Virus record (IMG/VR): IMGVR_UViG_3300032087_003621
Span: 62,001-126,000 of that record
DNA length: 64,000 bases
Strand: one strand, 5' to 3'
DNA from: a virus
Numbering within the stretch: position 1 is the first letter of the stretch; every line of letters starts with the position of its first letter. The notes beneath the pieces were generated by a model that saw nothing but the letters and a program-made list of their open reading frames with translations, was not told the DNA's origin and made no database searches. Below, one piece after another: positions 1 through 64,000 of this stretch. Made by a program: the position numbers and the translations under genes.

Positions 1-3000
1 TGCACAAAGAACTTATGAAGAATCGGGTAATTACATTGCAGAACCTTACAAGATTCGTTTCGTCGAAATTGATTCTGCGGCAGCTGAAGATAGATTGTAT
101 CTGGAAGTTTCTAAGGGTGTTGCGTATATTAATGGTTACAGAGCAGAAAACCCTGCACTGAAAAAATTAGTAATCCCCAAACCAACTGCTGCCGAATTAG
201 TAGCGGGTGAAAATGTACCTGTAATTTATGACCGATATCTAAACGGTAATTCTACGGATAAGACAACTCATAGGGGTACACTGACTCTTAATTCTACGGT
301 AAATCTCTACGATGGTACTGGCGGTACAGGTAACATCGTAGGTAAAGTGAAAGTGCGTTCAATCGAAAGGACCACGGGTTCTATCGGAAGTGTTAACTCG
401 GTTACTAGAATTTATATTTCTAGTTCAGGTGATATTTCAGAGAGTATTAGAAACGCTAGAAGTATTGGCACTGGTCCAACTAATTATTTTCAATTAGTTC
501 TGGAAGGTAATCCAGCACGTGCCCTAATCAAAGGTAATCAGAGAAATAAAGACCTTCTCTTTTCTTTGCCTAGGTCAAGACCATCTAACGTTGACCCACT
601 TGATTACGATTATATTTTCCAACAAACATTTACAGCTGATGCTAGTGGAACAACCGTTGTAACTACTACAGACAACGATTACACTGATACATCTAGTTGG
701 ATTATTACAAGTGAGGATTCGGGTTCAGTATCTTTTAACGCTGCACTAAACGTTAATGCTGACCAAGTAACAATCACTGGTTTAGACCTTGCTGGTACGT
801 CATATACTATTACTGGTTATAAATCTATCACCAACGCCACTCCCAAAGAGAAAAAACCAGTTGAAACAACATCGACTGGTACAGTAGTTTCTGGTACACC
901 TTATAATTTGGGACAGTATGATATTAAAACAGTTTCAGAGATTAAAGATAGTGCTAACGGTAATAGTATCTTTTCATATTTTACTTTGGATAATGGTCAG
1001 AGAGACAATCATTATGTTAAAGGAAGACTCTTACAGACCTTCCCTTACTCTGGTCCAATTTACGTAAAATATGAATATTGGAAGAGGGGTAGTACTGGTA
1101 ATTATTACTCAAAGAATTCTTATGTAGATAATACAACCATAGCTCCATTTATCAACATCACTTATAATGATATTCCATCATATAAGCCTAACTATGATGC
1201 GACTACTCGTTTATATAACGTTTTAGATTTTAGACCAGATTTTGATAGTGCTTCTGGTGTCTTAGAAAATGGAACAGAAAATTTCTACCTACCCAAGCGT
1301 TCAACACAAATCACGGGTGATATCAGTTACTACTTGCCTAGAGCAGATAAGTTGGTGATGTCACAAGAAGGTAAGTTGATGTACATTCGTGGTGTTCCCG
1401 ATAAAAATCCACAGTACAAGAAAACGCCTGATAAGTCATTAGAATTGTATAAGATTCTAATGAATGCAAACACTTTAACACCCGAAGATTTGTCGATTAC
1501 CAAAGTTGAATCGAAAAGATACACGATGAAAGACATTGGTAAGTTGGAAAAGAAACTTGATAGACTTGAAGAAGTAACGACTTTAAGTTTGTTAGAACTT
1601 GACACCAAAAATTTAAATCTTTTGGATGCTAATGGAAATGTTAGAACTAAGTCTGGTTTCTTTGTAGAGAATTTTAAAGACCAAACTCTTTCAGCTACTA
1701 AATCACAAGAGTATCGTGCTGCTTTAGATTTTCAGAGTAATACCGTTCGACCTACTTTTTCTTCTGACAATATTCGTTTGATTTGGGATAGTGTTAATTC
1801 TAGTGGCATTGTTAAAAAAGGTGACATGTTATATTTGGATTATACTGAAGTTGATTGGAAGTCTGTTGAAATTGCTTCACGTAACGAACCCGTTAACCCA
1901 TTCATTATTCAAATATTCAATGGACAAATGACTCTTTCTCCGAGTTCGGACGAGTGGAAAGATACAAAGTACAAAGCTCCAAAAATCATTCCTAATGGTA
2001 CTCGAATCGAGAACACTGATGTTGGGTTTATCTGGAATGAACACGAAACGAATTGGCAAGGGCAAAACCCCGATGATTTAGAAGTTGGTCAGGTTACTGG
2101 TGTAACATCTTCAGTCGCTGGTTCGGAGTCTAATGTTAATACGACTTCCACAACAACAGAAGGCGATGGCCTATTCATTGAAAATGTTACCACAGACATA
2201 ACAACTACAACTACTACAACGACTACTAAACACACGGTGACTAAAATTGTCGCTGAAGAAACGGTTGAAGAAGTGGTTGGTGATAGGATTGTACAGGTCT
2301 TTAGTATTCCTTGGATGCGTTCTAGAAAGGTTTATTTTAAAGCTGAAGGTATGCGTCCTAAGATTAGAGTATATCCTTTCTTCAATAGTAAGAACGTATC
2401 TAAGTGGTGTCGCCAAGAAAGTTTTGTTCGTTTCTCGGAAAGAACAGAAGATGATGGTAATCTGAATACTCAATACACACAACATCCTGATGGTCCAACT
2501 AGTTTGGTTACAAATGAGTTTGGTGAAGTTTCAGGTTCTTTCTTGATTCCAAGAAGAATTAATCCAGACTTGTATTACAAAACCATTCTCGGGTTAGAAG
2601 AATATGACCCACAACAAGACGTTGACCGTTTTCCTTGTGGTGCGTTAGAGTTTAAATTACTCGACATATCACAACCTTTGGATAAAGCGGCTACTTCTAA
2701 AGCTTTTTCGCTTTATACTGCACAAGGAACGTTGAACCAAAGGCAGAAAGATGTTTTAAGTACAAGAGTATTGTATGAAGCATCTTCCGATTTCTATAGT
2801 GAAAATACTCATGTTTCCACGACCTCTGCAACATCGTTGCAACAAAACGAAACTACAGCTGACCAGTTTACTGAACTACTGTCAAGTGTAGAGGAAATGC
2901 AAACAGAAATTGCTGACCTTGAAGACCAAGTTGATATCATTCAAGAAGAGTTGGATAGTTTAGAACTTACTCAAGTTAACAACACATTTATCACGAATAA

Positions 3001-5164
3001 TATCACAGAAAACATTACAAATTCTGTCACGAACAATTACATTGTTGAAGAGGCCCCAGTAATAACTGAAAACAGTGGTGTTGGTCAAGATACTGGTAAC
3101 GAAAACGATGATGGCATTGGGGCTATTGCTTCTGGTACTACTACGGTACAAGAAGTTGTTGTGGAACCAGCCTCAACGGTTCAGGTTACTTCTGCAAGTC
3201 AATCTGGTAGTGTTGCGGTCATTACATTTAATGTTGATAATAGTGGTGAAGCTGTTGTTGGTACAGCAAACTCTATTGACATTAACTATGAAGGTTCAGG
3301 AGAAAATGAAGTTGCAACCGTCATTCAAACAGATGGACAGTATGCCGAAAATTCAAACACAGTATTAGAACCGGGCGGTGGTACTGCGACAGGTACAGAT
3401 TATGAAGATGTGAAAGCACCAGCGGCTGCGCCTGCAACACAACCAACAGAAGCTGGGAATGTCGCTCCAGCTACTAACGCTACGACATCATATAACGTTG
3501 ATGAACCAGACAATACCAAGGTTCCTTCTATACAAAACACTGGTAAATTTGCGGATAGAGTGCCTGGTCTTGGATACGTTGACCCTATTGCACAAACCTT
3601 TATGGTTGATAATGAATATGGTGTTTTCATTACTAAAGTGGGTGTTTTCTTTGCGACTAAGGACCCAGAAATCCCCGTACAGGTTCAGATTAGACCTACG
3701 GTTAATGGTGCTCCATCATCTAGTAAAATTATTGCTAGTAAGTTTGTGGCCGCATCTCAGGTTCAGGTACCAGCGAGAGCGGACCAAAGAAATTTCTCAG
3801 TGGTTAAAACTAAAGAAACTGTATTTGAGTTTGAAGAACCGGTTTTCTTAAGTCCTTTCACTGAATATGCAATTTGTGTTATTGCTCCTAATACACCTTA
3901 TTATACTGTATATGTTTCAGAAATGGAACAGTTTGTTCTTGGTTCAACCGAGGAAAGAATTTTGACTCAACCTTCTTTAGGTTCATTCTTTAGGTCACAA
4001 AATTCACAGATTTGGGAACCAGACCAACAAGTAGATATGATGTATAAATTATATCGTGCACAATTCCGTTATGGTGGCAAGGCGCTATTCAGAAACGCTG
4101 ATGTGCCTAAAGAACTTTTGGACCCAGACCCCATTAATACAACAGCTGGTTCTACTGAAATTTATATTTCTCATTATGACCACGGTTTACGTGAAGGTGA
4201 TAAGGCAGAAATTTTAGGTCTTGATTCTGCTACACGTTATGGTGGTGGTTCTGGTATTCTTGGTTCTTCGATGATGACCATTAATGGTACTAGAAGAACA
4301 ATTACCAAAGCTGATGCGTTTGGTTATGCATTTGATGCCGACAGTACCGCAGCAACTACAAGTACGTTTGGTGGTACAGGAATCACTTCTGACCGAAACA
4401 TTCAGTTTAACGTTGCGAATCTAACAGTCGAAACGGCAAATCCGGATGTCACATCTGTATCAGCTGGATACAAATTTACAACGGGTAGTTCCATTGCCGG
4501 GGCCCAAGACATTGATTATGTTAAAGACACTAACTGGCAAAGAATCTCACCTAAAATTAACACTACTTTTGGTGCACCTAGAGTGATTGCTAATCGTTAT
4601 AATGAAAATTCTCAGTTGTCAGGATTGCGTTCTTGTGAAATCAAGGTTGACATGAAGAGTAGTCATGAATTTGTATCACCAATGCTCGACTTACAAAGAT
4701 GTTCGTTGACATTAATTGAAAACATTATTGACTTCCAAGATTCTGCTGACACTTCTGGAAATAAAAATATTCCTATCAGATTTACGTCTGAGACAGACCC
4801 ATACAGTGGTTCACACCCAGCGAAACATATCACGAAGCCAGTTACATTGGTTGAAGATGCTGTTGGACTCAAGGTTCTATATGCAGCGAATATTCCTGCG
4901 AATTCTGAAGTTGATTTGTACTATAGAACAGCGGTTGAAGGTGAAAATATCGTTGAGAAAAATTGGGTCTATGATGCTCCAGAAAATACTTTACCCACAG
5001 ATGAAAATCCAGCCATCTTCAGAGAATACACCAACCTGATTGGTGGTGAGGATGGTACATTAGATGCATTTACCGAATTCCAATTGAAGTTGGTATTCCG
5101 TTCTAAAAATTCATCTAAAGTTCCTGTGGTGAGAGATTTAAGAGCAATTGCTTTGGTAGATTAA
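1..5164 (+). CDS. Very large DUF4815-type virion structural protein (5' end outside window)
   Basis: The reading frame is open to the left edge (first full codon at position 2), so the TTG at 95 is internal and the true start lies upstream. At least 1721 residues are visible. The N-terminal part, with a GxxYxxGYRxE-like motif (GVAYINGYRAE), resembles the DUF4815 domain of structural proteins in marine T4-like phages. The middle holds a threonine run (about 9 Thr, nt 2201-2230) and a predicted coiled coil (nt about 2860-3030, leucine/acidic heptads) followed by Asn/Thr-rich repeats. The C-terminal third begins with a DPIAQTF motif seen in related cyanophage proteins. It lies upstream of the fibre genes, so it is probably a baseplate-attached or proximal fibre component. 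The exact role is inferred; the family call is by eye. Confidence 0.75.
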   Translation, partial: AQRTYEESGNYIAEPYKIRFVEIDSAAAEDRLYLEVSKGVAYINGYRAENPALKKLVIPKPTAAELVAGENVPVIYDRYLNGNSTDKTTHRGTLTLNSTVNLYDGTGGTGNIVGKVKVRSIERTTGSIGSVNSVTRIYISSSGDISESIRNARSIGTGPTNYFQLVLEGNPARALIKGNQRNKDLLFSLPRSRPSNVDPLDYDYIFQQTFTADASGTTVVTTTDNDYTDTSSWIITSEDSGSVSFNAALNVNADQVTITGLDLAGTSYTITGYKSITNATPKEKKPVETTSTGTVVSGTPYNLGQYDIKTVSEIKDSANGNSIFSYFTLDNGQRDNHYVKGRLLQTFPYSGPIYVKYEYWKRGSTGNYYSKNSYVDNTTIAPFINITYNDIPSYKPNYDATTRLYNVLDFRPDFDSASGVLENGTENFYLPKRSTQITGDISYYLPRADKLVMSQEGKLMYIRGVPDKNPQYKKTPDKSLELYKILMNANTLTPEDLSITKVESKRYTMKDIGKLEKKLDRLEEVTTLSLLELDTKNLNLLDANGNVRTKSGFFVENFKDQTLSATKSQEYRAALDFQSNTVRPTFSSDNIRLIWDSVNSSGIVKKGDMLYLDYTEVDWKSVEIASRNEPVNPFIIQIFNGQMTLSPSSDEWKDTKYKAPKIIPNGTRIENTDVGFIWNEHETNWQGQNPDDLEVGQVTGVTSSVAGSESNVNTTSTTTEGDGLFIENVTTDITTTTTTTTTKHTVTKIVAEETVEEVVGDRIVQVFSIPWMRSRKVYFKAEGMRPKIRVYPFFNSKNVSKWCRQESFVRFSERTEDDGNLNTQYTQHPDGPTSLVTNEFGEVSGSFLIPRRINPDLYYKTILGLEEYDPQQDVDRFPCGALEFKLLDISQPLDKAATSKAFSLYTAQGTLNQRQKDVLSTRVLYEASSDFYSENTHVSTTSATSLQQNETTADQFTELLSSVEEMQTEIADLEDQVDIIQEELDSLELTQVNNTFITNNITENITNSVTNNYIVEEAPVITENSGVGQDTGNENDDGIGAIASGTTTVQEVVVEPASTVQVTSASQSGSVAVITFNVDNSGEAVVGTANSIDINYEGSGENEVATVIQTDGQYAENSNTVLEPGGGTATGTDYEDVKAPAAAPATQPTEAGNVAPATNATTSYNVDEPDNTKVPSIQNTGKFADRVPGLGYVDPIAQTFMVDNEYGVFITKVGVFFATKDPEIPVQVQIRPTVNGAPSSSKIIASKFVAASQVQVPARADQRNFSVVKTKETVFEFEEPVFLSPFTEYAICVIAPNTPYYTVYVSEMEQFVLGSTEERILTQPSLGSFFRSQNSQIWEPDQQVDMMYKLYRAQFRYGGKALFRNADVPKELLDPDPINTTAGSTEIYISHYDHGLREGDKAEILGLDSATRYGGGSGILGSSMMTINGTRRTITKADAFGYAFDADSTAATTSTFGGTGITSDRNIQFNVANLTVETANPDVTSVSAGYKFTTGSSIAGAQDIDYVKDTNWQRISPKINTTFGAPRVIANRYNENSQLSGLRSCEIKVDMKSSHEFVSPMLDLQRCSLTLIENIIDFQDSADTSGNKNIPIRFTSETDPYSGSHPAKHITKPVTLVEDAVGLKVLYAANIPANSEVDLYYRTAVEGENIVEKNWVYDAPENTLPTDENPAIFREYTNLIGGEDGTLDAFTEFQLKLVFRSKNSSKVPVVRDLRAIALVD

Positions 5165-5165
5165 C

Positions 5166-5390
5166 GTGAAATTAGTAAAAGTAGATGGACACACGGGTCT
5201 CGGTAGAGACTCGAAAACAGGTGCAATCATTAATATAAATAAAAGAGAAGTTGAGACGGCTCGTGAAAGAAAGAGACGCCGTAAAGAGGCTCAAGAGGAA
5301 AAATTACAACTTGAGTCTAAGGTGGTCAATCTAGAGAATGATGTTGCCGATATCAAAGACATGTTAACCAAGATATTAGAGAAACTATAA
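5166..5390 (+). CDS. Small coiled-coil protein, conserved-type, unknown function
   Basis: 74 residues starting at GTG, 1 nt after the stop of the large structural gene, and sharing its last base with the ATG of the fibre gene downstream, so the three are translationally coupled. The N-terminus (KVDGHTGLGRD..TGAIIN) looks like a short beta-hairpin. Residues 25-74 are highly charged, with heptad leucines and valines, and should form a helix or coiled coil. Small proteins of this shape occur beside tail-fibre genes of marine T4-like phages. An adaptor or fibre-oligomerisation role is a guess from context only. Confidence 0.7.
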   Translation: MKLVKVDGHTGLGRDSKTGAIININKREVETARERKRRRKEAQEEKLQLESKVVNLENDVADIKDMLTKILEKL

Positions 5391-8300
5391 TGGCAGACCC
5401 TTACGGATACGAACGTCCTACCCTAGTAGACCTTGGCGATAACGTCAACACTTTTCGTCGTAAAGTTAATCAAATTAGTGATGACCTTGGTGACAAGAGG
5501 CGTTTACTAACAGATGCTGGAACTTCACTTGCGTCTGATAGTGATATTGTCGGTAACCTAATCGAACTCGATTATCGTATTAACGAAACAAGTGGAGACT
5601 TGTATCTTCGTGCAAATGGCGGAAGTCTCTATATTCAAAACGGCAACACATCTACAATCGCGGCCGAGTTTTTATATGACAGTGCTGCAGGTACTTTAAG
5701 TTTAGTAACACCAATGTCTGGTGACTTCACCATCGATACAGTTGGTGATATTATTCTTGATGCTGACGGTAACGATATTCGATTTAAGAATGGTGGTGGT
5801 GGAGATGAAGTTGTCCACACATTAGCGAATGACGCTAATTATACCATTACTGCTCCCGCCGACTATCTTGTAGATGCTGTTGGTGATATCGACCTCGACG
5901 CTGGTGATTTAATTATTCGTTTCAAAGCGAATGGTACGACACACTTAACTCACACATTAGGTCCAACTAACTTTATCAATTCCGCACAGAGTTTAGTACG
6001 GAATATTTCAGGTGCGTTAACGGATTCGGCCTCAACTTCAATTTTAAGACTCTCTGGCACCACCACTACTGACACGGTTGGTACAGATTATGCTTTAGCA
6101 GCAGGTGGAAACTACACTGTAGATGTTGATGGGTCTATTGCAGATTCAGCGGCCTCTATTTCAAGAACCACTACTACTACAATTTCTGATACTTCCGGAA
6201 CAACTTATACGGTAGTTGCGGGAACAAATATTTCACAGACTTCAACTGCTGGGTCTACCACTCACGTGTCTGGTACCACAACGACCCATACTGTCGGTAC
6301 CGATTACGCTCTAACAGCTGGCGGAAACTATACGGTTGATGTCGATGGTGCTATCGCAGATTCAGCGGGTACAACAATCTCCAGAACTGCTGGTACGAAT
6401 ATTACTGATACGGCTTCTACTGGTTCTTATGCATTAAACACTGGAACTACCCTTGAACAAACCGCTGGGTCTTCTATTACACAAACTTCTACCACTACAT
6501 TTGACCAAGTATCAGGTGGAAACTTTACGACAACGGTAACCGGCAATGCTCTTGTAGATGCATCCGGCGACATCACTTTATCAGCGGATGGTAATGACAT
6601 TGTATTCGACAATGGAGCTGGAGGTGACACAGTCACTCATACCTTAACAGATTCTGGTGATTATACCGTTGCTCAAAGTGGAACAGGCGACTACACCGTT
6701 GATGTTGGTGGAGATATTATCTTAGATGCTGCTGGTGACAATATCGTATTTAAAGATGATGGTAGTACAAGAATAACCTATACTCTTGGCGCCACAACTG
6801 ATATTGCCATGGCTGGTAGTTTAACAACTAACGTTGCGGGTTCAATTACGGATTCTGCTGGAACAACCTATGCAGTTGTTGCAGGAACTTCTATTACTCA
6901 AACTGCCGGTACGACATTTAACCAAGTATCAGGCGGTAACTTTACGACAACTGTTACAGGCGATGTTCTTGTAGACGCTTCAGGCACTATTACTTTAGAT
7001 GCTGATGGTAATGATGTCATCTTTAAGAATGGTGCTGGTGGTGATACTGTCACTCACACATTAGCTGACAACGCAGACTATACAATTATAGCACCCGATG
7101 ATGTTGTCATCGATGCGGTTGGTAATATTACCCTTGATGCTGATGCCAATAATATCTTCTTCAGAGATGGTAGTGTGGCTCGAGTACAGTATGCGTTAGG
7201 TACAAGCAATGTAGAGACATGGAATGGTAACCTCACTCGTAATGTGAGTGCTGCACTAGTTGATTCAGCTGGGACTTCTATAACCACTGTATCGGGCACA
7301 ACCACTACACACACGGTTGGCACTAATTACAATTTAACGGCTGGTGGTAATTCTGTTGTCAATATCACTGGGTCTATCGATGAAGACGCTGGTACAACTA
7401 TCGACAGAACTGCTGGTACAAATATTACTGATACTGCGTCTACTGGTTCATATACTTTAACAGCAGATACAAACATTAGTCAAACTGCTACCACGGGAAC
7501 AATTACCCAAACTTCTGGTACAACATTTACGCAAACGTCTGGTGGTGCATTCACACAAACGTTAGGGGGTAATCTTACCACTAACGTTACAGGTAATATT
7601 CTAATTGACGCCTCTGGACAATATAATTTATCGACAGATACTACTATTAAAGATTCTGCTGGGACTGCTCACACAACGGTTGCGGGTACTCAGATTGTTA
7701 GAACTTCAGGGTCAAGTACCACAGACACGGTTGGAACTGACTATACACTCACCGCTGAAAACAATATTAACCAAACATCAACCTCTGGTACCATTACACA
7801 AACTTCTGGTACAACGTTTGACCAAGTGTCAGGTGGGAACTTTACGACTACGGTAACAGGTGATTTCACGGTTGATGCTTCTGGTATAATTGTATTAGAT
7901 ACGGAAAGTGATACTATTACATTTAAAGATGGTAGTGCTGGTCATTCTGTGACTCACGTGTTTAATCCTGCGAATGGTGATTACACGGTTAGTGCACCAA
8001 GAGACTATACACTTGATATTGCCGGTGATATTATCCTTGACGCTGACGGTGGAGATATCTTCTTCAAGGATGCCGGTACAACGAACTATCAGTTTGCAAC
8101 GGACGGTACCATATCACGAACAGGTGATGTGGCACTCGATGTAACTGGTGATATTACTTTAGATGCTGCCGGAGACAACATTGTCTTTGCGGATGCAGGA
8201 AGTACACGCATCACGTATACGTTAGACGCAACCACAGATATGGCCCTTACAGGCAGTTTGACGCATACTATCGGTGGTGATTATACTGAAAATGTAACGG

Positions 8301-11300
8301 GAAGCACTGTAAGAAACGCTAATGCGATTCTAGACTCTTCTGATACGACATATACCGTTGTTGCAAAAACAAGTGTTTCTCAAACATCAGGTACAACATT
8401 TGAACAGGTATCAGGTACAACATTTACTCAAACTTCTGGTGGAAACTTCACCACCAATGTAACGGGTGAATACTTAGTAGATGCATCTGGTGATATCACA
8501 CTAGATGCTGATGGTGGAGATATCTTCTTCAAAGATGGTGGAACAACTGATTATCAGTTTGCTACAAACGGTACCATATCACGAACAGGTGATATAACAC
8601 TTGATGTAACTGGTGATATTACACTGGATGCCGATGGTGGTAATTGGTTCTTCAATGATAACACTGTTACTCAATTTGAATTTATTGCTGGCACCAACAA
8701 AGAAATCGATGTTCCTTCTGGTGACTTAACAATCGATGTGGCTGGTGACATTACCCTCGATGCTGATGGTGGCGACATCTTATTGAAAGATGGTGGTACA
8801 GAATTCGGTCGTTTATCCAATAGCGCCGGTAGTTTACAAATATATTCACCCCAATCAGATAAAGACATAAATTTTGTAGGTAATGATGGGGGTACTACTT
8901 TTACCGCTCTCAGTTTGGATATGTCGGACAGTGGTTCAGCAATCTTCAATCACGACATCTACTTACCCGACAATGGTATTGCAAGATTCGGTAATGCTAG
9001 TGACTTAACGATTTACCACACTGGCTCAGAAAATATCATCGAAGCTCAAAATGGAATACTTGTTATTCGTCAGAACAATGACGATAACGATGTTTTAATA
9101 CAGAGTGACAACAGTATAGGTGGGGTAACGAACTACTTCCGCGCTGATGGTTCTACTACCGCAGCTATCTTGTATTTTGGAGGTAGTGAAAAAATATCCA
9201 CAACCTCCACAGGTATCAACGTAACTGGCACAGCGGTCACAGATGGTTTGACTGTGGATGGAACTGGGACGGCTATTGACCTGCGTTCCAACAATAATGC
9301 TGGTACGGCTCTCAACACCCTTCGCTTTACCGACACTGACCCAACGGCAGTAAATAACGCTGAAATAGGTAAGATTGAATTTTATGCAACAGACACTTCA
9401 TCTGTTGTAGCTTCTATTGTTGGTCATAACGGATCCGCCTCTCCTGATGGATACTTGCAGTTTAATACAGCTGAAGGAACTGCCTTACGCACACGTATGA
9501 GGATAGAAGACAGGGGTGATATCAGCTTCTATGATTCAGTGGGTAGTAGTCAACAATTCTTCTGGGACGCTTCTACGAGTCGATTGGGACTGGGCACAAC
9601 AACACCAGACAACACATTCCACGTTGTTTCTGGCGCTGCTGGTGAGGTAGCACAGTTTACAGGTGCCATCGAAGGTCGTGGTTTATCAATACGTTCAGAG
9701 ACAAACACAGACGCATCAGCGCATGTTGTGTTTAATAGTCAGTCTGGCGGTTCTAAAGGTATGTTTACTTTTGAGACTGATGGTGCAGAGCGGGCCCGTC
9801 TTGACGAAAATGGCAACTTGCTGGTGGGTAAGACTTCCTCTGGAATTATTAATGAAGGTGTAGAGTTTAGACCAGGCGGTCAAATATTTGGCACACAAGA
9901 CGGCGCATATCCACTTCTTCTCAACAGAGTAACTTCAGATGGCGATATAGCTCAGTTTCGCAAAGATAACGTCACAGTCGGTAGCATTGGTGTTGCTATA
10001 TCAGTACCTTACTTTATTAACCCACAAACAAGCGGTAGCGGTCTTCGGATGGGTACTGGAGTTATTCAGCCTTCTGATAACGCAGGTGCTAAATCTGACG
10101 CTAACCATGATCTTGGTTCTAGCAGCGGCCGCTTCAAAGACCTTTACCTGTCAGGTAGAATCTCTGCTGGTGGTGTGTCGGCGACTGGTTCGAATGGTAT
10201 CTGGATTGATTCGGCGACAGGCAATGTGGGTATCGGCACAGCGAGTCCTTTAAGCGTTATTCATTTAGTGGACGACACAAGCACAGTATACGACGCTACT
10301 GCATACCAAAGCGACTTAACGATAGAAAGAAAAAATACATCTGGTAACAATCAAAGCGCACATATACGTTTTAACGTGACTGGACATGAAGGGTCCACAA
10401 CAGGCGAAGCATCTATCGGAGCAGTTCAAACGGCGAACGCAAGCTCTGCTGACATTGTTTTCACCACTCGTAACGCAGGAACGCGAGGCGAGCGTATGCG
10501 TATCACCAGCGCTGGCAACGTCGGGATAAAAAATTCCAACCCTAGTTCTTACAGTGGCGATGGAGCCGATTTAGTTATTGGTACAACAAGTGGCGATAAC
10601 GGCTTAAGCATTATTAGCGGAACTTCAGGGACTGGAAATATTTACTTCGGTGATGTTGAGGAAACGGGAACAGGGTCAAGAAGAGGTCAGATAGTTTATG
10701 ACCATGCGTCTGACCACATGCGTTTTGCAACGGCAGCAAGTGAAGCCATGCGTATTGACCAGAACCGCAACTTGCTGGTATCCAACACTACTACAAGTAC
10801 GCCTGGTATTAATAACGCTACAACTGGTCACAGTTTAAGCTCTAGTGGTTTTGCCGCACACTCACGAGATGGTGGTGTTGCTGCATTGTTTGTAAACGTC
10901 AATGGCGCTCCTTCAAGTAAAGGTGTGTTAACGAGTTTCAGAAAACAGGGGGTCTACATTGGCGAGATAGGTTATGATGACAGTGATTTAACAATCTATT
11001 CTACCACTGCTAATCACATTGGATTACGATTTGGTAGTGGAGCAGTACTTCCGGTTAACAATGCTGGTACAGTCACCGCATCGATTGCAGATTTGGGGGG
11101 TTCGACTTATAAGTTCAAAGACCTCTGGATATCTGGTACTGCTAACTTACCCACAGTAGACATCGACGGTGGTAGTATTGATGGTACGACAATCGGTAGT
11201 ACAACAACGGCAGCAGCGTTCTTTACTGATGTTGATATTACAGGAACGTTAACAGCATCGTTGATTTCACCTACCACAGTTTCATTCAATGATTATGTTT

Positions 11301-11890
11301 CGGGTACTAACTCAAACATTCTAACATTCGGTAATGACTCTGACTTGGCCATCTACCACGATGGGTCACATTCTTATATTAAAGACAAGGGTACTGGTGA
11401 TTTAAGACTCACCACCAATGCGTTCGGTGTAAGAAATTCTACTGACACTCAGAATATGATTACTGCTGCGGAAGGCGGCGCGGTTACACTTTATCATAAC
11501 GATACAGTTAGACTCGCAACCACATCTGCTGGTGTAACAGTCTCAGGTCTCTTAACTGCTGATACCAAGTCGTTTACGATTGACCATCCTACTAAAGAAG
11601 GAATGAAGTTACGGTATGGTTCACTTGAAGGACCAGAGCATGGGGTATATGTTCGTGGTAGGTTGAACGGTGAGAATACTATTGAGTTACCAGAAGTGTG
11701 GTTGGGTCTTGTTGATGAGAATACTATCACAGTTAACTTGACACCGATTGGTAAGGGTCAATGTTGGGTTGAGGATATTCAGAACAACACGGTCACGGTT
11801 GGCGGCCATCTGAACTGCTTCTATATGGTTCTCGCAGAACGTAAGGATGTCGAGAAACTAGAAGTGGAGTTTCCGGCCGATGGGAGTTAG
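5390..11890 (+). CDS. Giant repetitive tail fibre protein
   Basis: 2166 residues. The N-terminal ~55 residues probably attach to the virion. Residues ~60-1150 are a long array of imperfect beta-repeats of two kinds: D-[IV]-x-L-D-A-D-G-x-D-x-x-F-K-[DN]-G units, and Thr/Ser-rich TxTDTxGTxY units. Their Asp-rich turns could bind metal. Residues ~1150-1950 change to trimeric-fibre style repeats (GNVGIGTxSP, RMRITSAGN). The C-terminal ~110 residues (LRYGSLEGPEHGVYVRGR...) match the end domain of many cyanophage fibres. Host recognition is the likely role. The stop overlaps the start of the first lectin-like gene by 11 nt. Base composition of about 9240-11100 is visibly GC-richer than the flanks, suggesting an exchanged cassette. 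Confidence 0.85.
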   Translation: MADPYGYERPTLVDLGDNVNTFRRKVNQISDDLGDKRRLLTDAGTSLASDSDIVGNLIELDYRINETSGDLYLRANGGSLYIQNGNTSTIAAEFLYDSAAGTLSLVTPMSGDFTIDTVGDIILDADGNDIRFKNGGGGDEVVHTLANDANYTITAPADYLVDAVGDIDLDAGDLIIRFKANGTTHLTHTLGPTNFINSAQSLVRNISGALTDSASTSILRLSGTTTTDTVGTDYALAAGGNYTVDVDGSIADSAASISRTTTTTISDTSGTTYTVVAGTNISQTSTAGSTTHVSGTTTTHTVGTDYALTAGGNYTVDVDGAIADSAGTTISRTAGTNITDTASTGSYALNTGTTLEQTAGSSITQTSTTTFDQVSGGNFTTTVTGNALVDASGDITLSADGNDIVFDNGAGGDTVTHTLTDSGDYTVAQSGTGDYTVDVGGDIILDAAGDNIVFKDDGSTRITYTLGATTDIAMAGSLTTNVAGSITDSAGTTYAVVAGTSITQTAGTTFNQVSGGNFTTTVTGDVLVDASGTITLDADGNDVIFKNGAGGDTVTHTLADNADYTIIAPDDVVIDAVGNITLDADANNIFFRDGSVARVQYALGTSNVETWNGNLTRNVSAALVDSAGTSITTVSGTTTTHTVGTNYNLTAGGNSVVNITGSIDEDAGTTIDRTAGTNITDTASTGSYTLTADTNISQTATTGTITQTSGTTFTQTSGGAFTQTLGGNLTTNVTGNILIDASGQYNLSTDTTIKDSAGTAHTTVAGTQIVRTSGSSTTDTVGTDYTLTAENNINQTSTSGTITQTSGTTFDQVSGGNFTTTVTGDFTVDASGIIVLDTESDTITFKDGSAGHSVTHVFNPANGDYTVSAPRDYTLDIAGDIILDADGGDIFFKDAGTTNYQFATDGTISRTGDVALDVTGDITLDAAGDNIVFADAGSTRITYTLDATTDMALTGSLTHTIGGDYTENVTGSTVRNANAILDSSDTTYTVVAKTSVSQTSGTTFEQVSGTTFTQTSGGNFTTNVTGEYLVDASGDITLDADGGDIFFKDGGTTDYQFATNGTISRTGDITLDVTGDITLDADGGNWFFNDNTVTQFEFIAGTNKEIDVPSGDLTIDVAGDITLDADGGDILLKDGGTEFGRLSNSAGSLQIYSPQSDKDINFVGNDGGTTFTALSLDMSDSGSAIFNHDIYLPDNGIARFGNASDLTIYHTGSENIIEAQNGILVIRQNNDDNDVLIQSDNSIGGVTNYFRADGSTTAAILYFGGSEKISTTSTGINVTGTAVTDGLTVDGTGTAIDLRSNNNAGTALNTLRFTDTDPTAVNNAEIGKIEFYATDTSSVVASIVGHNGSASPDGYLQFNTAEGTALRTRMRIEDRGDISFYDSVGSSQQFFWDASTSRLGLGTTTPDNTFHVVSGAAGEVAQFTGAIEGRGLSIRSETNTDASAHVVFNSQSGGSKGMFTFETDGAERARLDENGNLLVGKTSSGIINEGVEFRPGGQIFGTQDGAYPLLLNRVTSDGDIAQFRKDNVTVGSIGVAISVPYFINPQTSGSGLRMGTGVIQPSDNAGAKSDANHDLGSSSGRFKDLYLSGRISAGGVSATGSNGIWIDSATGNVGIGTASPLSVIHLVDDTSTVYDATAYQSDLTIERKNTSGNNQSAHIRFNVTGHEGSTTGEASIGAVQTANASSADIVFTTRNAGTRGERMRITSAGNVGIKNSNPSSYSGDGADLVIGTTSGDNGLSIISGTSGTGNIYFGDVEETGTGSRRGQIVYDHASDHMRFATAASEAMRIDQNRNLLVSNTTTSTPGINNATTGHSLSSSGFAAHSRDGGVAALFVNVNGAPSSKGVLTSFRKQGVYIGEIGYDDSDLTIYSTTANHIGLRFGSGAVLPVNNAGTVTASIADLGGSTYKFKDLWISGTANLPTVDIDGGSIDGTTIGSTTTAAAFFTDVDITGTLTASLISPTTVSFNDYVSGTNSNILTFGNDSDLAIYHDGSHSYIKDKGTGDLRLTTNAFGVRNSTDTQNMITAAEGGAVTLYHNDTVRLATTSAGVTVSGLLTADTKSFTIDHPTKEGMKLRYGSLEGPEHGVYVRGRLNGENTIELPEVWLGLVDENTITVNLTPIGKGQCWVEDIQNNTVTVGGHLNCFYMVLAERKDVEKLEVEFPADGS
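8039..8637 (+). repeat. Pair of ~134-bp direct repeats inside the giant fibre gene
   Basis: Copies at 8039-8172 and 8504-8637 are 465 bp (155 codons) apart. Both encode LDADGGDIFFKD..T..YQFA..GTISRTGD..LDVTGDITLDA. They include identical stretches such as GGTACCATATCACGAACAGG, and many of the differences are third-position changes. The spacing keeps the reading frame, so recombination between copies would shorten or lengthen the fibre without a frameshift. Confidence 0.8.
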
Positions 11891-12587
11891 TTACGGGCCT
11901 AGTATTGTCAGTGACAGTTTAAAGTTTGTCATAGACGCTGGCAATACTAGGTGTTTTACGCCAGGCAATACTTCTTGTGTTAACATTATCACAGGCGGTG
12001 CGGTGACTGGTGCTAGTGGTCAACCGAACGCTGGGACCCATACTCCCAATACCGCAAACTTTCCTGCATATAACGCCATCAACGGTGGAGTGTTTGATTT
12101 TGCGGGTGGACGTGGAATGAACATTGATGAAGACTTAAATATTAGTGGTGCAATGTCAATCGATGTCTGGTATTATAAAAACTCTTCAGCTACACAATAT
12201 TTCTTTGATGGACGCAATCAAAATGGTAATTGGTTTCTTTCCAATTACACAAGTGGTAATATTAATTTTCATAATAATTTTATATACAATTTTGACACCA
12301 CTTATGATGCCAACAATGCCGATTTTCTTAATAGATGGCAACATCTCTGTATAACAAGTGATGCTACTGGTCCTAAATTGTATATCGATGGTACAGAAAG
12401 AACCAATGTATCAGGTAACAATAATGTAGATGAAGACATTCGAACCAACTTTCGTATTGGAACTCGTTACACAACATCAACTGAATGGACAGGTTATATG
12501 GGCCCAATTAAAATCTACTCTAGAGTTTTGACCGAAAGAGAAGTTCGTAAAAACTTTTTAGCACATCGTGCAAGGTTTGGTGTATAA
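11880..12587 (+). CDS. LamG/ConA-like lectin-fold protein, copy 1
   Basis: 235 residues starting inside the 3' end of the fibre gene (overlap 11 nt). The N-terminus is MGVSYGPSIVSDSLKF-IDAGN. The body has the LamG/concanavalin-A-like pattern: an early G-x-FDF-x-G strand, a MSIDVW strand, WQHLCIT, a LYIDGTE strand, and the terminal GYMGPIKIYSRVLTEREVRKNF motif typical of phage LamG domains. Such domains bind carbohydrate or protein ligands, so this is a probable adhesin or fibre-tip component. It is a tandem paralogue of the next gene, sharing its first ~8 codons and its last ~16 codons almost exactly at DNA level. No signal peptide or catalytic residues are visible. Confidence 0.75.
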   Translation: MGVSYGPSIVSDSLKFVIDAGNTRCFTPGNTSCVNIITGGAVTGASGQPNAGTHTPNTANFPAYNAINGGVFDFAGGRGMNIDEDLNISGAMSIDVWYYKNSSATQYFFDGRNQNGNWFLSNYTSGNINFHNNFIYNFDTTYDANNADFLNRWQHLCITSDATGPKLYIDGTERTNVSGNNNVDEDIRTNFRIGTRYTTSTEWTGYMGPIKIYSRVLTEREVRKNFLAHRARFGV

Positions 12588-13309
12588 TGGGAGTTAGTTA
12601 CGGGCCTAGGATTACAACCGATGGTTTGATAATGCGAATCGACCCAGCCAGTCTCAGGTCCTATCCTGGGACTGGTTCTAGTATTACTGATGTCGCAAGT
12701 GGGCGAGTCGGAACAATCTCTGGCGTTACTATCAGTGACGGCACGTTTGATTTCGATGGCGTTAATGACCTGATTGATATGAACAATTCTTATATTAATC
12801 AAACCTCGAATACCTTAACCAGTGGAAGTTCTACAGGACAAAGCGACTACACTTTAGAAGCTTGGATATACGTTCGCACATCTCAAGGTACTACCACAAG
12901 TGCAGATAGTATTATAGGTTCTACGACTTCTGTTGGCGTAGGTATGCAGGTTGGGGTTTCTGGTGGAAACCCTCGAATGAATTTTGGCGCTAGAAGTACC
13001 AATAATTTCTATGGAAGTACATTTTCTTATAATCAGTGGTATCATGTGGTTTGGTGTAAACAACACAATACCTTCACAAACGTTTATATGAATGGTGAAT
13101 TAGATACTGGTCTTGTAAGTTTTGATGGTAATGATGATTATTACATCTTAGGGGGTACCTATGGAGACATAACCATAGGAAACTCAAGTGGCCGTGTTAC
13201 AGGATTTTTTGATGGCAAGATGGGTCCACTCTCAATTTATAATAAAGGATTGTCAGAATCAGAGGTTCGTAAAAACTTTTTAGCACATCGAGCAAGGTTT
13301 GGTTTGTGA
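12587..13309 (+). CDS. LamG/ConA-like lectin-fold protein, copy 2
   Basis: 240 residues. Its ATG shares a base with the TAA of copy 1 (TAATG coupling). The N-terminus MGVSYGPRITTDGL and C-terminus GKMGPLSIYNKGLSESEVRKNFLAHRARFGL closely parallel copy 1. In between are the LamG strands FDFDGVNDLI, YTLEAWIYV, QWYHVVW and VYMNGELD. The middle of the protein is strongly diverged while the ends are conserved, the pattern expected if the ends serve assembly and the middle binds ligand. Likely a host-recognition adhesin; the ligand is unknown. Confidence 0.75.
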   Translation: MGVSYGPRITTDGLIMRIDPASLRSYPGTGSSITDVASGRVGTISGVTISDGTFDFDGVNDLIDMNNSYINQTSNTLTSGSSTGQSDYTLEAWIYVRTSQGTTTSADSIIGSTTSVGVGMQVGVSGGNPRMNFGARSTNNFYGSTFSYNQWYHVVWCKQHNTFTNVYMNGELDTGLVSFDGNDDYYILGGTYGDITIGNSSGRVTGFFDGKMGPLSIYNKGLSESEVRKNFLAHRARFGL

Positions 13310-13316
13310 ATAAATA
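13309..13316 (+). promoter_or_regulatory. Possible weak late promoter (AATAAATA)
   Basis: This octamer has one mismatch to the TATAAATA late core and lies 27 nt before the ATG at 13344, a spacing like that of the exact boxes elsewhere in the window. It overlaps the stop codon of the preceding gene. Confidence 0.35.
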
Positions 13317-13343
13317 TAGTATAAACTTTAGGTATTGTCAATA

Positions 13344-14585
13344 ATGGCTACGACAAAAATAACTCAGGTTGGTAAAAGAATCGTTAATGATAGTTCATTA
13401 ATTTTTTACTACGATATGACCAATACGATTCGTTCGTTTAAAGGAAAACCAACGACGAATTTGTTTGCTGGATATGTAAATCAATACGACACTTGGACCA
13501 CATCATCAATAGAATTTACATATTACGACCCGCTTCCAGAAGTTAAAATGACAGAAACTTCGGCTAACGTGGGACATTATGTTTTAAAAGACACCACGTT
13601 AACAGACGATACTGAATACACACAATCGATTTATGTCAAGCCCGTTGAGAGAGAACATTTTCAAATATCACCTTCAACTGGATTTCCTGTAAGTTTATAT
13701 GCTAACTTCACTTTGACCGGAGAAGGTAGTATCTCGGGTACGGGTGCTTCAAAGGCAACAATTAAGTTAATAAAAAGTGGACGATATTCTGGATGGTATC
13801 GTTGCACCTATACAGAAACTAGTACGTCTCCTGGCGCAGGAAGAATGGCATATGCAGTTATCAATTCCGCTTCTGCGACTCGTTTAGTAGCGTATGCTGG
13901 AACGCCTGGTTCTGGTGTATTAATTCTTGACCCTCAATTGGAAGCTAGTAGTTTCGCCACTCCGTTTATTGATGGGACGAGAAGTAATACCCAAGCGATT
14001 ATTGATTTGACAGGTAATGAAACCGTAACAGCTAATTCTCTTACGTATAATAGTGATGGCACATTTAGATTTGGTAATGGTCAATATATAACGCTACCTA
14101 ATGCTGCAACAACGTTTGGTACAGGTTCAGTCAGCACATCGGTAGAGTTTTGGATTAGACCAATAGACGATACTGATACAACAAGAATACCCGTTGGGCA
14201 TCAAAATGTATCCGGCGAAAGATTTTATATTGGGATTACTGGTAGTAATTGGGATGTAGGTTGGGGTGGCTTTGGTTGGAATGATGGATTTACTGGAACT
14301 CGACCCACTGCTGATTATGACATTTATCAACACATATGTGTCACAATAAATGCGGGCGTAGTAAGTCTGTATAAAAATGGAGTGAAATCGACGTTCTCTA
14401 AAACAGAAACAACTGTAACGCAGTCTGGCGTTTTTCCGATTGGAACTTATTTTAGTGGGGGAAGTCCATCTGGGGCTTATTATGGTATAGACGATATTCC
14501 TATTTTTAGAATTTACAGCAGAGCTCTCTCAGAAGCAGAAGTAAAACAAAACTTTATCGCACACAGAAAACAGTTCGGTCTTTAA
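13344..14585 (+). CDS. LamG-domain protein with extra N-terminal carbohydrate-binding-like module, copy 3
   Basis: 413 residues from the ATG at 13344; a TTG 9 nt upstream is less likely. Residues ~1-200 contain a beta-sandwich-like module (YTQSIYVKPVEREHF, SGWYRCTYTET, VLILDPQLEASSFATPFIDG) resembling carbohydrate-binding modules found before phage LamG domains. Residues ~225-413 are a LamG domain (FGNGQYITLPN, SVEFWIRP, YQHICVTIN, LYKNGV). The C-terminus IFRIYSRALSEAEVKQNFIAHRKQFGL is clearly homologous to copies 1 and 2. A host-surface adhesin is the best guess. Confidence 0.75.
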   Translation: MATTKITQVGKRIVNDSSLIFYYDMTNTIRSFKGKPTTNLFAGYVNQYDTWTTSSIEFTYYDPLPEVKMTETSANVGHYVLKDTTLTDDTEYTQSIYVKPVEREHFQISPSTGFPVSLYANFTLTGEGSISGTGASKATIKLIKSGRYSGWYRCTYTETSTSPGAGRMAYAVINSASATRLVAYAGTPGSGVLILDPQLEASSFATPFIDGTRSNTQAIIDLTGNETVTANSLTYNSDGTFRFGNGQYITLPNAATTFGTGSVSTSVEFWIRPIDDTDTTRIPVGHQNVSGERFYIGITGSNWDVGWGGFGWNDGFTGTRPTADYDIYQHICVTINAGVVSLYKNGVKSTFSKTETTVTQSGVFPIGTYFSGGSPSGAYYGIDDIPIFRIYSRALSEAEVKQNFIAHRKQFGL

Positions 14586-14592
14586 AAACCGA

Positions 14593-14600
14593 TATAAATA
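14593..14600 (+). promoter_or_regulatory. T4-type late promoter, TATAAATA
   Basis: Exact TATAAATA in the gap between lectin copy 3 and the S74 fibre gene, 39 nt before its ATG. No -35 element is needed by gp55-type RNA polymerase. This should drive late expression of the 14639 fibre gene. Confidence 0.75.
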
Positions 14601-14638
14601 AATAGAAATGTAACCTCAACGAGTTTGGATAATCCACT

Positions 14639-17600
14639 ATGGCACTTGACGATAAAAATATTTTAATTACACCCAATACTGGTACTGCCAACGAACCAAA
14701 GATAGAATTTACTGGGGCAGACGCTAGTGGTAATGATACCATTACTCTCAGTGCCAGTTACGATGGTACAGTTTCTACTCTTTCGTTTGAAGCTTCTACG
14801 GGTCAGTTATTCAGTGTTGCGAACATCGATAGTGATGGTGATGGTTATTCTTTCTCAATCAACGACAATTCAGGTATTCCTGCCGTTCTGGTAGAACTTG
14901 ATGGTACAATTCAATTAAATCCCAACACAGGCAATGTGTTAATCGGCACTTCTACTGATGATGGTTCTAATCTATTACAAGTCAATGGTGATACAAAATT
15001 AACAGGTAATGTTTCTGGTATCACAGACCTCTACATTGATGACCAGATTATCTCTACGGGTGATACAAACACGTATCTTCAGTTTCATGCAGCCGACCAA
15101 TTCAGAATTGTAGCTGGTGGGTCGGAAAGAATAGAAATAACTAATGTAAGTCCACATGTTCTTATTACTGGTAATTTAAAGGTTTCGGGTGACATTGAGG
15201 CAACAGGTACACTAGACGCAATTAGTCAGAACGACCTCTCTGTCACTGATAGAAAAATTACCTTAAACGATGGTGAAACTTTAGCAGGTATTAATGGTGG
15301 TGCTGGAGGTGAACTTGCAGTATCAGGTATTTTCATTGATAGAGGAACGTTAGATTCAGCTTCTTTCGTTTTTAACGAAACAGTTGATGCTTGGCAAGTT
15401 AGATTAAATAGTGCGTTTGATACGCCAGCACTGGGCAATTTGCAAGCAGACTCTATTGGCGCTACTACTATCAACGCTTCGACACTAATAGGGAATTTAA
15501 ATTGGAGTTATATTCAAGACAAACCAGACCCCGTTGTTACTGTTACTTTAACGGGTGATGTTACTGGTTCTGGAAACACCACACTCACGGATTTGACTAG
15601 TGGGACAATCAGTTTTGCAACTACTATTGCCGCTAACTCGGTTGCGTTAGGTACGGACACGACAGGTGCGTATGTTGCTGATATTGTTCAGGGAGACGCA
15701 ATCAGTATTTCCGAAACAGCAAATAATGCGGAAGGAAATACAGTAACCATTAACCACGCTGATACATCATCAGTGGGCAACTTATCTTCTGATAATGCGA
15801 ACGGTACTGTACTTCAAGATATTTCATTCACCTTCGATACTTACGGTCACACAACTGCCGCTTCTGTAGTAACAACTAACCTAGACAACAGGTATATAAG
15901 GTCTTTCCAAGTAGAAGATGGTGATGGTACTGAAGTTACGATTAATCAGGCGAATGAGTGGAAGTTTGTAGAGGGTGCTGGAGATGGTGCTTCTATTGAT
16001 ATTAACTGGACTGATGTCTCCAATGGTACTGATGCTGACCCATATGATTTGACTTTTAGTGTAACCAACACAGATAAAGGTTCTGCACAAAATATTTTCA
16101 AAACCTTTACTGTTGACGATACTGACACTGAATATACTTGGGCCGATACAGGTTCCGCTGTCGCTGATACCAATGCAGATACGCTGACATTTGTTAGTGG
16201 AAATGATTTTGACGTTGATGTTGATGCCACAAATGATGCTATTCGTTTTCAACATGTTGATATAACAAGAACTGATACGACATCTACTGCGACTCCAGCA
16301 TATGGTGGTACATTCACTGTCATCGATTCTTTAACGACTAATGCCAGAGGCCACGTAACTGCTGCTAATGTTAAAACAGTAACAATTCCTGCAAGTGATA
16401 ATACAAATACAACGTATGATTTATCAATCATTCAGACAGGTGGAAATGATGATAATCCAGCAATTAGATTAGCCGCTGGGGGTTCTGGTTCAGGAAACGA
16501 TGATTTAACACTTACGGGTGGGGGTGCGATTACAATTACTCGTACCAGTGCGACCGGACTTACCATTGAACACACCGACACATCATCTCAAGGAAGTGTC
16601 GATAATTCTGGAAACACATTCATTCAAGATATCACGCTTGACACATATGGACACATCACTGGTATAACAAGTGCAACGACCTCAATCGGTAATGCAACAA
16701 TTACTATCGCAGGGGGTACTGATTTACAAAATACCGCTGGTGATTTTACAACTAATCAAACTGGTAATGAAACTATTACCATTAATCACAGTAATATAAC
16801 AAGAACTGATACGACATCTACTGCGACCCCAGCATATGGTGGTACATTTACCGTTATAGATTCGTTAACGACTAACGCACGTGGACACGTTACAGCTGCT
16901 AATGTTAAAACGGTAACGGTCCCTGCAAGTGATAATACAAACACAACGTACTCCATCAGTACAGTAGCCGGTGATGATGCCGTCTCAGAAAAAATTCGAT
17001 TAACTGCTGGTGGTTCTGGTTCGGGAACTGACGATATTATATTGGCTGTGGCACAAACTGGTACTACTGACGGTCTTGACATTTCTGAAACTGGTGATAC
17101 AATTACCTTTGCACACCATGATACATCTACTCTTAGTGGTGCACAAGGTTCTGCTGGTATTGCAAGTATCACCGTAGACGAAATGGGTCACGTTACAGCA
17201 GTAACCACCGCAACATACAATAACTATTCTCACCCAACATACACTACGCGAAGTATCAATACATCTGGTGTAGATGTTCTTGATGTATTTACGTCTGATA
17301 CAATTGGTTCTGTAACTAACATCACTACGAGGACATTGCCAAATGCTACAGCTTCTGTCGTAGGTGTAGTGAGCACAGGAGCTCAAGACTTTGGTGGTGT
17401 GAAAACGTTTAAAGGTGGTCAGATTGTAGTTGAAGGGACTTCACAACCTGAACTTACATTTAACTATGTTCCAGCAGATAATGCGATTGGTCTAAACGAA
17501 TCGTTAGGTAGGATTGAATTTAAAGGTACAGATGAAAGTGTTCAGGACACAGCAGTTAGGATTCAGGCAACTGCTTATGCTGAATGGGGTACTAGTACAG

Positions 17601-19444
17601 ATACAACGGATGCGCCAGGTGAATTATCAATATGGGTTACACGTGATGGAACAGATACCTTATACGAAACTTTAACTATTAATCAGGCGGAAGTAGTTGT
17701 TAATGAACAGTCTCAGGATGTCGATTTTAGAGTTGAGTCTAATGTTGATCAGAACGCGTTTTTCGTCCGTGGTTCTGATGGTAATATAGGCCTAGGCACT
17801 AGTGCACCAAATGCTGATTTGCAAATTAGTAAAGCCACTCCTGATCTTCGTTTCGCTAATACTACTACAAATACCGATTGGGATAGAGGTGATATATTTG
17901 GTTCAATAGAATTTTTTACTGAAGGTGACGTAACATCACAAATAGACGCTATACAAATATTAAATAATCAGAATATTCCTTACGGGGGTCTCTCTTTTAG
18001 AACTGGACACGATACTACAAATCCTCCTACAAGAATGGTAATTGACCACAATGGTGCTATTACCATGTTTAACGAGCTCTCCTCGCAGGGTTATAGTTCT
18101 TTGGCTGACACGACTACGACGGATGAGAAAATTAATTTAACACTTTACCAAAGCTCGAGGAGGGGAGCTGGGACTGAATCTGATATAAGAAGTCCAGCAA
18201 TATTAGCTGGAATCGGGCAAGCCTCAGCACTCCCGGCATATAGTGATGAAGATTCAGATATATTTACTATCATAGCTGCTAATGGGACCACGAACCCTCA
18301 CTATGCTGCAAACGCAGCGATATCACTCTATCTAGATAAAACTGCGGACCCAGCTAACCCAGGCAGCGGCGGTATAAGATTTTTTACTACTTATGCTGAA
18401 ACCTTTCCGCCAACCACTCTAGTTGAGTCGATGCGAATCAACGCGCTTGGCAAAGTCGGCATCGGCACAAATATTATAGCTGATTCTGATAAACTGTATG
18501 TGAAAGGAGGGCATTTAGTAGTAGATGCCGATGGAACCTTTAACACTGCCGCGTTGAGATTTGTTAATGATAATGAAAGATCTAGAATAACATCTGACTA
18601 TGGCACTGGCGGTGGCGGTAGGATGGGGTTTTGGACTGATACGACAGGTGGTACATTAGTTCAAAGAATGACCATCGATAACACAGGCAACGTCGGCATC
18701 CGCCTGACGAGTCCGTCAGATACCTTGGAAGTAAAAGCCAGCGGAAATGATGATGGTATAAGATTAAAAGGTAGTTCCGACGATGACTTATTCTGGATAC
18801 ATCAACAAAATACTGATGGTGTTACAGCAAGAATGTACCATGCCGGTGACTTAAATATTGTATTGAATTCCGAGGGAAATCAACGAGCTCGTTTCAACGG
18901 CACAACTGGTTCATACTTGACTTGGGAATACGGTGGTGCCACCTCAATGGCTGATATAGGTACTGGAAATCATGTTTTTGGCAGTGGTGGAAAAGTCAAT
19001 GACTTTGGAATAACATGTAGAATAGGTAAATTATTATTTGGTAGTAACGGTACTGATATTGATATGATGTTAGATAGTTCTTCCGATCTCCACGTAAAAA
19101 ATGATATTATTGCCTTCTCTACCTCATTATCAGACCAACGCCTCAAAGATGATGTAAAAACACTTGATAAATCGTTAGAGAAGATTCTACAATTGAGAGG
19201 TGTATCGTTCACTTGGAATGCAGGGTCTCGTGAAGGAGTTCGTGACATCGGTGTTATAGCTCAAGAAGTAGAAACAGTTATACCAGAAATTGTTCGGGAG
19301 AAAAAAGCAGAACTAATTGATGGGTTACCGACAAAAACTGTTGACTACGAAAAACTTGTTGCTGTTCTTATCGAAGGTATGAAAGAACAACAATCCCAGA
19401 TTGATGAACTCCGTGAAGAAATTCAAGCACTCAAGGGAGAGTAA
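14639..19444 (+). CDS. Tail fibre with C-terminal Peptidase S74 intramolecular chaperone
   Basis: 1601 residues. The N-terminus is MALDDKNILITPNTGTANEPKIEF. A long region of beta-repeats follows (GNVLIGTSTDDGSNLLQVNGD, DTTSTATPAYGGTF, ARGHVTAANVKTV units), then GNVGIRLTSPSDTLEVKASG trimer-type repeats. The last ~104 residues are a Peptidase S74 domain beginning SDQRLKDD. The predicted catalytic dyad is Ser1498 and Lys1503, and later VIAQEVETVIPEIV and a leucine heptad helix complete the domain. In this family the domain trimerises, drives fibre folding and then cuts itself off just before the serine. The mature fibre would therefore be about 1497 residues. Host attachment is the probable role. 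Confidence 0.88.
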   Translation: MALDDKNILITPNTGTANEPKIEFTGADASGNDTITLSASYDGTVSTLSFEASTGQLFSVANIDSDGDGYSFSINDNSGIPAVLVELDGTIQLNPNTGNVLIGTSTDDGSNLLQVNGDTKLTGNVSGITDLYIDDQIISTGDTNTYLQFHAADQFRIVAGGSERIEITNVSPHVLITGNLKVSGDIEATGTLDAISQNDLSVTDRKITLNDGETLAGINGGAGGELAVSGIFIDRGTLDSASFVFNETVDAWQVRLNSAFDTPALGNLQADSIGATTINASTLIGNLNWSYIQDKPDPVVTVTLTGDVTGSGNTTLTDLTSGTISFATTIAANSVALGTDTTGAYVADIVQGDAISISETANNAEGNTVTINHADTSSVGNLSSDNANGTVLQDISFTFDTYGHTTAASVVTTNLDNRYIRSFQVEDGDGTEVTINQANEWKFVEGAGDGASIDINWTDVSNGTDADPYDLTFSVTNTDKGSAQNIFKTFTVDDTDTEYTWADTGSAVADTNADTLTFVSGNDFDVDVDATNDAIRFQHVDITRTDTTSTATPAYGGTFTVIDSLTTNARGHVTAANVKTVTIPASDNTNTTYDLSIIQTGGNDDNPAIRLAAGGSGSGNDDLTLTGGGAITITRTSATGLTIEHTDTSSQGSVDNSGNTFIQDITLDTYGHITGITSATTSIGNATITIAGGTDLQNTAGDFTTNQTGNETITINHSNITRTDTTSTATPAYGGTFTVIDSLTTNARGHVTAANVKTVTVPASDNTNTTYSISTVAGDDAVSEKIRLTAGGSGSGTDDIILAVAQTGTTDGLDISETGDTITFAHHDTSTLSGAQGSAGIASITVDEMGHVTAVTTATYNNYSHPTYTTRSINTSGVDVLDVFTSDTIGSVTNITTRTLPNATASVVGVVSTGAQDFGGVKTFKGGQIVVEGTSQPELTFNYVPADNAIGLNESLGRIEFKGTDESVQDTAVRIQATAYAEWGTSTDTTDAPGELSIWVTRDGTDTLYETLTINQAEVVVNEQSQDVDFRVESNVDQNAFFVRGSDGNIGLGTSAPNADLQISKATPDLRFANTTTNTDWDRGDIFGSIEFFTEGDVTSQIDAIQILNNQNIPYGGLSFRTGHDTTNPPTRMVIDHNGAITMFNELSSQGYSSLADTTTTDEKINLTLYQSSRRGAGTESDIRSPAILAGIGQASALPAYSDEDSDIFTIIAANGTTNPHYAANAAISLYLDKTADPANPGSGGIRFFTTYAETFPPTTLVESMRINALGKVGIGTNIIADSDKLYVKGGHLVVDADGTFNTAALRFVNDNERSRITSDYGTGGGGRMGFWTDTTGGTLVQRMTIDNTGNVGIRLTSPSDTLEVKASGNDDGIRLKGSSDDDLFWIHQQNTDGVTARMYHAGDLNIVLNSEGNQRARFNGTTGSYLTWEYGGATSMADIGTGNHVFGSGGKVNDFGITCRIGKLLFGSNGTDIDMMLDSSSDLHVKNDIIAFSTSLSDQRLKDDVKTLDKSLEKILQLRGVSFTWNAGSREGVRDIGVIAQEVETVIPEIVREKKAELIDGLPTKTVDYEKLVAVLIEGMKEQQSQIDELREEIQALKGE
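16261..16950 (+). repeat. Two 156-bp direct repeats inside the S74 fibre gene
   Basis: Copies at 16261-16416 and 16795-16950 are exactly 534 bp (178 codons) apart. Both encode ITRTDTTSTATPAYGGTF and the following RGHVTAANVKTV and PASDNTNTTY segments. Nearly all differences are synonymous, showing an old in-frame duplication kept under protein-level selection. Confidence 0.85.
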
Positions 19445-19448
19445 GTAG

Positions 19449-20213
19449 ATGGGTTTAGTTAAATCAACTAATGTTAGATTTTCCGATCTATACAACTATG
19501 GTTTCAATTTTACTTCAATTTACAACGCGGAGCCTAATTTAGCAGCGTTTGTTGGAGATATCAGACCCGATAAAACCGTTAGTTCGTTAGCGGTATTGAG
19601 ATATGGTGCTATGAGAAAATCAGGTGATACTTCAGTTAATAGTTTCACTATCGGAGATGAATGGAAAGCATCTAATACGATTGACACTGCATTAGCGGAC
19701 GGGGCTATTTCTCAAGGAACATATGAAACGAACCATTATGGATATTCGGCCGACGCTGCTGCTGGCACATACGGTTACGGTACGCGATGGAACCCGAATG
19801 GAATCGCTGCTGATCAGTTGTCTGAAAATACGGTAGCTGTTACTCATAATGGTGCTTCTGTCACCGTTGATAAAATAGGATATGACTCTGGCGACCAATT
19901 ATTTGAACTTTGGTTAAAAAGTACAAGTGCATCTTTCTCTGGACATACAGACATAATAGGTTCATTTAGTGTAACTACTAGTGAAGTTGGAACGACGGGC
20001 GCACCATCAGGTTTACCAGCATTATTTTATAGATGTGTTACGTTTCCTCAGTCGCTAGCAAGTGTAGCCCTCATCGGTGCAACGACATTTTATCTAAGGT
20101 ATACATGGACTGAGTCAGACGTTGGAACAACCCAGTGGAATGAAATGCTCTCTATATGGGATGGAAGCGGAGGTAATCTTTTAGTTTCCTTTAACGACTG
20201 TTCTTCAACGTAA
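19449..20213 (+). CDS. Unknown protein of the tail-fibre cluster
   Basis: 254 residues, beginning 4 nt after the S74 fibre stop, with GGAGAGTAAGT as ribosome site. The N-terminus MGLVKSTNVRFSDLYNYGFNF resembles short virion-attachment segments of phage fibre-associated proteins. The rest is Gly/Ser/Thr/aromatic-rich beta-type sequence (YGYGTRWNPNG, QLFELWLKSTS, TFYLRYTWTESD) without signal peptide or recognised catalytic motif. It is likely a virion protein that cooperates with the neighbouring fibre. I do not recognise the family. Confidence 0.6.
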   Translation: MGLVKSTNVRFSDLYNYGFNFTSIYNAEPNLAAFVGDIRPDKTVSSLAVLRYGAMRKSGDTSVNSFTIGDEWKASNTIDTALADGAISQGTYETNHYGYSADAAAGTYGYGTRWNPNGIAADQLSENTVAVTHNGASVTVDKIGYDSGDQLFELWLKSTSASFSGHTDIIGSFSVTTSEVGTTGAPSGLPALFYRCVTFPQSLASVALIGATTFYLRYTWTESDVGTTQWNEMLSIWDGSGGNLLVSFNDCSST

Positions 20214-20225
20214 GATTCTTTAATA

Positions 20226-20233
20226 TATAAATA
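20226..20233 (+). promoter_or_regulatory. T4-type late promoter, TATAAATA
   Basis: Exact TATAAATA in the 50-nt gap, 30 nt before the ATG at 20264. It probably starts the transcript for the 125-residue-frame protein and for neck gene 13 onward. Confidence 0.75.
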
Positions 20234-20263
20234 GGACATATACACCAAAAATTGGGTTGGGAT

Positions 20264-20629
20264 ATGTCCTATTATAAAGACCTTACGATTGACCAAGGTT
20301 CTTCAGTTTCAATCGATGTCTATCTTACGAACAAAGATGGTACGGCTAAGAATCTAACTAATTACACGCCGACTGCACACATCAGTCCGAACTATAATCT
20401 CGATAGTGATAATATCACTGTGTTTACTTGCACAGTAGATTCTGCTGCGTCGGGAATTATTAATCTTGCGTTATCCTACACTCAAACGGACAATCTCAAA
20501 GCAAATAAGAGGTACGTATATGACCTTGAGATTGCTAGAGATAGTTCTGGTTCAATTGCAGAAATCGAACGAGTTATGGAAGGTCAGATTTTCGTAACCC
20601 CATCAGTTACTAAATTACCGAATCTATAA
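20264..20629 (+). CDS. Small beta-sandwich virion protein, BppU/Ig-like
   Basis: 121 residues from the ATG at 20264; an in-frame TTG at 20252 is the alternative. MSYYKDLTIDQGSSVSIDVYLTNKDGTAKNLTNYT, then alternating strands and a C-terminal RVMEGQIFVTPSVTKL, give the pattern of N-terminal domains of baseplate/tail-fibre adaptor proteins (BppU-N-like; 'DqG..f...v.l.d..G...dLtg' motif). Similar small proteins lie upstream of gp13 in marine T4-like phages. A virion or fibre-adaptor function is inferred from fold-like pattern and position. Confidence 0.6.
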   Translation: MSYYKDLTIDQGSSVSIDVYLTNKDGTAKNLTNYTPTAHISPNYNLDSDNITVFTCTVDSAASGIINLALSYTQTDNLKANKRYVYDLEIARDSSGSIAEIERVMEGQIFVTPSVTKLPNL

Positions 20630-20630
20630 T

Positions 20631-20729
20631 ATGACAACTGTAGTTAAAAAAGTAATAGAAAATAAGGCCAGGGTTGACAAGATTGTCATTACTAAAAATA
20701 CTTTGGTTAAAAAGGTCGTTATAAACTAA
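20631..20729 (+). CDS. Tiny basic 32-residue ORF
   Basis: ATG at 20631, 1 nt after the preceding stop, ending at TAA 20727-20729. The product is rich in Val, Lys, Thr and Ile, with a repeated pattern (VVKKVIENK ... LVKKVVIN). No obvious Shine-Dalgarno is present, so it would depend on coupling to the upstream gene. It could be a real small virion protein or a decayed 3' fragment. Comparison with related genomes would decide. Confidence 0.4.
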   Translation: MTTVVKKVIENKARVDKIVITKNTLVKKVVIN

Positions 20730-20731
20730 CC

Positions 20732-20739
20732 AATAAATA
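20732..20739 (+). promoter_or_regulatory. Possible weak late promoter (AATAAATA)
   Basis: One mismatch to TATAAATA, 25 nt before the ATG of gene 13. The position fits a late promoter for the neck/terminase operon. Confidence 0.4.
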
Positions 20740-20764
20740 TTATTGAAGAAAAGGATTAACAATA

Positions 20765-21517
20765 ATGGCAACACCAAATTCAAGGCAATCACTAATAGAT
20801 TTCTGTCTTCGCAGATTAGGTGCGCCTGTAATTGAAATCAATGTTGATGATGACCAGATTGAAGATAAGGTTGATGATGCTTTGCAAATGTATCAAGAGT
20901 TTCATTCTGATGCGACCTATCGAACATATTTAAAACACGTTATCACACAGACAGATAAAGACAATGGTTATATTCCTATAGATTCTAACGTATTGTACAT
21001 TTCTCAGTTGTTTCCTTTAAACCCAACGTTTTCTTCTGTTAATTTATTTGATATTCGTTATCAAATGATGTTGAATAGTTTAGGTGATTTTATGAACTTT
21101 GCTGGTGGTATGGCATACTACTATCAAATGCAGCAATACCTAGAATTTTTAGATATGGTATTATCTGGATATCCACAAACCACTTGGTCACGACATCAAG
21201 ACCGACTTTATATTTGGGGCGAATGGTCGAACGATGATTTAGATGTTGGTGATTATGTTGTCGCAGAAGTATATACAGCCGTTGACCCCGATACATTCTC
21301 TAGTGTTTATAATGACATGTTCGTAAAAAATTACACCACAGCTTTAATTAAACAACAGTGGGGTATGAATATGTCCAAGTTTGAGGGAATGCAGTTGCCA
21401 GGCGGTGTGACAATCAGTGGCAGACAGATTCTAGATGATGCTAACACAGAATTAAAAGAACTAGAAGAGAAACTTCGTTTAGAACAAGAATTACCACCCG
21501 ACTTTTTCATTGGATAA
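20765..21517 (+). CDS. 13: Neck protein gp13
   Basis: 250 residues against about 309 in T4. The N-terminal SLIDFCLRRLGAPVIEINVDDDQIEDKVDDAL is the hallmark of the T4 gp13 family. It is followed by a helix-rich neck fold (FHSDATYRTYLKH) and the WSRHQDRLYIWGEW segment. In T4, gp13 and gp14 form the neck that closes the packaged head and receives the tail. It begins the standard order 13-14-15-16-17-18-19-20, separated from gp14 by 7 nt. Confidence 0.9.
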   Translation: MATPNSRQSLIDFCLRRLGAPVIEINVDDDQIEDKVDDALQMYQEFHSDATYRTYLKHVITQTDKDNGYIPIDSNVLYISQLFPLNPTFSSVNLFDIRYQMMLNSLGDFMNFAGGMAYYYQMQQYLEFLDMVLSGYPQTTWSRHQDRLYIWGEWSNDDLDVGDYVVAEVYTAVDPDTFSSVYNDMFVKNYTTALIKQQWGMNMSKFEGMQLPGGVTISGRQILDDANTELKELEEKLRLEQELPPDFFIG

Positions 21518-21524
21518 CTATTAG

Positions 21525-22406
21525 ATGGCCACTAATCCATATTTCAGTCAGGGTAGAAAAAGCGAACAATTGTTGTACGAGGATTTAGTAGTTGAATCCT
21601 TAAAGATGTACGGACAGGATGTTTACTATCTACCAAGAGAATTAGTTAATAAAGATGATATCTTTGTTGATGATTCTGTTTCTCGTTTTTCTGATGCTTA
21701 CAAAATCGAAATGTACATTGAAAACACTGAAGGGTTTGACGGTGAGGGAGACCTCTTTACCAAGTTTGGTGTAGAGATTCGTGATGCGGCCACGTTTATT
21801 GTTTCACGAAGAAGATGGAATAGTGTGGTCGCAGAAAACGAAGCCACCGATGTTGTACCTTTCTTTCGCCCTCGTGAAGGCGATGTAATCTATTTACCTT
21901 TGTCTCAATCTATGTTTCAGATTATGAAGGTAGAAACAGAGACACCGTTCTTTCAATTAAAGAATCTCCCAACGTTTAGAATGCGTTGTGAACTCTTTGA
22001 GTACAACGATGAAGACTTTGATACAGACATTGAAGAAATTGACCAAGTAGAAAACTTCTCGGCGTATCAATATGTCATGACATTTGCCTCTGTCACTGGA
22101 ACCTTTGAGGTTGGTGAATCTGTTAGTCAAAACAACGGTGAATATACAATGAATGGTGAAGTGGTGAACTGGGACGCTGTGAATAATAAACTGTATCTGG
22201 CACATGTTGGAGCTAGTGATGGTGAATTCCACACATTCACCACAACCGCTCAGGTAGTAGGTGCAACCTCTGGCGCAGTTGGAACACCTACCCTAGTAGA
22301 AGAATTGCAAAATATTCAACGTGAAGCACAGAACGATATCTTTGATGTATTTGAGAGTGATTTCTTAGATTTCACTGAATCTAATCCGTTTGGAGACCCA
22401 CAGTAA
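21525..22406 (+). CDS. 14: Neck protein gp14
   Basis: 293 residues (T4 about 256). The N-terminus NPYFSQGRKSEQLLYEDLVVESLKMYGQDVYYLPR is diagnostic for gp14, followed by FGVEIRDAATFIVSRRRW and a C-terminal DIFDVFESDFLDFTESNPFG. It works with gp13 at the head-tail neck. Residues ~175-260 hold a GTFEVGESV...GEVVNWD...LYLAHVG insertion that looks like a small beta-domain and may explain the extra length. Its last base is the first base of gene 15. Confidence 0.9.
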   Translation: MATNPYFSQGRKSEQLLYEDLVVESLKMYGQDVYYLPRELVNKDDIFVDDSVSRFSDAYKIEMYIENTEGFDGEGDLFTKFGVEIRDAATFIVSRRRWNSVVAENEATDVVPFFRPREGDVIYLPLSQSMFQIMKVETETPFFQLKNLPTFRMRCELFEYNDEDFDTDIEEIDQVENFSAYQYVMTFASVTGTFEVGESVSQNNGEYTMNGEVVNWDAVNNKLYLAHVGASDGEFHTFTTTAQVVGATSGAVGTPTLVEELQNIQREAQNDIFDVFESDFLDFTESNPFGDPQ

Positions 22407-23206
22407 TGTTTGGTACATATTTTTATCATCAACGGGTTAGAAAAGCTGTTGCTGTTTTTGGTTCATTGTTTAATAACATTTATGTTTTAAGAAAGAATTC
22501 TAGTGGCGAAGTTATTAGTCAGGCCAAGGTGCCTCTTTCTTATGCCCCTAAAAGAAACTTCATTGAACGTATAGAACAAATGAACAAAGGGGAAGATGCG
22601 GAAAGGCAAATTGCAATCAAGTTACCCCGTATGTCATTTGAAATTGTTTCGATGGAATACGACATTTCTAGGCAACTACCTAAAATAAATTCTAGGCAAA
22701 AAGCATTGACTTCTGGTTCTGGAGTTTCAGATAGAACACGTCTGTACACTTCTGTACCTTACAATATCAATTTTCAATTAAATGCTTATGCCAAATCTCA
22801 GGACGATGCGTTACAGATTGTTGAACAGATTATTCCTTTTTTCAATCCGCAGTATACAGTATCGGTCAAACCACTTGAAGACTTGACTGATATCACAGAT
22901 GATGTTCCTATTATTCTGCAAGGGTTGAACTTTCAGGATGATTATGAAGGACCATTAGAGGCTAGAAGAACCATTATCTACACAATGGACTTTTCCATGA
23001 AAGTTAGTTTCTATGGGCCTCTATCCACTGGACCTATCATTCGACAGGTTGATGGACAGATTTATCAACAAGGTACCGGAGTTACTGGTGATAGTGATAC
23101 TTTACTTGAAACACTCCGAACAACTCCGAACCCCTTAGCAGTAAGTCCTGATAGTGATTATGGATTTAATTATGAATATTTTAGTGCATTGGATAGTGTA
23201 ACATAA
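22406..23206 (+). CDS. 15: Tail sheath stabiliser / tail terminator gp15
   Basis: 266 residues (T4 272). FGTYFYHQRVRKAVAVFGSLFNNIYVLRK and the central IEQMNKG...PRMSFEIVSMEYDISRQLPKIN region match the gp15 family. gp15 caps the finished tail tube and sheath and joins them to the neck. The start overlaps gp14 by 1 nt and the stop overlaps the gp16 start by 1 nt (TAATG), showing tight coupling. Confidence 0.9.
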   Translation: MFGTYFYHQRVRKAVAVFGSLFNNIYVLRKNSSGEVISQAKVPLSYAPKRNFIERIEQMNKGEDAERQIAIKLPRMSFEIVSMEYDISRQLPKINSRQKALTSGSGVSDRTRLYTSVPYNINFQLNAYAKSQDDALQIVEQIIPFFNPQYTVSVKPLEDLTDITDDVPIILQGLNFQDDYEGPLEARRTIIYTMDFSMKVSFYGPLSTGPIIRQVDGQIYQQGTGVTGDSDTLLETLRTTPNPLAVSPDSDYGFNYEYFSALDSVT

Positions 23207-23568
23207 TGAAAGATAACAATACAAAGAATATACAAGACGATTACGATACTTCACGTGATACGTATCTGGAATTGATTGAGGGTGGTAAAGAATCCCTTGA
23301 GTTGATGATACAAGTAGCACGTGAATCAGAACACCCACGAGCTTTTGAAGTTTTGTCAGGTATGATTAAAAACATCGCTGATGTCACAGACAAGTTGATG
23401 GAACTGAACAAGAAACATAAAGACGTGATGAGAGAAGAAAAACCTGAACAAAAACAAATCACGAATAACAATGTGTTTTTAGGAAGCACTACTGATTTGC
23501 AACGCTTGCTACAGAATGAAGAAAAGGTGATTAGTGATGATGCAAAACTCGTTACTGAGAATGAATAA
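23206..23568 (+). CDS. 16: Terminase small subunit gp16
   Basis: 120 residues (T4 164). The acidic, all-helical sequence has the small-terminase core (LELMIQVARESEHPRAFEVLSGMIKNIADVTDKLMELNKKHKDV), then NNVFLGSTTDLQRLL, a motif common in T4-like gp16. It stimulates the packaging ATPase and binds DNA for headful packaging. The 3' end overlaps gp17 by about 32 nt in another frame. Confidence 0.88.
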   Translation: MKDNNTKNIQDDYDTSRDTYLELIEGGKESLELMIQVARESEHPRAFEVLSGMIKNIADVTDKLMELNKKHKDVMREEKPEQKQITNNNVFLGSTTDLQRLLQNEEKVISDDAKLVTENE

Positions 23569-25159
23569 CGAAACGTATCTTGGCAATATCAATGTAAAAC
23601 GTGATGGTATAGTTCAGGAATGGACTAAGGACCAAGTACGTGAATATAAAAAATGCATGGATGACCCTTCGTATTTTGCCGAACACTATGTTAAAATTAT
23701 TTCTCTGGATAGTGGATTGGTTCCGTTTAATCTTTACGATTATCAAAGACGGATGTTCGAACATTTTAATAATAATCGGTTTAATGTCGTTCTTGCTTGT
23801 AGACAGTCTGGTAAGTCAATATCGTCGGTTGCCTACCTTCTTTGGTACGCCATTTTCCATCCCGAAAAAACAATCGCTGTACTGGCGAATAAAGGAGCAA
23901 CTGCCCGAGAGATGCTCGCCCGTGTTACTCTCATGTTGGAGAATCTTCCATTCTTCTTACAACCTGGCTGTAAAACTCTTAATAAAGGTTCAATCGAGTT
24001 TTCTAATAATTCTAGGATTATTGCTGCTGCCACTAGCGGGTCTTCTATTCGGGGTATGTCTGTTAATTTGCTCTATCTCGATGAGTTTGCTTTTGTTGAG
24101 CGAGCAACTGAGTTTTACACTTCAACGTATCCTGTTGTCTCCGCTGGACGAGACACCAAAGTCATCATCACCTCAACCGCAAACGGTATCGGAAACATCT
24201 TCCATAAAATATGGGAAGGCGCTGAACAAGGTATAAATGAATTTAAATCGTTTCGTGTAGACTGGTGGGATGTTCCGGGCAGAGATGAAGAATGGAAAGC
24301 ACAAACAATTGCCAATACATCAGCACTCCAATTTGACCAAGAATTTGGTAATACCTTTTTTGGAACAGGTGATACCCTAATAAACGCTGAGACGCTCTTG
24401 TCTTTACGAGCAAAAACGCCCCAGCGGGTTTTAGAGGGCGGTCTTCTAAAAGTTTATAACGAACCTGCTAGCAAGCACGAGTACATCATGACCGTTGATG
24501 TCTCGAAAGGAAGAGGTCAGGACTACTCTACGTTCACTGTCATCGACATTTCGACACGCCCATTTGAACAAGTGGCTGTGTATCGGAACAACTCTATCTC
24601 TCCAATACTCTTCCCTAATATTATATATAAGTACGCAACCGTTTATAACAACGCTTATGTGGTTGTTGAATCAAATGACCAAGGTTCTGTGGTATGTAAC
24701 GGTTTATACTACGACCTTGAATACGAAAACGTTCATCTCTCTTCAGCTGTAAAATCTAATTCAATTGGTATTGAAATCAACCGTAAAACAAAACGATTGG
24801 GTTGTTCTGCCATTAAAGATATTCTAGAAGAAAAGAAACTTGCGATTCACGATGATAACACTATTCTAGAAATCTCCACGTTTGTTGCTAATGGAGTTTC
24901 TTATCAGGCCAGTGACGGTAACCACGATGATTTAATGATGAACCTCGTGATGTTTGGTTACTTTGTTACAACGCAAATGTTCGCCGATATGACTGATATT
25001 AATCTCAAACAAATGATGTTTGAAAACAGAATGCAAGAGATAGAAGATGATGTTGTTCCATTTGGTTTTATAGATGATGGTTCATCTCAAATTGATTATA
25101 TTGAACAACGAGAAGAAATGGAACGACAAGGATGGCAACTTTTTCACGATCCTTTCTAA
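23537..25159 (+). CDS. 17: Terminase large subunit gp17 (packaging ATPase-nuclease)
   Basis: About 540 residues (T4 610). I chose ATG 23537 because AAGGTGA lies 6 nt upstream; GTG 23534 and ATG 23540 are alternatives. The N-terminal ATPase has Walker A CRQSGKS (~88-94), Walker B LLYLDE (~178-183) and coupling motif ITSTANG (~211-217). The C-terminal RNase H-like nuclease starts at VDVSKGRGQDYSTF (Asp ~321), with a second acidic residue in VVVESNDQG and a final one in DGNHDDLMM. It pumps DNA into the prohead and cuts the concatemer. All catalytic elements appear intact. Confidence 0.95.
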   Translation: MMQNSLLRMNNETYLGNINVKRDGIVQEWTKDQVREYKKCMDDPSYFAEHYVKIISLDSGLVPFNLYDYQRRMFEHFNNNRFNVVLACRQSGKSISSVAYLLWYAIFHPEKTIAVLANKGATAREMLARVTLMLENLPFFLQPGCKTLNKGSIEFSNNSRIIAAATSGSSIRGMSVNLLYLDEFAFVERATEFYTSTYPVVSAGRDTKVIITSTANGIGNIFHKIWEGAEQGINEFKSFRVDWWDVPGRDEEWKAQTIANTSALQFDQEFGNTFFGTGDTLINAETLLSLRAKTPQRVLEGGLLKVYNEPASKHEYIMTVDVSKGRGQDYSTFTVIDISTRPFEQVAVYRNNSISPILFPNIIYKYATVYNNAYVVVESNDQGSVVCNGLYYDLEYENVHLSSAVKSNSIGIEINRKTKRLGCSAIKDILEEKKLAIHDDNTILEISTFVANGVSYQASDGNHDDLMMNLVMFGYFVTTQMFADMTDINLKQMMFENRMQEIEDDVVPFGFIDDGSSQIDYIEQREEMERQGWQLFHDPF

Positions 25160-25171
25160 AAACCCCGCAAA

Positions 25172-25179
25172 TATAAATA
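25172..25179 (+). promoter_or_regulatory. T4-type late promoter, TATAAATA
   Basis: Exact TATAAATA in the 82-nt gap between terminase and sheath genes, 62 nt before the sheath ATG. It would give the abundant sheath and tube mRNA its own late promoter. Confidence 0.75.
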
Positions 25180-25241
25180 AATACATTGAACATCCGTATT
25201 ATGTAAATCTTATTATTAGCTAATAAAAAAAGGAAACGATT

Positions 25242-27023
25242 ATGGCTCTTTTTACCCCATCAGCGTCTCCCAGCATTACAGTTAAAGAAATTGACTTAAC
25301 GGGTGTTGTCCCTTCAGTCACTACTTCAACGGGTGCTTATGTAGGAGAATTTTCTTGGGGTCCCGTACACCAACCAACTCTCGTAGATAACGAGGGAACG
25401 TTGGTTTCGACATTCGGGTCTCCAAGTACCACAAATGCAGTAGACTTTTTGTCTGCCGCAAACTTTTTGCAATACTCAACAAGTCTTTATGTGTCACGTA
25501 CAGTAGATGATACTGCTGACACCGGCGCGTTAAATGCGTGGGATTCAGATGAAATAATTGATTTGTCATCTGGCAAACCATTGGTTAAGAATGCCGACGA
25601 TTTTGATATTCAGAACACAATAGCTGGTCTCAAAGCTCCAGCAAAAAACCATACTTTCATCGCAAAATATCCCGGCGAAGCTGGTAACAGTCTCAGAGTA
25701 GAACTGTGTCCTGCTAAGTCAAACGATACAACTTTGTTTGATGGTTGGGCATACGCCAGTTATTTCGATGCAGCGCCAGGTACTTCACAGTACGCCTCTG
25801 ACGTTAATGGTGCAGACGATGAAGTTCACGTTGTCGTAGTAGACGAAGACGGTACTTTAACTGGTACAGTAGGTGCTGTTTTAGAAACATTCCCGTTCTT
25901 ATCTTTTGCAACGGACGGTAAGACTGTAGATGGTTCTAATAACCACGTTATTGATGTTATTAACAATCGTTCAAGTTATGTTTGGGCAATATCCCTAAAC
26001 AAACATGACGGTGCAGCAGATGAAGATTATAACTTCACATCAACCGCATCAGGAACAGACTTTGAACCAGCTACACCAACTATTCATACGTTTAAGTTGG
26101 GCGGTGGTTCTAATGGTCCAACAATTGATACTGGTGATGTTGCGAAAGGATTTGACGAGTTCGAAAGTAAAGAAAACATTCAGGTGGATTTCTTAATCGC
26201 TCGTGGTATGTCCGCTACTGCTGACCAAACTACCGTTGTTAATGACATTGTAGGTACGGCCGCATCTTTGCGTAAAGACTGTGTTGTTGTTACTTCACCT
26301 GCTAGAGAAGATGTTGTTGGTTTAACTGCTGCTGACGCGGTAACAAACACAACTGGTGGTGTTGCAAATTTCACAGCTTCATCTTACCTGATTGTAGACA
26401 ACAACTACCTTAAGGTATATGACAAGTATAACGACCAATATGTGTTTATCCCAGCTGCTCCTGGCACTGCTGGTTTGATGGCATCGACTGATGCTGTCGC
26501 TGCACCTTGGTTCTCACCTGCTGGTCAAAGAAGGGGTCAATATTTCGGAGTTACTTCCTTAGCTTATTCAGCTAGTAAGGCACAAAGAGATACATTGTAC
26601 AAAGCTGGAATTAATCCGATTGTAAACTTGCCTGGACAAGGTATTATTCTTTTTGGTGATAAGACTAAAGAATCTCGTCCATCAGCTTTCGATCGTATTA
26701 ATGTCCGACGATTGTTCCTCGCAATTGAAAGGTCAATCGAACGAGCTGCAAGAAACGTAATGTTTGAATTCAATGACGAATTCACTCGTGCAGAATTTGT
26801 TAATATCGTTGAACCGTTCCTGAGAGAAATTCAGGGTCGAAGAGGTATTACAGATTTCCGAGTGGTTTGTGACGAAACAAACAATACGGCTGCAGTAATC
26901 GACCGTAACGAGTTTGTTTGTTCAGTTTTTGTCAAACCTGCTCGTTCTATTAACTACATCACTCTTAACTTTGTTGCTGTACGCACCGGAGTTGATTTCA
27001 GTGAAGTGGTTGGTACGGTTTAA
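25242..27023 (+). CDS. 18: Contractile tail sheath protein gp18
   Basis: 593 residues (T4 659). The N-terminus SPSITVKEIDLTGVVPSVTTSTGAYVGEFSWGP is the typical sheath start. The C-terminal region (PGQGIILFGDKTKESRPSAFDRINVRRLFLAIERSIERAARNVMFEFND...IQGRRGITDFRVVCDETNN) is the conserved sheath core used for subunit interlocking. The AAGGAAACGATT ribosome site fits the start. The variable central domain (~130-330) is shorter than in T4. It forms the contractile sheath around the gp19 tube. Confidence 0.95.
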   Translation: MALFTPSASPSITVKEIDLTGVVPSVTTSTGAYVGEFSWGPVHQPTLVDNEGTLVSTFGSPSTTNAVDFLSAANFLQYSTSLYVSRTVDDTADTGALNAWDSDEIIDLSSGKPLVKNADDFDIQNTIAGLKAPAKNHTFIAKYPGEAGNSLRVELCPAKSNDTTLFDGWAYASYFDAAPGTSQYASDVNGADDEVHVVVVDEDGTLTGTVGAVLETFPFLSFATDGKTVDGSNNHVIDVINNRSSYVWAISLNKHDGAADEDYNFTSTASGTDFEPATPTIHTFKLGGGSNGPTIDTGDVAKGFDEFESKENIQVDFLIARGMSATADQTTVVNDIVGTAASLRKDCVVVTSPAREDVVGLTAADAVTNTTGGVANFTASSYLIVDNNYLKVYDKYNDQYVFIPAAPGTAGLMASTDAVAAPWFSPAGQRRGQYFGVTSLAYSASKAQRDTLYKAGINPIVNLPGQGIILFGDKTKESRPSAFDRINVRRLFLAIERSIERAARNVMFEFNDEFTRAEFVNIVEPFLREIQGRRGITDFRVVCDETNNTAAVIDRNEFVCSVFVKPARSINYITLNFVAVRTGVDFSEVVGTV

Positions 27024-27046
27024 GCACAACCATAAGGAGAATTTAA

Positions 27047-27574
27047 ATGGCAATTTTAGGAGTCGATGACTTTAAGTCAAAGCTGAGAGGTGGTGGTGCT
27101 AGGCCGAATCTGTTCCAAGCAACTGTCAACTTCCCAGCTTATGCTGGAGGTGATGTTGAATTAACATCATTTCTTTGCGAAGCTGCTCAGTTACCTGCCT
27201 CAACTATGGGATTGGTAACAGTTCCGTTCCGTGGTCGCCAGTTGAAAATAGCTGGTGATAGAACTTTCGAACCTTGGACAGTAACCATTATCAATGATAC
27301 TGATTTCACAATTCGAGATTCAATGGAACGTTGGATGAATGGAATGAACGCTCATTCGGCAAACACGGGTTTGGTTAATCCAGTAGATTATCAAGCTGAC
27401 CTCTTCGTAGATCAGTTGGATAAAGATGGAGAAACACTCAAGCGTTACAACTTCCGTGGTTGTTTCCCGACAAACGTTCAGGCAATTGACCTTTCATACA
27501 CAACGGAAAACGAGATTGAAAGATTTACGGTAGAATTCCAAGTCCAGTACTGGGAATCAAATACAACATCTTAA
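27047..27574 (+). CDS. 19: Tail tube protein gp19
   Basis: 175 residues (T4 163). LRGGGARPNLFQATVNFP, AAQLPASTMGLVTVPFRGRQLKIAGDRTFEPWTVTIINDTDF and IDLSYTTENEIERFTVEFQVQYWE match the gp19 family. Strong AAGGAG ribosome site 9 nt before ATG. It polymerises into the inner tube through which DNA passes. It is the last gene before a strong terminator, as expected for the abundant sheath/tube transcript. Confidence 0.93.
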   Translation: MAILGVDDFKSKLRGGGARPNLFQATVNFPAYAGGDVELTSFLCEAAQLPASTMGLVTVPFRGRQLKIAGDRTFEPWTVTIINDTDFTIRDSMERWMNGMNAHSANTGLVNPVDYQADLFVDQLDKDGETLKRYNFRGCFPTNVQAIDLSYTTENEIERFTVEFQVQYWESNTTS

Positions 27575-27591
27575 ATCTCTACTAAATAATT

Positions 27592-27626
27592 GGGACCTCT
27601 CCGGAGGTCCCTTTATTTTATTTTTT
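27592..27626 (+). terminator. Intrinsic terminator after gp19
   Basis: Perfect 8-bp stem GGGACCTC / GAGGTCCC (27592-27599 with 27604-27611), loop TCCG, followed by a T-rich run (TTTATTTTATTTTTT). It separates sheath/tube transcription from the portal gene. Confidence 0.9.
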
Positions 27627-27636
27627 GGACACAGAT

Positions 27637-29307
27637 ATGGCAGACGATAGCATCTTTAAATTATTTGGTTTTGAGTTACGCAGAACACAAGCACAGAAGA
27701 AAGAAAAACTTCCTTCCATTGTTCCGCCTACGGATGACGATGGTGCTGGGTATGTCACTACAGCTGCTGGTCACTATGGTCAGTATATCAATATGGATGG
27801 TGATAATTCTAAAGACAATCACCAACTTATCTTACGTTATCGTGGAGTTGCAACACATCCAGAAGTAGATATGGCGATTGAAGAAATTGTCAACGAATCG
27901 ATTACTGCTTCTGAACTAACATCTAACCTTGAACTATCACTAGAAGATGTAGAAGCCCCCGATAAGATTAAAGAACAAATTCAAGAAGAATTCAAAAATA
28001 TTGTGTCTATGTTGAAGTTCAATGACAATGGACACGATATTTTCCGTTCGTGGTATGTTGATGGTAGAATCTATCATCACCTACTTGTGAACGAATCGAA
28101 TCTCAAAGCAGGTATTCAAGAAATTAGACACATCGATGCTGCAAAGATTCGTAAAGTTAAAAATGTAAAATACAAAAAAGACCCTGCAACGGGCGCAAAG
28201 ATTGTTGAGTCAGTAGACGAGTTTTATATTTACGAAGAGAAGCCTGGACAACAATCATCAGCGGTTAAACTTTCTACAGATTCTATTAGTTATGTCACAT
28301 CTGGTTTACTTGATGAGACAAAAAAGAAAGTTGTGTCGCATCTACACAAGGCACTAAAACCAATCAATCAGTTAAGAATGATGGAAGACTCTCTAGTCAT
28401 CTATCGTCTCGCACGTGCACCAGAAAGACGTATCTTTTATATTGACGTGGGTAACTTGCCCCGTGGTAAGTCTGAACAGTATATGAAAGATATTATGGCA
28501 AAGTATCGTAACAAACTGGTATACGATGCGAACACTGGTGAACTCAAAGATGACCGCAAGCATATGTCGATGCTTGAAGACTTCTGGTTACCCCGTCGAG
28601 AAGGTGGTCGTGGTACAGAGATTTCTACTCTGCCTGGCGGTGACAACCTTGGTCAGATTGATGATATCATTTATTTCCAAAAGAGATTATATCGTGCATT
28701 GAATGTTCCTGTCAATCGTTTGGAACAGGAAGCTCAGTTCTCTCTTGGTCGTTCTACTGAGATTTCACGAGACGAAGTGAAACTACAAAAGTTTGTTGAC
28801 CGTCTTCGTAGAAAGTTTTCTCAGGTATTCTTAGGCATTCTTCGTAAACAACTTCTGTTAAAAGGTATTATCACAGAACAGGATTGGGAAGAATGGCGAA
28901 ACGAAATCATCGTTGATTACGTTAAAGACAATCACTTCACTGAGCTCAAAGAAACAGAAATTATGCGTGAACGGTTTGGTCTTCTGAATGAAGTAGACCA
29001 ATTCGTGGGTAACTATGTAAGTAAAGAGTGGATATGGAAAAATGTTTTGAGAATGTCTGAAGAAGATATTGAGGACATGCAGAAACAAATAGATAGTGAA
29101 GGTGAAGACGGTGATGTTGAGTTGCCTGGAATGGGTGGTGGTGACGATGAAGAAAAACCAAAGCCTGAACCCAAGGCAGAACCTAGTTCTGATGAAGAAC
29201 CCCCTCAAGAATCTGAGGAGAAAAAAGAAAAATATATACCTTCACAAGAAGATGAATTACTTGAAGAAATGACAAGGTATATGGCACGAATCAATGAACA
29301 AGATTGA
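27637..29307 (+). CDS. 20: Portal vertex protein gp20
   Basis: 556 residues from ATG 27637 (T4 524); the TTG at 27625 lies inside the terminator T-run and is unlikely. Family hallmarks are [79 protein letters not shown] and YKKLVYD-type [33 protein letters not shown]. The C-terminal ~70 residues are a Glu/Lys/Pro-rich tail. It forms the dodecameric portal that nucleates the head and is the docking site for gp17. Its 3' end overlaps the collagen-like gene by 14 nt. Confidence 0.95.
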
Positions 29308-30379
29308 TAAAATTTCTACTGCGTTCTCCATAGTACACACGCAGAAAGAAATTGAAAAGTTAGAAGACAAAATATTTAATGTTTTCGAAGACCTTCAAGG
29401 ACTTCAAGGACCGCAAGGGTTTGAAGGTCCACAGGGCCCAAAAGGCGATAAAGGAGTTAAGGGAGATAAAGGTGACCAAGGTATCAAAGGTGACCGTGGC
29501 GAAAAAGGAGATCGAGGAGCTCAAGGTCTCAGGGGAGACAAGGGAGATACTGGACTTCGTGGAGAAAAGGGCGAGAGAGGCGAACAAGGATTACAAGGCG
29601 AGAGAGGTTTCCAAGGAGAAAAGGGTGACACTGGCCTACAGGGATTAACTGGCCCCCAAGGAGAACGTGGTGAGAAGGGTGATACAGGCGATACTGGAGC
29701 TCGTGGTGAGAAAGGAGAACCTGGCCCAATCGGTCCCGCCGGTCCTGTCGGAGCAATCGGACCTGCTGGCCCTCAAGGAGTTGCAGGAGCAAAGGGTGAA
29801 CGAGGCGAACGAGGCGAGAGAGGATTAACTGGCCCTCAAGGTGAAAAAGGTGAACGTGGAGAGAAAGGTGAGCCCGGAACTCCTGCACCTGATTACAGAA
29901 ATGAGTTCGAAGAAGCATTAAAGAATTTTAATCAACGACTGACAGAAAATGCATCAAGAGTTGATAACAATATTCAGAAACAGATTGATAGAATCAATCA
30001 ATCTCTAAGCACTATCGGAGGTGGTGGTTCTTACAAATTGGTTGATAATGCAGATGTTGATAAAGCTGCATTGAAGGGCGTAGTAGATGATGCGATATTA
30101 ATCTACGACCCCACCAAGAAAAAATTTATTGCGGATTCTTTCGTAAATGTATTGGACAGATTAAAAGCGGAATTAGAAGTGCAGTATAACAAATTAATAG
30201 ATCAGGAAGGGACGTTTTATTACATAGGTGAGGCATTGCCTGGTACTAATACGGATCAACCTAAATGGCGAATCAAACGTATCGAAGAAATTGGTAATGA
30301 CTACAATATTTTATGGGCAGATGGAACTGCTGAATTTGATAAAATATGGGATGATAGAATCACGTTTACATATTCATAA
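29294..30379 (+). CDS. Collagen-like Gly-X-Y repeat virion protein
   Basis: 361 residues. Residues 1-35 form an amphipathic helix ([19 protein letters not shown]). Residues ~36-197 are 54 consecutive Gly-X-Y triplets with no break, rich in GDK, GEK, GER and GPQ, a composition that stabilises bacterial and phage triple helices without hydroxyproline. Residues ~200-245 are a predicted coiled coil ([33 protein letters not shown]), a likely trimerisation seed. Residues ~250-361 form a small globular tip. It starts inside the portal gene. It is probably a fibrous decoration or fibre on the virion; binding partner unknown. Confidence 0.8.
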
Positions 30380-30380
30380 T

Positions 30381-30388
30381 TATAAATA
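30381..30388 (+). promoter_or_regulatory. T4-type late promoter, TATAAATA
   Basis: Exact TATAAATA beginning 2 nt after the stop of the collagen-like gene and 61 nt before the 30450 ATG. Confidence 0.75.
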
Positions 30389-30449
30389 ACAGGGTGCACA
30401 AACCTTAAATTACATGTAATAAAAATTATTCTACGTAGGAGATATAGAA

Positions 30450-32393
30450 ATGCCAACAATTGTAGATCCAGATGGGTTGTTTGATACTGGTGGAGATTCC
30501 GCCGGTAAGAACATTCACATCGACACTGCATTACGAACAATTAAGATTCGTAACAACAGTGCAGCGCCAAAGGGACCCGTTCTTGATGAAACGGGGGTGA
30601 CGCTTCAGGCACTTTACAGCTTTCTTAAACAAGAATGGAAGGATGACCCAAACAGTAAACAGTTGATTGCTTATCCTTTCCCACTCGTCGCTATTACACC
30701 AGAACAGTTCGAATGGCGTTTCGGATGGTCACCTGCTGACGATTCATCGCGTTCTTTGATTCGTACTGCTGGATGGAGAGAATTTAGTACTGATGATACC
30801 ACATTGAAACGTCAGTATATTGGTACAATTTCTCTAGGTAATATCGATGGTGATCAGAACCAAGACGGTGCTGGTGACCAAGATTTCGTTTATTACGCAT
30901 TTTTTGATTCTGCAAATGGTACATCAAAGGCTGGTCCATTTGACTACAACTTCCCCGGCGAAGTTAACCAAGCAGTACTGACTTATAAAGACAGTGATGC
31001 AAACCAAACGGCAGAACTTGATTTTCGTGGAGATATTCTTCGTTTGTTCATTCGTCAAGAAGGTAAGACATACGACCAAACTGACACCGTAGATATCGGT
31101 TTGTCAGCTGGTACAACTCTTCCTTATAACACTCAACGATTCCCGTTGGTTGAAGGTAACGACCTTAAAATTACTGGTGCTGGTGGTGTAAGTGACGCAA
31201 CTATTTTAGCTGCAAAAGGAAATGGTCAAAAGTACTCGACTACAGGTGACGGTTCTACCATTGAATATCTTGCGGTAGATGAAGCATCTAACACTTTCGG
31301 TTATTCAGAAGACTTGTTGGGTGGTCCTTTCAATTTTGGTGTTAAGATTAAATCTGCATCAGGCGTTGATGGAACAACACCTTTAACTAACCAAGAATTA
31401 TATGCTTGGGTTCAATATAACTTGCGTCAAGATTCTGATATTGAATTTGCTGCAGGTACAGTTAAGAGTGGTAAACTGGCAGATGAATTGTTGGCCTTTG
31501 TTGGTGATACATTAACAACTAAACCAGTAACTAATATCGACCAAAACGGTACCAGAACTGGTGTTGCGATTACTAATGTTAATGCTGATGATATCAACAA
31601 CACCCAGTTGTTCAATACTGGTGGGTCGTTGCAATCATTCCCGTTCTCTACTGCAATTAGTATTGGTTTCTCTCAAGATATTTTGGATGATGGTGCTAAC
31701 GCTAAAGTGTTTGTATACTATGACCACACACGTGATTACGCTGTTGGTGGTGAAATCGGAACGTCGATTCAACTTGCTGACGTAGGTCCGTCAGCAACTA
31801 ATGCGTATCTTGACAGTGCTAACATTACTTTAAATGGTGCGGTATCGTTCACACCTTTATTGACAACCACTACTGTTCAGAACCCAGAGGGTCTAGACCC
31901 CTTAACTGATGCTAATGCATATTTCCGCTTAAATAAAGCTAGTGGTACTGGTGCTAATCACAACGTTATTTGGAAAGTAACTTCTGTAGTCGATTCCAGT
32001 AACTTTGCGGCGATTACACTTGATGATACGGTTGCACCAATTAATGAGACTTTGAATACAGCGGGCGATGCAATTTACACTCACCCAATCAACTCTCCGG
32101 GCGCATTGTTACTTGACTCTGCTGGTGCAACAGCAGAAAATAATGTTGCACAGGCGGCCGTTTCGGACCTTGCATCTGGTAGTTTAACAAACAACCGTTT
32201 TGTGGTATCTTATGCGTTTGATAACAATTCACAAAAAGACAGAGAAGGTGGACAACCTTTCGATGTTAACGTTCGTGCAATTGGATTGAACAATGGTACT
32301 TGGGTGGAACAGACTGCAACGATTACAGAACAGAATACAAATAGTATCTCTGTAGTATCTGCTGTAGAACGTAACTACTCTGACCCAGCATAA
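30450..32393 (+). CDS. Large virion protein of unknown function
   Basis: 647 residues with a TAGGAGA ribosome site. The N-terminal ~110 residues carry KTI-type beta strands, then VTLQALYSFLKQEWK and AYPFPLVAITPEQFEWRFGW...IRTAGWRE, a pattern found in structural proteins of several marine phage groups. The remainder is beta-rich, Asn/Asp/Gly-rich and ends ERNYSDPA, almost the same end as the 33187 protein. It has its own late promoter and terminator, so it is probably made in large amounts as a virion component. No enzymatic motif is visible. Confidence 0.7.
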   Translation: MPTIVDPDGLFDTGGDSAGKNIHIDTALRTIKIRNNSAAPKGPVLDETGVTLQALYSFLKQEWKDDPNSKQLIAYPFPLVAITPEQFEWRFGWSPADDSSRSLIRTAGWREFSTDDTTLKRQYIGTISLGNIDGDQNQDGAGDQDFVYYAFFDSANGTSKAGPFDYNFPGEVNQAVLTYKDSDANQTAELDFRGDILRLFIRQEGKTYDQTDTVDIGLSAGTTLPYNTQRFPLVEGNDLKITGAGGVSDATILAAKGNGQKYSTTGDGSTIEYLAVDEASNTFGYSEDLLGGPFNFGVKIKSASGVDGTTPLTNQELYAWVQYNLRQDSDIEFAAGTVKSGKLADELLAFVGDTLTTKPVTNIDQNGTRTGVAITNVNADDINNTQLFNTGGSLQSFPFSTAISIGFSQDILDDGANAKVFVYYDHTRDYAVGGEIGTSIQLADVGPSATNAYLDSANITLNGAVSFTPLLTTTTVQNPEGLDPLTDANAYFRLNKASGTGANHNVIWKVTSVVDSSNFAAITLDDTVAPINETLNTAGDAIYTHPINSPGALLLDSAGATAENNVAQAAVSDLASGSLTNNRFVVSYAFDNNSQKDREGGQPFDVNVRAIGLNNGTWVEQTATITEQNTNSISVVSAVERNYSDPA

Positions 32394-32407
32394 TAAAATG
32401 AACACGA

Positions 32408-32439
32408 GGGGTCCTTCGGGGCCCCTTAATTTTTTTTTT
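32408..32439 (+). terminator. Intrinsic terminator after the 30450 gene
   Basis: Stem GGGGTCC / GGGCCCC (one G-U pair) closed by a stable TTCG tetraloop (32415-32418), followed by TTAA and a run of ten T. Confidence 0.9.
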
Positions 32440-32449
32440 GAGGAATATT

Positions 32450-32716
32450 ATGAAAATATCTTTAGAACAAGCCAGTGAAATACTTAATCGAAGTGCCGAT
32501 GAGGTTCTTTATATTGCGAACAATGAGAAACGGCTTCCGATTCAACTTGTTGGTGATGAAGAATTAAACTACAATGAAGATGGTACAATTTCATTTAATG
32601 AAAATGTTGAAACAACTGAACCAACATGGTGGTTCAATTTGGATGATGTGTTATCATTTAAAAAAGAAATGGACGAGGGTCTTGTAGGGGAAATTGAAAG
32701 TCATTTAAACGATTGA
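32450..32716 (+). CDS. Small acidic hypothetical protein
   Basis: 88 residues from ATG 32450, with GAGGAATATT as ribosome site; a TTG 12 nt upstream is the alternative start. MKISLEQASEILNRSADEVLYIANNEKRLPIQLVGDEE resembles a short helix-turn-helix-like beginning (residues ~4-20), but the recognition helix is not convincing. The rest is acidic (pI low) and ends in a helix. No family recognised. It lies between two large virion-protein genes and just ahead of the Cys-cluster gene (7 nt gap). Confidence 0.6.
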   Translation: MKISLEQASEILNRSADEVLYIANNEKRLPIQLVGDEELNYNEDGTISFNENVETTEPTWWFNLDDVLSFKKEMDEGLVGEIESHLND

Positions 32717-32723
32717 GCATATT

Positions 32724-33194
32724 ATGGAATGCGGTGAATGCACCGAATGTTGCGAATTACTTGAAGTAAAATCATTAAAAGCAACACAAGGTAATATTAT
32801 TGAAACAATTGTCATAGATTCTCCAGCAGGAGAAATGTGCGGTTATTGCGAGAAAAATGTGGGTTGTAAAGTGCACGAAGAACGTCCGAAAATATGTAGA
32901 GATTTTTTCTGTTCTTATGCACAACACGAAAAGGCGCCTTTGTTTATGCGACCAGATAAGTGTGGAATTATTTTTGAAAAAATTGATGAAGAAATGTTCA
33001 TAGGAACAGTGAGAGCAGAAGTCACAATAAGTGAACACGGTATGAATCAAATAAAAGTTTTTAATCAACAAGGATACAGTGTAGTTTTAAGAAAACACGA
33101 CACATTACAACCTATGTTATATCCCCGTGATGGTGTGGAAAAATTTGATCTTCTCAAAAAATTTCTAAAATTGGTAAAGATGAACAATGGCTAA
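32724..33194 (+). CDS. Cys-cluster (YkgJ-like, CxxCxxCC) metal-binding protein
   Basis: 156 residues. The N-terminal C-x2-C-x2-CC (Cys3, 6, 9, 10) followed by MCGYCEKNVGCKVHEERPKICRDFFC gives the spacing of the YkgJ/UPF0153 zinc- or iron-chelating family. In that family the cysteines bind a metal, but the biochemical role is not established. Residues ~75-156 are an alpha/beta extension. The stop overlaps the start of the 33187 virion gene by 8 nt, so both are probably co-expressed late. It may take part in assembly or modification of the neighbouring virion proteins; that is speculation. Confidence 0.65.
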   Translation: MECGECTECCELLEVKSLKATQGNIIETIVIDSPAGEMCGYCEKNVGCKVHEERPKICRDFFCSYAQHEKAPLFMRPDKCGIIFEKIDEEMFIGTVRAEVTISEHGMNQIKVFNQQGYSVVLRKHDTLQPMLYPRDGVEKFDLLKKFLKLVKMNNG

Positions 33195-35244
33195 CACACC
33201 CACCACAGACTTAAACGATATCTACACCGATGGTGCTTGGGGCGAACCAGCCCGAGACACTGGTGGTTCGACGCCAATTGTTGATGCAGAAGCATACCTG
33301 CAAGGAAACGATTGTAGTTCCCAAGCGCTTCGGGCGAACAAATCTGGTGCGTGTGGAGCAATGTATCAAGCGGTTACTGACCCCGCTGGTTTCACAGATG
33401 GGACAGACGTTTTTCTCCTTTGGTGGTACTTTCTTTTTCCCAATGCACTTAACCCATTTAATGAAACCCAAGGTCTTGGTCAAGCGTTTCCAAGCCTGAA
33501 CGCGCCTGGCACTGAGGCTGGATATTTTTTAGGTATAGGTTCTGGTGATGGTAATTCTTATCATTGGGCAGTAGGTGGAAGAGATTACGGTACGTATCCA
33601 TATGGTGGTTGGACTAATATCGCAATTGACCCCTCAACGGCTTCGACTAAAGCGGCAATTCAAGAAGGTACGCCTACCGCTGGAACATATACCGCACTGA
33701 CCGCAACACCTAATCCTAGAATTGGTTTGAACCGTGGTCAGGGTCACGCAGTAGATGCGGTTCGTTGGGGAAGAGCGTCTATAACATTTACTGGTGGAGC
33801 ACCCGCTGGTACCTTCGATGATATGGCTACACAAAACGACTTGGAAGCTAACCGTTGGGGAATATTTCAAGAAACTGCGGCAGGATACCTTTATAAAGGA
33901 AGACTAGAACTAGGCACATCCGCGACATCGCTTCTATTTGAAGATTCGAATCAGAGTATCTTGATTGATGATACTCGATATTGTTATCCTGAATTTAATC
34001 TGATTGAAATTAGTAACGCAAATTCGAATATTATATGGGGAAACATCGTATTCTCCAAAGGAAGTGCGTATGGTACTACAATTGATTCTGCGAGAGGAAA
34101 TCTAATTGTTAACGATAACGCAGCTACGAACTTTAAAGGTTGTTCATTTACCGATATGGGTTTCTTTAACTTTGGTTCTAATTCTACGAATCAGGATGTA
34201 ACCTTTCGAAGAGCTGATGTTGTTAGACAAAATGGTGCGACCTTTACCAATTGTGATTTTGAAACAACACACGATTCAGCTCACGCATTGCACGTAAGTG
34301 ATTCAGGAAATGATATAAGTCTAATAACTGGTTGTAGTTTTACCTCAACTCCCAATAGATCTAATCACGCAATACGTCTTGGGTCGGTTGCACAAACCAA
34401 ATCAATTAACTTTTCAAATAACACACTTTCGGGTTATACTGCGGGGACTACTGGAGATTTTGTTGGTACGACTGGAACAGATAGTGCAGCAATAGAAGTT
34501 AATGTAGCAACAAGTCAAACATTAACAATCAACATAGTTAACAATTCTACCGTACCATCAATTCAAAATCTTGGAGCAGGGACAGTTTCGATTGTTGAAG
34601 CCGCTACGGTTTCTTTAACTCGTTTGTTAGGTAACACAGAGATTAGTGTACTAGACAATCCATCCCCATACTCTGCAACTTCATTACCCGCCCCGAGTGT
34701 GACAACTGTTTCGTCAACTGAGAGAATAAGTGCAGACACATTTGTTGGAGACAATACAAACTATTATCAAATCAATACTGGTGGTACATTCGTTACGATT
34801 GATGCAGTAGGTTCTGCTGTGTTTAGTAATTTCCCTGGCGTGTTACAGGACACAAACGCAACTAATCCTAGAGCATTAGCCGATGGTGACAAGATACGAA
34901 TCGTAGTTCGAGATGATGATACCAACCCATCATTACAATTGTTTGATGAGTTTGAGGTTGATGCAGACCCAACAGCACCGACTACAACTTCGATAATAAC
35001 AAAAACGCTTTCTTCTGGGTTTACTTCTGCGTTTGGAACCGCAATTACTGGTGCAAATTCTAAAACAGTCACAGTAGAGAAAGTAGACGCAAGGTTTCAG
35101 TTTTCAACTCCGGTAGGAAACGTGATAGATATCTTGGCATTTAGAACTGGGTCAAACCCTATTCTATCATTAAACAATTCAGCTGAAACAGGTAACATAC
35201 CACTGACGCAGGTCGGTGACAGAAACTATCGAGACCCAGCATAA
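33187..35244 (+). CDS. Large beta-helix-like virion protein of unknown function
   Basis: 685 residues. The N-terminal third is aromatic/Gly-rich (FLLWWYFLFPNA, GYFLGIGSGDGNSYHWAVGG) and reads like a beta-sandwich. Residues ~255-440 show repeated short strands with Asn/Gly turns (IIWGNIVFSKGSAYG, NLIVNDNAATNFKGCSFTDMGFFNFG, ATFTNCDFETTH, ITGCSFTSTPNRSNHAIRLGS), the look of a right-handed beta-helix. The end, DRNYRDPA, matches the end of the 30450 protein. Beta-helices are frequent in phage fibres and tailspikes, but no depolymerase catalytic site can be identified. Likely a virion accessory. Confidence 0.65.
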   Translation: MANTPTTDLNDIYTDGAWGEPARDTGGSTPIVDAEAYLQGNDCSSQALRANKSGACGAMYQAVTDPAGFTDGTDVFLLWWYFLFPNALNPFNETQGLGQAFPSLNAPGTEAGYFLGIGSGDGNSYHWAVGGRDYGTYPYGGWTNIAIDPSTASTKAAIQEGTPTAGTYTALTATPNPRIGLNRGQGHAVDAVRWGRASITFTGGAPAGTFDDMATQNDLEANRWGIFQETAAGYLYKGRLELGTSATSLLFEDSNQSILIDDTRYCYPEFNLIEISNANSNIIWGNIVFSKGSAYGTTIDSARGNLIVNDNAATNFKGCSFTDMGFFNFGSNSTNQDVTFRRADVVRQNGATFTNCDFETTHDSAHALHVSDSGNDISLITGCSFTSTPNRSNHAIRLGSVAQTKSINFSNNTLSGYTAGTTGDFVGTTGTDSAAIEVNVATSQTLTINIVNNSTVPSIQNLGAGTVSIVEAATVSLTRLLGNTEISVLDNPSPYSATSLPAPSVTTVSSTERISADTFVGDNTNYYQINTGGTFVTIDAVGSAVFSNFPGVLQDTNATNPRALADGDKIRIVVRDDDTNPSLQLFDEFEVDADPTAPTTTSIITKTLSSGFTSAFGTAITGANSKTVTVEKVDARFQFSTPVGNVIDILAFRTGSNPILSLNNSAETGNIPLTQVGDRNYRDPA

Positions 35245-35251
35245 AAAAACT

Positions 35252-35259
35252 TATAAATA
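35252..35259 (+). promoter_or_regulatory. T4-type late promoter, TATAAATA
   Basis: Exact TATAAATA in the 51-nt gap, 36 nt before the ATG at 35296. Confidence 0.75.
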
Positions 35260-35295
35260 AAGAGTATTAACGCAAGAATTTTTTTGGAGCAATAA

Positions 35296-37779
35296 ATGGC
35301 AGGTGAAAAACGATATACAAGAATACCACCAGAGAGCACTGGCGATCGTCTGTACATGATACACACTGCTGAGATCGAATTCGAGCAGAAATTAGATGCA
35401 CAAGGTGGAGATACTGATCACGTTTGGAAAATCGGCGAAAGATACGACATTACCAATTTTCAAGGTGGTGACGTGCACGTACACGGCGTTTATGATAAAG
35501 GTGATGGTACTGGTATTCTTGCGGTTCACTATAATAAAACTGCAAAGTTTGAAAATGCAGTTCCTGCCGCTGGTGAAACCATTTCTTATGATGGTACAAA
35601 CATTTGTAAAGTAAAAGAAGCATATGACGTATACGTACCAACTACCCACATTATGGGGTACGACAACCCAGAGTACGGATTAGAGATTGACCGTTTCGGT
35701 GCGGCAAACATTAGATTCTCAGAAGGACAACCAGAACTTGCGGCATATGGTCAGCTGCGTATTGCTGACTCAAGGGTTCTTGCTAATTATGTTTTCGACG
35801 TTGATGCAATGCCCTCACAATTTGCAAACTCTCTCTTGGGTTCTGGCACTGCTGTATGGGACTCAGGTAAGAAATGGATACGTCTTGGTTTAGAAGGTAA
35901 TCTTGGCAATGGCGCTTCTGGTGACCTTGCAACAAACACCTCACACCTTTATCACCCGTTAACGTTTGGTTCTGGTATCTTCGTTATTATGGGAACCATG
36001 ATTCCTGATACTGGTAAAGCAACCTGTGTGAGAAACTGGGGTCCATTTGATGCAACTGACGGGTTTATGTTCCGTCTCACTGGGTCAGGTCTCTCTGTCG
36101 TACATCGTAGAACTTTTGACGGTACTCAAACCGAAACAGTCATACCACAGTCAAACTGGAATGGTGATCGTTTGGACGGTAGTGGTGGCGGCGGGAACAG
36201 ATCAGGCGTAACCCTTGATGTCACAACGGCAAACCAGTATTTCTACGATTATCAAAGTTTAGGCGGGGGTTCTATTCGTTGGGGTATTATCATCAACGGT
36301 GAACGAATCATCTGTCATGAAATGGATATGAGTAATCGAACCGACATCGGATGGCAAACAAATGCTATCGGGTTGAATGCAAGACCTATTTGTTGGGCAA
36401 CTAAGAGAACGTCTGCGCCGACAGAAGATAGTGCTGATTATTTTTATGCGTTAGGTGCTGGTGTTTGGACAGATGCGGGAACTGACCCCGTTCAAGAATT
36501 GGGAAAGCCGGGGTCTATTGATGAAGTATTCATGATTGATAACAAAGTAACTACTGCGGGTGTTCCATATACGCAGGGTGTTTATTACCTCACCTCAATG
36601 CGTCCCGTTGCTGAATACCCTGCTGGTTTTCCTGCCGCCGGACAAGATAACCACTCTCTGTATGCACCAGAACAAATTCGTCTCAATTGTTTTAACGAAG
36701 ACGGGACTTTCCCAGATGGAGAGTTGCGTGTGTTCTTGAAGTGTATTCTTCGAGGAGAGAAATGGGAAACACCCAGTTACGCTACGATACAAAGAGATGG
36801 TGATGCAGTTACCAGCGTAGATGGTATTCGTTCTGTATACAATGCCAAAGGGCATCACATTGGTCACGGCCCAGAAATTATACGAGCACCAATTCGGAAT
36901 GGTGTACTTGATGTCAACTTAGAAAAATTGTTTGACGGTATTCAATGGGGCGCAGTAAGACCTAACACAGAAGTAGGACTTTCAAGACGCAAACAACCTC
37001 TGCAAGATATTTTTGGTCAAACAGATCGGTATAGTCGTGGCGTACAACGTGTTGAAATACAGGTTGGTCAAGATCCAGAACGAGGCGGGAATGTTCACTA
37101 CTTCGAAGACAAACAATTAATTACGTTCAAGGACATTACAGATACCAATGGCCCCGAAACATTACTGAACAAAAACTTCTATTTGTCTTTCTTGTCAAGT
37201 AACGATGCTTGGTTGTACGACAGTGATGCGGGTGGCGTGTCATTGCTCGAAGATGACCGTAATACTCGAATTATTAATTTCACGCCTTCTACTATTCCAG
37301 TGGGGATTAACAATCTTTCGCCAAGTGGTCAAGACAGTGCACAAGTTGCTGGTGCGGGAAGTGCACTGGTTCTCGACTATGATTCAGATGCGGGTCAAAT
37401 ATTCCTTGAAGGTAGAAACAATGCCTTGTTGGACTCAGATCTTGCGGGTGGTACTGCATTCACAGTTAAGAATAGTTCCGGAGCAACATTGTTGAGTACC
37501 ACGTTGAGCTCTGTTAGAAGGAACGGTGTTAATGCATATCCGTTAGATTACAAGACATCTTTGAATGCATACAGTTCTTCGGGTTGGAGTAATCCAGCAT
37601 ACAATTTGGCAGACGAAGGTGCGCTCGAAGCAGAACCACCATCTGCTCCTGTTTGGACGTTTATGTACAATCCAATCGGTGGAGACGATCTTGGGTTCCA
37701 GCCAGGCGGATCACAACCATCTGCACCTGATCGAACTTATATCACATTCAATGTTGTGTGGAAAGAACTTAGTCAGTAA
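35296..37779 (+). CDS. Large virion structural protein of unknown function
   Basis: 827 residues. Recognisable segments are MAGEKRYTRIPPESTGDRLYM, the THIMGYDNPEYGLEIDRFGAANIRFSEGQPELAAYGQLR block, and GVQRVEIQVGQDPERGGNVHYFED near residue 590. I associate these with structural proteins of marine T4-like phages. The pattern is beta-rich with scattered His/Trp and no signal peptide. It is followed directly (TAATG) by the 37779 gene. Its location in the head-gene cluster makes a capsid- or neck-attached appendage possible, but a tail location cannot be excluded. Confidence 0.68.
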   Translation: MAGEKRYTRIPPESTGDRLYMIHTAEIEFEQKLDAQGGDTDHVWKIGERYDITNFQGGDVHVHGVYDKGDGTGILAVHYNKTAKFENAVPAAGETISYDGTNICKVKEAYDVYVPTTHIMGYDNPEYGLEIDRFGAANIRFSEGQPELAAYGQLRIADSRVLANYVFDVDAMPSQFANSLLGSGTAVWDSGKKWIRLGLEGNLGNGASGDLATNTSHLYHPLTFGSGIFVIMGTMIPDTGKATCVRNWGPFDATDGFMFRLTGSGLSVVHRRTFDGTQTETVIPQSNWNGDRLDGSGGGGNRSGVTLDVTTANQYFYDYQSLGGGSIRWGIIINGERIICHEMDMSNRTDIGWQTNAIGLNARPICWATKRTSAPTEDSADYFYALGAGVWTDAGTDPVQELGKPGSIDEVFMIDNKVTTAGVPYTQGVYYLTSMRPVAEYPAGFPAAGQDNHSLYAPEQIRLNCFNEDGTFPDGELRVFLKCILRGEKWETPSYATIQRDGDAVTSVDGIRSVYNAKGHHIGHGPEIIRAPIRNGVLDVNLEKLFDGIQWGAVRPNTEVGLSRRKQPLQDIFGQTDRYSRGVQRVEIQVGQDPERGGNVHYFEDKQLITFKDITDTNGPETLLNKNFYLSFLSSNDAWLYDSDAGGVSLLEDDRNTRIINFTPSTIPVGINNLSPSGQDSAQVAGAGSALVLDYDSDAGQIFLEGRNNALLDSDLAGGTAFTVKNSSGATLLSTTLSSVRRNGVNAYPLDYKTSLNAYSSSGWSNPAYNLADEGALEAEPPSAPVWTFMYNPIGGDDLGFQPGGSQPSAPDRTYITFNVVWKELSQ

Positions 37780-38402
37780 TGGCATTTATTCATCACCAAT
37801 ATGGTAATAATTGGAATTGGGATCCTAATCTGTTTCCTAATCAAAAGGTTGCGTTTGATGCTTTTGCAAAAATCATATATGTAAACGAAGGTGTTACAGT
37901 ACTTGATGTAAAGATTGACATATATTCTGCATGGAAAGAATGGGTACTAAATTCACCAGAATATCCATTACCATCTTGGCAACTAGAAGCAATTAGTGCT
38001 ATCGGTGGTGAACCGTTGAACGATACGTTGAACGTTGGTTCGACATTCTTCCTAGAGAATGGATGGAGAATACAACCATTTGCGAGTAAGAATCCGTATA
38101 TTCTTACGGTAAACGGAAACATTTATACAAGAGAAGCGGGTGGTAACCCATTCTTGTTTGCAGAAGGTGTATCAGTTAACTTGACACGTTCTAACTTGGT
38201 AGACCAGTTAGTTGCAAGTGCAGCTATTACTCAAGCGGATTATGAAAATATTGCTGCGTATGTTTGGGCTAGATCGACTACACCGAACACTGGTGCAAGT
38301 ACATATGGACAGTTAGTGAAAGACATAGATAGTGATTTAACAGTAGTAGATACTAAAGTTGATAACACCTTGAAGAAAGGTGAATTTTTGGCACTCAAAT
38401 AG
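37779..38402 (+). CDS. Virion-associated protein with trimerisation-type C-terminus
   Basis: 207 residues, coupled to the preceding gene by TAATG. The sequence carries a pattern I have seen in a widespread phage family of short structural proteins: ...DVKIDIYSAWKEWVL.., SAIGGEPLNDTLNVGSTFFLENGWRIQPFASKNPYILTVNGNIYTREAGGNPF. The last ~60 residues are helical (VVDTKVDNTLKKGEFLALK), consistent with oligomerisation. It probably interacts with the 827-residue protein. The function is unknown. Confidence 0.62.
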   Translation: MAFIHHQYGNNWNWDPNLFPNQKVAFDAFAKIIYVNEGVTVLDVKIDIYSAWKEWVLNSPEYPLPSWQLEAISAIGGEPLNDTLNVGSTFFLENGWRIQPFASKNPYILTVNGNIYTREAGGNPFLFAEGVSVNLTRSNLVDQLVASAAITQADYENIAAYVWARSTTPNTGASTYGQLVKDIDSDLTVVDTKVDNTLKKGEFLALK

Positions 38403-38413
38403 GAGTTTGAATT

Positions 38414-38755
38414 ATGGCAGATGATGATGTAATGGTAGCACAAGTAGAAGCAGACCCGATTGAACCGAACAATCGTATTGCTGATTTGTTGGCAGCTATC
38501 GAAAAAGAAAATCACTTAGATGCAGAAAAATCTTTTAATGATCTGATTGGTGACCGTTTAAGTACTGCATTAGACCAGCGTAAAGTTTCTCTGGCACAAT
38601 CGGTATTTAATAACGAACCGGAAACTGCCGAGGCGGAAGAAGAAGATGGTGAACTCGATATCGATATTAGTGATGACGAGTTCGAGACAGAACTAGATGC
38701 TCTTGAGACAGATGAAGAAGAGTATTTAGAAACAGAAGAAGAACCAGAAAATTAA
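38414..38755 (+). CDS. 67: Prohead core protein gp67-like
   Basis: 113 residues (T4 gp67 80). An N-terminal helix (NRIADLLAAIEKENHLDAEKSFNDLIGDRLSTALDQRKVSLAQSVF) precedes a very acidic C-terminal half (Asp/Glu runs), the same architecture as T4 gp67. In T4 it is a scaffold-core component that is digested by gp21 during maturation. Position directly before gp21 and gp22 supports the call. Confidence 0.8.
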   Translation: MADDDVMVAQVEADPIEPNNRIADLLAAIEKENHLDAEKSFNDLIGDRLSTALDQRKVSLAQSVFNNEPETAEAEEEDGELDIDISDDEFETELDALETDEEEYLETEEEPEN

Positions 38756-38760
38756 TTTTT

Positions 38761-38768
38761 TATAAATA
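38761..38768 (+). promoter_or_regulatory. T4-type late promoter, TATAAATA, just upstream of an ATG
   Basis: Exact TATAAATA ending only 6 nt before the ATG at 38775. In T4 late promoters transcription starts about this distance after the box, so the transcript would begin at or next to the start codon. It may mainly serve gp21, gp22 and gp23. Confidence 0.7.
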
Positions 38769-38774
38769 ATAATT

Positions 38775-38984
38775 ATGAAAAATTTTAAAGAAATTAGAGA
38801 AGCCTCTAAGAAAAAAATGCCACCTGGCGAACATGTGTTCGATAAAAAGGTAGGTAAGGTGCACGTTATGGTGCACAAAAATACAAAGGGTTTCACCGTT
38901 TATATTGACGGCGAAAAATTAGACACTTATCGTTCTCAGAAAGAAGCTGAGAAGATGGGTGTCACATTTGCAAAGGAAATGTAA
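38775..38984 (+). CDS. Small basic prohead-cluster protein (gp68-position)
   Basis: 69 residues: KNFKEIREASKKKMPPGEHVFDKKVGKVHVMVHKNTKGFTVYIDGEKLDTYRSQKEAEKMGVTFAKEM. It sits between gp67 and gp21, where T4 has the core protein gp68, but I see no convincing sequence match to T4 gp68. The MPPGEHVFDKK and HKxxKGFxVYIDGxxLDTYRS motifs look conserved in marine T4-like phages. No Shine-Dalgarno is visible upstream. A core-component role is inferred from position. Confidence 0.65.
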   Translation: MKNFKEIREASKKKMPPGEHVFDKKVGKVHVMVHKNTKGFTVYIDGEKLDTYRSQKEAEKMGVTFAKEM

Positions 38985-38987
38985 CCA

Positions 38988-39653
38988 ATGAAACTTATTG
39001 CCGAATATGTAGAACAAGATTTAACCGTTATCACTGAAGCGAAAGAAGGTGGCGGTAAGTCATATGTCATTGAAGGCGTGTTCGCACAAGCAGAACAAAA
39101 GAATCGAAACGGACGTATCTATCCTAAAACCATTATGGAAAAGGCGGTAGATAAGTACGTAAATGAACAGGTTAAACAAAAAAGGTCAGTTGGTGAATTG
39201 AATCATCCTGAAGGCCCAACAGTTAACCTAGATAAAGTTTCTCACCTCATTACAGACCTTCAATGGGAAGGTAATAATGTGGTAGGAAAAGCATCTATTC
39301 TTGATACTCCTAATGGTCAGATTGTTAAAGGTCTACTCGATGGGGGAGTCAAACTAGGTGTTTCAACTCGTGGTATGGGTAGTCTTGAGAACAGGAATGG
39401 CACAATGTATGTGAAAGAAGATTTTCTTCTTAACACAGTAGATATTGTTCAAGACCCTTCAGCGCCTGGTGCGTTTGTTAACGGCATCATGGAAGGTGTT
39501 GATTGGGTGTGGAACAATGGTATCATTCAACCTCAAGAAATTGAAAAAATGGAGACAGAAATTAAAAAGGCTCCACGTACTGATCTCTACGAGACTCAGG
39601 TTCGTGAGTTTAAAAATTTCCTCTCGTTACTCAAAACAAACTTTAAGGAGTAA
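38988..39653 (+). CDS. 21: Prohead core scaffold and maturation protease gp21
   Basis: 221 residues (T4 212). Hallmarks are GVFAQAEQKNRNGRIYPKTIM, ELNHPEG with catalytic His73, KLGVSTRGMGSL with nucleophile Ser126, and a following VDIVQDPSAPGAFVNGIMEG with Asp152 or Asp156 as third member. It is a serine protease of the herpesvirus-type fold. It cleaves scaffold and capsid proteins after (L/I)-x-E and then itself, opening the prohead for DNA. The TAACC-ATG start follows the preceding stop by 3 nt. Confidence 0.93.
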   Translation: MKLIAEYVEQDLTVITEAKEGGGKSYVIEGVFAQAEQKNRNGRIYPKTIMEKAVDKYVNEQVKQKRSVGELNHPEGPTVNLDKVSHLITDLQWEGNNVVGKASILDTPNGQIVKGLLDGGVKLGVSTRGMGSLENRNGTMYVKEDFLLNTVDIVQDPSAPGAFVNGIMEGVDWVWNNGIIQPQEIEKMETEIKKAPRTDLYETQVREFKNFLSLLKTNFKE

Positions 39654-39656
39654 AAC

Positions 39657-40676
39657 ATGTCTGATCAAGAAAACATGATTGATGATGTTGAACTTCCTGA
39701 GGCGTCTGAGGACCAAATCGAGGAAGCGAAAGGTCACGATCCTGAAGGTGCTGAGAAAGACTCAGTAGATTCAGTAGATAAGGCTGGCGATGCTACTAAG
39801 CAAGCCGCTGCTCCGAAGACTAAAGCAGGTATGATCAACGCAATGTACGGCAAGATGCATGCTATGAAAAAGCATGAACTTCAAGCTATGTACGCAAAAA
39901 TGCAGGAAGAAGTTGAAATGTCAGAAGAAGAAGGCGAAGCGGTTGAGTTGCCAGAATTTTCTGTTACTGATGAACTCAAGGCATTGGTTGAATCAGAGGC
40001 AACATTGTCAGATGAATTCAAAGCGAAAACTGCTGTAATCTTCGAAACTGCTATTCGTTCCAAACTTACTGAAGAAGTAGAACGTTTGGAAGATGAATAT
40101 CAATCTCGTCTTGACGAAGAACTGAACGCAACGCGTGAAGACCTCGTTGAGAAGGTTGATAACTACCTCAACTATGTGGTTGAAACTTGGATGGAAGAGA
40201 ACAAACTCGCTGTCGAGTCTGGTCTCCGTACTGAGATTGCTGAAGGTTTCATGAATAACTTGAAAGAGTTGTTCGTTGAGTCTTACATCGAAGTACCTGA
40301 GTCTAAGGTAGACCTTGTTGATGAACTCGCTGCATCAGTGGAAGAGTTGGAAGAAAAACTCAACGACCAAACTGGTTCAGTATTAGAAATGCGTGAGAAG
40401 TTGGAAGAGTACCAGCGTGAAACGGTTATCCGTGAAAGCGCTCGTGACCTTGCAGACACGCAAGTAGAAAAATTACGTTCTTTGGTTTCTTCTCTCGACT
40501 TTGAAGACGAAGAGTCATTCACAGAAAAAGTTAAAACTGTGAAAGAGTCTTACTTCAAGAAAGAAGTAACTTCAACCGAAGAAGTAATCGAAGAAGATTG
40601 GGATACGGATGCCACAGTTGAATCTAATTCTACTATGGATATGTATCTCAATGCAATCAAAAGAACTAAAAAGTAA
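39657..40676 (+). CDS. 22: Prohead core scaffold protein gp22
   Basis: 339 residues (T4 269). Highly charged, helix-rich protein with long coiled-coil stretches (EAIRSKLTEEVERLEDEYQSRLDEELNATREDLVEKVDNYLNYVVETWMEENKLAVESGLRTEIAEGFM is the family core). An N-terminal Asp/Glu and Ala/Lys extension precedes it. It forms the internal scaffold on which gp23 assembles and is destroyed by gp21. It lies 3 nt after gp21 and 18 nt before gp23, with AAGGAG sites at both starts. Confidence 0.92.
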   Translation: MSDQENMIDDVELPEASEDQIEEAKGHDPEGAEKDSVDSVDKAGDATKQAAAPKTKAGMINAMYGKMHAMKKHELQAMYAKMQEEVEMSEEEGEAVELPEFSVTDELKALVESEATLSDEFKAKTAVIFETAIRSKLTEEVERLEDEYQSRLDEELNATREDLVEKVDNYLNYVVETWMEENKLAVESGLRTEIAEGFMNNLKELFVESYIEVPESKVDLVDELAASVEELEEKLNDQTGSVLEMREKLEEYQRETVIRESARDLADTQVEKLRSLVSSLDFEDEESFTEKVKTVKESYFKKEVTSTEEVIEEDWDTDATVESNSTMDMYLNAIKRTKK

Positions 40677-40694
40677 CATTTAAGGAGTATTTAA

Positions 40695-42059
40695 ATGGAA
40701 ATTTCTTACGATAGACTCGTTGAGAAGTGGGCTCCAGTTCTGAATGAAGAGTCAGCGGGTGAGATCAAAGATTCTCATCGTCGTGCTGTAACTGCTGCTA
40801 TCTTGGAAAACCAAGAGAAGGCGTTCATGGAACAAGCTCAACTTAACGAAGTAAACACAAACACTTCTGTAACCCAAGCTGCTGGTTCAAGTGGTGCAAA
40901 CTGGGACCCCATCCTTATCGCCCTCGTTCGTCGTGCTATGCCTAACTTGATGGCATATGACGTTTGTGGCGTTCAGCCTATGACTGGTCCTACTGGTCTT
41001 ATCTTCGCTATGAAGTCACGTTTTAAGACTGGACCTAATGCTGGTGCTGGTGCTGTTGATACAGAAGCTCTGTTCAACGAAGCACCAACTCCATATTCTG
41101 GTGACTCTTCAACTGACTTGGCTGACACTCGTGGTCCTTCAGGTCTTAAAGGTGTAACTAATACTAACCCAGGCGCTGGTGACTCTTCTATTGCTGACGA
41201 AACAACTACTGTTGATATCGGCCGTGGTATGTCAACTGCTACTGCTGAAGCTCTTGGTACTACTGGTGGTAACTCTTTCCATGAAATGGGTTTCACCATC
41301 GAGAAGGCAACGGTTACTGCGGTATCACGTGCTTTGAAAGCAGAATATACGCTTGAACTCGCTCAAGACCTCAAGGCTATTCATGGTCTTGACGCTGAGA
41401 CAGAACTTGCTAACATTCTGTCTACGGAAATTCTTGCGGAAATCAACCGTGAAGTTATCCGTACTATCAACTCTCAAGCTAAGATTGGTGCTCTTCAATC
41501 TAACATGACTACTAAGGGTATCTTCGACTTGTCTACGGACGCTGATGGTCGTTGGTCAGTTGAGAAGTTCAAGGGTATGTTGGTACAGATCGAGCGTGAG
41601 TGTAACGTAATTGCTAAGGACACTCGTCGTGGTAAGGGTAACGTAGTAATCTGTTCTTCAGATGTTGCTACTGCTCTCGCTGCTGCTGGTATGCTTGATT
41701 ACTCACCTGCTCTTTCTACTAACCTTCAAGTAGATGACACAGGCAACACGTTTGCTGGTGTATTGAATGGTCGTACACGTGTTTACATCGACCCATATGC
41801 TGACACAGACTACGTGACTGTAGGTTATAAGGGTACGAATCCTTACGACTCAGGCGTTTTCTACTGCCCATACGTTCCTCTCCAGATGGTACGTGCGGTT
41901 GGTGAGAATGACTTCCAACCACGTATCGGGTTCAAGACTCGTTACGGCATGATCGCTAACCCATATGCTGGTACAGGTTCACCTCAGAGTGACTTGGCTA
42001 ACACAGTACGTGCTAACCAGTACTATCGTATTTTCCGCGTGGATAACATCCTCGACTAA
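40695..42059 (+). CDS. 23: Major capsid protein gp23
   Basis: 454 residues (T4 521). The HK97-like fold of T4 gp23 is indicated by WDPILIALVRRAMPNLMAYDVCGVQPMTGPTGLIFAMKSRF, HEMGFTIEKATVTAVSRALKAEYTLELAQDLKAIHGLDAETELANILSTEILAEINREVIRTI, and GTNPYDSGVFYCPYVPLQMVRAVGENDFQPRIGFKTRYGM. An LNE tripeptide at residues 50-52 is the best candidate gp21 cleavage site, leaving about 400 mature residues. Codon choice is strongly biased to a small set (GCT, GGT, CGT, AAC), as expected for a very abundant protein. Transcription ends at the hairpin immediately downstream. Confidence 0.96.
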   Translation: MEISYDRLVEKWAPVLNEESAGEIKDSHRRAVTAAILENQEKAFMEQAQLNEVNTNTSVTQAAGSSGANWDPILIALVRRAMPNLMAYDVCGVQPMTGPTGLIFAMKSRFKTGPNAGAGAVDTEALFNEAPTPYSGDSSTDLADTRGPSGLKGVTNTNPGAGDSSIADETTTVDIGRGMSTATAEALGTTGGNSFHEMGFTIEKATVTAVSRALKAEYTLELAQDLKAIHGLDAETELANILSTEILAEINREVIRTINSQAKIGALQSNMTTKGIFDLSTDADGRWSVEKFKGMLVQIERECNVIAKDTRRGKGNVVICSSDVATALAAAGMLDYSPALSTNLQVDDTGNTFAGVLNGRTRVYIDPYADTDYVTVGYKGTNPYDSGVFYCPYVPLQMVRAVGENDFQPRIGFKTRYGMIANPYAGTGSPQSDLANTVRANQYYRIFRVDNILD

Positions 42060-42086
42060 TAAAAATAACGATAGTTATAAAAATTT

Positions 42087-42111
42087 GGGGCACTTCGGTG
42101 CCCCTTTTTTT
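42087..42111. terminator. Bidirectional terminator between convergent operons
   Basis: Perfect 7-bp stem GGGGCAC / GTGCCCC with a TTCG loop, followed on the plus strand by seven T and on the minus strand by AAATTTTT. It ends the capsid operon from the left and the minus-strand pair from the right. The TAA of the minus-strand ParB-like gene lies in its T-run. Confidence 0.92.
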
Positions 42112-43099
42112 ATGCAGCTTGATCGATTATTTCCATAGTCTCATCATCAAGACCTATAGAGTTTAACAACCCATTATTATCATTTAATGCTCGTCTAGTA
42201 ATTAAGTATGCAATACTTGCACGTGCATTGCCAGCCAAACGTCCCTTAATAAGATTAGTTTGTTTTGGATTGGTACGTTTGAAATTTACCAAACTTTCTA
42301 CAATCTCATCAATACTGTAAGAATGATCGACATCTTCGTTCTTCATTAAAAGATATGCAAGACCTGTAAGTAAATAACCGGAAACGGTTGGTTCTCTATC
42401 ATAAACTTTTTGAATGATACGAGAAGACTCAATGAAGTACTCTTCGGGTATACCGTCCTTTCGGAAATAATTGGTCTTGACTTCAACAAAACCACCCAAA
42501 GACTTTCCAATTGGGTTTAGTCCCTCTACGTCAAGTTCACAGTTTTTGAAAACGTTCAAAAGTTTTAGAGCATCCGGATCACCAAAGACAACCTCAGACT
42601 TAAAAATTTCTTCTGCTTTCATAGACTCCTGATCAGCGTTACGTGACTTGAAGTAACGCGCTTCTTCTTTTTGGCAATCTAGGTCAGTCATAAACTGTTT
42701 GTGTACCAACTGTGAAGTCTTGATGTGAGTCAAACCACACAGACCCGCCATGATAATACGGCGGAGACCGTCCCAACAAAACTTCTTTCCGGACGGCCGG
42801 ATTGCGATGTCCACTACTCCAGCTGAGTATGGATCAAACCCGTTCATCTTTTGAAGTTTGTTGATGAGTTTCTTCAAACGGACAATACGTTGATACGTCA
42901 TGTCAACCCAAATCTCATCGATTGCAACCACACCCACTTCTTTAGGGTCATAAACTGCATTTGAGATCATACCAGCTAGGGTCTTGGTCTTGAAGTTTTC
43001 GATACGGAGAATCGCATCGATAATGTCTTGGATACGGACTGTACCCTTTAGGTTAGCGAGCTCACCTGAGACTTCACTATGTTTAGTGCTCTTACGCAT
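42110..43099 (-). CDS. ParB/sulfiredoxin-fold (ParB-like) protein
   Basis: 329 residues on the minus strand, with a strong AAGGAG ribosome site. Residues ~60-120 fit the ParB-like nuclease/sulfiredoxin fold: AIDEIWVDMTYQR, a helix (LKKLINKLQKMN), FDPYSAGVVDIAIRPSGKKFCWDGLRRIIMA. The usual DGxHR is here WDGLRR. The ~200-residue helical C-terminus is not recognised; it lacks a clear helix-turn-helix. Some phage ParB-like proteins cut DNA, others act as CTP switches or in DNA modification, so the activity here is open. It is the second gene of the only minus-strand operon in the window. Confidence 0.65.
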   Translation of the reverse strand: MRKSTKHSEVSGELANLKGTVRIQDIIDAILRIENFKTKTLAGMISNAVYDPKEVGVVAIDEIWVDMTYQRIVRLKKLINKLQKMNGFDPYSAGVVDIAIRPSGKKFCWDGLRRIIMAGLCGLTHIKTSQLVHKQFMTDLDCQKEEARYFKSRNADQESMKAEEIFKSEVVFGDPDALKLLNVFKNCELDVEGLNPIGKSLGGFVEVKTNYFRKDGIPEEYFIESSRIIQKVYDREPTVSGYLLTGLAYLLMKNEDVDHSYSIDEIVESLVNFKRTNPKQTNLIKGRLAGNARASIAYLITRRALNDNNGLLNSIGLDDETMEIIDQAA

Positions 43100-43126
43100 A
43101 TAATACTCCTTGTATTATTTTTAGTA

Positions 43127-43145
43127 GAGATACAACATGTATCTC
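43127..43145. promoter_or_regulatory. Inverted repeat between the two minus-strand genes
   Basis: GAGATAC-N5-GTATCTC, a perfect 7-bp inverted repeat in the 60-nt gap, between the stop of the 43160 gene and the ribosome site of the ParB-like gene. It could be an operator for a dimeric DNA-binding protein or an RNA hairpin that tunes translation or mRNA decay. A TATACT hexamer on the minus strand (43151-43156) lies just upstream but has no matching -35. Confidence 0.55.
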
Positions 43146-43159
43146 ATATTAGTATATAG

Positions 43160-44290
43160 TCATCTTATGATGTCTATGCCTTCTGCGTTAGTATTCCAAG
43201 TCTCCACAACGGAACGCAGTCTACCGTCTGACTTCAGAGACTCATAACGTTTGCCCGCCTTGTTACGCCACCAGTCAATGACTGACTCAAGTTCAAAGCG
43301 ATCAAAGTTATCCTTCTTAACCAATGTGTCTGTCTCCATGTTGAGATACTGTGGCACATTGTCATACCCGTAGGTTGAATAAAAAGAACGCTTCTTTTCA
43401 GTCAATCCTTTGGCATCAGAGAAGGTCTGACAGAACTTCGCATAGGCAGTTTCATCATATTGTTTGAGAGAGGCTTTGATGATACCTACCATCTTGGTCT
43501 GGGTCTTTAACTTGCGAGAGGATGCATCAGCAGGTACCAAGGATTCACCATCATTTCGTTTTCTAAACCATTCGTTTAACTTACGAAAATTATCATCATT
43601 TATCAATGGCGCGAAGTTTGAGTCTGTCAGACCGTTAAACCTTAGTAGTGGTTTCATACCATCATACTGCGAGGCAGCTTTGGTAGAACCATACAAAGAA
43701 GTTGTTTCGAACATACAAATGTTCGCATCGTATTTTTTATTCAGTGCTTCACGTACAGTGTGAGAACAACAAATCGCTGCCAGTAATTTACCACCAAGAT
43801 AGTTGAACCCAAACGGTTGTGTAGGTACAATGTTGAAACCCATAATAACAGATTTGTTAAATCGTTTCATCACATCAGGATTCATTGTATCAAGAGGACC
43901 GCCCAACCATTCGTTGCGTGGACGAGAGTTTATTGTTGGTGAACCGAAACGAATCATACCGATAATAGTGTCAGTATTTTTTTCAGTTACTATCCATAAC
44001 ATTTGTTTGCCTGGGATACTTGCCTCTACAGGAGCCGAGGTAGTAATCTCCATGTAACGCATAAATTTTTCTTGTGAACATTCATAAAATCCAATGTTCA
44101 TATCGTTCGGGTGAATATTGAAGTTACTGAAAAGGTCACTCTCAGGGCCCATGCCTGGAAGTGAATGTGGAAAAGATTCCATGCGTTCCATTTTAACAGT
44201 ACGCATATAATCATCAATACGTTCGAAGTTACTAAAGAACTCTTCGAACACATTTGCTGCGTAGTAAGCATCGGATTTGGATAAAATCAT
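43160..44290 (-). CDS. DruA/Mom-like (DUF4338-type) protein
   Basis: 376 residues on the minus strand. A core at residues ~98-224 reads GMIRFGSP (111-118), NEWLGG, FNIVPTQPFGFNYLGGKLLAA (~152-172), SHTVREALNKKYDANICMFETTSLYGS (~176-202), GMKPLLRFNGLTDS (211-224). This order (GxIxFGSP, a LggklL helix, a FETtslyG strand-turn, a final GLT) resembles DUF4338 of Druantia DruA and the acetyltransferase-like fold of the phage Mu DNA-modifying protein Mom. The ~80-residue N-terminus and ~150-residue C-terminus are not recognised. A DNA-modifying or nucleic-acid-linked transferase role is possible, not shown. Confidence 0.5.
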   Translation of the reverse strand: MILSKSDAYYAANVFEEFFSNFERIDDYMRTVKMERMESFPHSLPGMGPESDLFSNFNIHPNDMNIGFYECSQEKFMRYMEITTSAPVEASIPGKQMLWIVTEKNTDTIIGMIRFGSPTINSRPRNEWLGGPLDTMNPDVMKRFNKSVIMGFNIVPTQPFGFNYLGGKLLAAICCSHTVREALNKKYDANICMFETTSLYGSTKAASQYDGMKPLLRFNGLTDSNFAPLINDDNFRKLNEWFRKRNDGESLVPADASSRKLKTQTKMVGIIKASLKQYDETAYAKFCQTFSDAKGLTEKKRSFYSTYGYDNVPQYLNMETDTLVKKDNFDRFELESVIDWWRNKAGKRYESLKSDGRLRSVVETWNTNAEGIDIIR

Positions 44291-44317
44291 AAAAATAAAT
44301 TCTCAAACAATAGGAAT

Positions 44318-44346
44318 AGTATATAGCATTTTTACCAGTGTGTCAA
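44318..44346 (-). promoter_or_regulatory. Sigma70-type promoter for the minus-strand operon
   Basis: On the minus strand: -35 TTGACA (44341-44346, perfect), 17-bp spacer, -10 TATACT (44318-44323), then about 27 nt to the ATG. This is a strong early-type promoter read by host polymerase. Confidence 0.8.
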
Positions 44347-44348
44347 GG

Positions 44349-44356
44349 TATAAATA
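44349..44356 (+). promoter_or_regulatory. T4-type late promoter, TATAAATA
   Basis: Exact TATAAATA on the plus strand, 27 nt before the GTG of the gp3-like gene. It lies 2 bp from the -35 hexamer of the divergent minus-strand promoter. Confidence 0.75.
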
Positions 44357-44383
44357 GAAGAAACGATTAAAGGTTTACATACC

Positions 44384-44881
44384 GTGGCAGAACTGACAAG
44401 CAACATTAACTATCTTCAACCTACTGGATTTGCGGTCTCTATCTCTAAGGAGAACTATCCTAATATCCAGTACTTTGCACAGTCCGTATCACACCCTAGC
44501 GTCTCTGTCTCGGAAGTAGAGGCACCATACCAGAGAAGGAATGTGCCCATCATTGGGGATAAAATATTGTTTGATGAAGTGCAGTTCACTTTCCTAGTTG
44601 ATGAAGATATGAAATCATACGAAGAAATGTTTGCTTGGTTGAATCGTATTGTCAATGATGAATATAAAACCTCAGCTGGAACTCTTTTATCTGGTATTGG
44701 TTCTGAAGCTGATATTACAGTAACCATTCTTTCTAGTCACAACAATGCAAAGAAACAAATTCGTTATGTCAATGCGTTTCCTGTCAACGTAACAGGTATC
44801 GAATTTGCTGCAACAAACACAGAAATTTCACCCCTAACATTTAGTGCTGGTTTTAGGTACTCCTATTTCGAATTACTATAA
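44384..44881 (+). CDS. 3: Tail-tube-fold protein, probable tail completion protein gp3
   Basis: 165 residues starting with GTG (an AAAGG site lies upstream). The pattern FAVSISKENYPNIQYFAQSVSHPSVSVSEVEAPYQRRNVPIIGDKILFDEVQFTFLVDEDMKSYEEMFAWLN is that of the gp19-like tube fold. In marine T4-like genomes the gene between gp23 and uvsY with this pattern is annotated as gp3, which caps the tube tip in T4. Alternatives are gp54 or another tube-related baseplate protein, but size and position favour gp3. Confidence 0.65.
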   Translation: MAELTSNINYLQPTGFAVSISKENYPNIQYFAQSVSHPSVSVSEVEAPYQRRNVPIIGDKILFDEVQFTFLVDEDMKSYEEMFAWLNRIVNDEYKTSAGTLLSGIGSEADITVTILSSHNNAKKQIRYVNAFPVNVTGIEFAATNTEISPLTFSAGFRYSYFELL

Positions 44882-44882
44882 C

Positions 44883-44911
44883 TTGAATCTCCTAGTTAAG
44901 TGTGGTATAAT
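44883..44911 (+). promoter_or_regulatory. Sigma70 promoter for uvsY
   Basis: -35 TTGAAT (44883-44888), 17-bp spacer, perfect -10 TATAAT (44906-44911) with extended TGG just before it. The uvsY ATG is 28 nt downstream with an AGGAAG ribosome site. It marks the switch from late head genes to early/middle replication genes. Confidence 0.8.
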
Positions 44912-44939
44912 ACCAGAAAATTACTAGGAAGTCAACACA

Positions 44940-45383
44940 ATGGATTTAAAAGATATCTTGTCTATGTGGGAAGAGGATAGTAAAATTCCTTCAGCACACC
45001 TAGATGAAACATCTCGTAACACTCCCGCACTACATTCTAAGTATTTGTCTATTCTAGCTGATGCTAAGTTAAAGATGAAAGATGCGGAGTTCAAACAGAA
45101 AATCCTTCTGAAAGATAAGTGGTTATATTATAATGGAAAGTTAGACCAAAAGTCAATAGAAGAAAAAGGTTGGGACCCAGACCCCTTCAATGGTCTAAAG
45201 ATTCTGAAAGGTGAAATGGAACACTACTATGAGAGTGACCCTGAACTTCAACAATCCGAAGCAAAAATTCAATACATTAAAACTGTGATAGATACACTAT
45301 CTGAAATTATTAACAATCTTAACTGGCGACATCAGACCATTAAGAATATGATTGACTATAAGAAGTTTGAAGCTGGTTTCTAA
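44940..45383 (+). CDS. uvsY: Recombination mediator UvsY
   Basis: 147 residues (T4 137). The length, helical character, central YYNGKLD and the end RHQTIKNMIDYKKFEAGF match UvsY (T4 ends HIQDMRAFEAGK). In T4 it loads the UvsX recombinase onto gp32-coated single-stranded DNA. The next gene, uvsW, begins 1 nt after the stop, keeping the T4 pairing of uvsY and uvsW. Confidence 0.9.
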   Translation: MDLKDILSMWEEDSKIPSAHLDETSRNTPALHSKYLSILADAKLKMKDAEFKQKILLKDKWLYYNGKLDQKSIEEKGWDPDPFNGLKILKGEMEHYYESDPELQQSEAKIQYIKTVIDTLSEIINNLNWRHQTIKNMIDYKKFEAGF

Positions 45384-45384
45384 T

Positions 45385-46857
45385 GTGATTAAGTTGAAGT
45401 TAAAAAATCATGCGATGTTACAGTTAGTGGAGTGTGAAACTTCACTGGCTCAGGAGTTGTATGATTATTTTTCTTTTGACGTGCCAGGCGCAAAATACAT
45501 GCCCGCATTTAAATCACGAAGGTGGGATGGTAAGATTCATCTGTTGAATCGTATGAACGGCGAAATCAATGCCGGTCTTCTATCAGAAATAGAAAAGTTT
45601 GTCTATCGAAAAGGCGTACCGTTGAAATATGAAGAAACGCCTTATGGATGGCCTGGCACTAAAAACAAACTAAACCATATGGACCTTATGCGATGGATTG
45701 AAAAAATCAATCTGCCGTTTATGCCTCGTGACTATCAGTATGATGCCTTCATACATGCATTAGAAAATAAAAGAAGTGTTCTGGTGTCTCCTACAGGTTC
45801 CGGTAAATCTTTTATCATCTATCTTCTTCTTAGATGGTATCTTGACCGATATAAAGATAAAAAAGTTTTGTTGATTGTTCCAACTACTAGTCTGGTGGAA
45901 CAGATGTATTCCGACTTTAATAGTTATAACTTTGATGCCGAAAATAATTGTCATCTCATTTATTCCGGTAAAGATAAAGACACCGAAAAATCTGTAATGA
46001 TTAGTACGTGGCAGTCAATTCATAAACTAGGTCCACGTTGGTTCGAAAAGTTCGGTATGGTGATTGGAGATGAGTGTCACGGGTTTAAAGCCAAATCTCT
46101 TTCCTCTATTATGAACAAAGCAGTTAACGCTGAGTATCGATTTGGCACAACTGGAACTTTAGACGGTACTCAAACAAACAAGATGGTACTTGAAGGTTTA
46201 TTTGGGCCTGTACACAAAGTGACCACTACAGCAAAACTTCAAGAACAAAAAACTCTAGCAAAGTTAGATATAGATATACTGTTACTTAAATACGATAAAG
46301 AAATTAGAGAAAAACTTTCTAACATTACCTATCAAGAGGAAATTGATTTCTTAGTTACATGTGAAGCTAGAAACCGTTTTCTTCGCAATCTTGCTTGTAG
46401 TCTTGACGGTAACACACTAGTTTTATTTAATTTAGTAGAGAAACATGGTAAAGTTCTAAGAGAGTTGATTGAGAATAAATTAGATGATGGACGAAGATTA
46501 TTTTACGTGTCAGGCGAAACGAAAACAAACGACAGAGAGGCCGTTAGGAAAATTGTTGAAAAACAAACTAACTCAATTGTTCTTGCATCCTTGGGAACCT
46601 TCAGTACTGGTATCAACATTCGTAATATCCATAACATTATATTCGCTAGTCCTAGTAAATCACAAATACGAGTCTTACAATCGATTGGAAGAGGTTTGCG
46701 AGTCTCCGATGACGGAAGAACAACTAAACTATACGATGTTGCGGATGACTTGCGTAGCAGAGGAAAACCAAACTTCACCTTGAGACACAGCGCTGAAAGA
46801 GTTAAGATATATAATTCTGAAGAGTTTCCTTATAAGATGCATGAAATAAAAATCTGA
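45385..46857 (+). CDS. uvsW: DNA/RNA helicase UvsW
   Basis: 490 residues from GTG 45385 (the frame is open further upstream within uvsY, but that sequence is a shadow). T4 UvsW has about 500. SF2 motifs: Q-like MPRDYQYDAF, Walker A VSPTGSGKS (~residue 133-141), DECH box GDECHGF (~227), TAT-like FGTTGTLDGT, and the C-terminal half with SGETKTNDRE, NSIVLASLGTFSTGINIRNIHNIIFASPSKSQIRVLQSIGRGLR. It resolves recombination intermediates and R-loops, helping the switch from origin- to recombination-dependent replication. Confidence 0.93.
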   Translation: MIKLKLKNHAMLQLVECETSLAQELYDYFSFDVPGAKYMPAFKSRRWDGKIHLLNRMNGEINAGLLSEIEKFVYRKGVPLKYEETPYGWPGTKNKLNHMDLMRWIEKINLPFMPRDYQYDAFIHALENKRSVLVSPTGSGKSFIIYLLLRWYLDRYKDKKVLLIVPTTSLVEQMYSDFNSYNFDAENNCHLIYSGKDKDTEKSVMISTWQSIHKLGPRWFEKFGMVIGDECHGFKAKSLSSIMNKAVNAEYRFGTTGTLDGTQTNKMVLEGLFGPVHKVTTTAKLQEQKTLAKLDIDILLLKYDKEIREKLSNITYQEEIDFLVTCEARNRFLRNLACSLDGNTLVLFNLVEKHGKVLRELIENKLDDGRRLFYVSGETKTNDREAVRKIVEKQTNSIVLASLGTFSTGINIRNIHNIIFASPSKSQIRVLQSIGRGLRVSDDGRTTKLYDVADDLRSRGKPNFTLRHSAERVKIYNSEEFPYKMHEIKI

Positions 46858-47306
46858 TGAAAAAAAGAAATGTAAAACAATTTATTTTAACAAACGGACA
46901 AGAAATTGTTTGTGATGTAATTGAATGGGCTGAAGAAAATTTTTCTGAAATTGTTGTTCGTAATTGTATGGAAATTGTTTGGATGCACAGTAATGAACAA
47001 AGAATATATATGTTCAAGCCTTGGATGCATTATCAAGAACTTACTGAAGATTTAATTATAATTAATTCAGACCACATTATCTCAACTGCTGAACCTACAG
47101 AATATTTGGTATACCAATACGATGTTGCTGTTAAAGATATGAATGAGTCTGGTGATGACCGACGTGAAGAATACTCTTATGAGAGAAAAAGAAAATATCA
47201 AAAACTTGCTGATTACCTTTTAGAACTAACAAAAAAAGATATGGAAGGAAGTTCAGATTCCGATAAACCCAGTAATATCATTCCATTTCCACCCTTAATT
47301 CATTAG
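46857..47306 (+). CDS. Conserved-type small protein after uvsW, possible Sm-like beta-barrel
   Basis: 149 residues, coupled to uvsW by TGATG. The N-terminal ~65 residues, KQFILTNGQEIVCDVIEWAEENFSEIVVRNCMEIVW, form a five-strand pattern like LSm/SH3 barrels; similar proteins follow uvsW in marine T4-like phages. The C-terminal half is a charged helix (RREEYSYERKRKYQKLADYLLELTKKDM) and a Pro-rich tail. RNA binding is conceivable, not shown. Confidence 0.65.
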   Translation: MKKRNVKQFILTNGQEIVCDVIEWAEENFSEIVVRNCMEIVWMHSNEQRIYMFKPWMHYQELTEDLIIINSDHIISTAEPTEYLVYQYDVAVKDMNESGDDRREEYSYERKRKYQKLADYLLELTKKDMEGSSDSDKPSNIIPFPPLIH

Positions 47307-47333
47307 GTATATACACCTAATCATTAGGTATAT
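47301..47333. promoter_or_regulatory. Direct and inverted CATTAGGTATAT repeats upstream of gp55
   Basis: CATTAGGTATAT occurs at 47301-47312 and 47322-47333, 21 bp apart (two helical turns). ACCTAAT at 47315-47321 is the inverse of the first copy. The set overlaps the stop codon of the preceding gene and lies ~55-85 bp upstream of the gp55 promoter -35. It looks like a protein-binding array or a hairpin. Confidence 0.45.
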
Positions 47334-47386
47334 TATCCCTGGCGTGTTAAGCTTTAGGGTAACATATTTTTTTTAAAAAGTCAAGC

Positions 47387-47415
47387 TTGATAAGAAAAAA
47401 ATTTTATGTAATAAT
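47387..47415 (+). promoter_or_regulatory. Sigma70-type promoter for gp55
   Basis: -35 TTGATA (47387-47392), 17-bp spacer, -10 AATAAT (47410-47415) with extended TGT, then 32 nt to the ATG. The -35 overlaps the palindrome TCAAGCTTGA (47381-47390), a possible operator. Confidence 0.6.
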
Positions 47416-47447
47416 TAATTTATGTTTTGATTTATGAGATTTGTTAT

Positions 47448-48032
47448 ATGAAGAAAGAAGAAAAACCACATTACGTAAACAACGCACAGTTTTCCCAAGC
47501 GGTTGTGGACCATGTAAAGAGTGCAAATGAATTTGTAGCACGTGGAAAACCTAAGCCTATGATTCCAGATTACATCGCCCGATGTTTTCTAAAAATTGCT
47601 GAGGGTTTATCACACAAGGCAAACTTTGTTCGTTACACCTATCGTGAAGAGATGGTGATGGACGCTGTAGAGAACTGTCTCAAGGCGATTGATAACTACA
47701 ACATAGAGACCGCTACACGTACTGGTAAACCAAATGCGTTCGCATACTTTACACAGATTTCGTGGTACGCATTCCTGCGTAGGATTCAGAAAGAAAAGAA
47801 ACAACAAGATATCAAACTTCGATACTTATCTGAAACAGGTTTGGAACAACTGGTCGCAGAAGAATTTGAGAACAACCCAGCTGCAAAACAAACACAGGCA
47901 TTCATTGATGACCTGCGTGAACGTATTGACGCAGTGAAAGAAAGTGATGAGGCTATAAAAGAGTATTCAAAGAAAGAACGAAAGAAGAGAACCCGACACG
48001 CTGATTCCGATCTTTCAGATTTTTTGGTATAA
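47448..48032 (+). CDS. 55: Late-transcription sigma factor gp55
   Basis: 194 residues from ATG 47448 (T4 185). The sigma-like core is seen in IPDYIARCFLKIAEGLSHKANFVRYTYREEMVMDAVENCLKAIDNYNIETATRTGKPNAFAYFTQISWYAFLRRIQKEKKQQDI, the region-2-like segment that contacts RNA polymerase and the TATAAATA box. The C-terminus DSDLSDFLV is a sliding-clamp-binding peptide, as in T4 gp55, linking late transcription to replication through gp45. Its target boxes occur many times in this window. Confidence 0.93.
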   Translation: MKKEEKPHYVNNAQFSQAVVDHVKSANEFVARGKPKPMIPDYIARCFLKIAEGLSHKANFVRYTYREEMVMDAVENCLKAIDNYNIETATRTGKPNAFAYFTQISWYAFLRRIQKEKKQQDIKLRYLSETGLEQLVAEEFENNPAAKQTQAFIDDLRERIDAVKESDEAIKEYSKKERKKRTRHADSDLSDFLV

Positions 48033-48035
48033 TAT

Positions 48036-48194
48036 ATGAAACTCTGGACTATTTGGAAGTACGCCCTTGGTGGATTCTCTGATGATAAGACGGAACCTTA
48101 CGATAATTATGTTGCACTCCTACGCACTATTATTGTGGGGGTTAATTTTCTTACGTGTTTTTTTATAATGGCAAACGTGGTGCATAACTGGTGA
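48036..48194 (+). CDS. Small membrane protein between gp55 and gp47
   Basis: 52 residues: MKLWTIWKYALGGFSDDK, an acidic linker, then one membrane helix (LLRTIIVGVNFLTCFFIMANVV). It starts 3 nt after the gp55 stop and overlaps the GTG start of gp47 by 4 nt. A small protein of this form occupies the same place in marine T4-like phages. Inner-membrane location is predicted; the function is unknown. Confidence 0.72.
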   Translation: MKLWTIWKYALGGFSDDKTEPYDNYVALLRTIIVGVNFLTCFFIMANVVHNW

Positions 48195-49252
48195 AAATCG
48201 CAATACTGAATGATACCCATTGTGGTATTCGAAACTCTTCTGAAATTTTTATGGAATATCAATCACGGTTCTATACCGATGTTTTCTTTCCGTATCTAAA
48301 GGAACATAATATCAAAAAGATTCTCCATCTTGGAGATTATTATGAAAACCGTACTTCGATTAATTTTAAAGCGTTACATCACAATCGAAGAATATTCCTT
48401 GACAAACTCAGGGACTATGGTATTCATATGGATATTATTCCGGGCAATCACGATTGTTACTTCAAGAATACCAATCGATTAAATGCTTTGAAAGAACTTC
48501 TTGGTCATTATATGTCGGAAGTTCGTATCATCGAAGAACCCGAAGTGGTTGACTATGACGGATGTAAAGTTGCGTTGCTCCCTTGGATTAATAACGAGAA
48601 CGAGAAACGTGTAAGAGATTTCATTGCGACTTGTAAAGCTGATATCTGCGGTGCACATCTAGAGTTAAATGGATTTGATATGCAGATGGGTATTCCCTGC
48701 ACAGATGGCATGGACGCTGGTTTATTCTCAAAGTTTGACATGGTATTGTCCGGTCACTTTCACACAAAGTCTCAGAATAACAACATTCACTACCTTGGTT
48801 CACAGATGGAATTCTTTTGGTCTGACTGTAACGACAAAAAATATTTCCATGTGTTCGATACCGACACACGAGAACTAACTGCTGTAGAAAATCCGATTAC
48901 AATATTCGAAAAGATTTTGTATGATGATACAACATCCAAACAAGCCCTTACTAAGGTATCGCATCTCGATAACAAATTCGTAAAGGTAATTGTGATTAAT
49001 AAATCCAAACCCGCTGAGTTTGAAAAGTTTATTGACCGTATTAATTCTAAGAAGATATACGGATTACAGATTGCTGAGAACTTTCAGGACTTTGCCGGAG
49101 CACAAGTTGAAGACGAAAATATTTCTATTGAATCGACAGATAAATTGTTGTATACTTACATAGATGCGGTTGACACTGACTTAGACAAGGACCGTATCAA
49201 AAATAAAGTACACGAGTTAATGGTTGAGGCGCAAAGCTTAGAAATCGTATGA
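48191..49252 (+). CDS. 47: Recombination nuclease subunit gp47 (Mre11-like)
   Basis: 353 residues (T4 339), GTG start overlapping the small membrane-protein gene. Phosphoesterase motifs: NDTHCG (Asp8, His10), HLGDYYENR (Asp49), PGNHDCY (Asn86, His87, Asp88), GAHLELNG (His156) and SGHFHTKS (His189, His191). It binds two Mn ions and with gp46 resects DNA ends for recombination-dependent replication. The stop overlaps the gp46 ATG (ATGA). Confidence 0.94.
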   Translation: MKIAILNDTHCGIRNSSEIFMEYQSRFYTDVFFPYLKEHNIKKILHLGDYYENRTSINFKALHHNRRIFLDKLRDYGIHMDIIPGNHDCYFKNTNRLNALKELLGHYMSEVRIIEEPEVVDYDGCKVALLPWINNENEKRVRDFIATCKADICGAHLELNGFDMQMGIPCTDGMDAGLFSKFDMVLSGHFHTKSQNNNIHYLGSQMEFFWSDCNDKKYFHVFDTDTRELTAVENPITIFEKILYDDTTSKQALTKVSHLDNKFVKVIVINKSKPAEFEKFIDRINSKKIYGLQIAENFQDFAGAQVEDENISIESTDKLLYTYIDAVDTDLDKDRIKNKVHELMVEAQSLEIV

Positions 49253-50955
49253 TTAAATTTCGACAACTGAAATATAAAAACTTTCTTTCCACTGGAGACC
49301 AATGGACAACAATCAACCTAGAGTTGGTCAAGTCTACTCTTATTGTTGGTCAGAATGGTTCGGGTAAGTCAACGATGTTGGATGCCTTATCGTTCGTTCT
49401 GTTCGGTAAGGCACATCGTAATGTGAATAAACCTCAATTGGTTAATTCTGTAAACAACAAAGACTGCCTAGTTGAAGTCGAGTTTGAAGCATTAGGTCAA
49501 CAATTTAAAATCATTCGTGGAATAAAACCCGCAAAGTTTGAGATATGGCAAGATGGAACGATGATAAATCAAGATTCCCATGCCAAAGAATATCAAAAAG
49601 TTTTGGAACAGAACATTCTGAAACTTAATCATAAATCCTTTCATCAAATCGTAGTGTTGGGTAGTTCGTCGTTTATTCCTTTCATGCAACTGCCAGCCCA
49701 ACATCGAAGGGATGTTATTGAAGACTTACTGGATATTAATGTCTTTTCTAAAATGAATACTATTCTAAAAGAAAAGATTGCTGTACTTAAGGAAAAGGTT
49801 GTTGAGAACTCACACAATCTGGACTTAGTTAATTCTAAGATAGATACACAAGAAGATCATATCTTTGAACTAGAAAAAATCTCTGAATCTGCCAAAAGTA
49901 AATATGAAGATGAACTAATTGAGCAGCAAGCAGAGTTGGCCCGCCTGGAGAAACTCGTTGATGGGTATACTGATACCAAGTTACGAGAAGTTGAGAAGTT
50001 GCTGTTTGCAACCAAGAAACAAATTGATAAACTTGAGAAATTTGATTTTCAGTTTGATCAGAAGATTAAGAAGTTCGATAAGGATGTAGCGTTCTATGAG
50101 GATAACGACACATGTCCCACCTGCGATCAAGAAATCGCCGCTGATACCAAAAGTAAAAAAATCAATGAAACCATCGACGCAAAGGGAGAAATCGAAGACG
50201 CCAAACTCAAACTCGAACTTCAAATATCAACGCAATACGATGAGATGACAAAATATGAAAACCTTTTGCGTGAAGAAACATCTGAGTTTCAAGATGTCGA
50301 AATGCACAGGCGTGACATTAGAACCACCAAAGCCAGAATTGCAAGTTTACAAGATACTCTATCCGCAGGGGGGATGCACGTGGATAGTTTGCAAACCGCA
50401 AAATCTACGCTTGAAGATTTACGAAGATCTCGTGAGACGTTCGTGCAGGGGAAAATGGAGCTCGCAGAGGAACGGGAATACAATAATGTTATCACAGAAA
50501 TGCTCAAAGACTCCGGCATCAAAACCAAAATCATCAAACAATACTTGCCCGTTATTAATAAACTCACAAACCAATACCTACAAGTCCTAGACTTCTATGT
50601 TCACTTTGACTTGGATGAGGGGTTCAACGAGACCATACGTTCAAGACACAGAGATGTCTTTTCCTATTCGTCTTTCAGTGAGGGAGAGAAACAACGAATA
50701 GACTTAGCATTACTTTTCACTTGGAGACAGGTGGCTAGAATGAAAAACTCTGTTGCAACCAACCTATTGATTCTAGACGAAACGTTCGATTCAAGTTTGG
50801 ATGCTGATGGTGTAGAAAATTTGTTGAAGATATTAGACACGCTTGATGATGAAACGAACGTGTTTATTATTTCTCACAAAGGCGAACTGTTAGATAATAA
50901 GTTTGAGAGAAAGATTGAGTTTACAAAATCTAAAAATTTCAGCAAAATTATTTGA
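49249..50955 (+). CDS. 46: Recombination ATPase subunit gp46 (Rad50-like)
   Basis: 568 residues (T4 560). SMC-type ATPase: Walker A VGQNGSGKST (~33-42), a long coiled coil interrupted by the zinc hook CPTC (289-292), signature motif FSEGEKQR (~476-483) and Walker B LLILDE (~506-511) followed by a D-loop SSLDADG. It forms the gp46/gp47 end-resection complex. The coding sequence ends 64 nt before the small gene at 51020. Confidence 0.95.
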   Translation: MIKFRQLKYKNFLSTGDQWTTINLELVKSTLIVGQNGSGKSTMLDALSFVLFGKAHRNVNKPQLVNSVNNKDCLVEVEFEALGQQFKIIRGIKPAKFEIWQDGTMINQDSHAKEYQKVLEQNILKLNHKSFHQIVVLGSSSFIPFMQLPAQHRRDVIEDLLDINVFSKMNTILKEKIAVLKEKVVENSHNLDLVNSKIDTQEDHIFELEKISESAKSKYEDELIEQQAELARLEKLVDGYTDTKLREVEKLLFATKKQIDKLEKFDFQFDQKIKKFDKDVAFYEDNDTCPTCDQEIAADTKSKKINETIDAKGEIEDAKLKLELQISTQYDEMTKYENLLREETSEFQDVEMHRRDIRTTKARIASLQDTLSAGGMHVDSLQTAKSTLEDLRRSRETFVQGKMELAEEREYNNVITEMLKDSGIKTKIIKQYLPVINKLTNQYLQVLDFYVHFDLDEGFNETIRSRHRDVFSYSSFSEGEKQRIDLALLFTWRQVARMKNSVATNLLILDETFDSSLDADGVENLLKILDTLDDETNVFIISHKGELLDNKFERKIEFTKSKNFSKII

Positions 50956-50980
50956 CATTTATTATTTAATTTGGTACTAT
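50952..50980 (+). promoter_or_regulatory. Sigma70 promoter before the 51020 gene and gp45
   Basis: Perfect -35 TTGACA (50952-50957, overlapping the gp46 stop), 17-bp spacer, -10 TACTAT (50975-50980) with extended TGG. The start of the transcript is followed by TATATATTAAC, which also occurs at the hsp20 promoter. Confidence 0.72.
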
Positions 50981-51019
50981 ATATTAACTGCAACTCAAAA
51001 TTCAATACAGGAGTAAAAA

Positions 51020-51307
51020 ATGAGTGAAGTAGAAAATGTAGATGTAGTAGATCAGGCACCAGAAGGTGAAACTGTTAAAGTTTCAATTTCTCTGCAAGAC
51101 TTTACTGCTATGATCAATATCATTGATATTGTGTCACAACGTGGTGCTTTCAAGGGCGAAGAATTAGAATCAGTTGGTCGTGTACGCAACCGTTTAGTGA
51201 ACTTTGTTCAAGCAGCATCACCACAACAACAACCTGCAGCTGAGGAAGAAGGTGCATCAGATGCAACCGAAGAAGTTGTTGTCGAAGAGGTAACTACTGA
51301 AGAGTAA
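51020..51307 (+). CDS. Small acidic protein upstream of the clamp gene (paralogue A)
   Basis: 95 residues with an AGGAG ribosome site. Core: VSISLQDFTAMINIIDIVSQRGAFKGEELESVGRVRNRLVNFVQ, then a Gln/Pro linker and an acidic Glu/Val tail. The core is clearly related to the 52007 protein on the other side of gp45 (IID-V..RG.F.GEEL..[IV]G..R). Small proteins of this pattern precede gp45 in cyanophages. The core should be a helical hairpin. Role unknown; a clamp or clamp-loader accessory is suggested by position only. Confidence 0.7.
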   Translation: MSEVENVDVVDQAPEGETVKVSISLQDFTAMINIIDIVSQRGAFKGEELESVGRVRNRLVNFVQAASPQQQPAAEEEGASDATEEVVVEEVTTEE

Positions 51308-51327
51308 AACTTTAGAGAAATTATATT

Positions 51328-52002
51328 ATGGAACTTTCTGAAAAAACAATGTCGGTTCTTAAGAACTATGCGACAATCAATCCTAACATTGTGATTGAAA
51401 AGGGTAACGTGGTAAAAACTATTTCCGAAGCGAAGAATGTTTTGAGTTCTTCTAAACTGGATATCGATTTTCCCGAGACCTTTGGCATTTATGACCTAAA
51501 CGAATTTATCAGTGTGCTGTCTCTAGTGGACAGTCCACGGCTGAAGTTCGAACAGAACTATGTTTTGGTGATTGACAACTCAGGACGGTCTAGGACAAAG
51601 TATCACTACTCTGACCTAGACATCTTGACAAAACCATCAAAAGATATTATAATGCCTGATGCAGATGTTAAATTCACACTAGATAGACAGACACTATCAA
51701 AAATCAAACGTGCATCTTCTGTGCTTGGACACACAGAACTTTCTGTGAGTAATTCAAGCGGTGTTGTATGTTTGTCTGTAATTGATAGTAAAGATACTAC
51801 ATCTAATGTTTTTTCTATTGATGTGGACGGAACATTTGGAGACGAGAGTTTCAATTTCGTTTTTAATATCAGCAATCTGAAAATGGTTGATGGTGATTAT
51901 GAGGTTGGAATTTCTTCTAAATTAATTTCACATTTTGTGAATATTGAAACTGCTACTGAATATTGGGTAGCGCTTGAAAAATCTAGTACTTACGGAGTAT
52001 AA
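51328..52002 (+). CDS. 45: Sliding clamp gp45
   Basis: 224 residues (T4 228). MELSEKTMSVLKNYATINPNIVIEKGNVVKTISEAKNVLSS and FGIYDLNEFISVLSLVDSPRLKF are typical of T4-like clamps. The C-terminal domain ends VNIETATEYWVALEKSSTYG. It forms the trimeric ring that holds gp43 on DNA and also activates late transcription through gp55. The leader AGAGAAATTATATTATG resembles RegA-controlled start regions. Confidence 0.94.
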   Translation: MELSEKTMSVLKNYATINPNIVIEKGNVVKTISEAKNVLSSSKLDIDFPETFGIYDLNEFISVLSLVDSPRLKFEQNYVLVIDNSGRSRTKYHYSDLDILTKPSKDIIMPDADVKFTLDRQTLSKIKRASSVLGHTELSVSNSSGVVCLSVIDSKDTTSNVFSIDVDGTFGDESFNFVFNISNLKMVDGDYEVGISSKLISHFVNIETATEYWVALEKSSTYGV

Positions 52003-52006
52003 AATA

Positions 52007-52222
52007 ATGTCAGATAACATTGAACAAATCACTGATCTTGCGAACAGAGTTACTCGCAGCACAGTTGCTGTAATTGACACAGTTGCTGCACGTGGAGGTT
52101 TTCGTGGTGAAGAATTGGCTACGATTGGTCAATTGCGTGACCAAAGCATTGCACTGATTCAGTTGCTTGAGAACGAAGGAGAACAGGGACCAGGCCCAGA
52201 ACCTATCCCCGATGAAGTATAA
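52007..52222 (+). CDS. Small acidic protein downstream of the clamp gene (paralogue B)
   Basis: 71 residues from ATG 52007, supported by CGGAG 9 nt upstream; an in-frame TTG at 51974 lies inside gp45 and is unlikely. Core VTRSTVAVIDTVAARGGFRGEELATIGQLRDQSIALIQLL aligns without gaps to the core of the 51020 protein, then a short Pro/Glu tail. A gene duplication around gp45 is the simplest explanation. Function unknown. Confidence 0.68.
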   Translation: MSDNIEQITDLANRVTRSTVAVIDTVAARGGFRGEELATIGQLRDQSIALIQLLENEGEQGPGPEPIPDEV

Positions 52223-52249
52223 ATTTTTCTTTTACTCCTGATGATTTTA

Positions 52250-52325
52250 GCGGGATTAGCTCAGTTGGTAGAGCGCAACCTTGCCAAGGTTGAGGTCGTG
52301 AGTTCGAACCTCGCATCCCGCTCCA
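52250..52325 (+). tRNA. tRNA-Gly (anticodon GCC)
   Basis: Complete cloverleaf: acceptor GCGGGAT pairs with ATCCCGC (52250-52256 with 52315-52321); D stem GCTC/GAGC; anticodon stem CAACC/GGTTG with loop TTGCCAA (anticodon GCC at 52283-52285); T stem GTGAG/CTCGC with loop TTCGAAC; discriminator T and encoded CCA (52323-52325). It is the only tRNA seen here, placed between paralogue B and gp44 in the early replication operon. Confidence 0.97.
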
Positions 52326-52361
52326 ATCTTTTTTATATTATGTTTTATGGAGAAAAGTTAA

Positions 52362-53300
52362 ATGTCATCCGACTTTCTATGGGTGGAAAAATATCGCCCT
52401 CAATCAATTGATGATTGTGTTCTTCCACAATCCTTAAAAAACGTTTTTGAAAAAATAGTTGCCAATGGTGACTTGCCTAATATGTTGTTCACCGGAACAG
52501 CGGGACTGGGTAAGACTACCGTTGCAAAAGCATTGTGTAATGAACTCGACTTAGACCACATTGTTATTAACGGGTCTGAAGAAGGCAACATTGACACATT
52601 GCGAGGAAAGATAAAACAGTTTGCATCTTCAATCTCTTTGCAAGGTGGATACAAGGTGGTCATCTTAGACGAGGCTGATTACCTAAATCCCCAATCTACC
52701 CAACCAGCGTTGCGTGGGTTTATTGAAGAGTTTGCTGATAACTGTCGTTTCATTCTTACTTGTAACTTCAAGAATCGTATCATCGAACCACTACATTCTC
52801 GATGTGGTGTGTACGAATTCAACACCACCAAGAAAGAACTTGCGGAACTCTGTGGAACCTTTCTTGCACGTTTGAAAAATATTCTAGACAAAGAACTTGT
52901 TGAATATAAAACTGAAACATTAGTACAGTTAATTATGAGACACGCTCCTGATTGGCGTCGTGTTATCAATGAGTGTCAGAGACATTCTATTGGTGGTCAA
53001 CTCGAAACGGTTGTGTTGAATGCTGCTGATAACAACGATTATGACTTGTTGTTCAAGGCTCTTAAAGATAAAGACTTTAAGAAAATGAGAACATGGGTTG
53101 TGAATAATGTGGACGTTGACCCAAACACAATCTTTCGTGGTATCTATGACAGAATGTATGATAACGTAGAAACCAGTACAATTCCTAATCTGGTATTGAT
53201 TCTGGCTGACTATCAGTACAAGAATGCGTTTGTTGCCGACCACGAGTTAAATATGGTCGCCTGTCTTACAGAACTTATGGCTAATATAAATATAAAATAG
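52362..53300 (+). CDS. 44: Clamp-loader large subunit gp44
   Basis: 312 residues (T4 319). AAA+ protein: WVEKYRPQSIDDCVLP, Walker A TGTAGLGKTT (44-53), Walker B VILDEADYLN (100-109), sensor 1 ILTCNFKNRIIEPL and the arginine-finger SRC motif (146-148). Four gp44 with one gp62 open gp45 and load it at primer ends. The ribosome site is GGAGAAAAG. Confidence 0.95.
   Translation: MSSDFLWVEKYRPQSIDDCVLPQSLKNVFEKIVANGDLPNMLFTGTAGLGKTTVAKALCNELDLDHIVINGSEEGNIDTLRGKIKQFASSISLQGGYKVVILDEADYLNPQSTQPALRGFIEEFADNCRFILTCNFKNRIIEPLHSRCGVYEFNTTKKELAELCGTFLARLKNILDKELVEYKTETLVQLIMRHAPDWRRVINECQRHSIGGQLETVVLNAADNNDYDLLFKALKDKDFKKMRTWVVNNVDVDPNTIFRGIYDRMYDNVETSTIPNLVLILADYQYKNAFVADHELNMVACLTELMANINIK
53285..53292 (+). 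promoter_or_regulatory. Possible late promoter, TATAAATA
   Basis: Exact TATAAATA within the last codons of gp44, 30 nt before the TTG start of the membrane protein. It may allow late expression of that gene; the overlap with coding sequence makes a chance match possible. Confidence 0.4.
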
Positions 53301-53322
53301 TCCTTCAAAGTAAGTTTCTATT

Positions 53323-54348
53323 TTGACAAATTACCTTGCGTTTATAACATCAATCACGCTTGCGGTGATTGCGGCATTCTTTTCGATTATAGGTTTGTCC
53401 ACGATATTTTCTGGTGCGTTCTGGTCAGTAGTGATTATGGCCAGTGCACTCGAAGTGGGTAAACTTGTAACGGCCGCATGGTTACATCTTGAGTGGAAAC
53501 GAATCAGTATTCCAATCAAATCGTATCTAACTCTCGCTGTGGTGGTGTTAATGTTTATCACCAGTATGGGTATTTTTGGTTATCTTTCTAGGGCACATTT
53601 AGAACAGGAAACCAAGACATCTAATAATGATGTTAAACTAGAAAATGTACAAAGAAAATTGTCAGCAGAAACTCGTCGTTTAGATGCGATAGACAAACAA
53701 CTAGGTTCTTTAGATGCTGCGCTTGACGAGTATATCGAAAGGGGGTATATAACCAGAGGTTTAAAGGCAAGGGAAGAACAGAAAACAGAACGCACACAAT
53801 TAGAAGCTTCACGAGAAGAAATCTCCCAAACAATTGACAAACTACAAGAAGAAGAGTTAGAATTAAAGAGAGAAAATATTGCGTTTGAGTTAGAGATTGG
53901 TGCGATTAAATATATCGCAGAATTAATCTACGGCGACGAAGCACAGAACTACTATGACAAGGCTGTGAGAGGTGTTATTCTTTCGTTGGTGTTTGTCTTT
54001 GACCCACTCGCTGTGGTATTACTAATAGCAAGTACCAAAGCGATTGCGACCAGAAGAGAGGAAACACCTACGACTGTTAAAACAAAAGAGGTTTTGGTTT
54101 TAGACGATATTAAAGAAACGCCAGTAGAAACTATACAAGAAGAAACTGTGCAGGAAGTGTCGGTATCGGAACCACCACCCAAACCTAAATTTAATGCGAA
54201 ACAACTAAAAAGGCCCAAGTGGGTGAAAGATGCAATCGCTACTACTAGGGGTTATGTCACTAAGACTGGCGAACTACTTGATAGTCGTAAGATGACACAA
54301 GAACAAGCTGACTTAATTAATGAGATGTATGAAAAGAACAAAAAATGA
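53323..54348 (+). CDS. Membrane protein with periplasmic or cytoplasmic coiled coil, in the clamp-loader operon
   Basis: 341 residues; TTG start, because no ATG precedes the first membrane helix. Predicted helices at about 4-30, 31-55, 67-88 and 217-240. Residues ~93-195 form a long charged coiled coil. The C-terminal ~100 residues are soluble, with Thr/Glu/Pro-rich linker and a basic end segment (NAKQLKRPKWVKDAIATTRGYVTKTGELLDSRKMTQEQADLINEMYEKNKK). The motif VFDPLAVVLLIAS is seen in other phage membrane proteins. It lies between gp44 and gp62, and its stop overlaps gp62 (ATGA). Membrane tethering of the replisome is a speculation. Confidence 0.65.
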   Translation: MTNYLAFITSITLAVIAAFFSIIGLSTIFSGAFWSVVIMASALEVGKLVTAAWLHLEWKRISIPIKSYLTLAVVVLMFITSMGIFGYLSRAHLEQETKTSNNDVKLENVQRKLSAETRRLDAIDKQLGSLDAALDEYIERGYITRGLKAREEQKTERTQLEASREEISQTIDKLQEEELELKRENIAFELEIGAIKYIAELIYGDEAQNYYDKAVRGVILSLVFVFDPLAVVLLIASTKAIATRREETPTTVKTKEVLVLDDIKETPVETIQEETVQEVSVSEPPPKPKFNAKQLKRPKWVKDAIATTRGYVTKTGELLDSRKMTQEQADLINEMYEKNKK

Positions 54349-54722
54349 ATCCATTTGAATTTGTGAATAGTATTAACTATACTAAAGAAGATATTATGAT
54401 TGATGATGAAGCGGAGAAAGAATATCTACCGTTTATTGTAAATCGTCAACTTTCCTATTTCCAAGATACTGTAATGCTCTCGAATGAGATGAACAAGTAT
54501 CATCATATCGACAAAAAGTTACAATTTCATTTTTTACTAAATATAGTTAGAAAAAGGAAGCGCTTTACTAAATGGGGTAAACCTTCCGGTGTCGATGATT
54601 TGGAAGTTGTTAAAGAGTTTTATGGATACAGCAATGAAAAGGCTCGTTCTGCTATATCTCTTTTAACACCTGAACAAATTGAAATAATTAGAAATAAGGT
54701 GTATAAAGGTGGAAGAAAATAG
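54345..54722 (+). CDS. 62: Clamp-loader small subunit gp62
   Basis: 125 residues, shorter than T4 gp62 (187) but typical of marine T4-like phages. NPFEFVNSINYTKEDIM, EKEYLPFIVNRQLSYFQDTVMLSNEMNKYHHIDKKLQFHFLLNIVRKRKRFTKWGKP and VKEFYGYSNEKA are the family signature. It completes the gp44/gp62 loader. It overlaps the upstream membrane-protein gene by 4 nt and the regA start by 14 nt. Confidence 0.88.
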   Translation: MNPFEFVNSINYTKEDIMIDDEAEKEYLPFIVNRQLSYFQDTVMLSNEMNKYHHIDKKLQFHFLLNIVRKRKRFTKWGKPSGVDDLEVVKEFYGYSNEKARSAISLLTPEQIEIIRNKVYKGGRK

Positions 54723-55113
54723 TTTATGGAATCCTAACGACCTGTTAGAAATTATATTGAATGAACCCGATGACTTTTTAAAGATTCGTGAAACATTAAC
54801 CCGCATTGGCGTTGCCTCAAGAAAAGAACAAAAACTTTATCAGTCCTGTCACATTCTTCATAAACAGGGCCGGTATTTTATCGTTCACTTTAAAGAACTG
54901 TTCTTACTTGATGGTAAGAAGTCTAATCTAGAAGAAAACGATATCGCACGAAGAAACACGATTGCCACTTTACTTTCAGATTGGGGTTTGTTAAAATTAG
55001 ATAATCCTAAGAAAGCTGAAGTGTGTGCGCCGTTGCGACAAATTAAAATCATTTCCCATAGAGATAAAGAACAGTGGGAACTGTGTCCTAAGTACAATAT
55101 CGGTAATAAGTGA
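54709..55113 (+). CDS. regA: Translational repressor RegA
   Basis: 134 residues (T4 122), GTG start inside gp62. LLEIILNEPDDFLKIRETLTRIGVASRKEQKLYQSCHILHKQGRYFIVHFKELFLLDGK aligns closely with T4 RegA, and the end EQWELCPKYNIGNK matches its C-terminus. It binds the start region of early mRNAs and blocks ribosome binding. Likely targets here include gp45 and gp44. Confidence 0.93.
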   Translation: MEENSLWNPNDLLEIILNEPDDFLKIRETLTRIGVASRKEQKLYQSCHILHKQGRYFIVHFKELFLLDGKKSNLEENDIARRNTIATLLSDWGLLKLDNPKKAEVCAPLRQIKIISHRDKEQWELCPKYNIGNK

Positions 55114-55128
55114 ATTACATCATAGTAT

Positions 55129-55857
55129 ATGAAAATACTTTTAACTGGTTCTAGTGGTTTTATAGGTAGAAACTTTTTTAAACAATATATTGGAAAGTAT
55201 GAGTTTCTTTGTTTAGACATTAAAGAAGATATTAACGACGATATTCGTAATCATGTTTATGACCCAACAGTTGATGCCGTTGTACATCTTGGAGCATATG
55301 CTGGCGTAAGGCGTTCTCATCAGATTCCTGAAGAGTTCTGGTCCATGAACGTCGAAGGTACACGCCGAATCTTTAATGAGTATTATGGTAAACCAATTAT
55401 CTGGGCATCATCCTCAAGTATCTACGAGTGGTGGTTATCTCCGTATGCTACAACCAAAAAGGTCTGCGAAGAGATTGCCCCTAATGGAACACTTGGTCTA
55501 AGATTTCATACGGTATATGGTGAAGATTCTCGTCCTGATATGTTATACGATAAATTGAAGAGAAGAGATGTAGAGTATATCACTAATCACACACGTGATT
55601 GGACTCACGTTTACGATGTGTGTTCTGCGATTGACCTTTGTATCGAAAACTTCGATAAATTGAGTTGGCATAAAGCAATTGATGTTGGTAATGGCAATCC
55701 CCATACCGTAAAAGAACTTGCTGACCATTTGTGGCCAGACAATAACCTTCCTGTTCGTGAAGTAACGGGAGAACGAGAAAACACTTGCGCTGACCCCACA
55801 ATTTTGTCCCAATATGGTTGGGAACCTGAACATGATGTATTAGAGGATATTAAATAA
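55129..55857 (+). CDS. NAD-dependent sugar epimerase/dehydratase (extended SDR)
   Basis: 242 residues. Rossmann motif TGSSGFIGRNF (~6-16), VVHLGAYAGVRRS, WASSSSIY and the catalytic Tyr-x3-Lys in SPYATTKKVCEE. A substrate-binding HTVYGEDSRPDM loop and a DWTHVYDVCSAI segment follow. It is short for the family (usually 300+), so the substrate domain is reduced. It probably acts on a nucleotide-sugar, changing host glycan or phage glycosylation. The stop overlaps the next ATG. Confidence 0.85.
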   Translation: MKILLTGSSGFIGRNFFKQYIGKYEFLCLDIKEDINDDIRNHVYDPTVDAVVHLGAYAGVRRSHQIPEEFWSMNVEGTRRIFNEYYGKPIIWASSSSIYEWWLSPYATTKKVCEEIAPNGTLGLRFHTVYGEDSRPDMLYDKLKRRDVEYITNHTRDWTHVYDVCSAIDLCIENFDKLSWHKAIDVGNGNPHTVKELADHLWPDNNLPVREVTGERENTCADPTILSQYGWEPEHDVLEDIK

Positions 55858-56063
55858 TGATTATTTCTAGTTATGAACAAGTGGAAAAAGATGTGAGAAC
55901 GTGGATTAATAACATGAACGATCCAAATATGACTGGGTTTGTTAATTGGCCACAGAAACAAAAGTTGTATCGTCTTCGTAAATTTATTGACGAAGCATTA
56001 ACCGACGCACCAACATTCGCTGGTGAAAAAGAGTGGTTAATTGAAGAAAATATGGAGATTTAA
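55857..56063 (+). CDS. Small conserved-type hypothetical protein
   Basis: 68 residues: IISSYEQVEKDVRTWINNMNDPNMTGFVNWPQKQKLYRLRKFIDEALTDAPTFAGEKEWLIEENMEI. All-helical, with an NWPQKQKLYRLR motif that I associate with small proteins in marine T4-like phage replication regions. It overlaps the epimerase stop by 1 nt and precedes the methyltransferase by 3 nt. Function unknown. Confidence 0.65.
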   Translation: MIISSYEQVEKDVRTWINNMNDPNMTGFVNWPQKQKLYRLRKFIDEALTDAPTFAGEKEWLIEENMEI

Positions 56064-56066
56064 GTT

Positions 56067-56753
56067 ATGTCGAACGAACCCAGTGATTTTAAAAAAACCG
56101 CACAATTCGAAGGTTTATATATTCCGTGGAGAGAATCTAGAATTAAAAAAATAGTTTCTGTCATGGGTGAAAATTTTTTTCATGAGGCTACCGGACTTGA
56201 ACTTGGTTGTGGATACGGTCATACAGGAAAAGAACTTATTGAAAGGTTTAGTTGTGATATTACTTTCACTGACGGAAATGAAATTCATAGAGAGGGGTTT
56301 TCGAAAATAAATCCAGACAGAGAACTAATGTTGTTAGACCAAGACAATCCTTGGAACCTTGAAAAAAAGTTTGATTTTATCATTCATTGGGGCGTATTGT
56401 ACCATTTAGATAATTGGCAACAAGACCTTGAATGTGCTTTAACACATACTAATGTTATGTTTTTAGAAACGGAGGTTTGTGATAGTTTAGACCCAGATTT
56501 TGAAATTAAAGTTCAAGAACCTAAAGCTGTCAACGACCAAGCGGTTAATGGTAAAGGAACAAAACCATCTCCAGCTTTTGTTGAAAAAATATTAAATAAA
56601 AACGGGTGTAAGTGGACTCGTTATGATGACAAGGACCTTAATGCTACCATGTCAAATAACCCCAATAAAGGACATAGATACGATTGGGTTGTTAAAAATG
56701 ATAAAAGATGGGAACACGGCCTCAGAAGGTTTTGGATAATTGATAATCGATAA
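56067..56753 (+). CDS. Class I SAM-dependent methyltransferase
   Basis: 228 residues. SAM-binding motif I GLELGCGYGHTGKEL (~43-57), an acidic residue at the end of strand 2 (FTDGNEIH), and motif IV region FDFIIHWGVLYHLDNWQQDLECAL. The GVLYHL... pattern is common in methyltransferases acting on sugars, small molecules or wobble uridines. With the adjacent epimerase, a sugar O-methyltransferase is plausible, but the substrate cannot be read from sequence. It is followed by the hsp20 promoter. Confidence 0.82.
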   Translation: MSNEPSDFKKTAQFEGLYIPWRESRIKKIVSVMGENFFHEATGLELGCGYGHTGKELIERFSCDITFTDGNEIHREGFSKINPDRELMLLDQDNPWNLEKKFDFIIHWGVLYHLDNWQQDLECALTHTNVMFLETEVCDSLDPDFEIKVQEPKAVNDQAVNGKGTKPSPAFVEKILNKNGCKWTRYDDKDLNATMSNNPNKGHRYDWVVKNDKRWEHGLRRFWIIDNR

Positions 56754-56765
56754 AAAAGAAAATAG

Positions 56766-56794
56766 TTGACATTTAAAAACAAAAGTGTTATATA
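56766..56794 (+). promoter_or_regulatory. Strong sigma70 promoter for hsp20
   Basis: Perfect -35 TTGACA (56766-56771), 17-bp spacer, -10 TATATA (56789-56794) with extended TGT. It is followed by TATATATTAAC, shared with the promoter at 50952. The leader to the hsp20 ATG is about 60 nt. Confidence 0.82.
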
Positions 56795-56802
56795 TATTAA
56801 CG

Positions 56803-56825
56803 ACTACGCGGAATGGTCCGGTAGT
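56803..56825 (+). promoter_or_regulatory. 5' leader hairpin of hsp20 mRNA
   Basis: ACTAC-G-CGG pairs with CCG-GTAGT: 8 bp with one bulged G and loop AATGGT, right at the predicted 5' end of the transcript. It may protect the mRNA from decay or regulate translation; the ribosome site AAGGAG lies outside it. Confidence 0.55.
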
Positions 56826-56861
56826 TAGACAACAATCTCGCTTAAAGATAAGGAGACCGTT

Positions 56862-57290
56862 ATGGTTAATACACGAAGCAAAGTGTTTTCGTTCCCACAT
56901 TCTCGTTTCATTGGTTTCGACCATGTATGGGACGAGGTAGAAAGACTAACCGCCATTGGCGCAAATGAGAAGGGTTTTCCCCGTCACAATATTGTAAAAT
57001 ATAGTGAGACGGAATACGCCATCGAACTTGCACTGGGTGGTTACGAAAGAGCTGATTTAGAAATTGAGGCAAAGCCTGGAGTTCTAATCATCAAGGGTAA
57101 CCCAAAAGAAGAAGAAGGTAAGACGTATCTTCATAAAGGGATTACCACCAAGAAATTCGTGGAAACATTTAGACTCGCTGACCATGTTGTCGTTGATGGA
57201 GCTGGATTCGTCAACGGTTTACTAGTCATTAAATTGAGAGTTGAACTGCCCGAAGAACAGCGTCCGAGAAAGATCGAAATCAAAATCTAA
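56862..57290 (+). CDS. hsp20: Small heat shock protein Hsp20 (alpha-crystallin type)
   Basis: 142 residues with AAGGAG 6 nt before ATG. N-terminus SRFIGFDHVWDEVERL; alpha-crystallin domain FPRHNIVKYSETEYAIELALGGYERADLEIEAKPGVLIIKG...YLHKGITTKKFVETFRLADHVVVDGAGFVNGLLVIKLRVELPEEQRPRKIEI. An IEI motif at the C-terminus fits the I-x-I rule for oligomer assembly. An ATP-independent holdase in the host cytoplasm, often found in marine T4-like phages. It heads a short operon of its own. Confidence 0.93.
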   Translation: MVNTRSKVFSFPHSRFIGFDHVWDEVERLTAIGANEKGFPRHNIVKYSETEYAIELALGGYERADLEIEAKPGVLIIKGNPKEEEGKTYLHKGITTKKFVETFRLADHVVVDGAGFVNGLLVIKLRVELPEEQRPRKIEIKI

Positions 57291-57308
57291 TCTCATAAGG
57301 ACGTTAAA

Positions 57309-57542
57309 ATGAAAAAAGAAATCATGACCGCATGTAGCGGTGTTATTTTCGCAGCATCACTTGTTGCTCAACCTGTACAAGCAGACGAACAAGACTATGT
57401 TGCCAAGGCAACCGAAGATGGTAAGTTTTGTGCACGAGTAGAAGTTCGTGGACCTGCTGGTCTTACTGTTAAAAAAATGAAGTGTCGAACCATTGAACAA
57501 TGGGAAGCCGCTGGTTATAAGGTATCTGCAAAGGAGGAGTAA
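57309..57542 (+). CDS. Small secreted/periplasmic protein
   Basis: 77 residues with an N-terminal signal peptide: basic MKKEIM, hydrophobic TACSGVIFAASLVAQ, likely cut after PVQA, leaving ~51 residues. Two cysteines remain in the mature part (FCARVEVRG and KMKCRTIEQWEAAGY), well placed for a disulfide in the periplasm. The CRTxxQWExxG ending resembles small proteins of Alphaproteobacteria, by eye only. Co-transcribed with hsp20. Function unknown; an envelope or exclusion role is possible. Confidence 0.7.
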   Translation: MKKEIMTACSGVIFAASLVAQPVQADEQDYVAKATEDGKFCARVEVRGPAGLTVKKMKCRTIEQWEAAGYKVSAKEE

Positions 57543-57640
57543 TGAAAGTTTTATGTAGCGAAGAAGCGCAAGCGGTTTACATGCTTGCTACTGCATTATT
57601 AGTTGCGCCAGCAATGATTGTGTTGACGGTGATATCATGA
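57542..57640 (+). CDS. Tiny membrane peptide 1
   Basis: 32 residues, coupled to the secreted protein by TAATG, with AAGGAGG only 5 nt upstream, a strong ribosome site. MKVLCSEEAQAVYMLATALLVAPAMIVLTVIS contains one hydrophobic helix. A single-span membrane peptide is predicted. Its stop overlaps the next ORF. Confidence 0.55.
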   Translation: MKVLCSEEAQAVYMLATALLVAPAMIVLTVIS

Positions 57641-57762
57641 TTATCAAAATCAGGAATTACACGTTAGCAGCAATTGTTGTAGGTGGCTGTATACTAGGAT
57701 TTATGGGTCCAATTATGTACCCTGAGTTGATGGTAAACGCTACTTATATGCCAATGATTTAA
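57637..57762 (+). CDS. Tiny membrane peptide 2
   Basis: 41 residues beginning in an ATGA overlap with peptide 1. IIKIRNYTLAAIVVGGCILGFMGPIMYPEL gives a basic N-terminus, one transmembrane helix and a short tail. Translational coupling to peptide 1 and the secreted protein supports expression. Function unknown. Confidence 0.52.
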   Translation: MIIKIRNYTLAAIVVGGCILGFMGPIMYPELMVNATYMPMI

Positions 57763-57763
57763 T

Positions 57764-57807
57764 GTGGTAGGGTTTCCGTGGCGTTCCTCCCAAAAACGCC
57801 ACACCAC
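57764..57807 (+). promoter_or_regulatory. Hairpin between the hsp20 operon and gp43 promoter
   Basis: Perfect 8-bp stem GTGGCGTT / AACGCCAC (57778-57785 with 57795-57802) plus an outer GTGGT/ACCAC stem (57764-57768 with 57803-57807). No T-run follows, so it is not a standard terminator. It could slow transcription, stabilise the upstream mRNA or serve as a protein site next to the gp43 -35. Confidence 0.5.
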
Positions 57808-57809
57808 CC

Positions 57810-57838
57810 TTGACTTCCTATAAATTTTATCATATAAT
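57810..57838 (+). promoter_or_regulatory. Sigma70 promoter for gp43, apparently leaderless
   Basis: -35 TTGACT (57810-57815), 17-bp spacer, perfect -10 TATAAT (57833-57838). The gp43 ATG begins 6 nt after the -10, where transcription should start, and no Shine-Dalgarno is visible. Confidence 0.8.
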
Positions 57839-57844
57839 GGGTCT

Positions 57845-60274
57845 ATGAATTTTTATACATCAGTCTCAAAATACGGCAACAACCTTCTCTATCGTGGTTT
57901 CAAAAACGGTCAGCGGGTTCAAGAAAAAATAAAATTTAAACCTGTACTCTTCGTACAATCCCCCAAAGCAACCGACAAATACAAAACCCTAGACGGACAT
58001 AAAGTTTCTCCGATTGAATTCGATTCGATGCAGGATGCACGTGAATTCGAACAACGGTATAAGAATGTACCGAACTTCGCCGTCTATGGTCAGACAAACT
58101 TCGTCACTCAGTTTATCGCAAACAAATTCCCGAACGAAGTTAAGTTCGATAGGGATATGGTAAACGTTTGTACAATTGATATCGAGGTGGCATCAGACGA
58201 GGGATTCCCAGCTCCCGATGAGGCAAAACATCCTGTCATTTCTATCACAGTCAAAAACAATCAGGACAGTACCTATTATGTTTTTGGATTGTATGACTAT
58301 GATGAAACTTTATCTGAAAAAAATGTTAAATATTTTAAGTGTACTGATGAACCGGCACTTCTACAATCCTTCTTAGGTTGGTGGAAAGGTAACTGCCCTG
58401 ATATCGTAACGGGTTGGAACACCAAGTTGTTTGATATACCATATCTGGTCAATCGAATGATGAATCTGTTCACCACAAACGAATATCTAGAAATGTCGCC
58501 GTGGAAGTTGGTACGCAAAAGAATGATTCCGACACTGGGTGGTCGAGAACAAATCTCGTATGACCTTGATGGTATCGTTCAGCTAGACTACTTCGACCTG
58601 TTTAAAAAATTCACGTGGAATACATATGGACAACAAGAATCTTATAAACTTGACCACATCGCAAATGTCGTACTGGGTGAACGAAAACTTTCTTATGATG
58701 AGTATGGTTCTCTGCACTCATTATATAAACACGATTTTCAGAAGTTTATCGACTATAACATAAAAGACGTTGAACTGGTTGACCGACTCGAAGAGAAGTT
58801 GGGTATCATCACTCTGGTGATGACGATGGCATATGGCGCGAAAACAAATCTTGGTGATGCGTTGGGTACCACAGCTATCTGGGATGCAATCATCTATAAC
58901 GAGTTGATTGCTGAGGGTAAGGTCATTCCACCCAAACCACCCGTTGCAGAAGTCAATAATAAAATTGCTGGTGGTTTTGTGAAAGACCCCGAAGTGGGTG
59001 CTCACGATTGGGTCTGTTCGTTTGACCTGAACTCTCTGTATCCTAACATTATTGTTCAATACAATATGTCCCCCGAAACTCTTAGTGACGATGGTGTGTG
59101 TGAGGCTGCGAACGGAACACGATACTCTAATAAGTTTGAAGGTATTGTACCCAAAGTTATTCGTAAGTTTTATGACCGTCGAGTTGGTATTAAGAAAGAG
59201 ATGTTGGAGGCGAAACAAGAATACGAAAAGAATCCTTCCAAGAAACTTGCGATAAAGATTGATACTCTTGACACTGAACAGACGGGTATCAAGATTCTAA
59301 TGAACTCTCTCTATGGTGCTCTCGCAAACAAATGGTTTCGTTACTTTGACCATCGACTTGCTGAGGGTGTCACATTGTCCGGCCAGCGTGCGATACGTTG
59401 CGCTGAGAAGGCGGTAAACGATGAGATGCAGGAATTACTAGGGACAAAAGATGATTATGTGATTGCGATTGATACTGACTCTGTTTATATCAATATGTCT
59501 CAGTTGGTGAAACAACACAACCCAGCGAACCCCGTTAACTTCCTCGACAAGGTGTGCGAACATTTTGAAAACGTAATTGAGAAGGCGTATGACAACCTCG
59601 CAAAAGAAACCAATGCGTATGTCAATCGTATGGTGATGAAGCGTGAGGTGATTGCTGACCGTGGTATCTGGATGGCAAAGAAACGATACATTCTCAACGT
59701 ACACGATAGTGAGGGTGTTCGGTTTGCGGAACCCAAACTCAAGATGATGGGTATCGAGGCCGTCAAGTCATCGACGCCCCAGATTGTTCGTGAACGTTTC
59801 AAGGATTTGTTCTCCATCATCGTAACTGGGACCGAAGAAGAAACTCAAGAATTTATTCGAAAGTTTCGCCAAGAGTTTTCATCACTCCCACCCGAAGATG
59901 TGGCCTTTCCACGTGGTGTAAGTGAGTTGCGTAAGTGGGAAGACAAGACTACCATCTATGGTAAGGGTACACCCATTCACGTTCGGGGTGCGCTTCTATA
60001 TAATCATTACATTCGGTTCGAGGGTCTTCAGAACAAATACGAAAAGATTCAGGACGGGGAGAAAATCAAATTCATTTATCTGCGAGTCCCCAACAAAATC
60101 AAAGAAAACATTATTTCCTTCTCTGGTCAATTTCCTAAAGAACTGGGGTTGACATCATCCGTTGATTATGATAAGATGTTTGCTAAAACATTCCTTGACC
60201 CACTGGAACCGATTCTTTCGGCTGTGGGTTGGGAAGCAGAACCAAAGGCAACACTTGAGGATTTCTTTGGATAA
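57845..60274 (+). CDS. 43: DNA polymerase gp43 (family B)
   Basis: 809 residues (T4 898). N-terminal [19 protein letters not shown] as in the family. Exonuclease Exo I TIDIEVAS (Asp112, Glu114) and Exo [12 protein letters not shown]. Polymerase motif [17 protein letters not shown] (~392-407), motif [17 protein letters not shown] (~481-496), motif [10 protein letters not shown] (~540-548). The C-terminal KATLEDFFG is a sliding-clamp-binding peptide. Replicative polymerase with proofreading. Its stop codon overlaps the next ATG by 1 nt. Confidence 0.97.
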
Positions 60275-61215
60275 TGTACTCACTCACAATGTTTCAAAAT
60301 CAGTTCGATAACAAAACCCATAGGACTATGGAGTTTACCACGTGGGCAAAATTCGAATCATTACTAAAAGGTTTATCAGTTAAAGAAGGTCAGAAAGGTG
60401 GAAACAATTCTTCTCCTCTTATTACTCCTGCTCATTATCTTCCCAACACTACGAGGTCTAATAAAAATGTTGATTATTGGGGTGGTTGGGCTGCTGTTGA
60501 TGTGGACGATTTCTTTTCTTCTGATAGCGTACTTCCTGTCGATTTAGTTCCGTCTCTACAGGATATTTGCGGTCAGTATCATTTCGTATGTTACTCTACC
60601 GCAAGCAGCACACCAAACTACCCTAAGTTTCGATTGGTGTTTCCGTTAGTTGATATTGTATACGCTGATGACATACCACATTTCTGGCACGCTCTGAATA
60701 AAGAACTGCAAGACATTGGTGACAAACAAACAAAAGATTTGTCACGAATGTATTATGTTCCGGCACAATATCCGGACGCATTTAATTTCTTCTTTATCAA
60801 TGCGGGTCAACACGTTCATCCTAAGACCCTGATGGACAAGTGGACCTTTGAGGCCCCGAAGGGTAAAAACTTTCTAGATAAGTTGCCTGAGAAACTTCGA
60901 GATGAAGTGATTAAGTATCGAAAAGAACAGGCACAGAACACAGAAATCACGTGGGTGTCATATAAAGACTGTCCATTCTTTCCGAAGAAACTAGGACAAG
61001 AATATATGTTACTCAGTGGCACAGGATGGTATCACAAAATGTATCAGATTATGGTGGCGATTGCTGGTAACGCCGTTAAGTCTGAATATCCCATCACACC
61101 AAAACAGATTGCAGACCTATGTCGAGAATTTGACAAAGACACTGGAAACTGGTATGATAATAGACCATTGGAAGTTGAAGCTAACAGCGCAATAGAATAC
61201 GTTTATAGGAATTAA
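60274..61215 (+). CDS. Primase-polymerase-like (AEP-fold) protein
   Basis: 313 residues. Residues ~65-165 fit the archaeo-eukaryotic primase (PrimPol/VirE-like) pattern: WAAVDVDD with acidic DxD (76-78), FVCYSTASSTPNYPKFRLVFPL (104-125; the STxSS and KxR elements), and KQTKDLSRMYYVPAQYP (151-167), where Asp/Arg complete a site. The C-terminal part, residues ~195-313, is helical. It sits between gp43 and uvsX. Whether it primes, binds nucleotides or is inactive cannot be told; a T4-type DnaG-like gp61 is not in this window. Confidence 0.6.
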   Translation: MYSLTMFQNQFDNKTHRTMEFTTWAKFESLLKGLSVKEGQKGGNNSSPLITPAHYLPNTTRSNKNVDYWGGWAAVDVDDFFSSDSVLPVDLVPSLQDICGQYHFVCYSTASSTPNYPKFRLVFPLVDIVYADDIPHFWHALNKELQDIGDKQTKDLSRMYYVPAQYPDAFNFFFINAGQHVHPKTLMDKWTFEAPKGKNFLDKLPEKLRDEVIKYRKEQAQNTEITWVSYKDCPFFPKKLGQEYMLLSGTGWYHKMYQIMVAIAGNAVKSEYPITPKQIADLCREFDKDTGNWYDNRPLEVEANSAIEYVYRN

Positions 61216-61221
61216 AAATAT

Positions 61222-62247
61222 ATGTCACTATTAAATAAACTGAAGAAGAACAGCAAACTCAAACACACTGAAGTGTTAGACAAGTCTGAGTTCTTCACGA
61301 AAAAAGAAATGGTACGAACAGATGTTCCCATGCTGAACGCAGCTTTGTCGGGTTCTCTTGATGGTGGTCTTGCGCCCGGTCTGACCGTTCTTGCTGGTCC
61401 GTCCAAACACTTCAAGACATCTTTCGCCTTGAAGATTGCCTCTGCATATTTAAAAGCGGACCCTGAAGCTGTGATGTTGTTCTATGATTCAGAGTTTGGT
61501 TCACCCCAATCGTACTTTGATGTGTTTGAGATTGACACTTCTAGGGTTTTGCATATTCCAATTACAAACGTCGAAGAATTAAAGTTTGACCTTATCAATC
61601 AACTTGACAACATTGAGAACGGTGATAAGGTCATTGTGGTCATCGATTCAATCGGTAACCTTGCATCTAAGAAAGAACTCGAAGATGCACTAGACGAAAA
61701 GTCAGTTGCCGATATGTCACGAGCTAAGGCACTGAAAGGCTTGTTTCGTATGACCACACCCTATTTGACAATGAAGAATGTCCCTTTGCTGGCAGTCAAT
61801 CATACGTACAAAGAAATTGGTCTCTTCCCGAAAGATATCGTAGGTGGTGGTACAGGTATTTACTACTCCGCTGATAACATCTGGATTCTTGGACGCCGAC
61901 AGAACAAGACTGGAACTGAAATCACCGGATATGATTTTATCATTAACGTAGAGAAGTCTCGATACGTAAAAGAGAAGTCTAAGATTCCTGTCTCGGTTTC
62001 GTGGGAAGGTGGTATTGACAAGTACAGTGGTTTGCTCGATGTTGCTTTGGCTTCCGGTCATGTTACTAAACCATCTAACGGATGGTATCAAAAAGAAGGA
62101 CAAGATAAAAAATATCGAGCATCAGAACTTGATGGTAGTTTCTGGCTTGACATTCTTCAGAACCAATCATTTACGGAATATGTTGAAAAGATGTATAAAA
62201 TAGGTCATAATGGAACTTCACTAGAACTTGAATTGGAAGAAGAATGA
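61222..62247 (+). CDS. uvsX: Recombinase UvsX (RecA-like)
   Basis: 341 residues (T4 391). VPMLNAALSGSLDGGLAPGLTVLAGPSKHFKTSFAL carries the modified Walker A (AGPSKHFKTS, 58-67) of UvsX. Walker B is VIVVIDSIGNL (~133-143). VPLLAVNHTYKEIGLFPKDIVGGGTGIYYSADNIWILGRRQN is the DNA-loop region. It catalyses strand exchange with UvsY and gp32. The stop overlaps the next gene by 4 nt. Confidence 0.95.
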   Translation: MSLLNKLKKNSKLKHTEVLDKSEFFTKKEMVRTDVPMLNAALSGSLDGGLAPGLTVLAGPSKHFKTSFALKIASAYLKADPEAVMLFYDSEFGSPQSYFDVFEIDTSRVLHIPITNVEELKFDLINQLDNIENGDKVIVVIDSIGNLASKKELEDALDEKSVADMSRAKALKGLFRMTTPYLTMKNVPLLAVNHTYKEIGLFPKDIVGGGTGIYYSADNIWILGRRQNKTGTEITGYDFIINVEKSRYVKEKSKIPVSVSWEGGIDKYSGLLDVALASGHVTKPSNGWYQKEGQDKKYRASELDGSFWLDILQNQSFTEYVEKMYKIGHNGTSLELELEEE

Positions 62248-62540
62248 AAGAAAACATTGACTACCAACTCATACCAACACCAGTTGAAATGGGAGATGGT
62301 TGGGATGTTAGATTTCTAACTGGTGAATATCCTGAAACAGTTATTCGTTACGGTGTTGTTAAATTTGATGGCAACCAAAAACGATTAACGTTTGATTATA
62401 AAATAATTTACTCTCCAGACCCAGACGTAGAAGAAAACGACCAGATGCTTGAAAATCAAGCTACAGAAGTTTTACAAGATATTCTTCGTGTTGGTGTTGA
62501 AAATGGATATGTAAAATTTAAAGACCTTGAGGCAAAATGA
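62244..62540 (+). CDS. Small conserved-type protein between uvsX and gp41
   Basis: 98 residues: IDYQLIPTPVEMGDGWDVRFLTGEYPETVIRYGVVKFDGNQKRLTFDYKIIYSPDPDVEENDQMLENQATEVLQDILRVGVENGYVKF. An all-beta first half and a C-terminal helix. The same arrangement is found in marine T4-like phages. It overlaps uvsX (ATGA) and gp41. Function unknown. Confidence 0.75.
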   Translation: MKENIDYQLIPTPVEMGDGWDVRFLTGEYPETVIRYGVVKFDGNQKRLTFDYKIIYSPDPDVEENDQMLENQATEVLQDILRVGVENGYVKFKDLEAK

Positions 62541-63919
62541 ATATAGAATTAGAAAAAACTATTCTACGTAACATTCTTACCCAAGAAAATTTTATGCGGA
62601 AGGTTTTACCCTTCGTTCAGAAAAAATATTTCGAGGGTGTATATCGTGAGTTGTTCGACCAAGTTACCAAGTTTGTAACCAAGTACAACAAGCTACCCAC
62701 ACTCGAAGCGTTCAAAATCGAACTTGATGAAGTTACGACGATGAACGAAGAAATGTATACGCACGCTCTTGATATCCTTCCTGATATCTTCACACCCAAA
62801 GATGAAGATGAAGAGTGGTTGTTAGAGACCACCGAGAAATGGTGTCAAGACCGAGCGGTATATAATGCTATCATGGAATCGATTCAGATTATTGATGGCA
62901 AACATCAGAAGTTGACTAAAAATGCAATTCCTGATGTGTTACAAAAGGCACTGGCGGTTTGCTTTGACACTAATGTAGGACATGACTATCTAGAAAATGT
63001 AGAAGAGCGATACGACTTTTATCATGAGCAGGAGGAGAGAATTCCGTTCGACTTGGAATACTTTAATGAAATCACTAAAGGTGGACTCCCCAATAAGACT
63101 CTGAACATCGCACTGGCTGGTACAGGCGTGGGTAAAAGTCTTTTTATGTGTCATTGCGCCGCCAACTGCCTTTCTCTAGGACGCAATGTTTTGTATATTA
63201 CGATGGAGATGGCGGAGGAACGAATCGCAGAAAGAATTGATGCGAATCTGTTGAATGTTCCTATTGACCAACTTGACCATTTATCAAAACCAATGTTCTT
63301 GGATAGGGTTTCGGCGATACGAGAAAAAACCGAAGGTAAATTGATTATCAAGGAGTACCCAACTGGTCAGGCTCACACGGGTCACTTTCGTGCCCTAATG
63401 AACGAACTTCGATTAAAGAAATCGTTTAAACCTGAGATTGTATTCATAGATTATCTAAATATATGTGCGTCATCTAGAATGAAGGGCATGGGGGGTGCAA
63501 TTAATTCTTACTCATATATCAAATCAATTGCTGAAGAGATTCGTGGACTTGCAGTAGAATTTGATGTACCTATTTTATCTGCAACACAAACAACTCGTTC
63601 TGGTTATGCAAACTCTGACCCAGGCCTTGAGGATACCTCTGAATCTTTTGGTCTACCTGCTACTGCTGATTTAATGTTCGCTCTTGTTACCAGTGAAGAG
63701 ATGGAAAGTCTAAATCAGATTATGGTGAAACAACTTAAAAACCGATACAATGACCCTAATCAAAACAAAAGATTTGTGATAGGGGTTGACAGAAGTAAAA
63801 TGAAGTTGTATGATGTAGAACAGTCTGAACAAAATTTGACAGATGACACGGTTGATGATGGTCCAGTGTTTGATAATTCAAATGTTGGTCAACGGTTGAA
63901 AGGTTTACGTATTCAATAG
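62537..63919 (+). CDS. 41: Replicative helicase gp41 (DnaB-type)
   Basis: 460 residues (T4 475). N-terminal helical domain, then RecA-like core: FDLEYFNEITKGGLPNKTLNIALAGTGVGKSLF with Walker A GTGVGKS (195-201), YITMEMAEERIAERID (H1a), IVFIDYLNICASSRM (Walker B) and SATQTTRSGYANSDPGLEDTSESFGLPATADLMFAL (H3, arginine-finger region). The hexameric 5'-3' helicase at the fork. An AAGGAG site after its stop precedes a further small gene. Confidence 0.96.
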   Translation: MNIELEKTILRNILTQENFMRKVLPFVQKKYFEGVYRELFDQVTKFVTKYNKLPTLEAFKIELDEVTTMNEEMYTHALDILPDIFTPKDEDEEWLLETTEKWCQDRAVYNAIMESIQIIDGKHQKLTKNAIPDVLQKALAVCFDTNVGHDYLENVEERYDFYHEQEERIPFDLEYFNEITKGGLPNKTLNIALAGTGVGKSLFMCHCAANCLSLGRNVLYITMEMAEERIAERIDANLLNVPIDQLDHLSKPMFLDRVSAIREKTEGKLIIKEYPTGQAHTGHFRALMNELRLKKSFKPEIVFIDYLNICASSRMKGMGGAINSYSYIKSIAEEIRGLAVEFDVPILSATQTTRSGYANSDPGLEDTSESFGLPATADLMFALVTSEEMESLNQIMVKQLKNRYNDPNQNKRFVIGVDRSKMKLYDVEQSEQNLTDDTVDDGPVFDNSNVGQRLKGLRIQ

Positions 63920-63933
63920 TAAGGAGAGGGTAA

Positions 63934-64000
63934 ATGGTCAATTTATCACCGACAGAATTAACTTTGATGTTCTTAGTGTGGATGACGGCGGCTCATTGGT
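63934..64000 (+). CDS. Start of a gene cut by the right edge, probably a small membrane protein
   Basis: ATG 63934 with AAGGAGAG upstream. The first 22 residues (VNLSPTELTLMFLVWMTAAHW...) contain a hydrophobic helix. The rest lies outside the window, so no function can be proposed. Confidence 0.55.
   Translation, partial: MVNLSPTELTLMFLVWMTAAHW

Follow-up and report, generated by a model that had tools for sequence, protein, structure and literature searches.

Tandem LamG genes in a T4-like phage appear to vary by recombination at conserved gene ends and a linker

The modularity of phage receptor-binding proteins is known already. In the tailspikes of lytic E. coli phages, conserved DNA (44/95 nt before and 20 nt after) flanks a swapped receptor-binding domain, and this flanking DNA has been proposed to be a recombination hotspot (PMC10408124); recombination hotspots at receptor-binding proteins have also been observed in vibrio phages (PMC12028318). 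The gp38 adhesins of the T4 superfamily possess conserved motifs that separate hypervariable segments, according to the summary of Trojet et al. (2011) given in PMC12529663. A hypervariable host recognition cluster (HRC) of pelagimyophages, located between VrlC and gp14, is described in PMC7029224, and metaviromic islands rich in lectin-like genes are described in PMC3909814. What sets the locus of this study apart is that small LamG genes lie in tandem and that their coding ends would be the homology patches, with both copy number and centre changing; a search of open-licence papers on LamG or lectin tail proteins and domain shuffling found no description of such an array.

The locus resembles the tailspike system in that conserved DNA flanks a swapped domain, but the tailspike is one gene with an anchor and a C-terminal domain (PMC10408124), whereas here the LamG genes are tandem and stand-alone, the homology patches lie inside the coding ends, and copy number changes besides the centre. 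The likeness to gp38 is that of a T4-like host-recognition protein with conserved motifs and variable segments; gp38, as far as it is summarized in PMC12529663, has glycine-rich motifs and hypervariable loops, in contrast to the LamG/ConA jelly roll and the apparent exchange of whole domains here, and there was no gp38-like family among the Pfam or PHROG matches. With the HRC and the metaviromic islands the locus shares a hypervariable place in aquatic T4-like phages that contains tail fibres and lectin/concanavalin-A proteins (PMC7029224; PMC3909814). The excerpted text of these two papers describes the variable island but mentions neither a cassette flanked by repeats nor LamG genes that are chimeric.

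The window analyzed is a stretch of 64,000 nucleotides, positions 62001–126000 of a virus record of 146,377 bases (IMGVR_UViG_3300032087_003621). The phage carries T4-like markers, namely gp23 (PF07068), the gp20 portal (PF07230), a T4 neck protein and a T4-type terminase. The nearest named relative of its major capsid protein is found in phage C48C1 (67%), followed at 61% by those of Methylophilales phage Melnitz and Pelagibacter phages HTVC008M and Mosig, affinities which suggest that the phage is probably aquatic. At the DNA level, a search of named phages found nothing beyond a 3% match to Synechococcus phage S-H9-2, and the protein relatives in named phages are distant only. Directly after gp23, two genes lie on the minus strand (42110–44290) of a structural module that is otherwise plus-strand; one of them (43160–44287) matches DruA/DUF4338 (Pfam E = 3e-11, PADLOC E = 8e-7), and also phrog_19197, a function-unassigned family, over its full length (E = 1e-161).

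Three plus-strand LamG genes, here called c1 (11880–12587, 235 aa; PF13385 E = 1.7e-18), c2 (12587–13309, 240 aa; E = 2.9e-17) and c3 (13335–14585, 416 aa; E = 1.9e-15), lie head to tail, and the first-pass annotation had delimited them correctly. The start of c3 is a TTG at 13335, with an ATG at 13344 being equally plausible. On the left they are bordered by a long fibre-like gene of 2166 aa (5390–11890, plus strand), whose stop codon falls within the first 11 nt of c1, and on the right by a fibre of 1601 aa (14639–19444, plus strand) with a Peptidase_S74 chaperone domain (PF13884, E = 6.7e-17). The locus is just ahead of the neck genes (PF11649 at 21525–22406), and its three genes are the only matches to PF13385 in the whole 146-kb record. 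The left border itself is a conserved domain at the C-terminus of the long fibre-like protein (11540–11887; DHPTKEGMKLRYGSLEGPEHGVYVRGRL ... ERKDVEKLxVEF). This domain also occurs in L013–L092, is found in no fewer than 295 stretches of IMG/VR, and makes a handy left marker of the LamG slot.

All three proteins exceed the curated cut-off of Laminin_G_3 (PF13385; 27.6 bits), scoring 67.6, 63.6 and 57.8 bits for c1, c2 and c3 respectively, with divergent sequences; PF13385 denotes a fold family and is not a functional assignment. The model of c1 is strand-rich (pLDDT 77, pTM 0.81), and in it the conserved C-terminal motif forms a helix (residues 219–233) after the last strand. Among isolated domains, this model is matched best in Foldseek by domain 4 of the arabinanase AbnA, which is lectin-like (5hon; E = 1.6e-8, TM 0.58/0.66), with sialidase entries matched at E of about 1e-9, so that the jelly-roll fold predicted for c1 is similar to solved lectin-like domains. 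The model of c3 is weak (pLDDT 66), and the conclusions do not rest on it. By profile, the N-terminal module of c3 is CBM4-like, matching the xylanase carbohydrate-binding module 1k42 (E = 1.8e-5) and 1gui (E = 8e-5), which agrees with the carbohydrate-binding-like module noted in the first-pass annotation; phage baseplate proteins of known structure are matched as well, as is the GTA head spike fibre 6tb9 (E = 1.7e-9). Homologues are annotated as "virion structural protein" in S-PM2 and as "structural protein" in immuto phage. Based on this annotation, the fold and the gene position, the LamG proteins putatively sit on fibres or the baseplate, and the centres of c1–c3 may bind host-surface glycans and thereby alter host range. 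The PHROG family phrog_8510 ("virion structural protein", 1348 aa) is matched in its LamG part by c1, c2 and c3, which suggests that in other phages LamG domains have been joined into a single long polypeptide.

The ends of c1 and c2 are alike at the DNA level, and their centres are not. The 5' end repeat of 27 nt begins c1 (11880–11906, plus strand) and recurs at the start of c2 (12587–12613, plus strand) with one mismatch (26/27, 96%), the first 23 nt being identical as had been claimed from the sequence. A 3' end repeat spans the final 45 coding nt in c1 (12540–12584, plus strand; the conserved helix in the model) and is found again in c2 (13262–13306, plus strand) at 91%, with 26 nt exact, similarity falling to 79% over 84 nt. 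These figures bear out the earlier description of near-identical gene ends, as well as that of very different middles, there being no DNA alignment between the centres and a whole-protein identity of 28%. Both repeats are direct, not inverted, and are located in the coding ends. The 27-nt repeat is short and is also 96% conserved between orthologues, and is therefore no proof of recent exchange by itself.

The nearest relatives in IMG/VR are L004/L011, L005/L014, L006/L015 and L007/L013, the last three pairs containing the orthologues of c2, which is the resident stand-alone LamG gene. Whilst L004/L011 are near identical to the window and carry all three genes, c1 is missing in the three close relatives L013, L014 and L015, where c2 abuts the stop of the upstream gene. 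The 23-mer occurs twice in L004/L011 and once in the L013, L014 and L015 contigs, in which the 27-nt repeat is single copy. Aligned to L014 by blastn, the window's match ends at 11906 and resumes at 12587, and the corresponding segments of L014 (192–774 and 748–2171) overlap by 27 nt; the same break and the same overlap are seen with L013 and L015. As this overlap is exactly the 27-nt repeat, a 707-nt unit is present or absent between direct repeats. This close comparison comprises three relatives, all incomplete contigs and some of them short, with L013 ending within c2. The more distant L016 has one short LamG gene ahead of its c3 relative, and with this single outgroup the simpler reading would be that c1 was gained in the lineage of the window. 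Across 31 non-redundant T4-like loci in which both borders were found, the slot holds no LamG gene in six, one in four, two in 10 and three in 11. Copy number is consequently not uniform; a uniform one is what the first-pass annotation had named as speaking against its reading. L016 also has three more genes (17557–20326), at least two of them LamG-type, 3' of a large gene that replaces the S74 fibre, and therefore arrays can form on either side of that large gene.

The closest relatives of c1 are not its neighbour but whole genes of other phages, L094 3615–4316 (57%) and L042 4017–4745 (51%), compared to 28% with c2, and the latter of these lies in the same slot, between the fibre genes of another phage. 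Both genes have the centre of c1 (in L094 with the motifs TPNTANFPAYN, GGVFDFAGGRG and RIGTRYTTSTEWTGYMGP), yet the ends of the L094 gene differ from those of c1 (63% over the first 27 nt and 67% over the last 45 nt). Over the last 45 nt, c1 and c2 are 91% identical, versus 80 and 82% between c2 and its own orthologues. In a three-sequence permutation test, which is approximate in that sites are treated as exchangeable, the centre segment gave p = 5e-5 (the floor) and the end segment p = 5e-4. By these sequence comparisons c1 is a chimera, with ends like those of c2 and a centre of foreign type, in line with the centre exchange that had been proposed.

Tandem triplication was an oversimplified reading of the locus. 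Being a separate gene of two modules, found in each relative whose contig spans its place (L014, L015 and L016), c3 rules out a simple triplication, and rather than keeping only the C-terminal motif it contains a full LamG domain. Its CBM4-like N-terminal module (13344–13949, plus strand) is ~90% identical in L014 and is followed by the conserved linker SFATPFxDGTRSxT (13950–13997, plus strand), which holds the breakpoint of the domain swap. The centre of the LamG domain (14016–14531, plus strand) is exchanged, with no blastn match in L014 or L015 (gap from 14015 to 14532/14547), and the conserved 3' end (14535–14585, plus strand) is 88% identical to L014 over 51 nt. From their start, the c3 genes of the window and L014 are 90% identical for 681 nt and then do not match at all up to the last 51 nt. 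Between L014 and L015, by contrast, the N-module is about 65–73% identical, followed by a 175-nt identical run from the linker SFATPFxDGTRS on, in two phages that are 23% different (77% identical) at the adjoining neck genes. Since its N-module matches the window and its LamG domain matches L015, the c3 of L014 combines both ancestries (permutation test p = 5e-5, approximate, with sites treated as exchangeable). As judged from these alignments, the c3 LamG domain is swapped between the window, L014 and L015, with a sharp breakpoint in the linker, so that the second observation that would have spoken against the first-pass reading, a lack of centre exchange, was not made either. At the 3' end, the site of a possible return crossover, informative sites split 4:3. 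The search for the LamG domain of the window's c3 elsewhere returned a near-identical contig as the sole match. The proposal that recombination at conserved ends swaps the centres is upheld overall, with the exception that the upstream crossover in c3 is located in the linker and not at the 5' end.

A survey of 111 LamG genes in 45 non-redundant contigs showed long exact end matches to be commoner among pairs from the same array than with shuffled labels (5' p = 0.005; 3' p = 0.018), with the centre little different from shuffled labels. This excess is driven by few pairs, of which the window is the strongest case. A T4-like contig, L029, has eight LamG genes, and two neighbours among them (1549–3431) share both DNA ends (46 nt at 93% and 76 nt at 84%), with an extra module in one; by its sequence it is an independent second case of the shared-ends pattern.

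One explanation for these patterns is that a single gene was duplicated and the copies simply diverged, so that c1 and c2 have constrained ends and fast-evolving centres. Both ends are conserved in protein family-wide (a YGPxI start and an LSxxEVxQNFxAxRxRFGL end), and some similarity of the ends is therefore to be expected without exchange. The codons, however, are identical at the ends only: c1 and c2 use the same codon at 20/22 shared residues of the ends (9.5 expected from local codon usage, P = 1.4e-6) and at 24/56 shared residues of the centre (24.7 expected), so that the identity of the ends exceeds what chance or constraint on the protein would give, and pure protein constraint is ruled out there. 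With the 3' ends of the paralogues also being closer than those of the orthologues, the c1 centre being 57% identical to the gene of another phage, and the identical LamG stretch of L014 and L015 adjoining a diverged N-module, duplication and divergence is distinctly unlikely to be the explanation. It is a more serious possibility, if still a doubtful one, that c1 was acquired as a whole cassette, ends included, from another phage with the same end sequences, in which case neither a duplication nor a replacement of the centre took place in this genome. A single event would then suffice, and the c1 relatives in L094 and L042 are whole genes, that of L042 in the same slot; but the ends of the known relatives differ, and therefore the chimera was formed somewhere, and the donor would then need the same recombination at the ends.

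Conserved ends with variable centres resemble the traces left by dedicated diversification systems, such as a diversity-generating retroelement, an invertase/shufflon or another site-specific recombinase. Yet neither a reverse transcriptase (PF00078) nor a tyrosine (PF00589) or serine (PF00239) recombinase had a match in the 146-kb record, which is possibly incomplete, in searches where the positive controls matched. The genes therefore do not qualify as targets of a diversity-generating retroelement and, with the repeats being direct, nor as products of invertase/shufflon variation. The centres, moreover, differ as whole unrelated stretches and not by scattered point changes, making a dedicated system highly improbable here. 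A RecA/UvsX-like recombinase, on the other hand, is encoded at 61222–62247 (plus strand; PF00154, E = 7.7e-10), and as this candidate exchange enzyme is present and the searches for a reverse transcriptase, integrase or resolvase were negative, homologous recombination is the likeliest route, with the RecA/UvsX-type system of the phage itself as the putative enzyme. Discordant ancestry and sharp breakpoints, as in receptor-binding protein modules exchanged by homologous recombination, are found in c3 at the linker and in c1 between its ends and its centre.

Homologous recombination at the conserved ends and the linker, changing both cassettes and domains, is therefore considered the probable means by which the LamG slot varies. 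The alignments demonstrate that c1 is present or absent between repeats, that it is chimeric, that the LamG domain of c3 is swapped and that copy number varies, and the first three of these results would all be explained by such recombination. The slot between the two fibre genes, ahead of the neck genes, would be the host-recognition slot of a T4-like phage, holding a small tandem set of lectin-like virion proteins. Homology patches at the start (~9 codons), in the C-terminal helix (~14 codons) and in the linker conserved between modules would allow recombination between phages during co-infection, or between copies, with the outcome that either a whole cassette is added or removed, or the variable LamG domain is replaced without loss of reading frame at the ends. 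It is apparently through recombination between matching DNA that the phage alters its grip. It may further be speculated that the coding ends are kept at the DNA level by second-order selection as recombination handles, that T4-like lineages share a pool of cassettes, and that the array is a combinatorial host-range code with turnover within populations, although this extended scenario is rather unlikely on present evidence.

Assigning aquatic T4-like phages to their hosts is difficult because of hypervariable host-recognition islands, and for part of such islands the LamG slot would offer a concrete mechanism at base resolution. Breakpoints are predicted to be confined to the patches of about 27 nt and 45 nt and the linker, and the size of the array is expected to differ between members of one population. 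Should the LamG centres prove to bind glycans, host range may be readable from cassette content.
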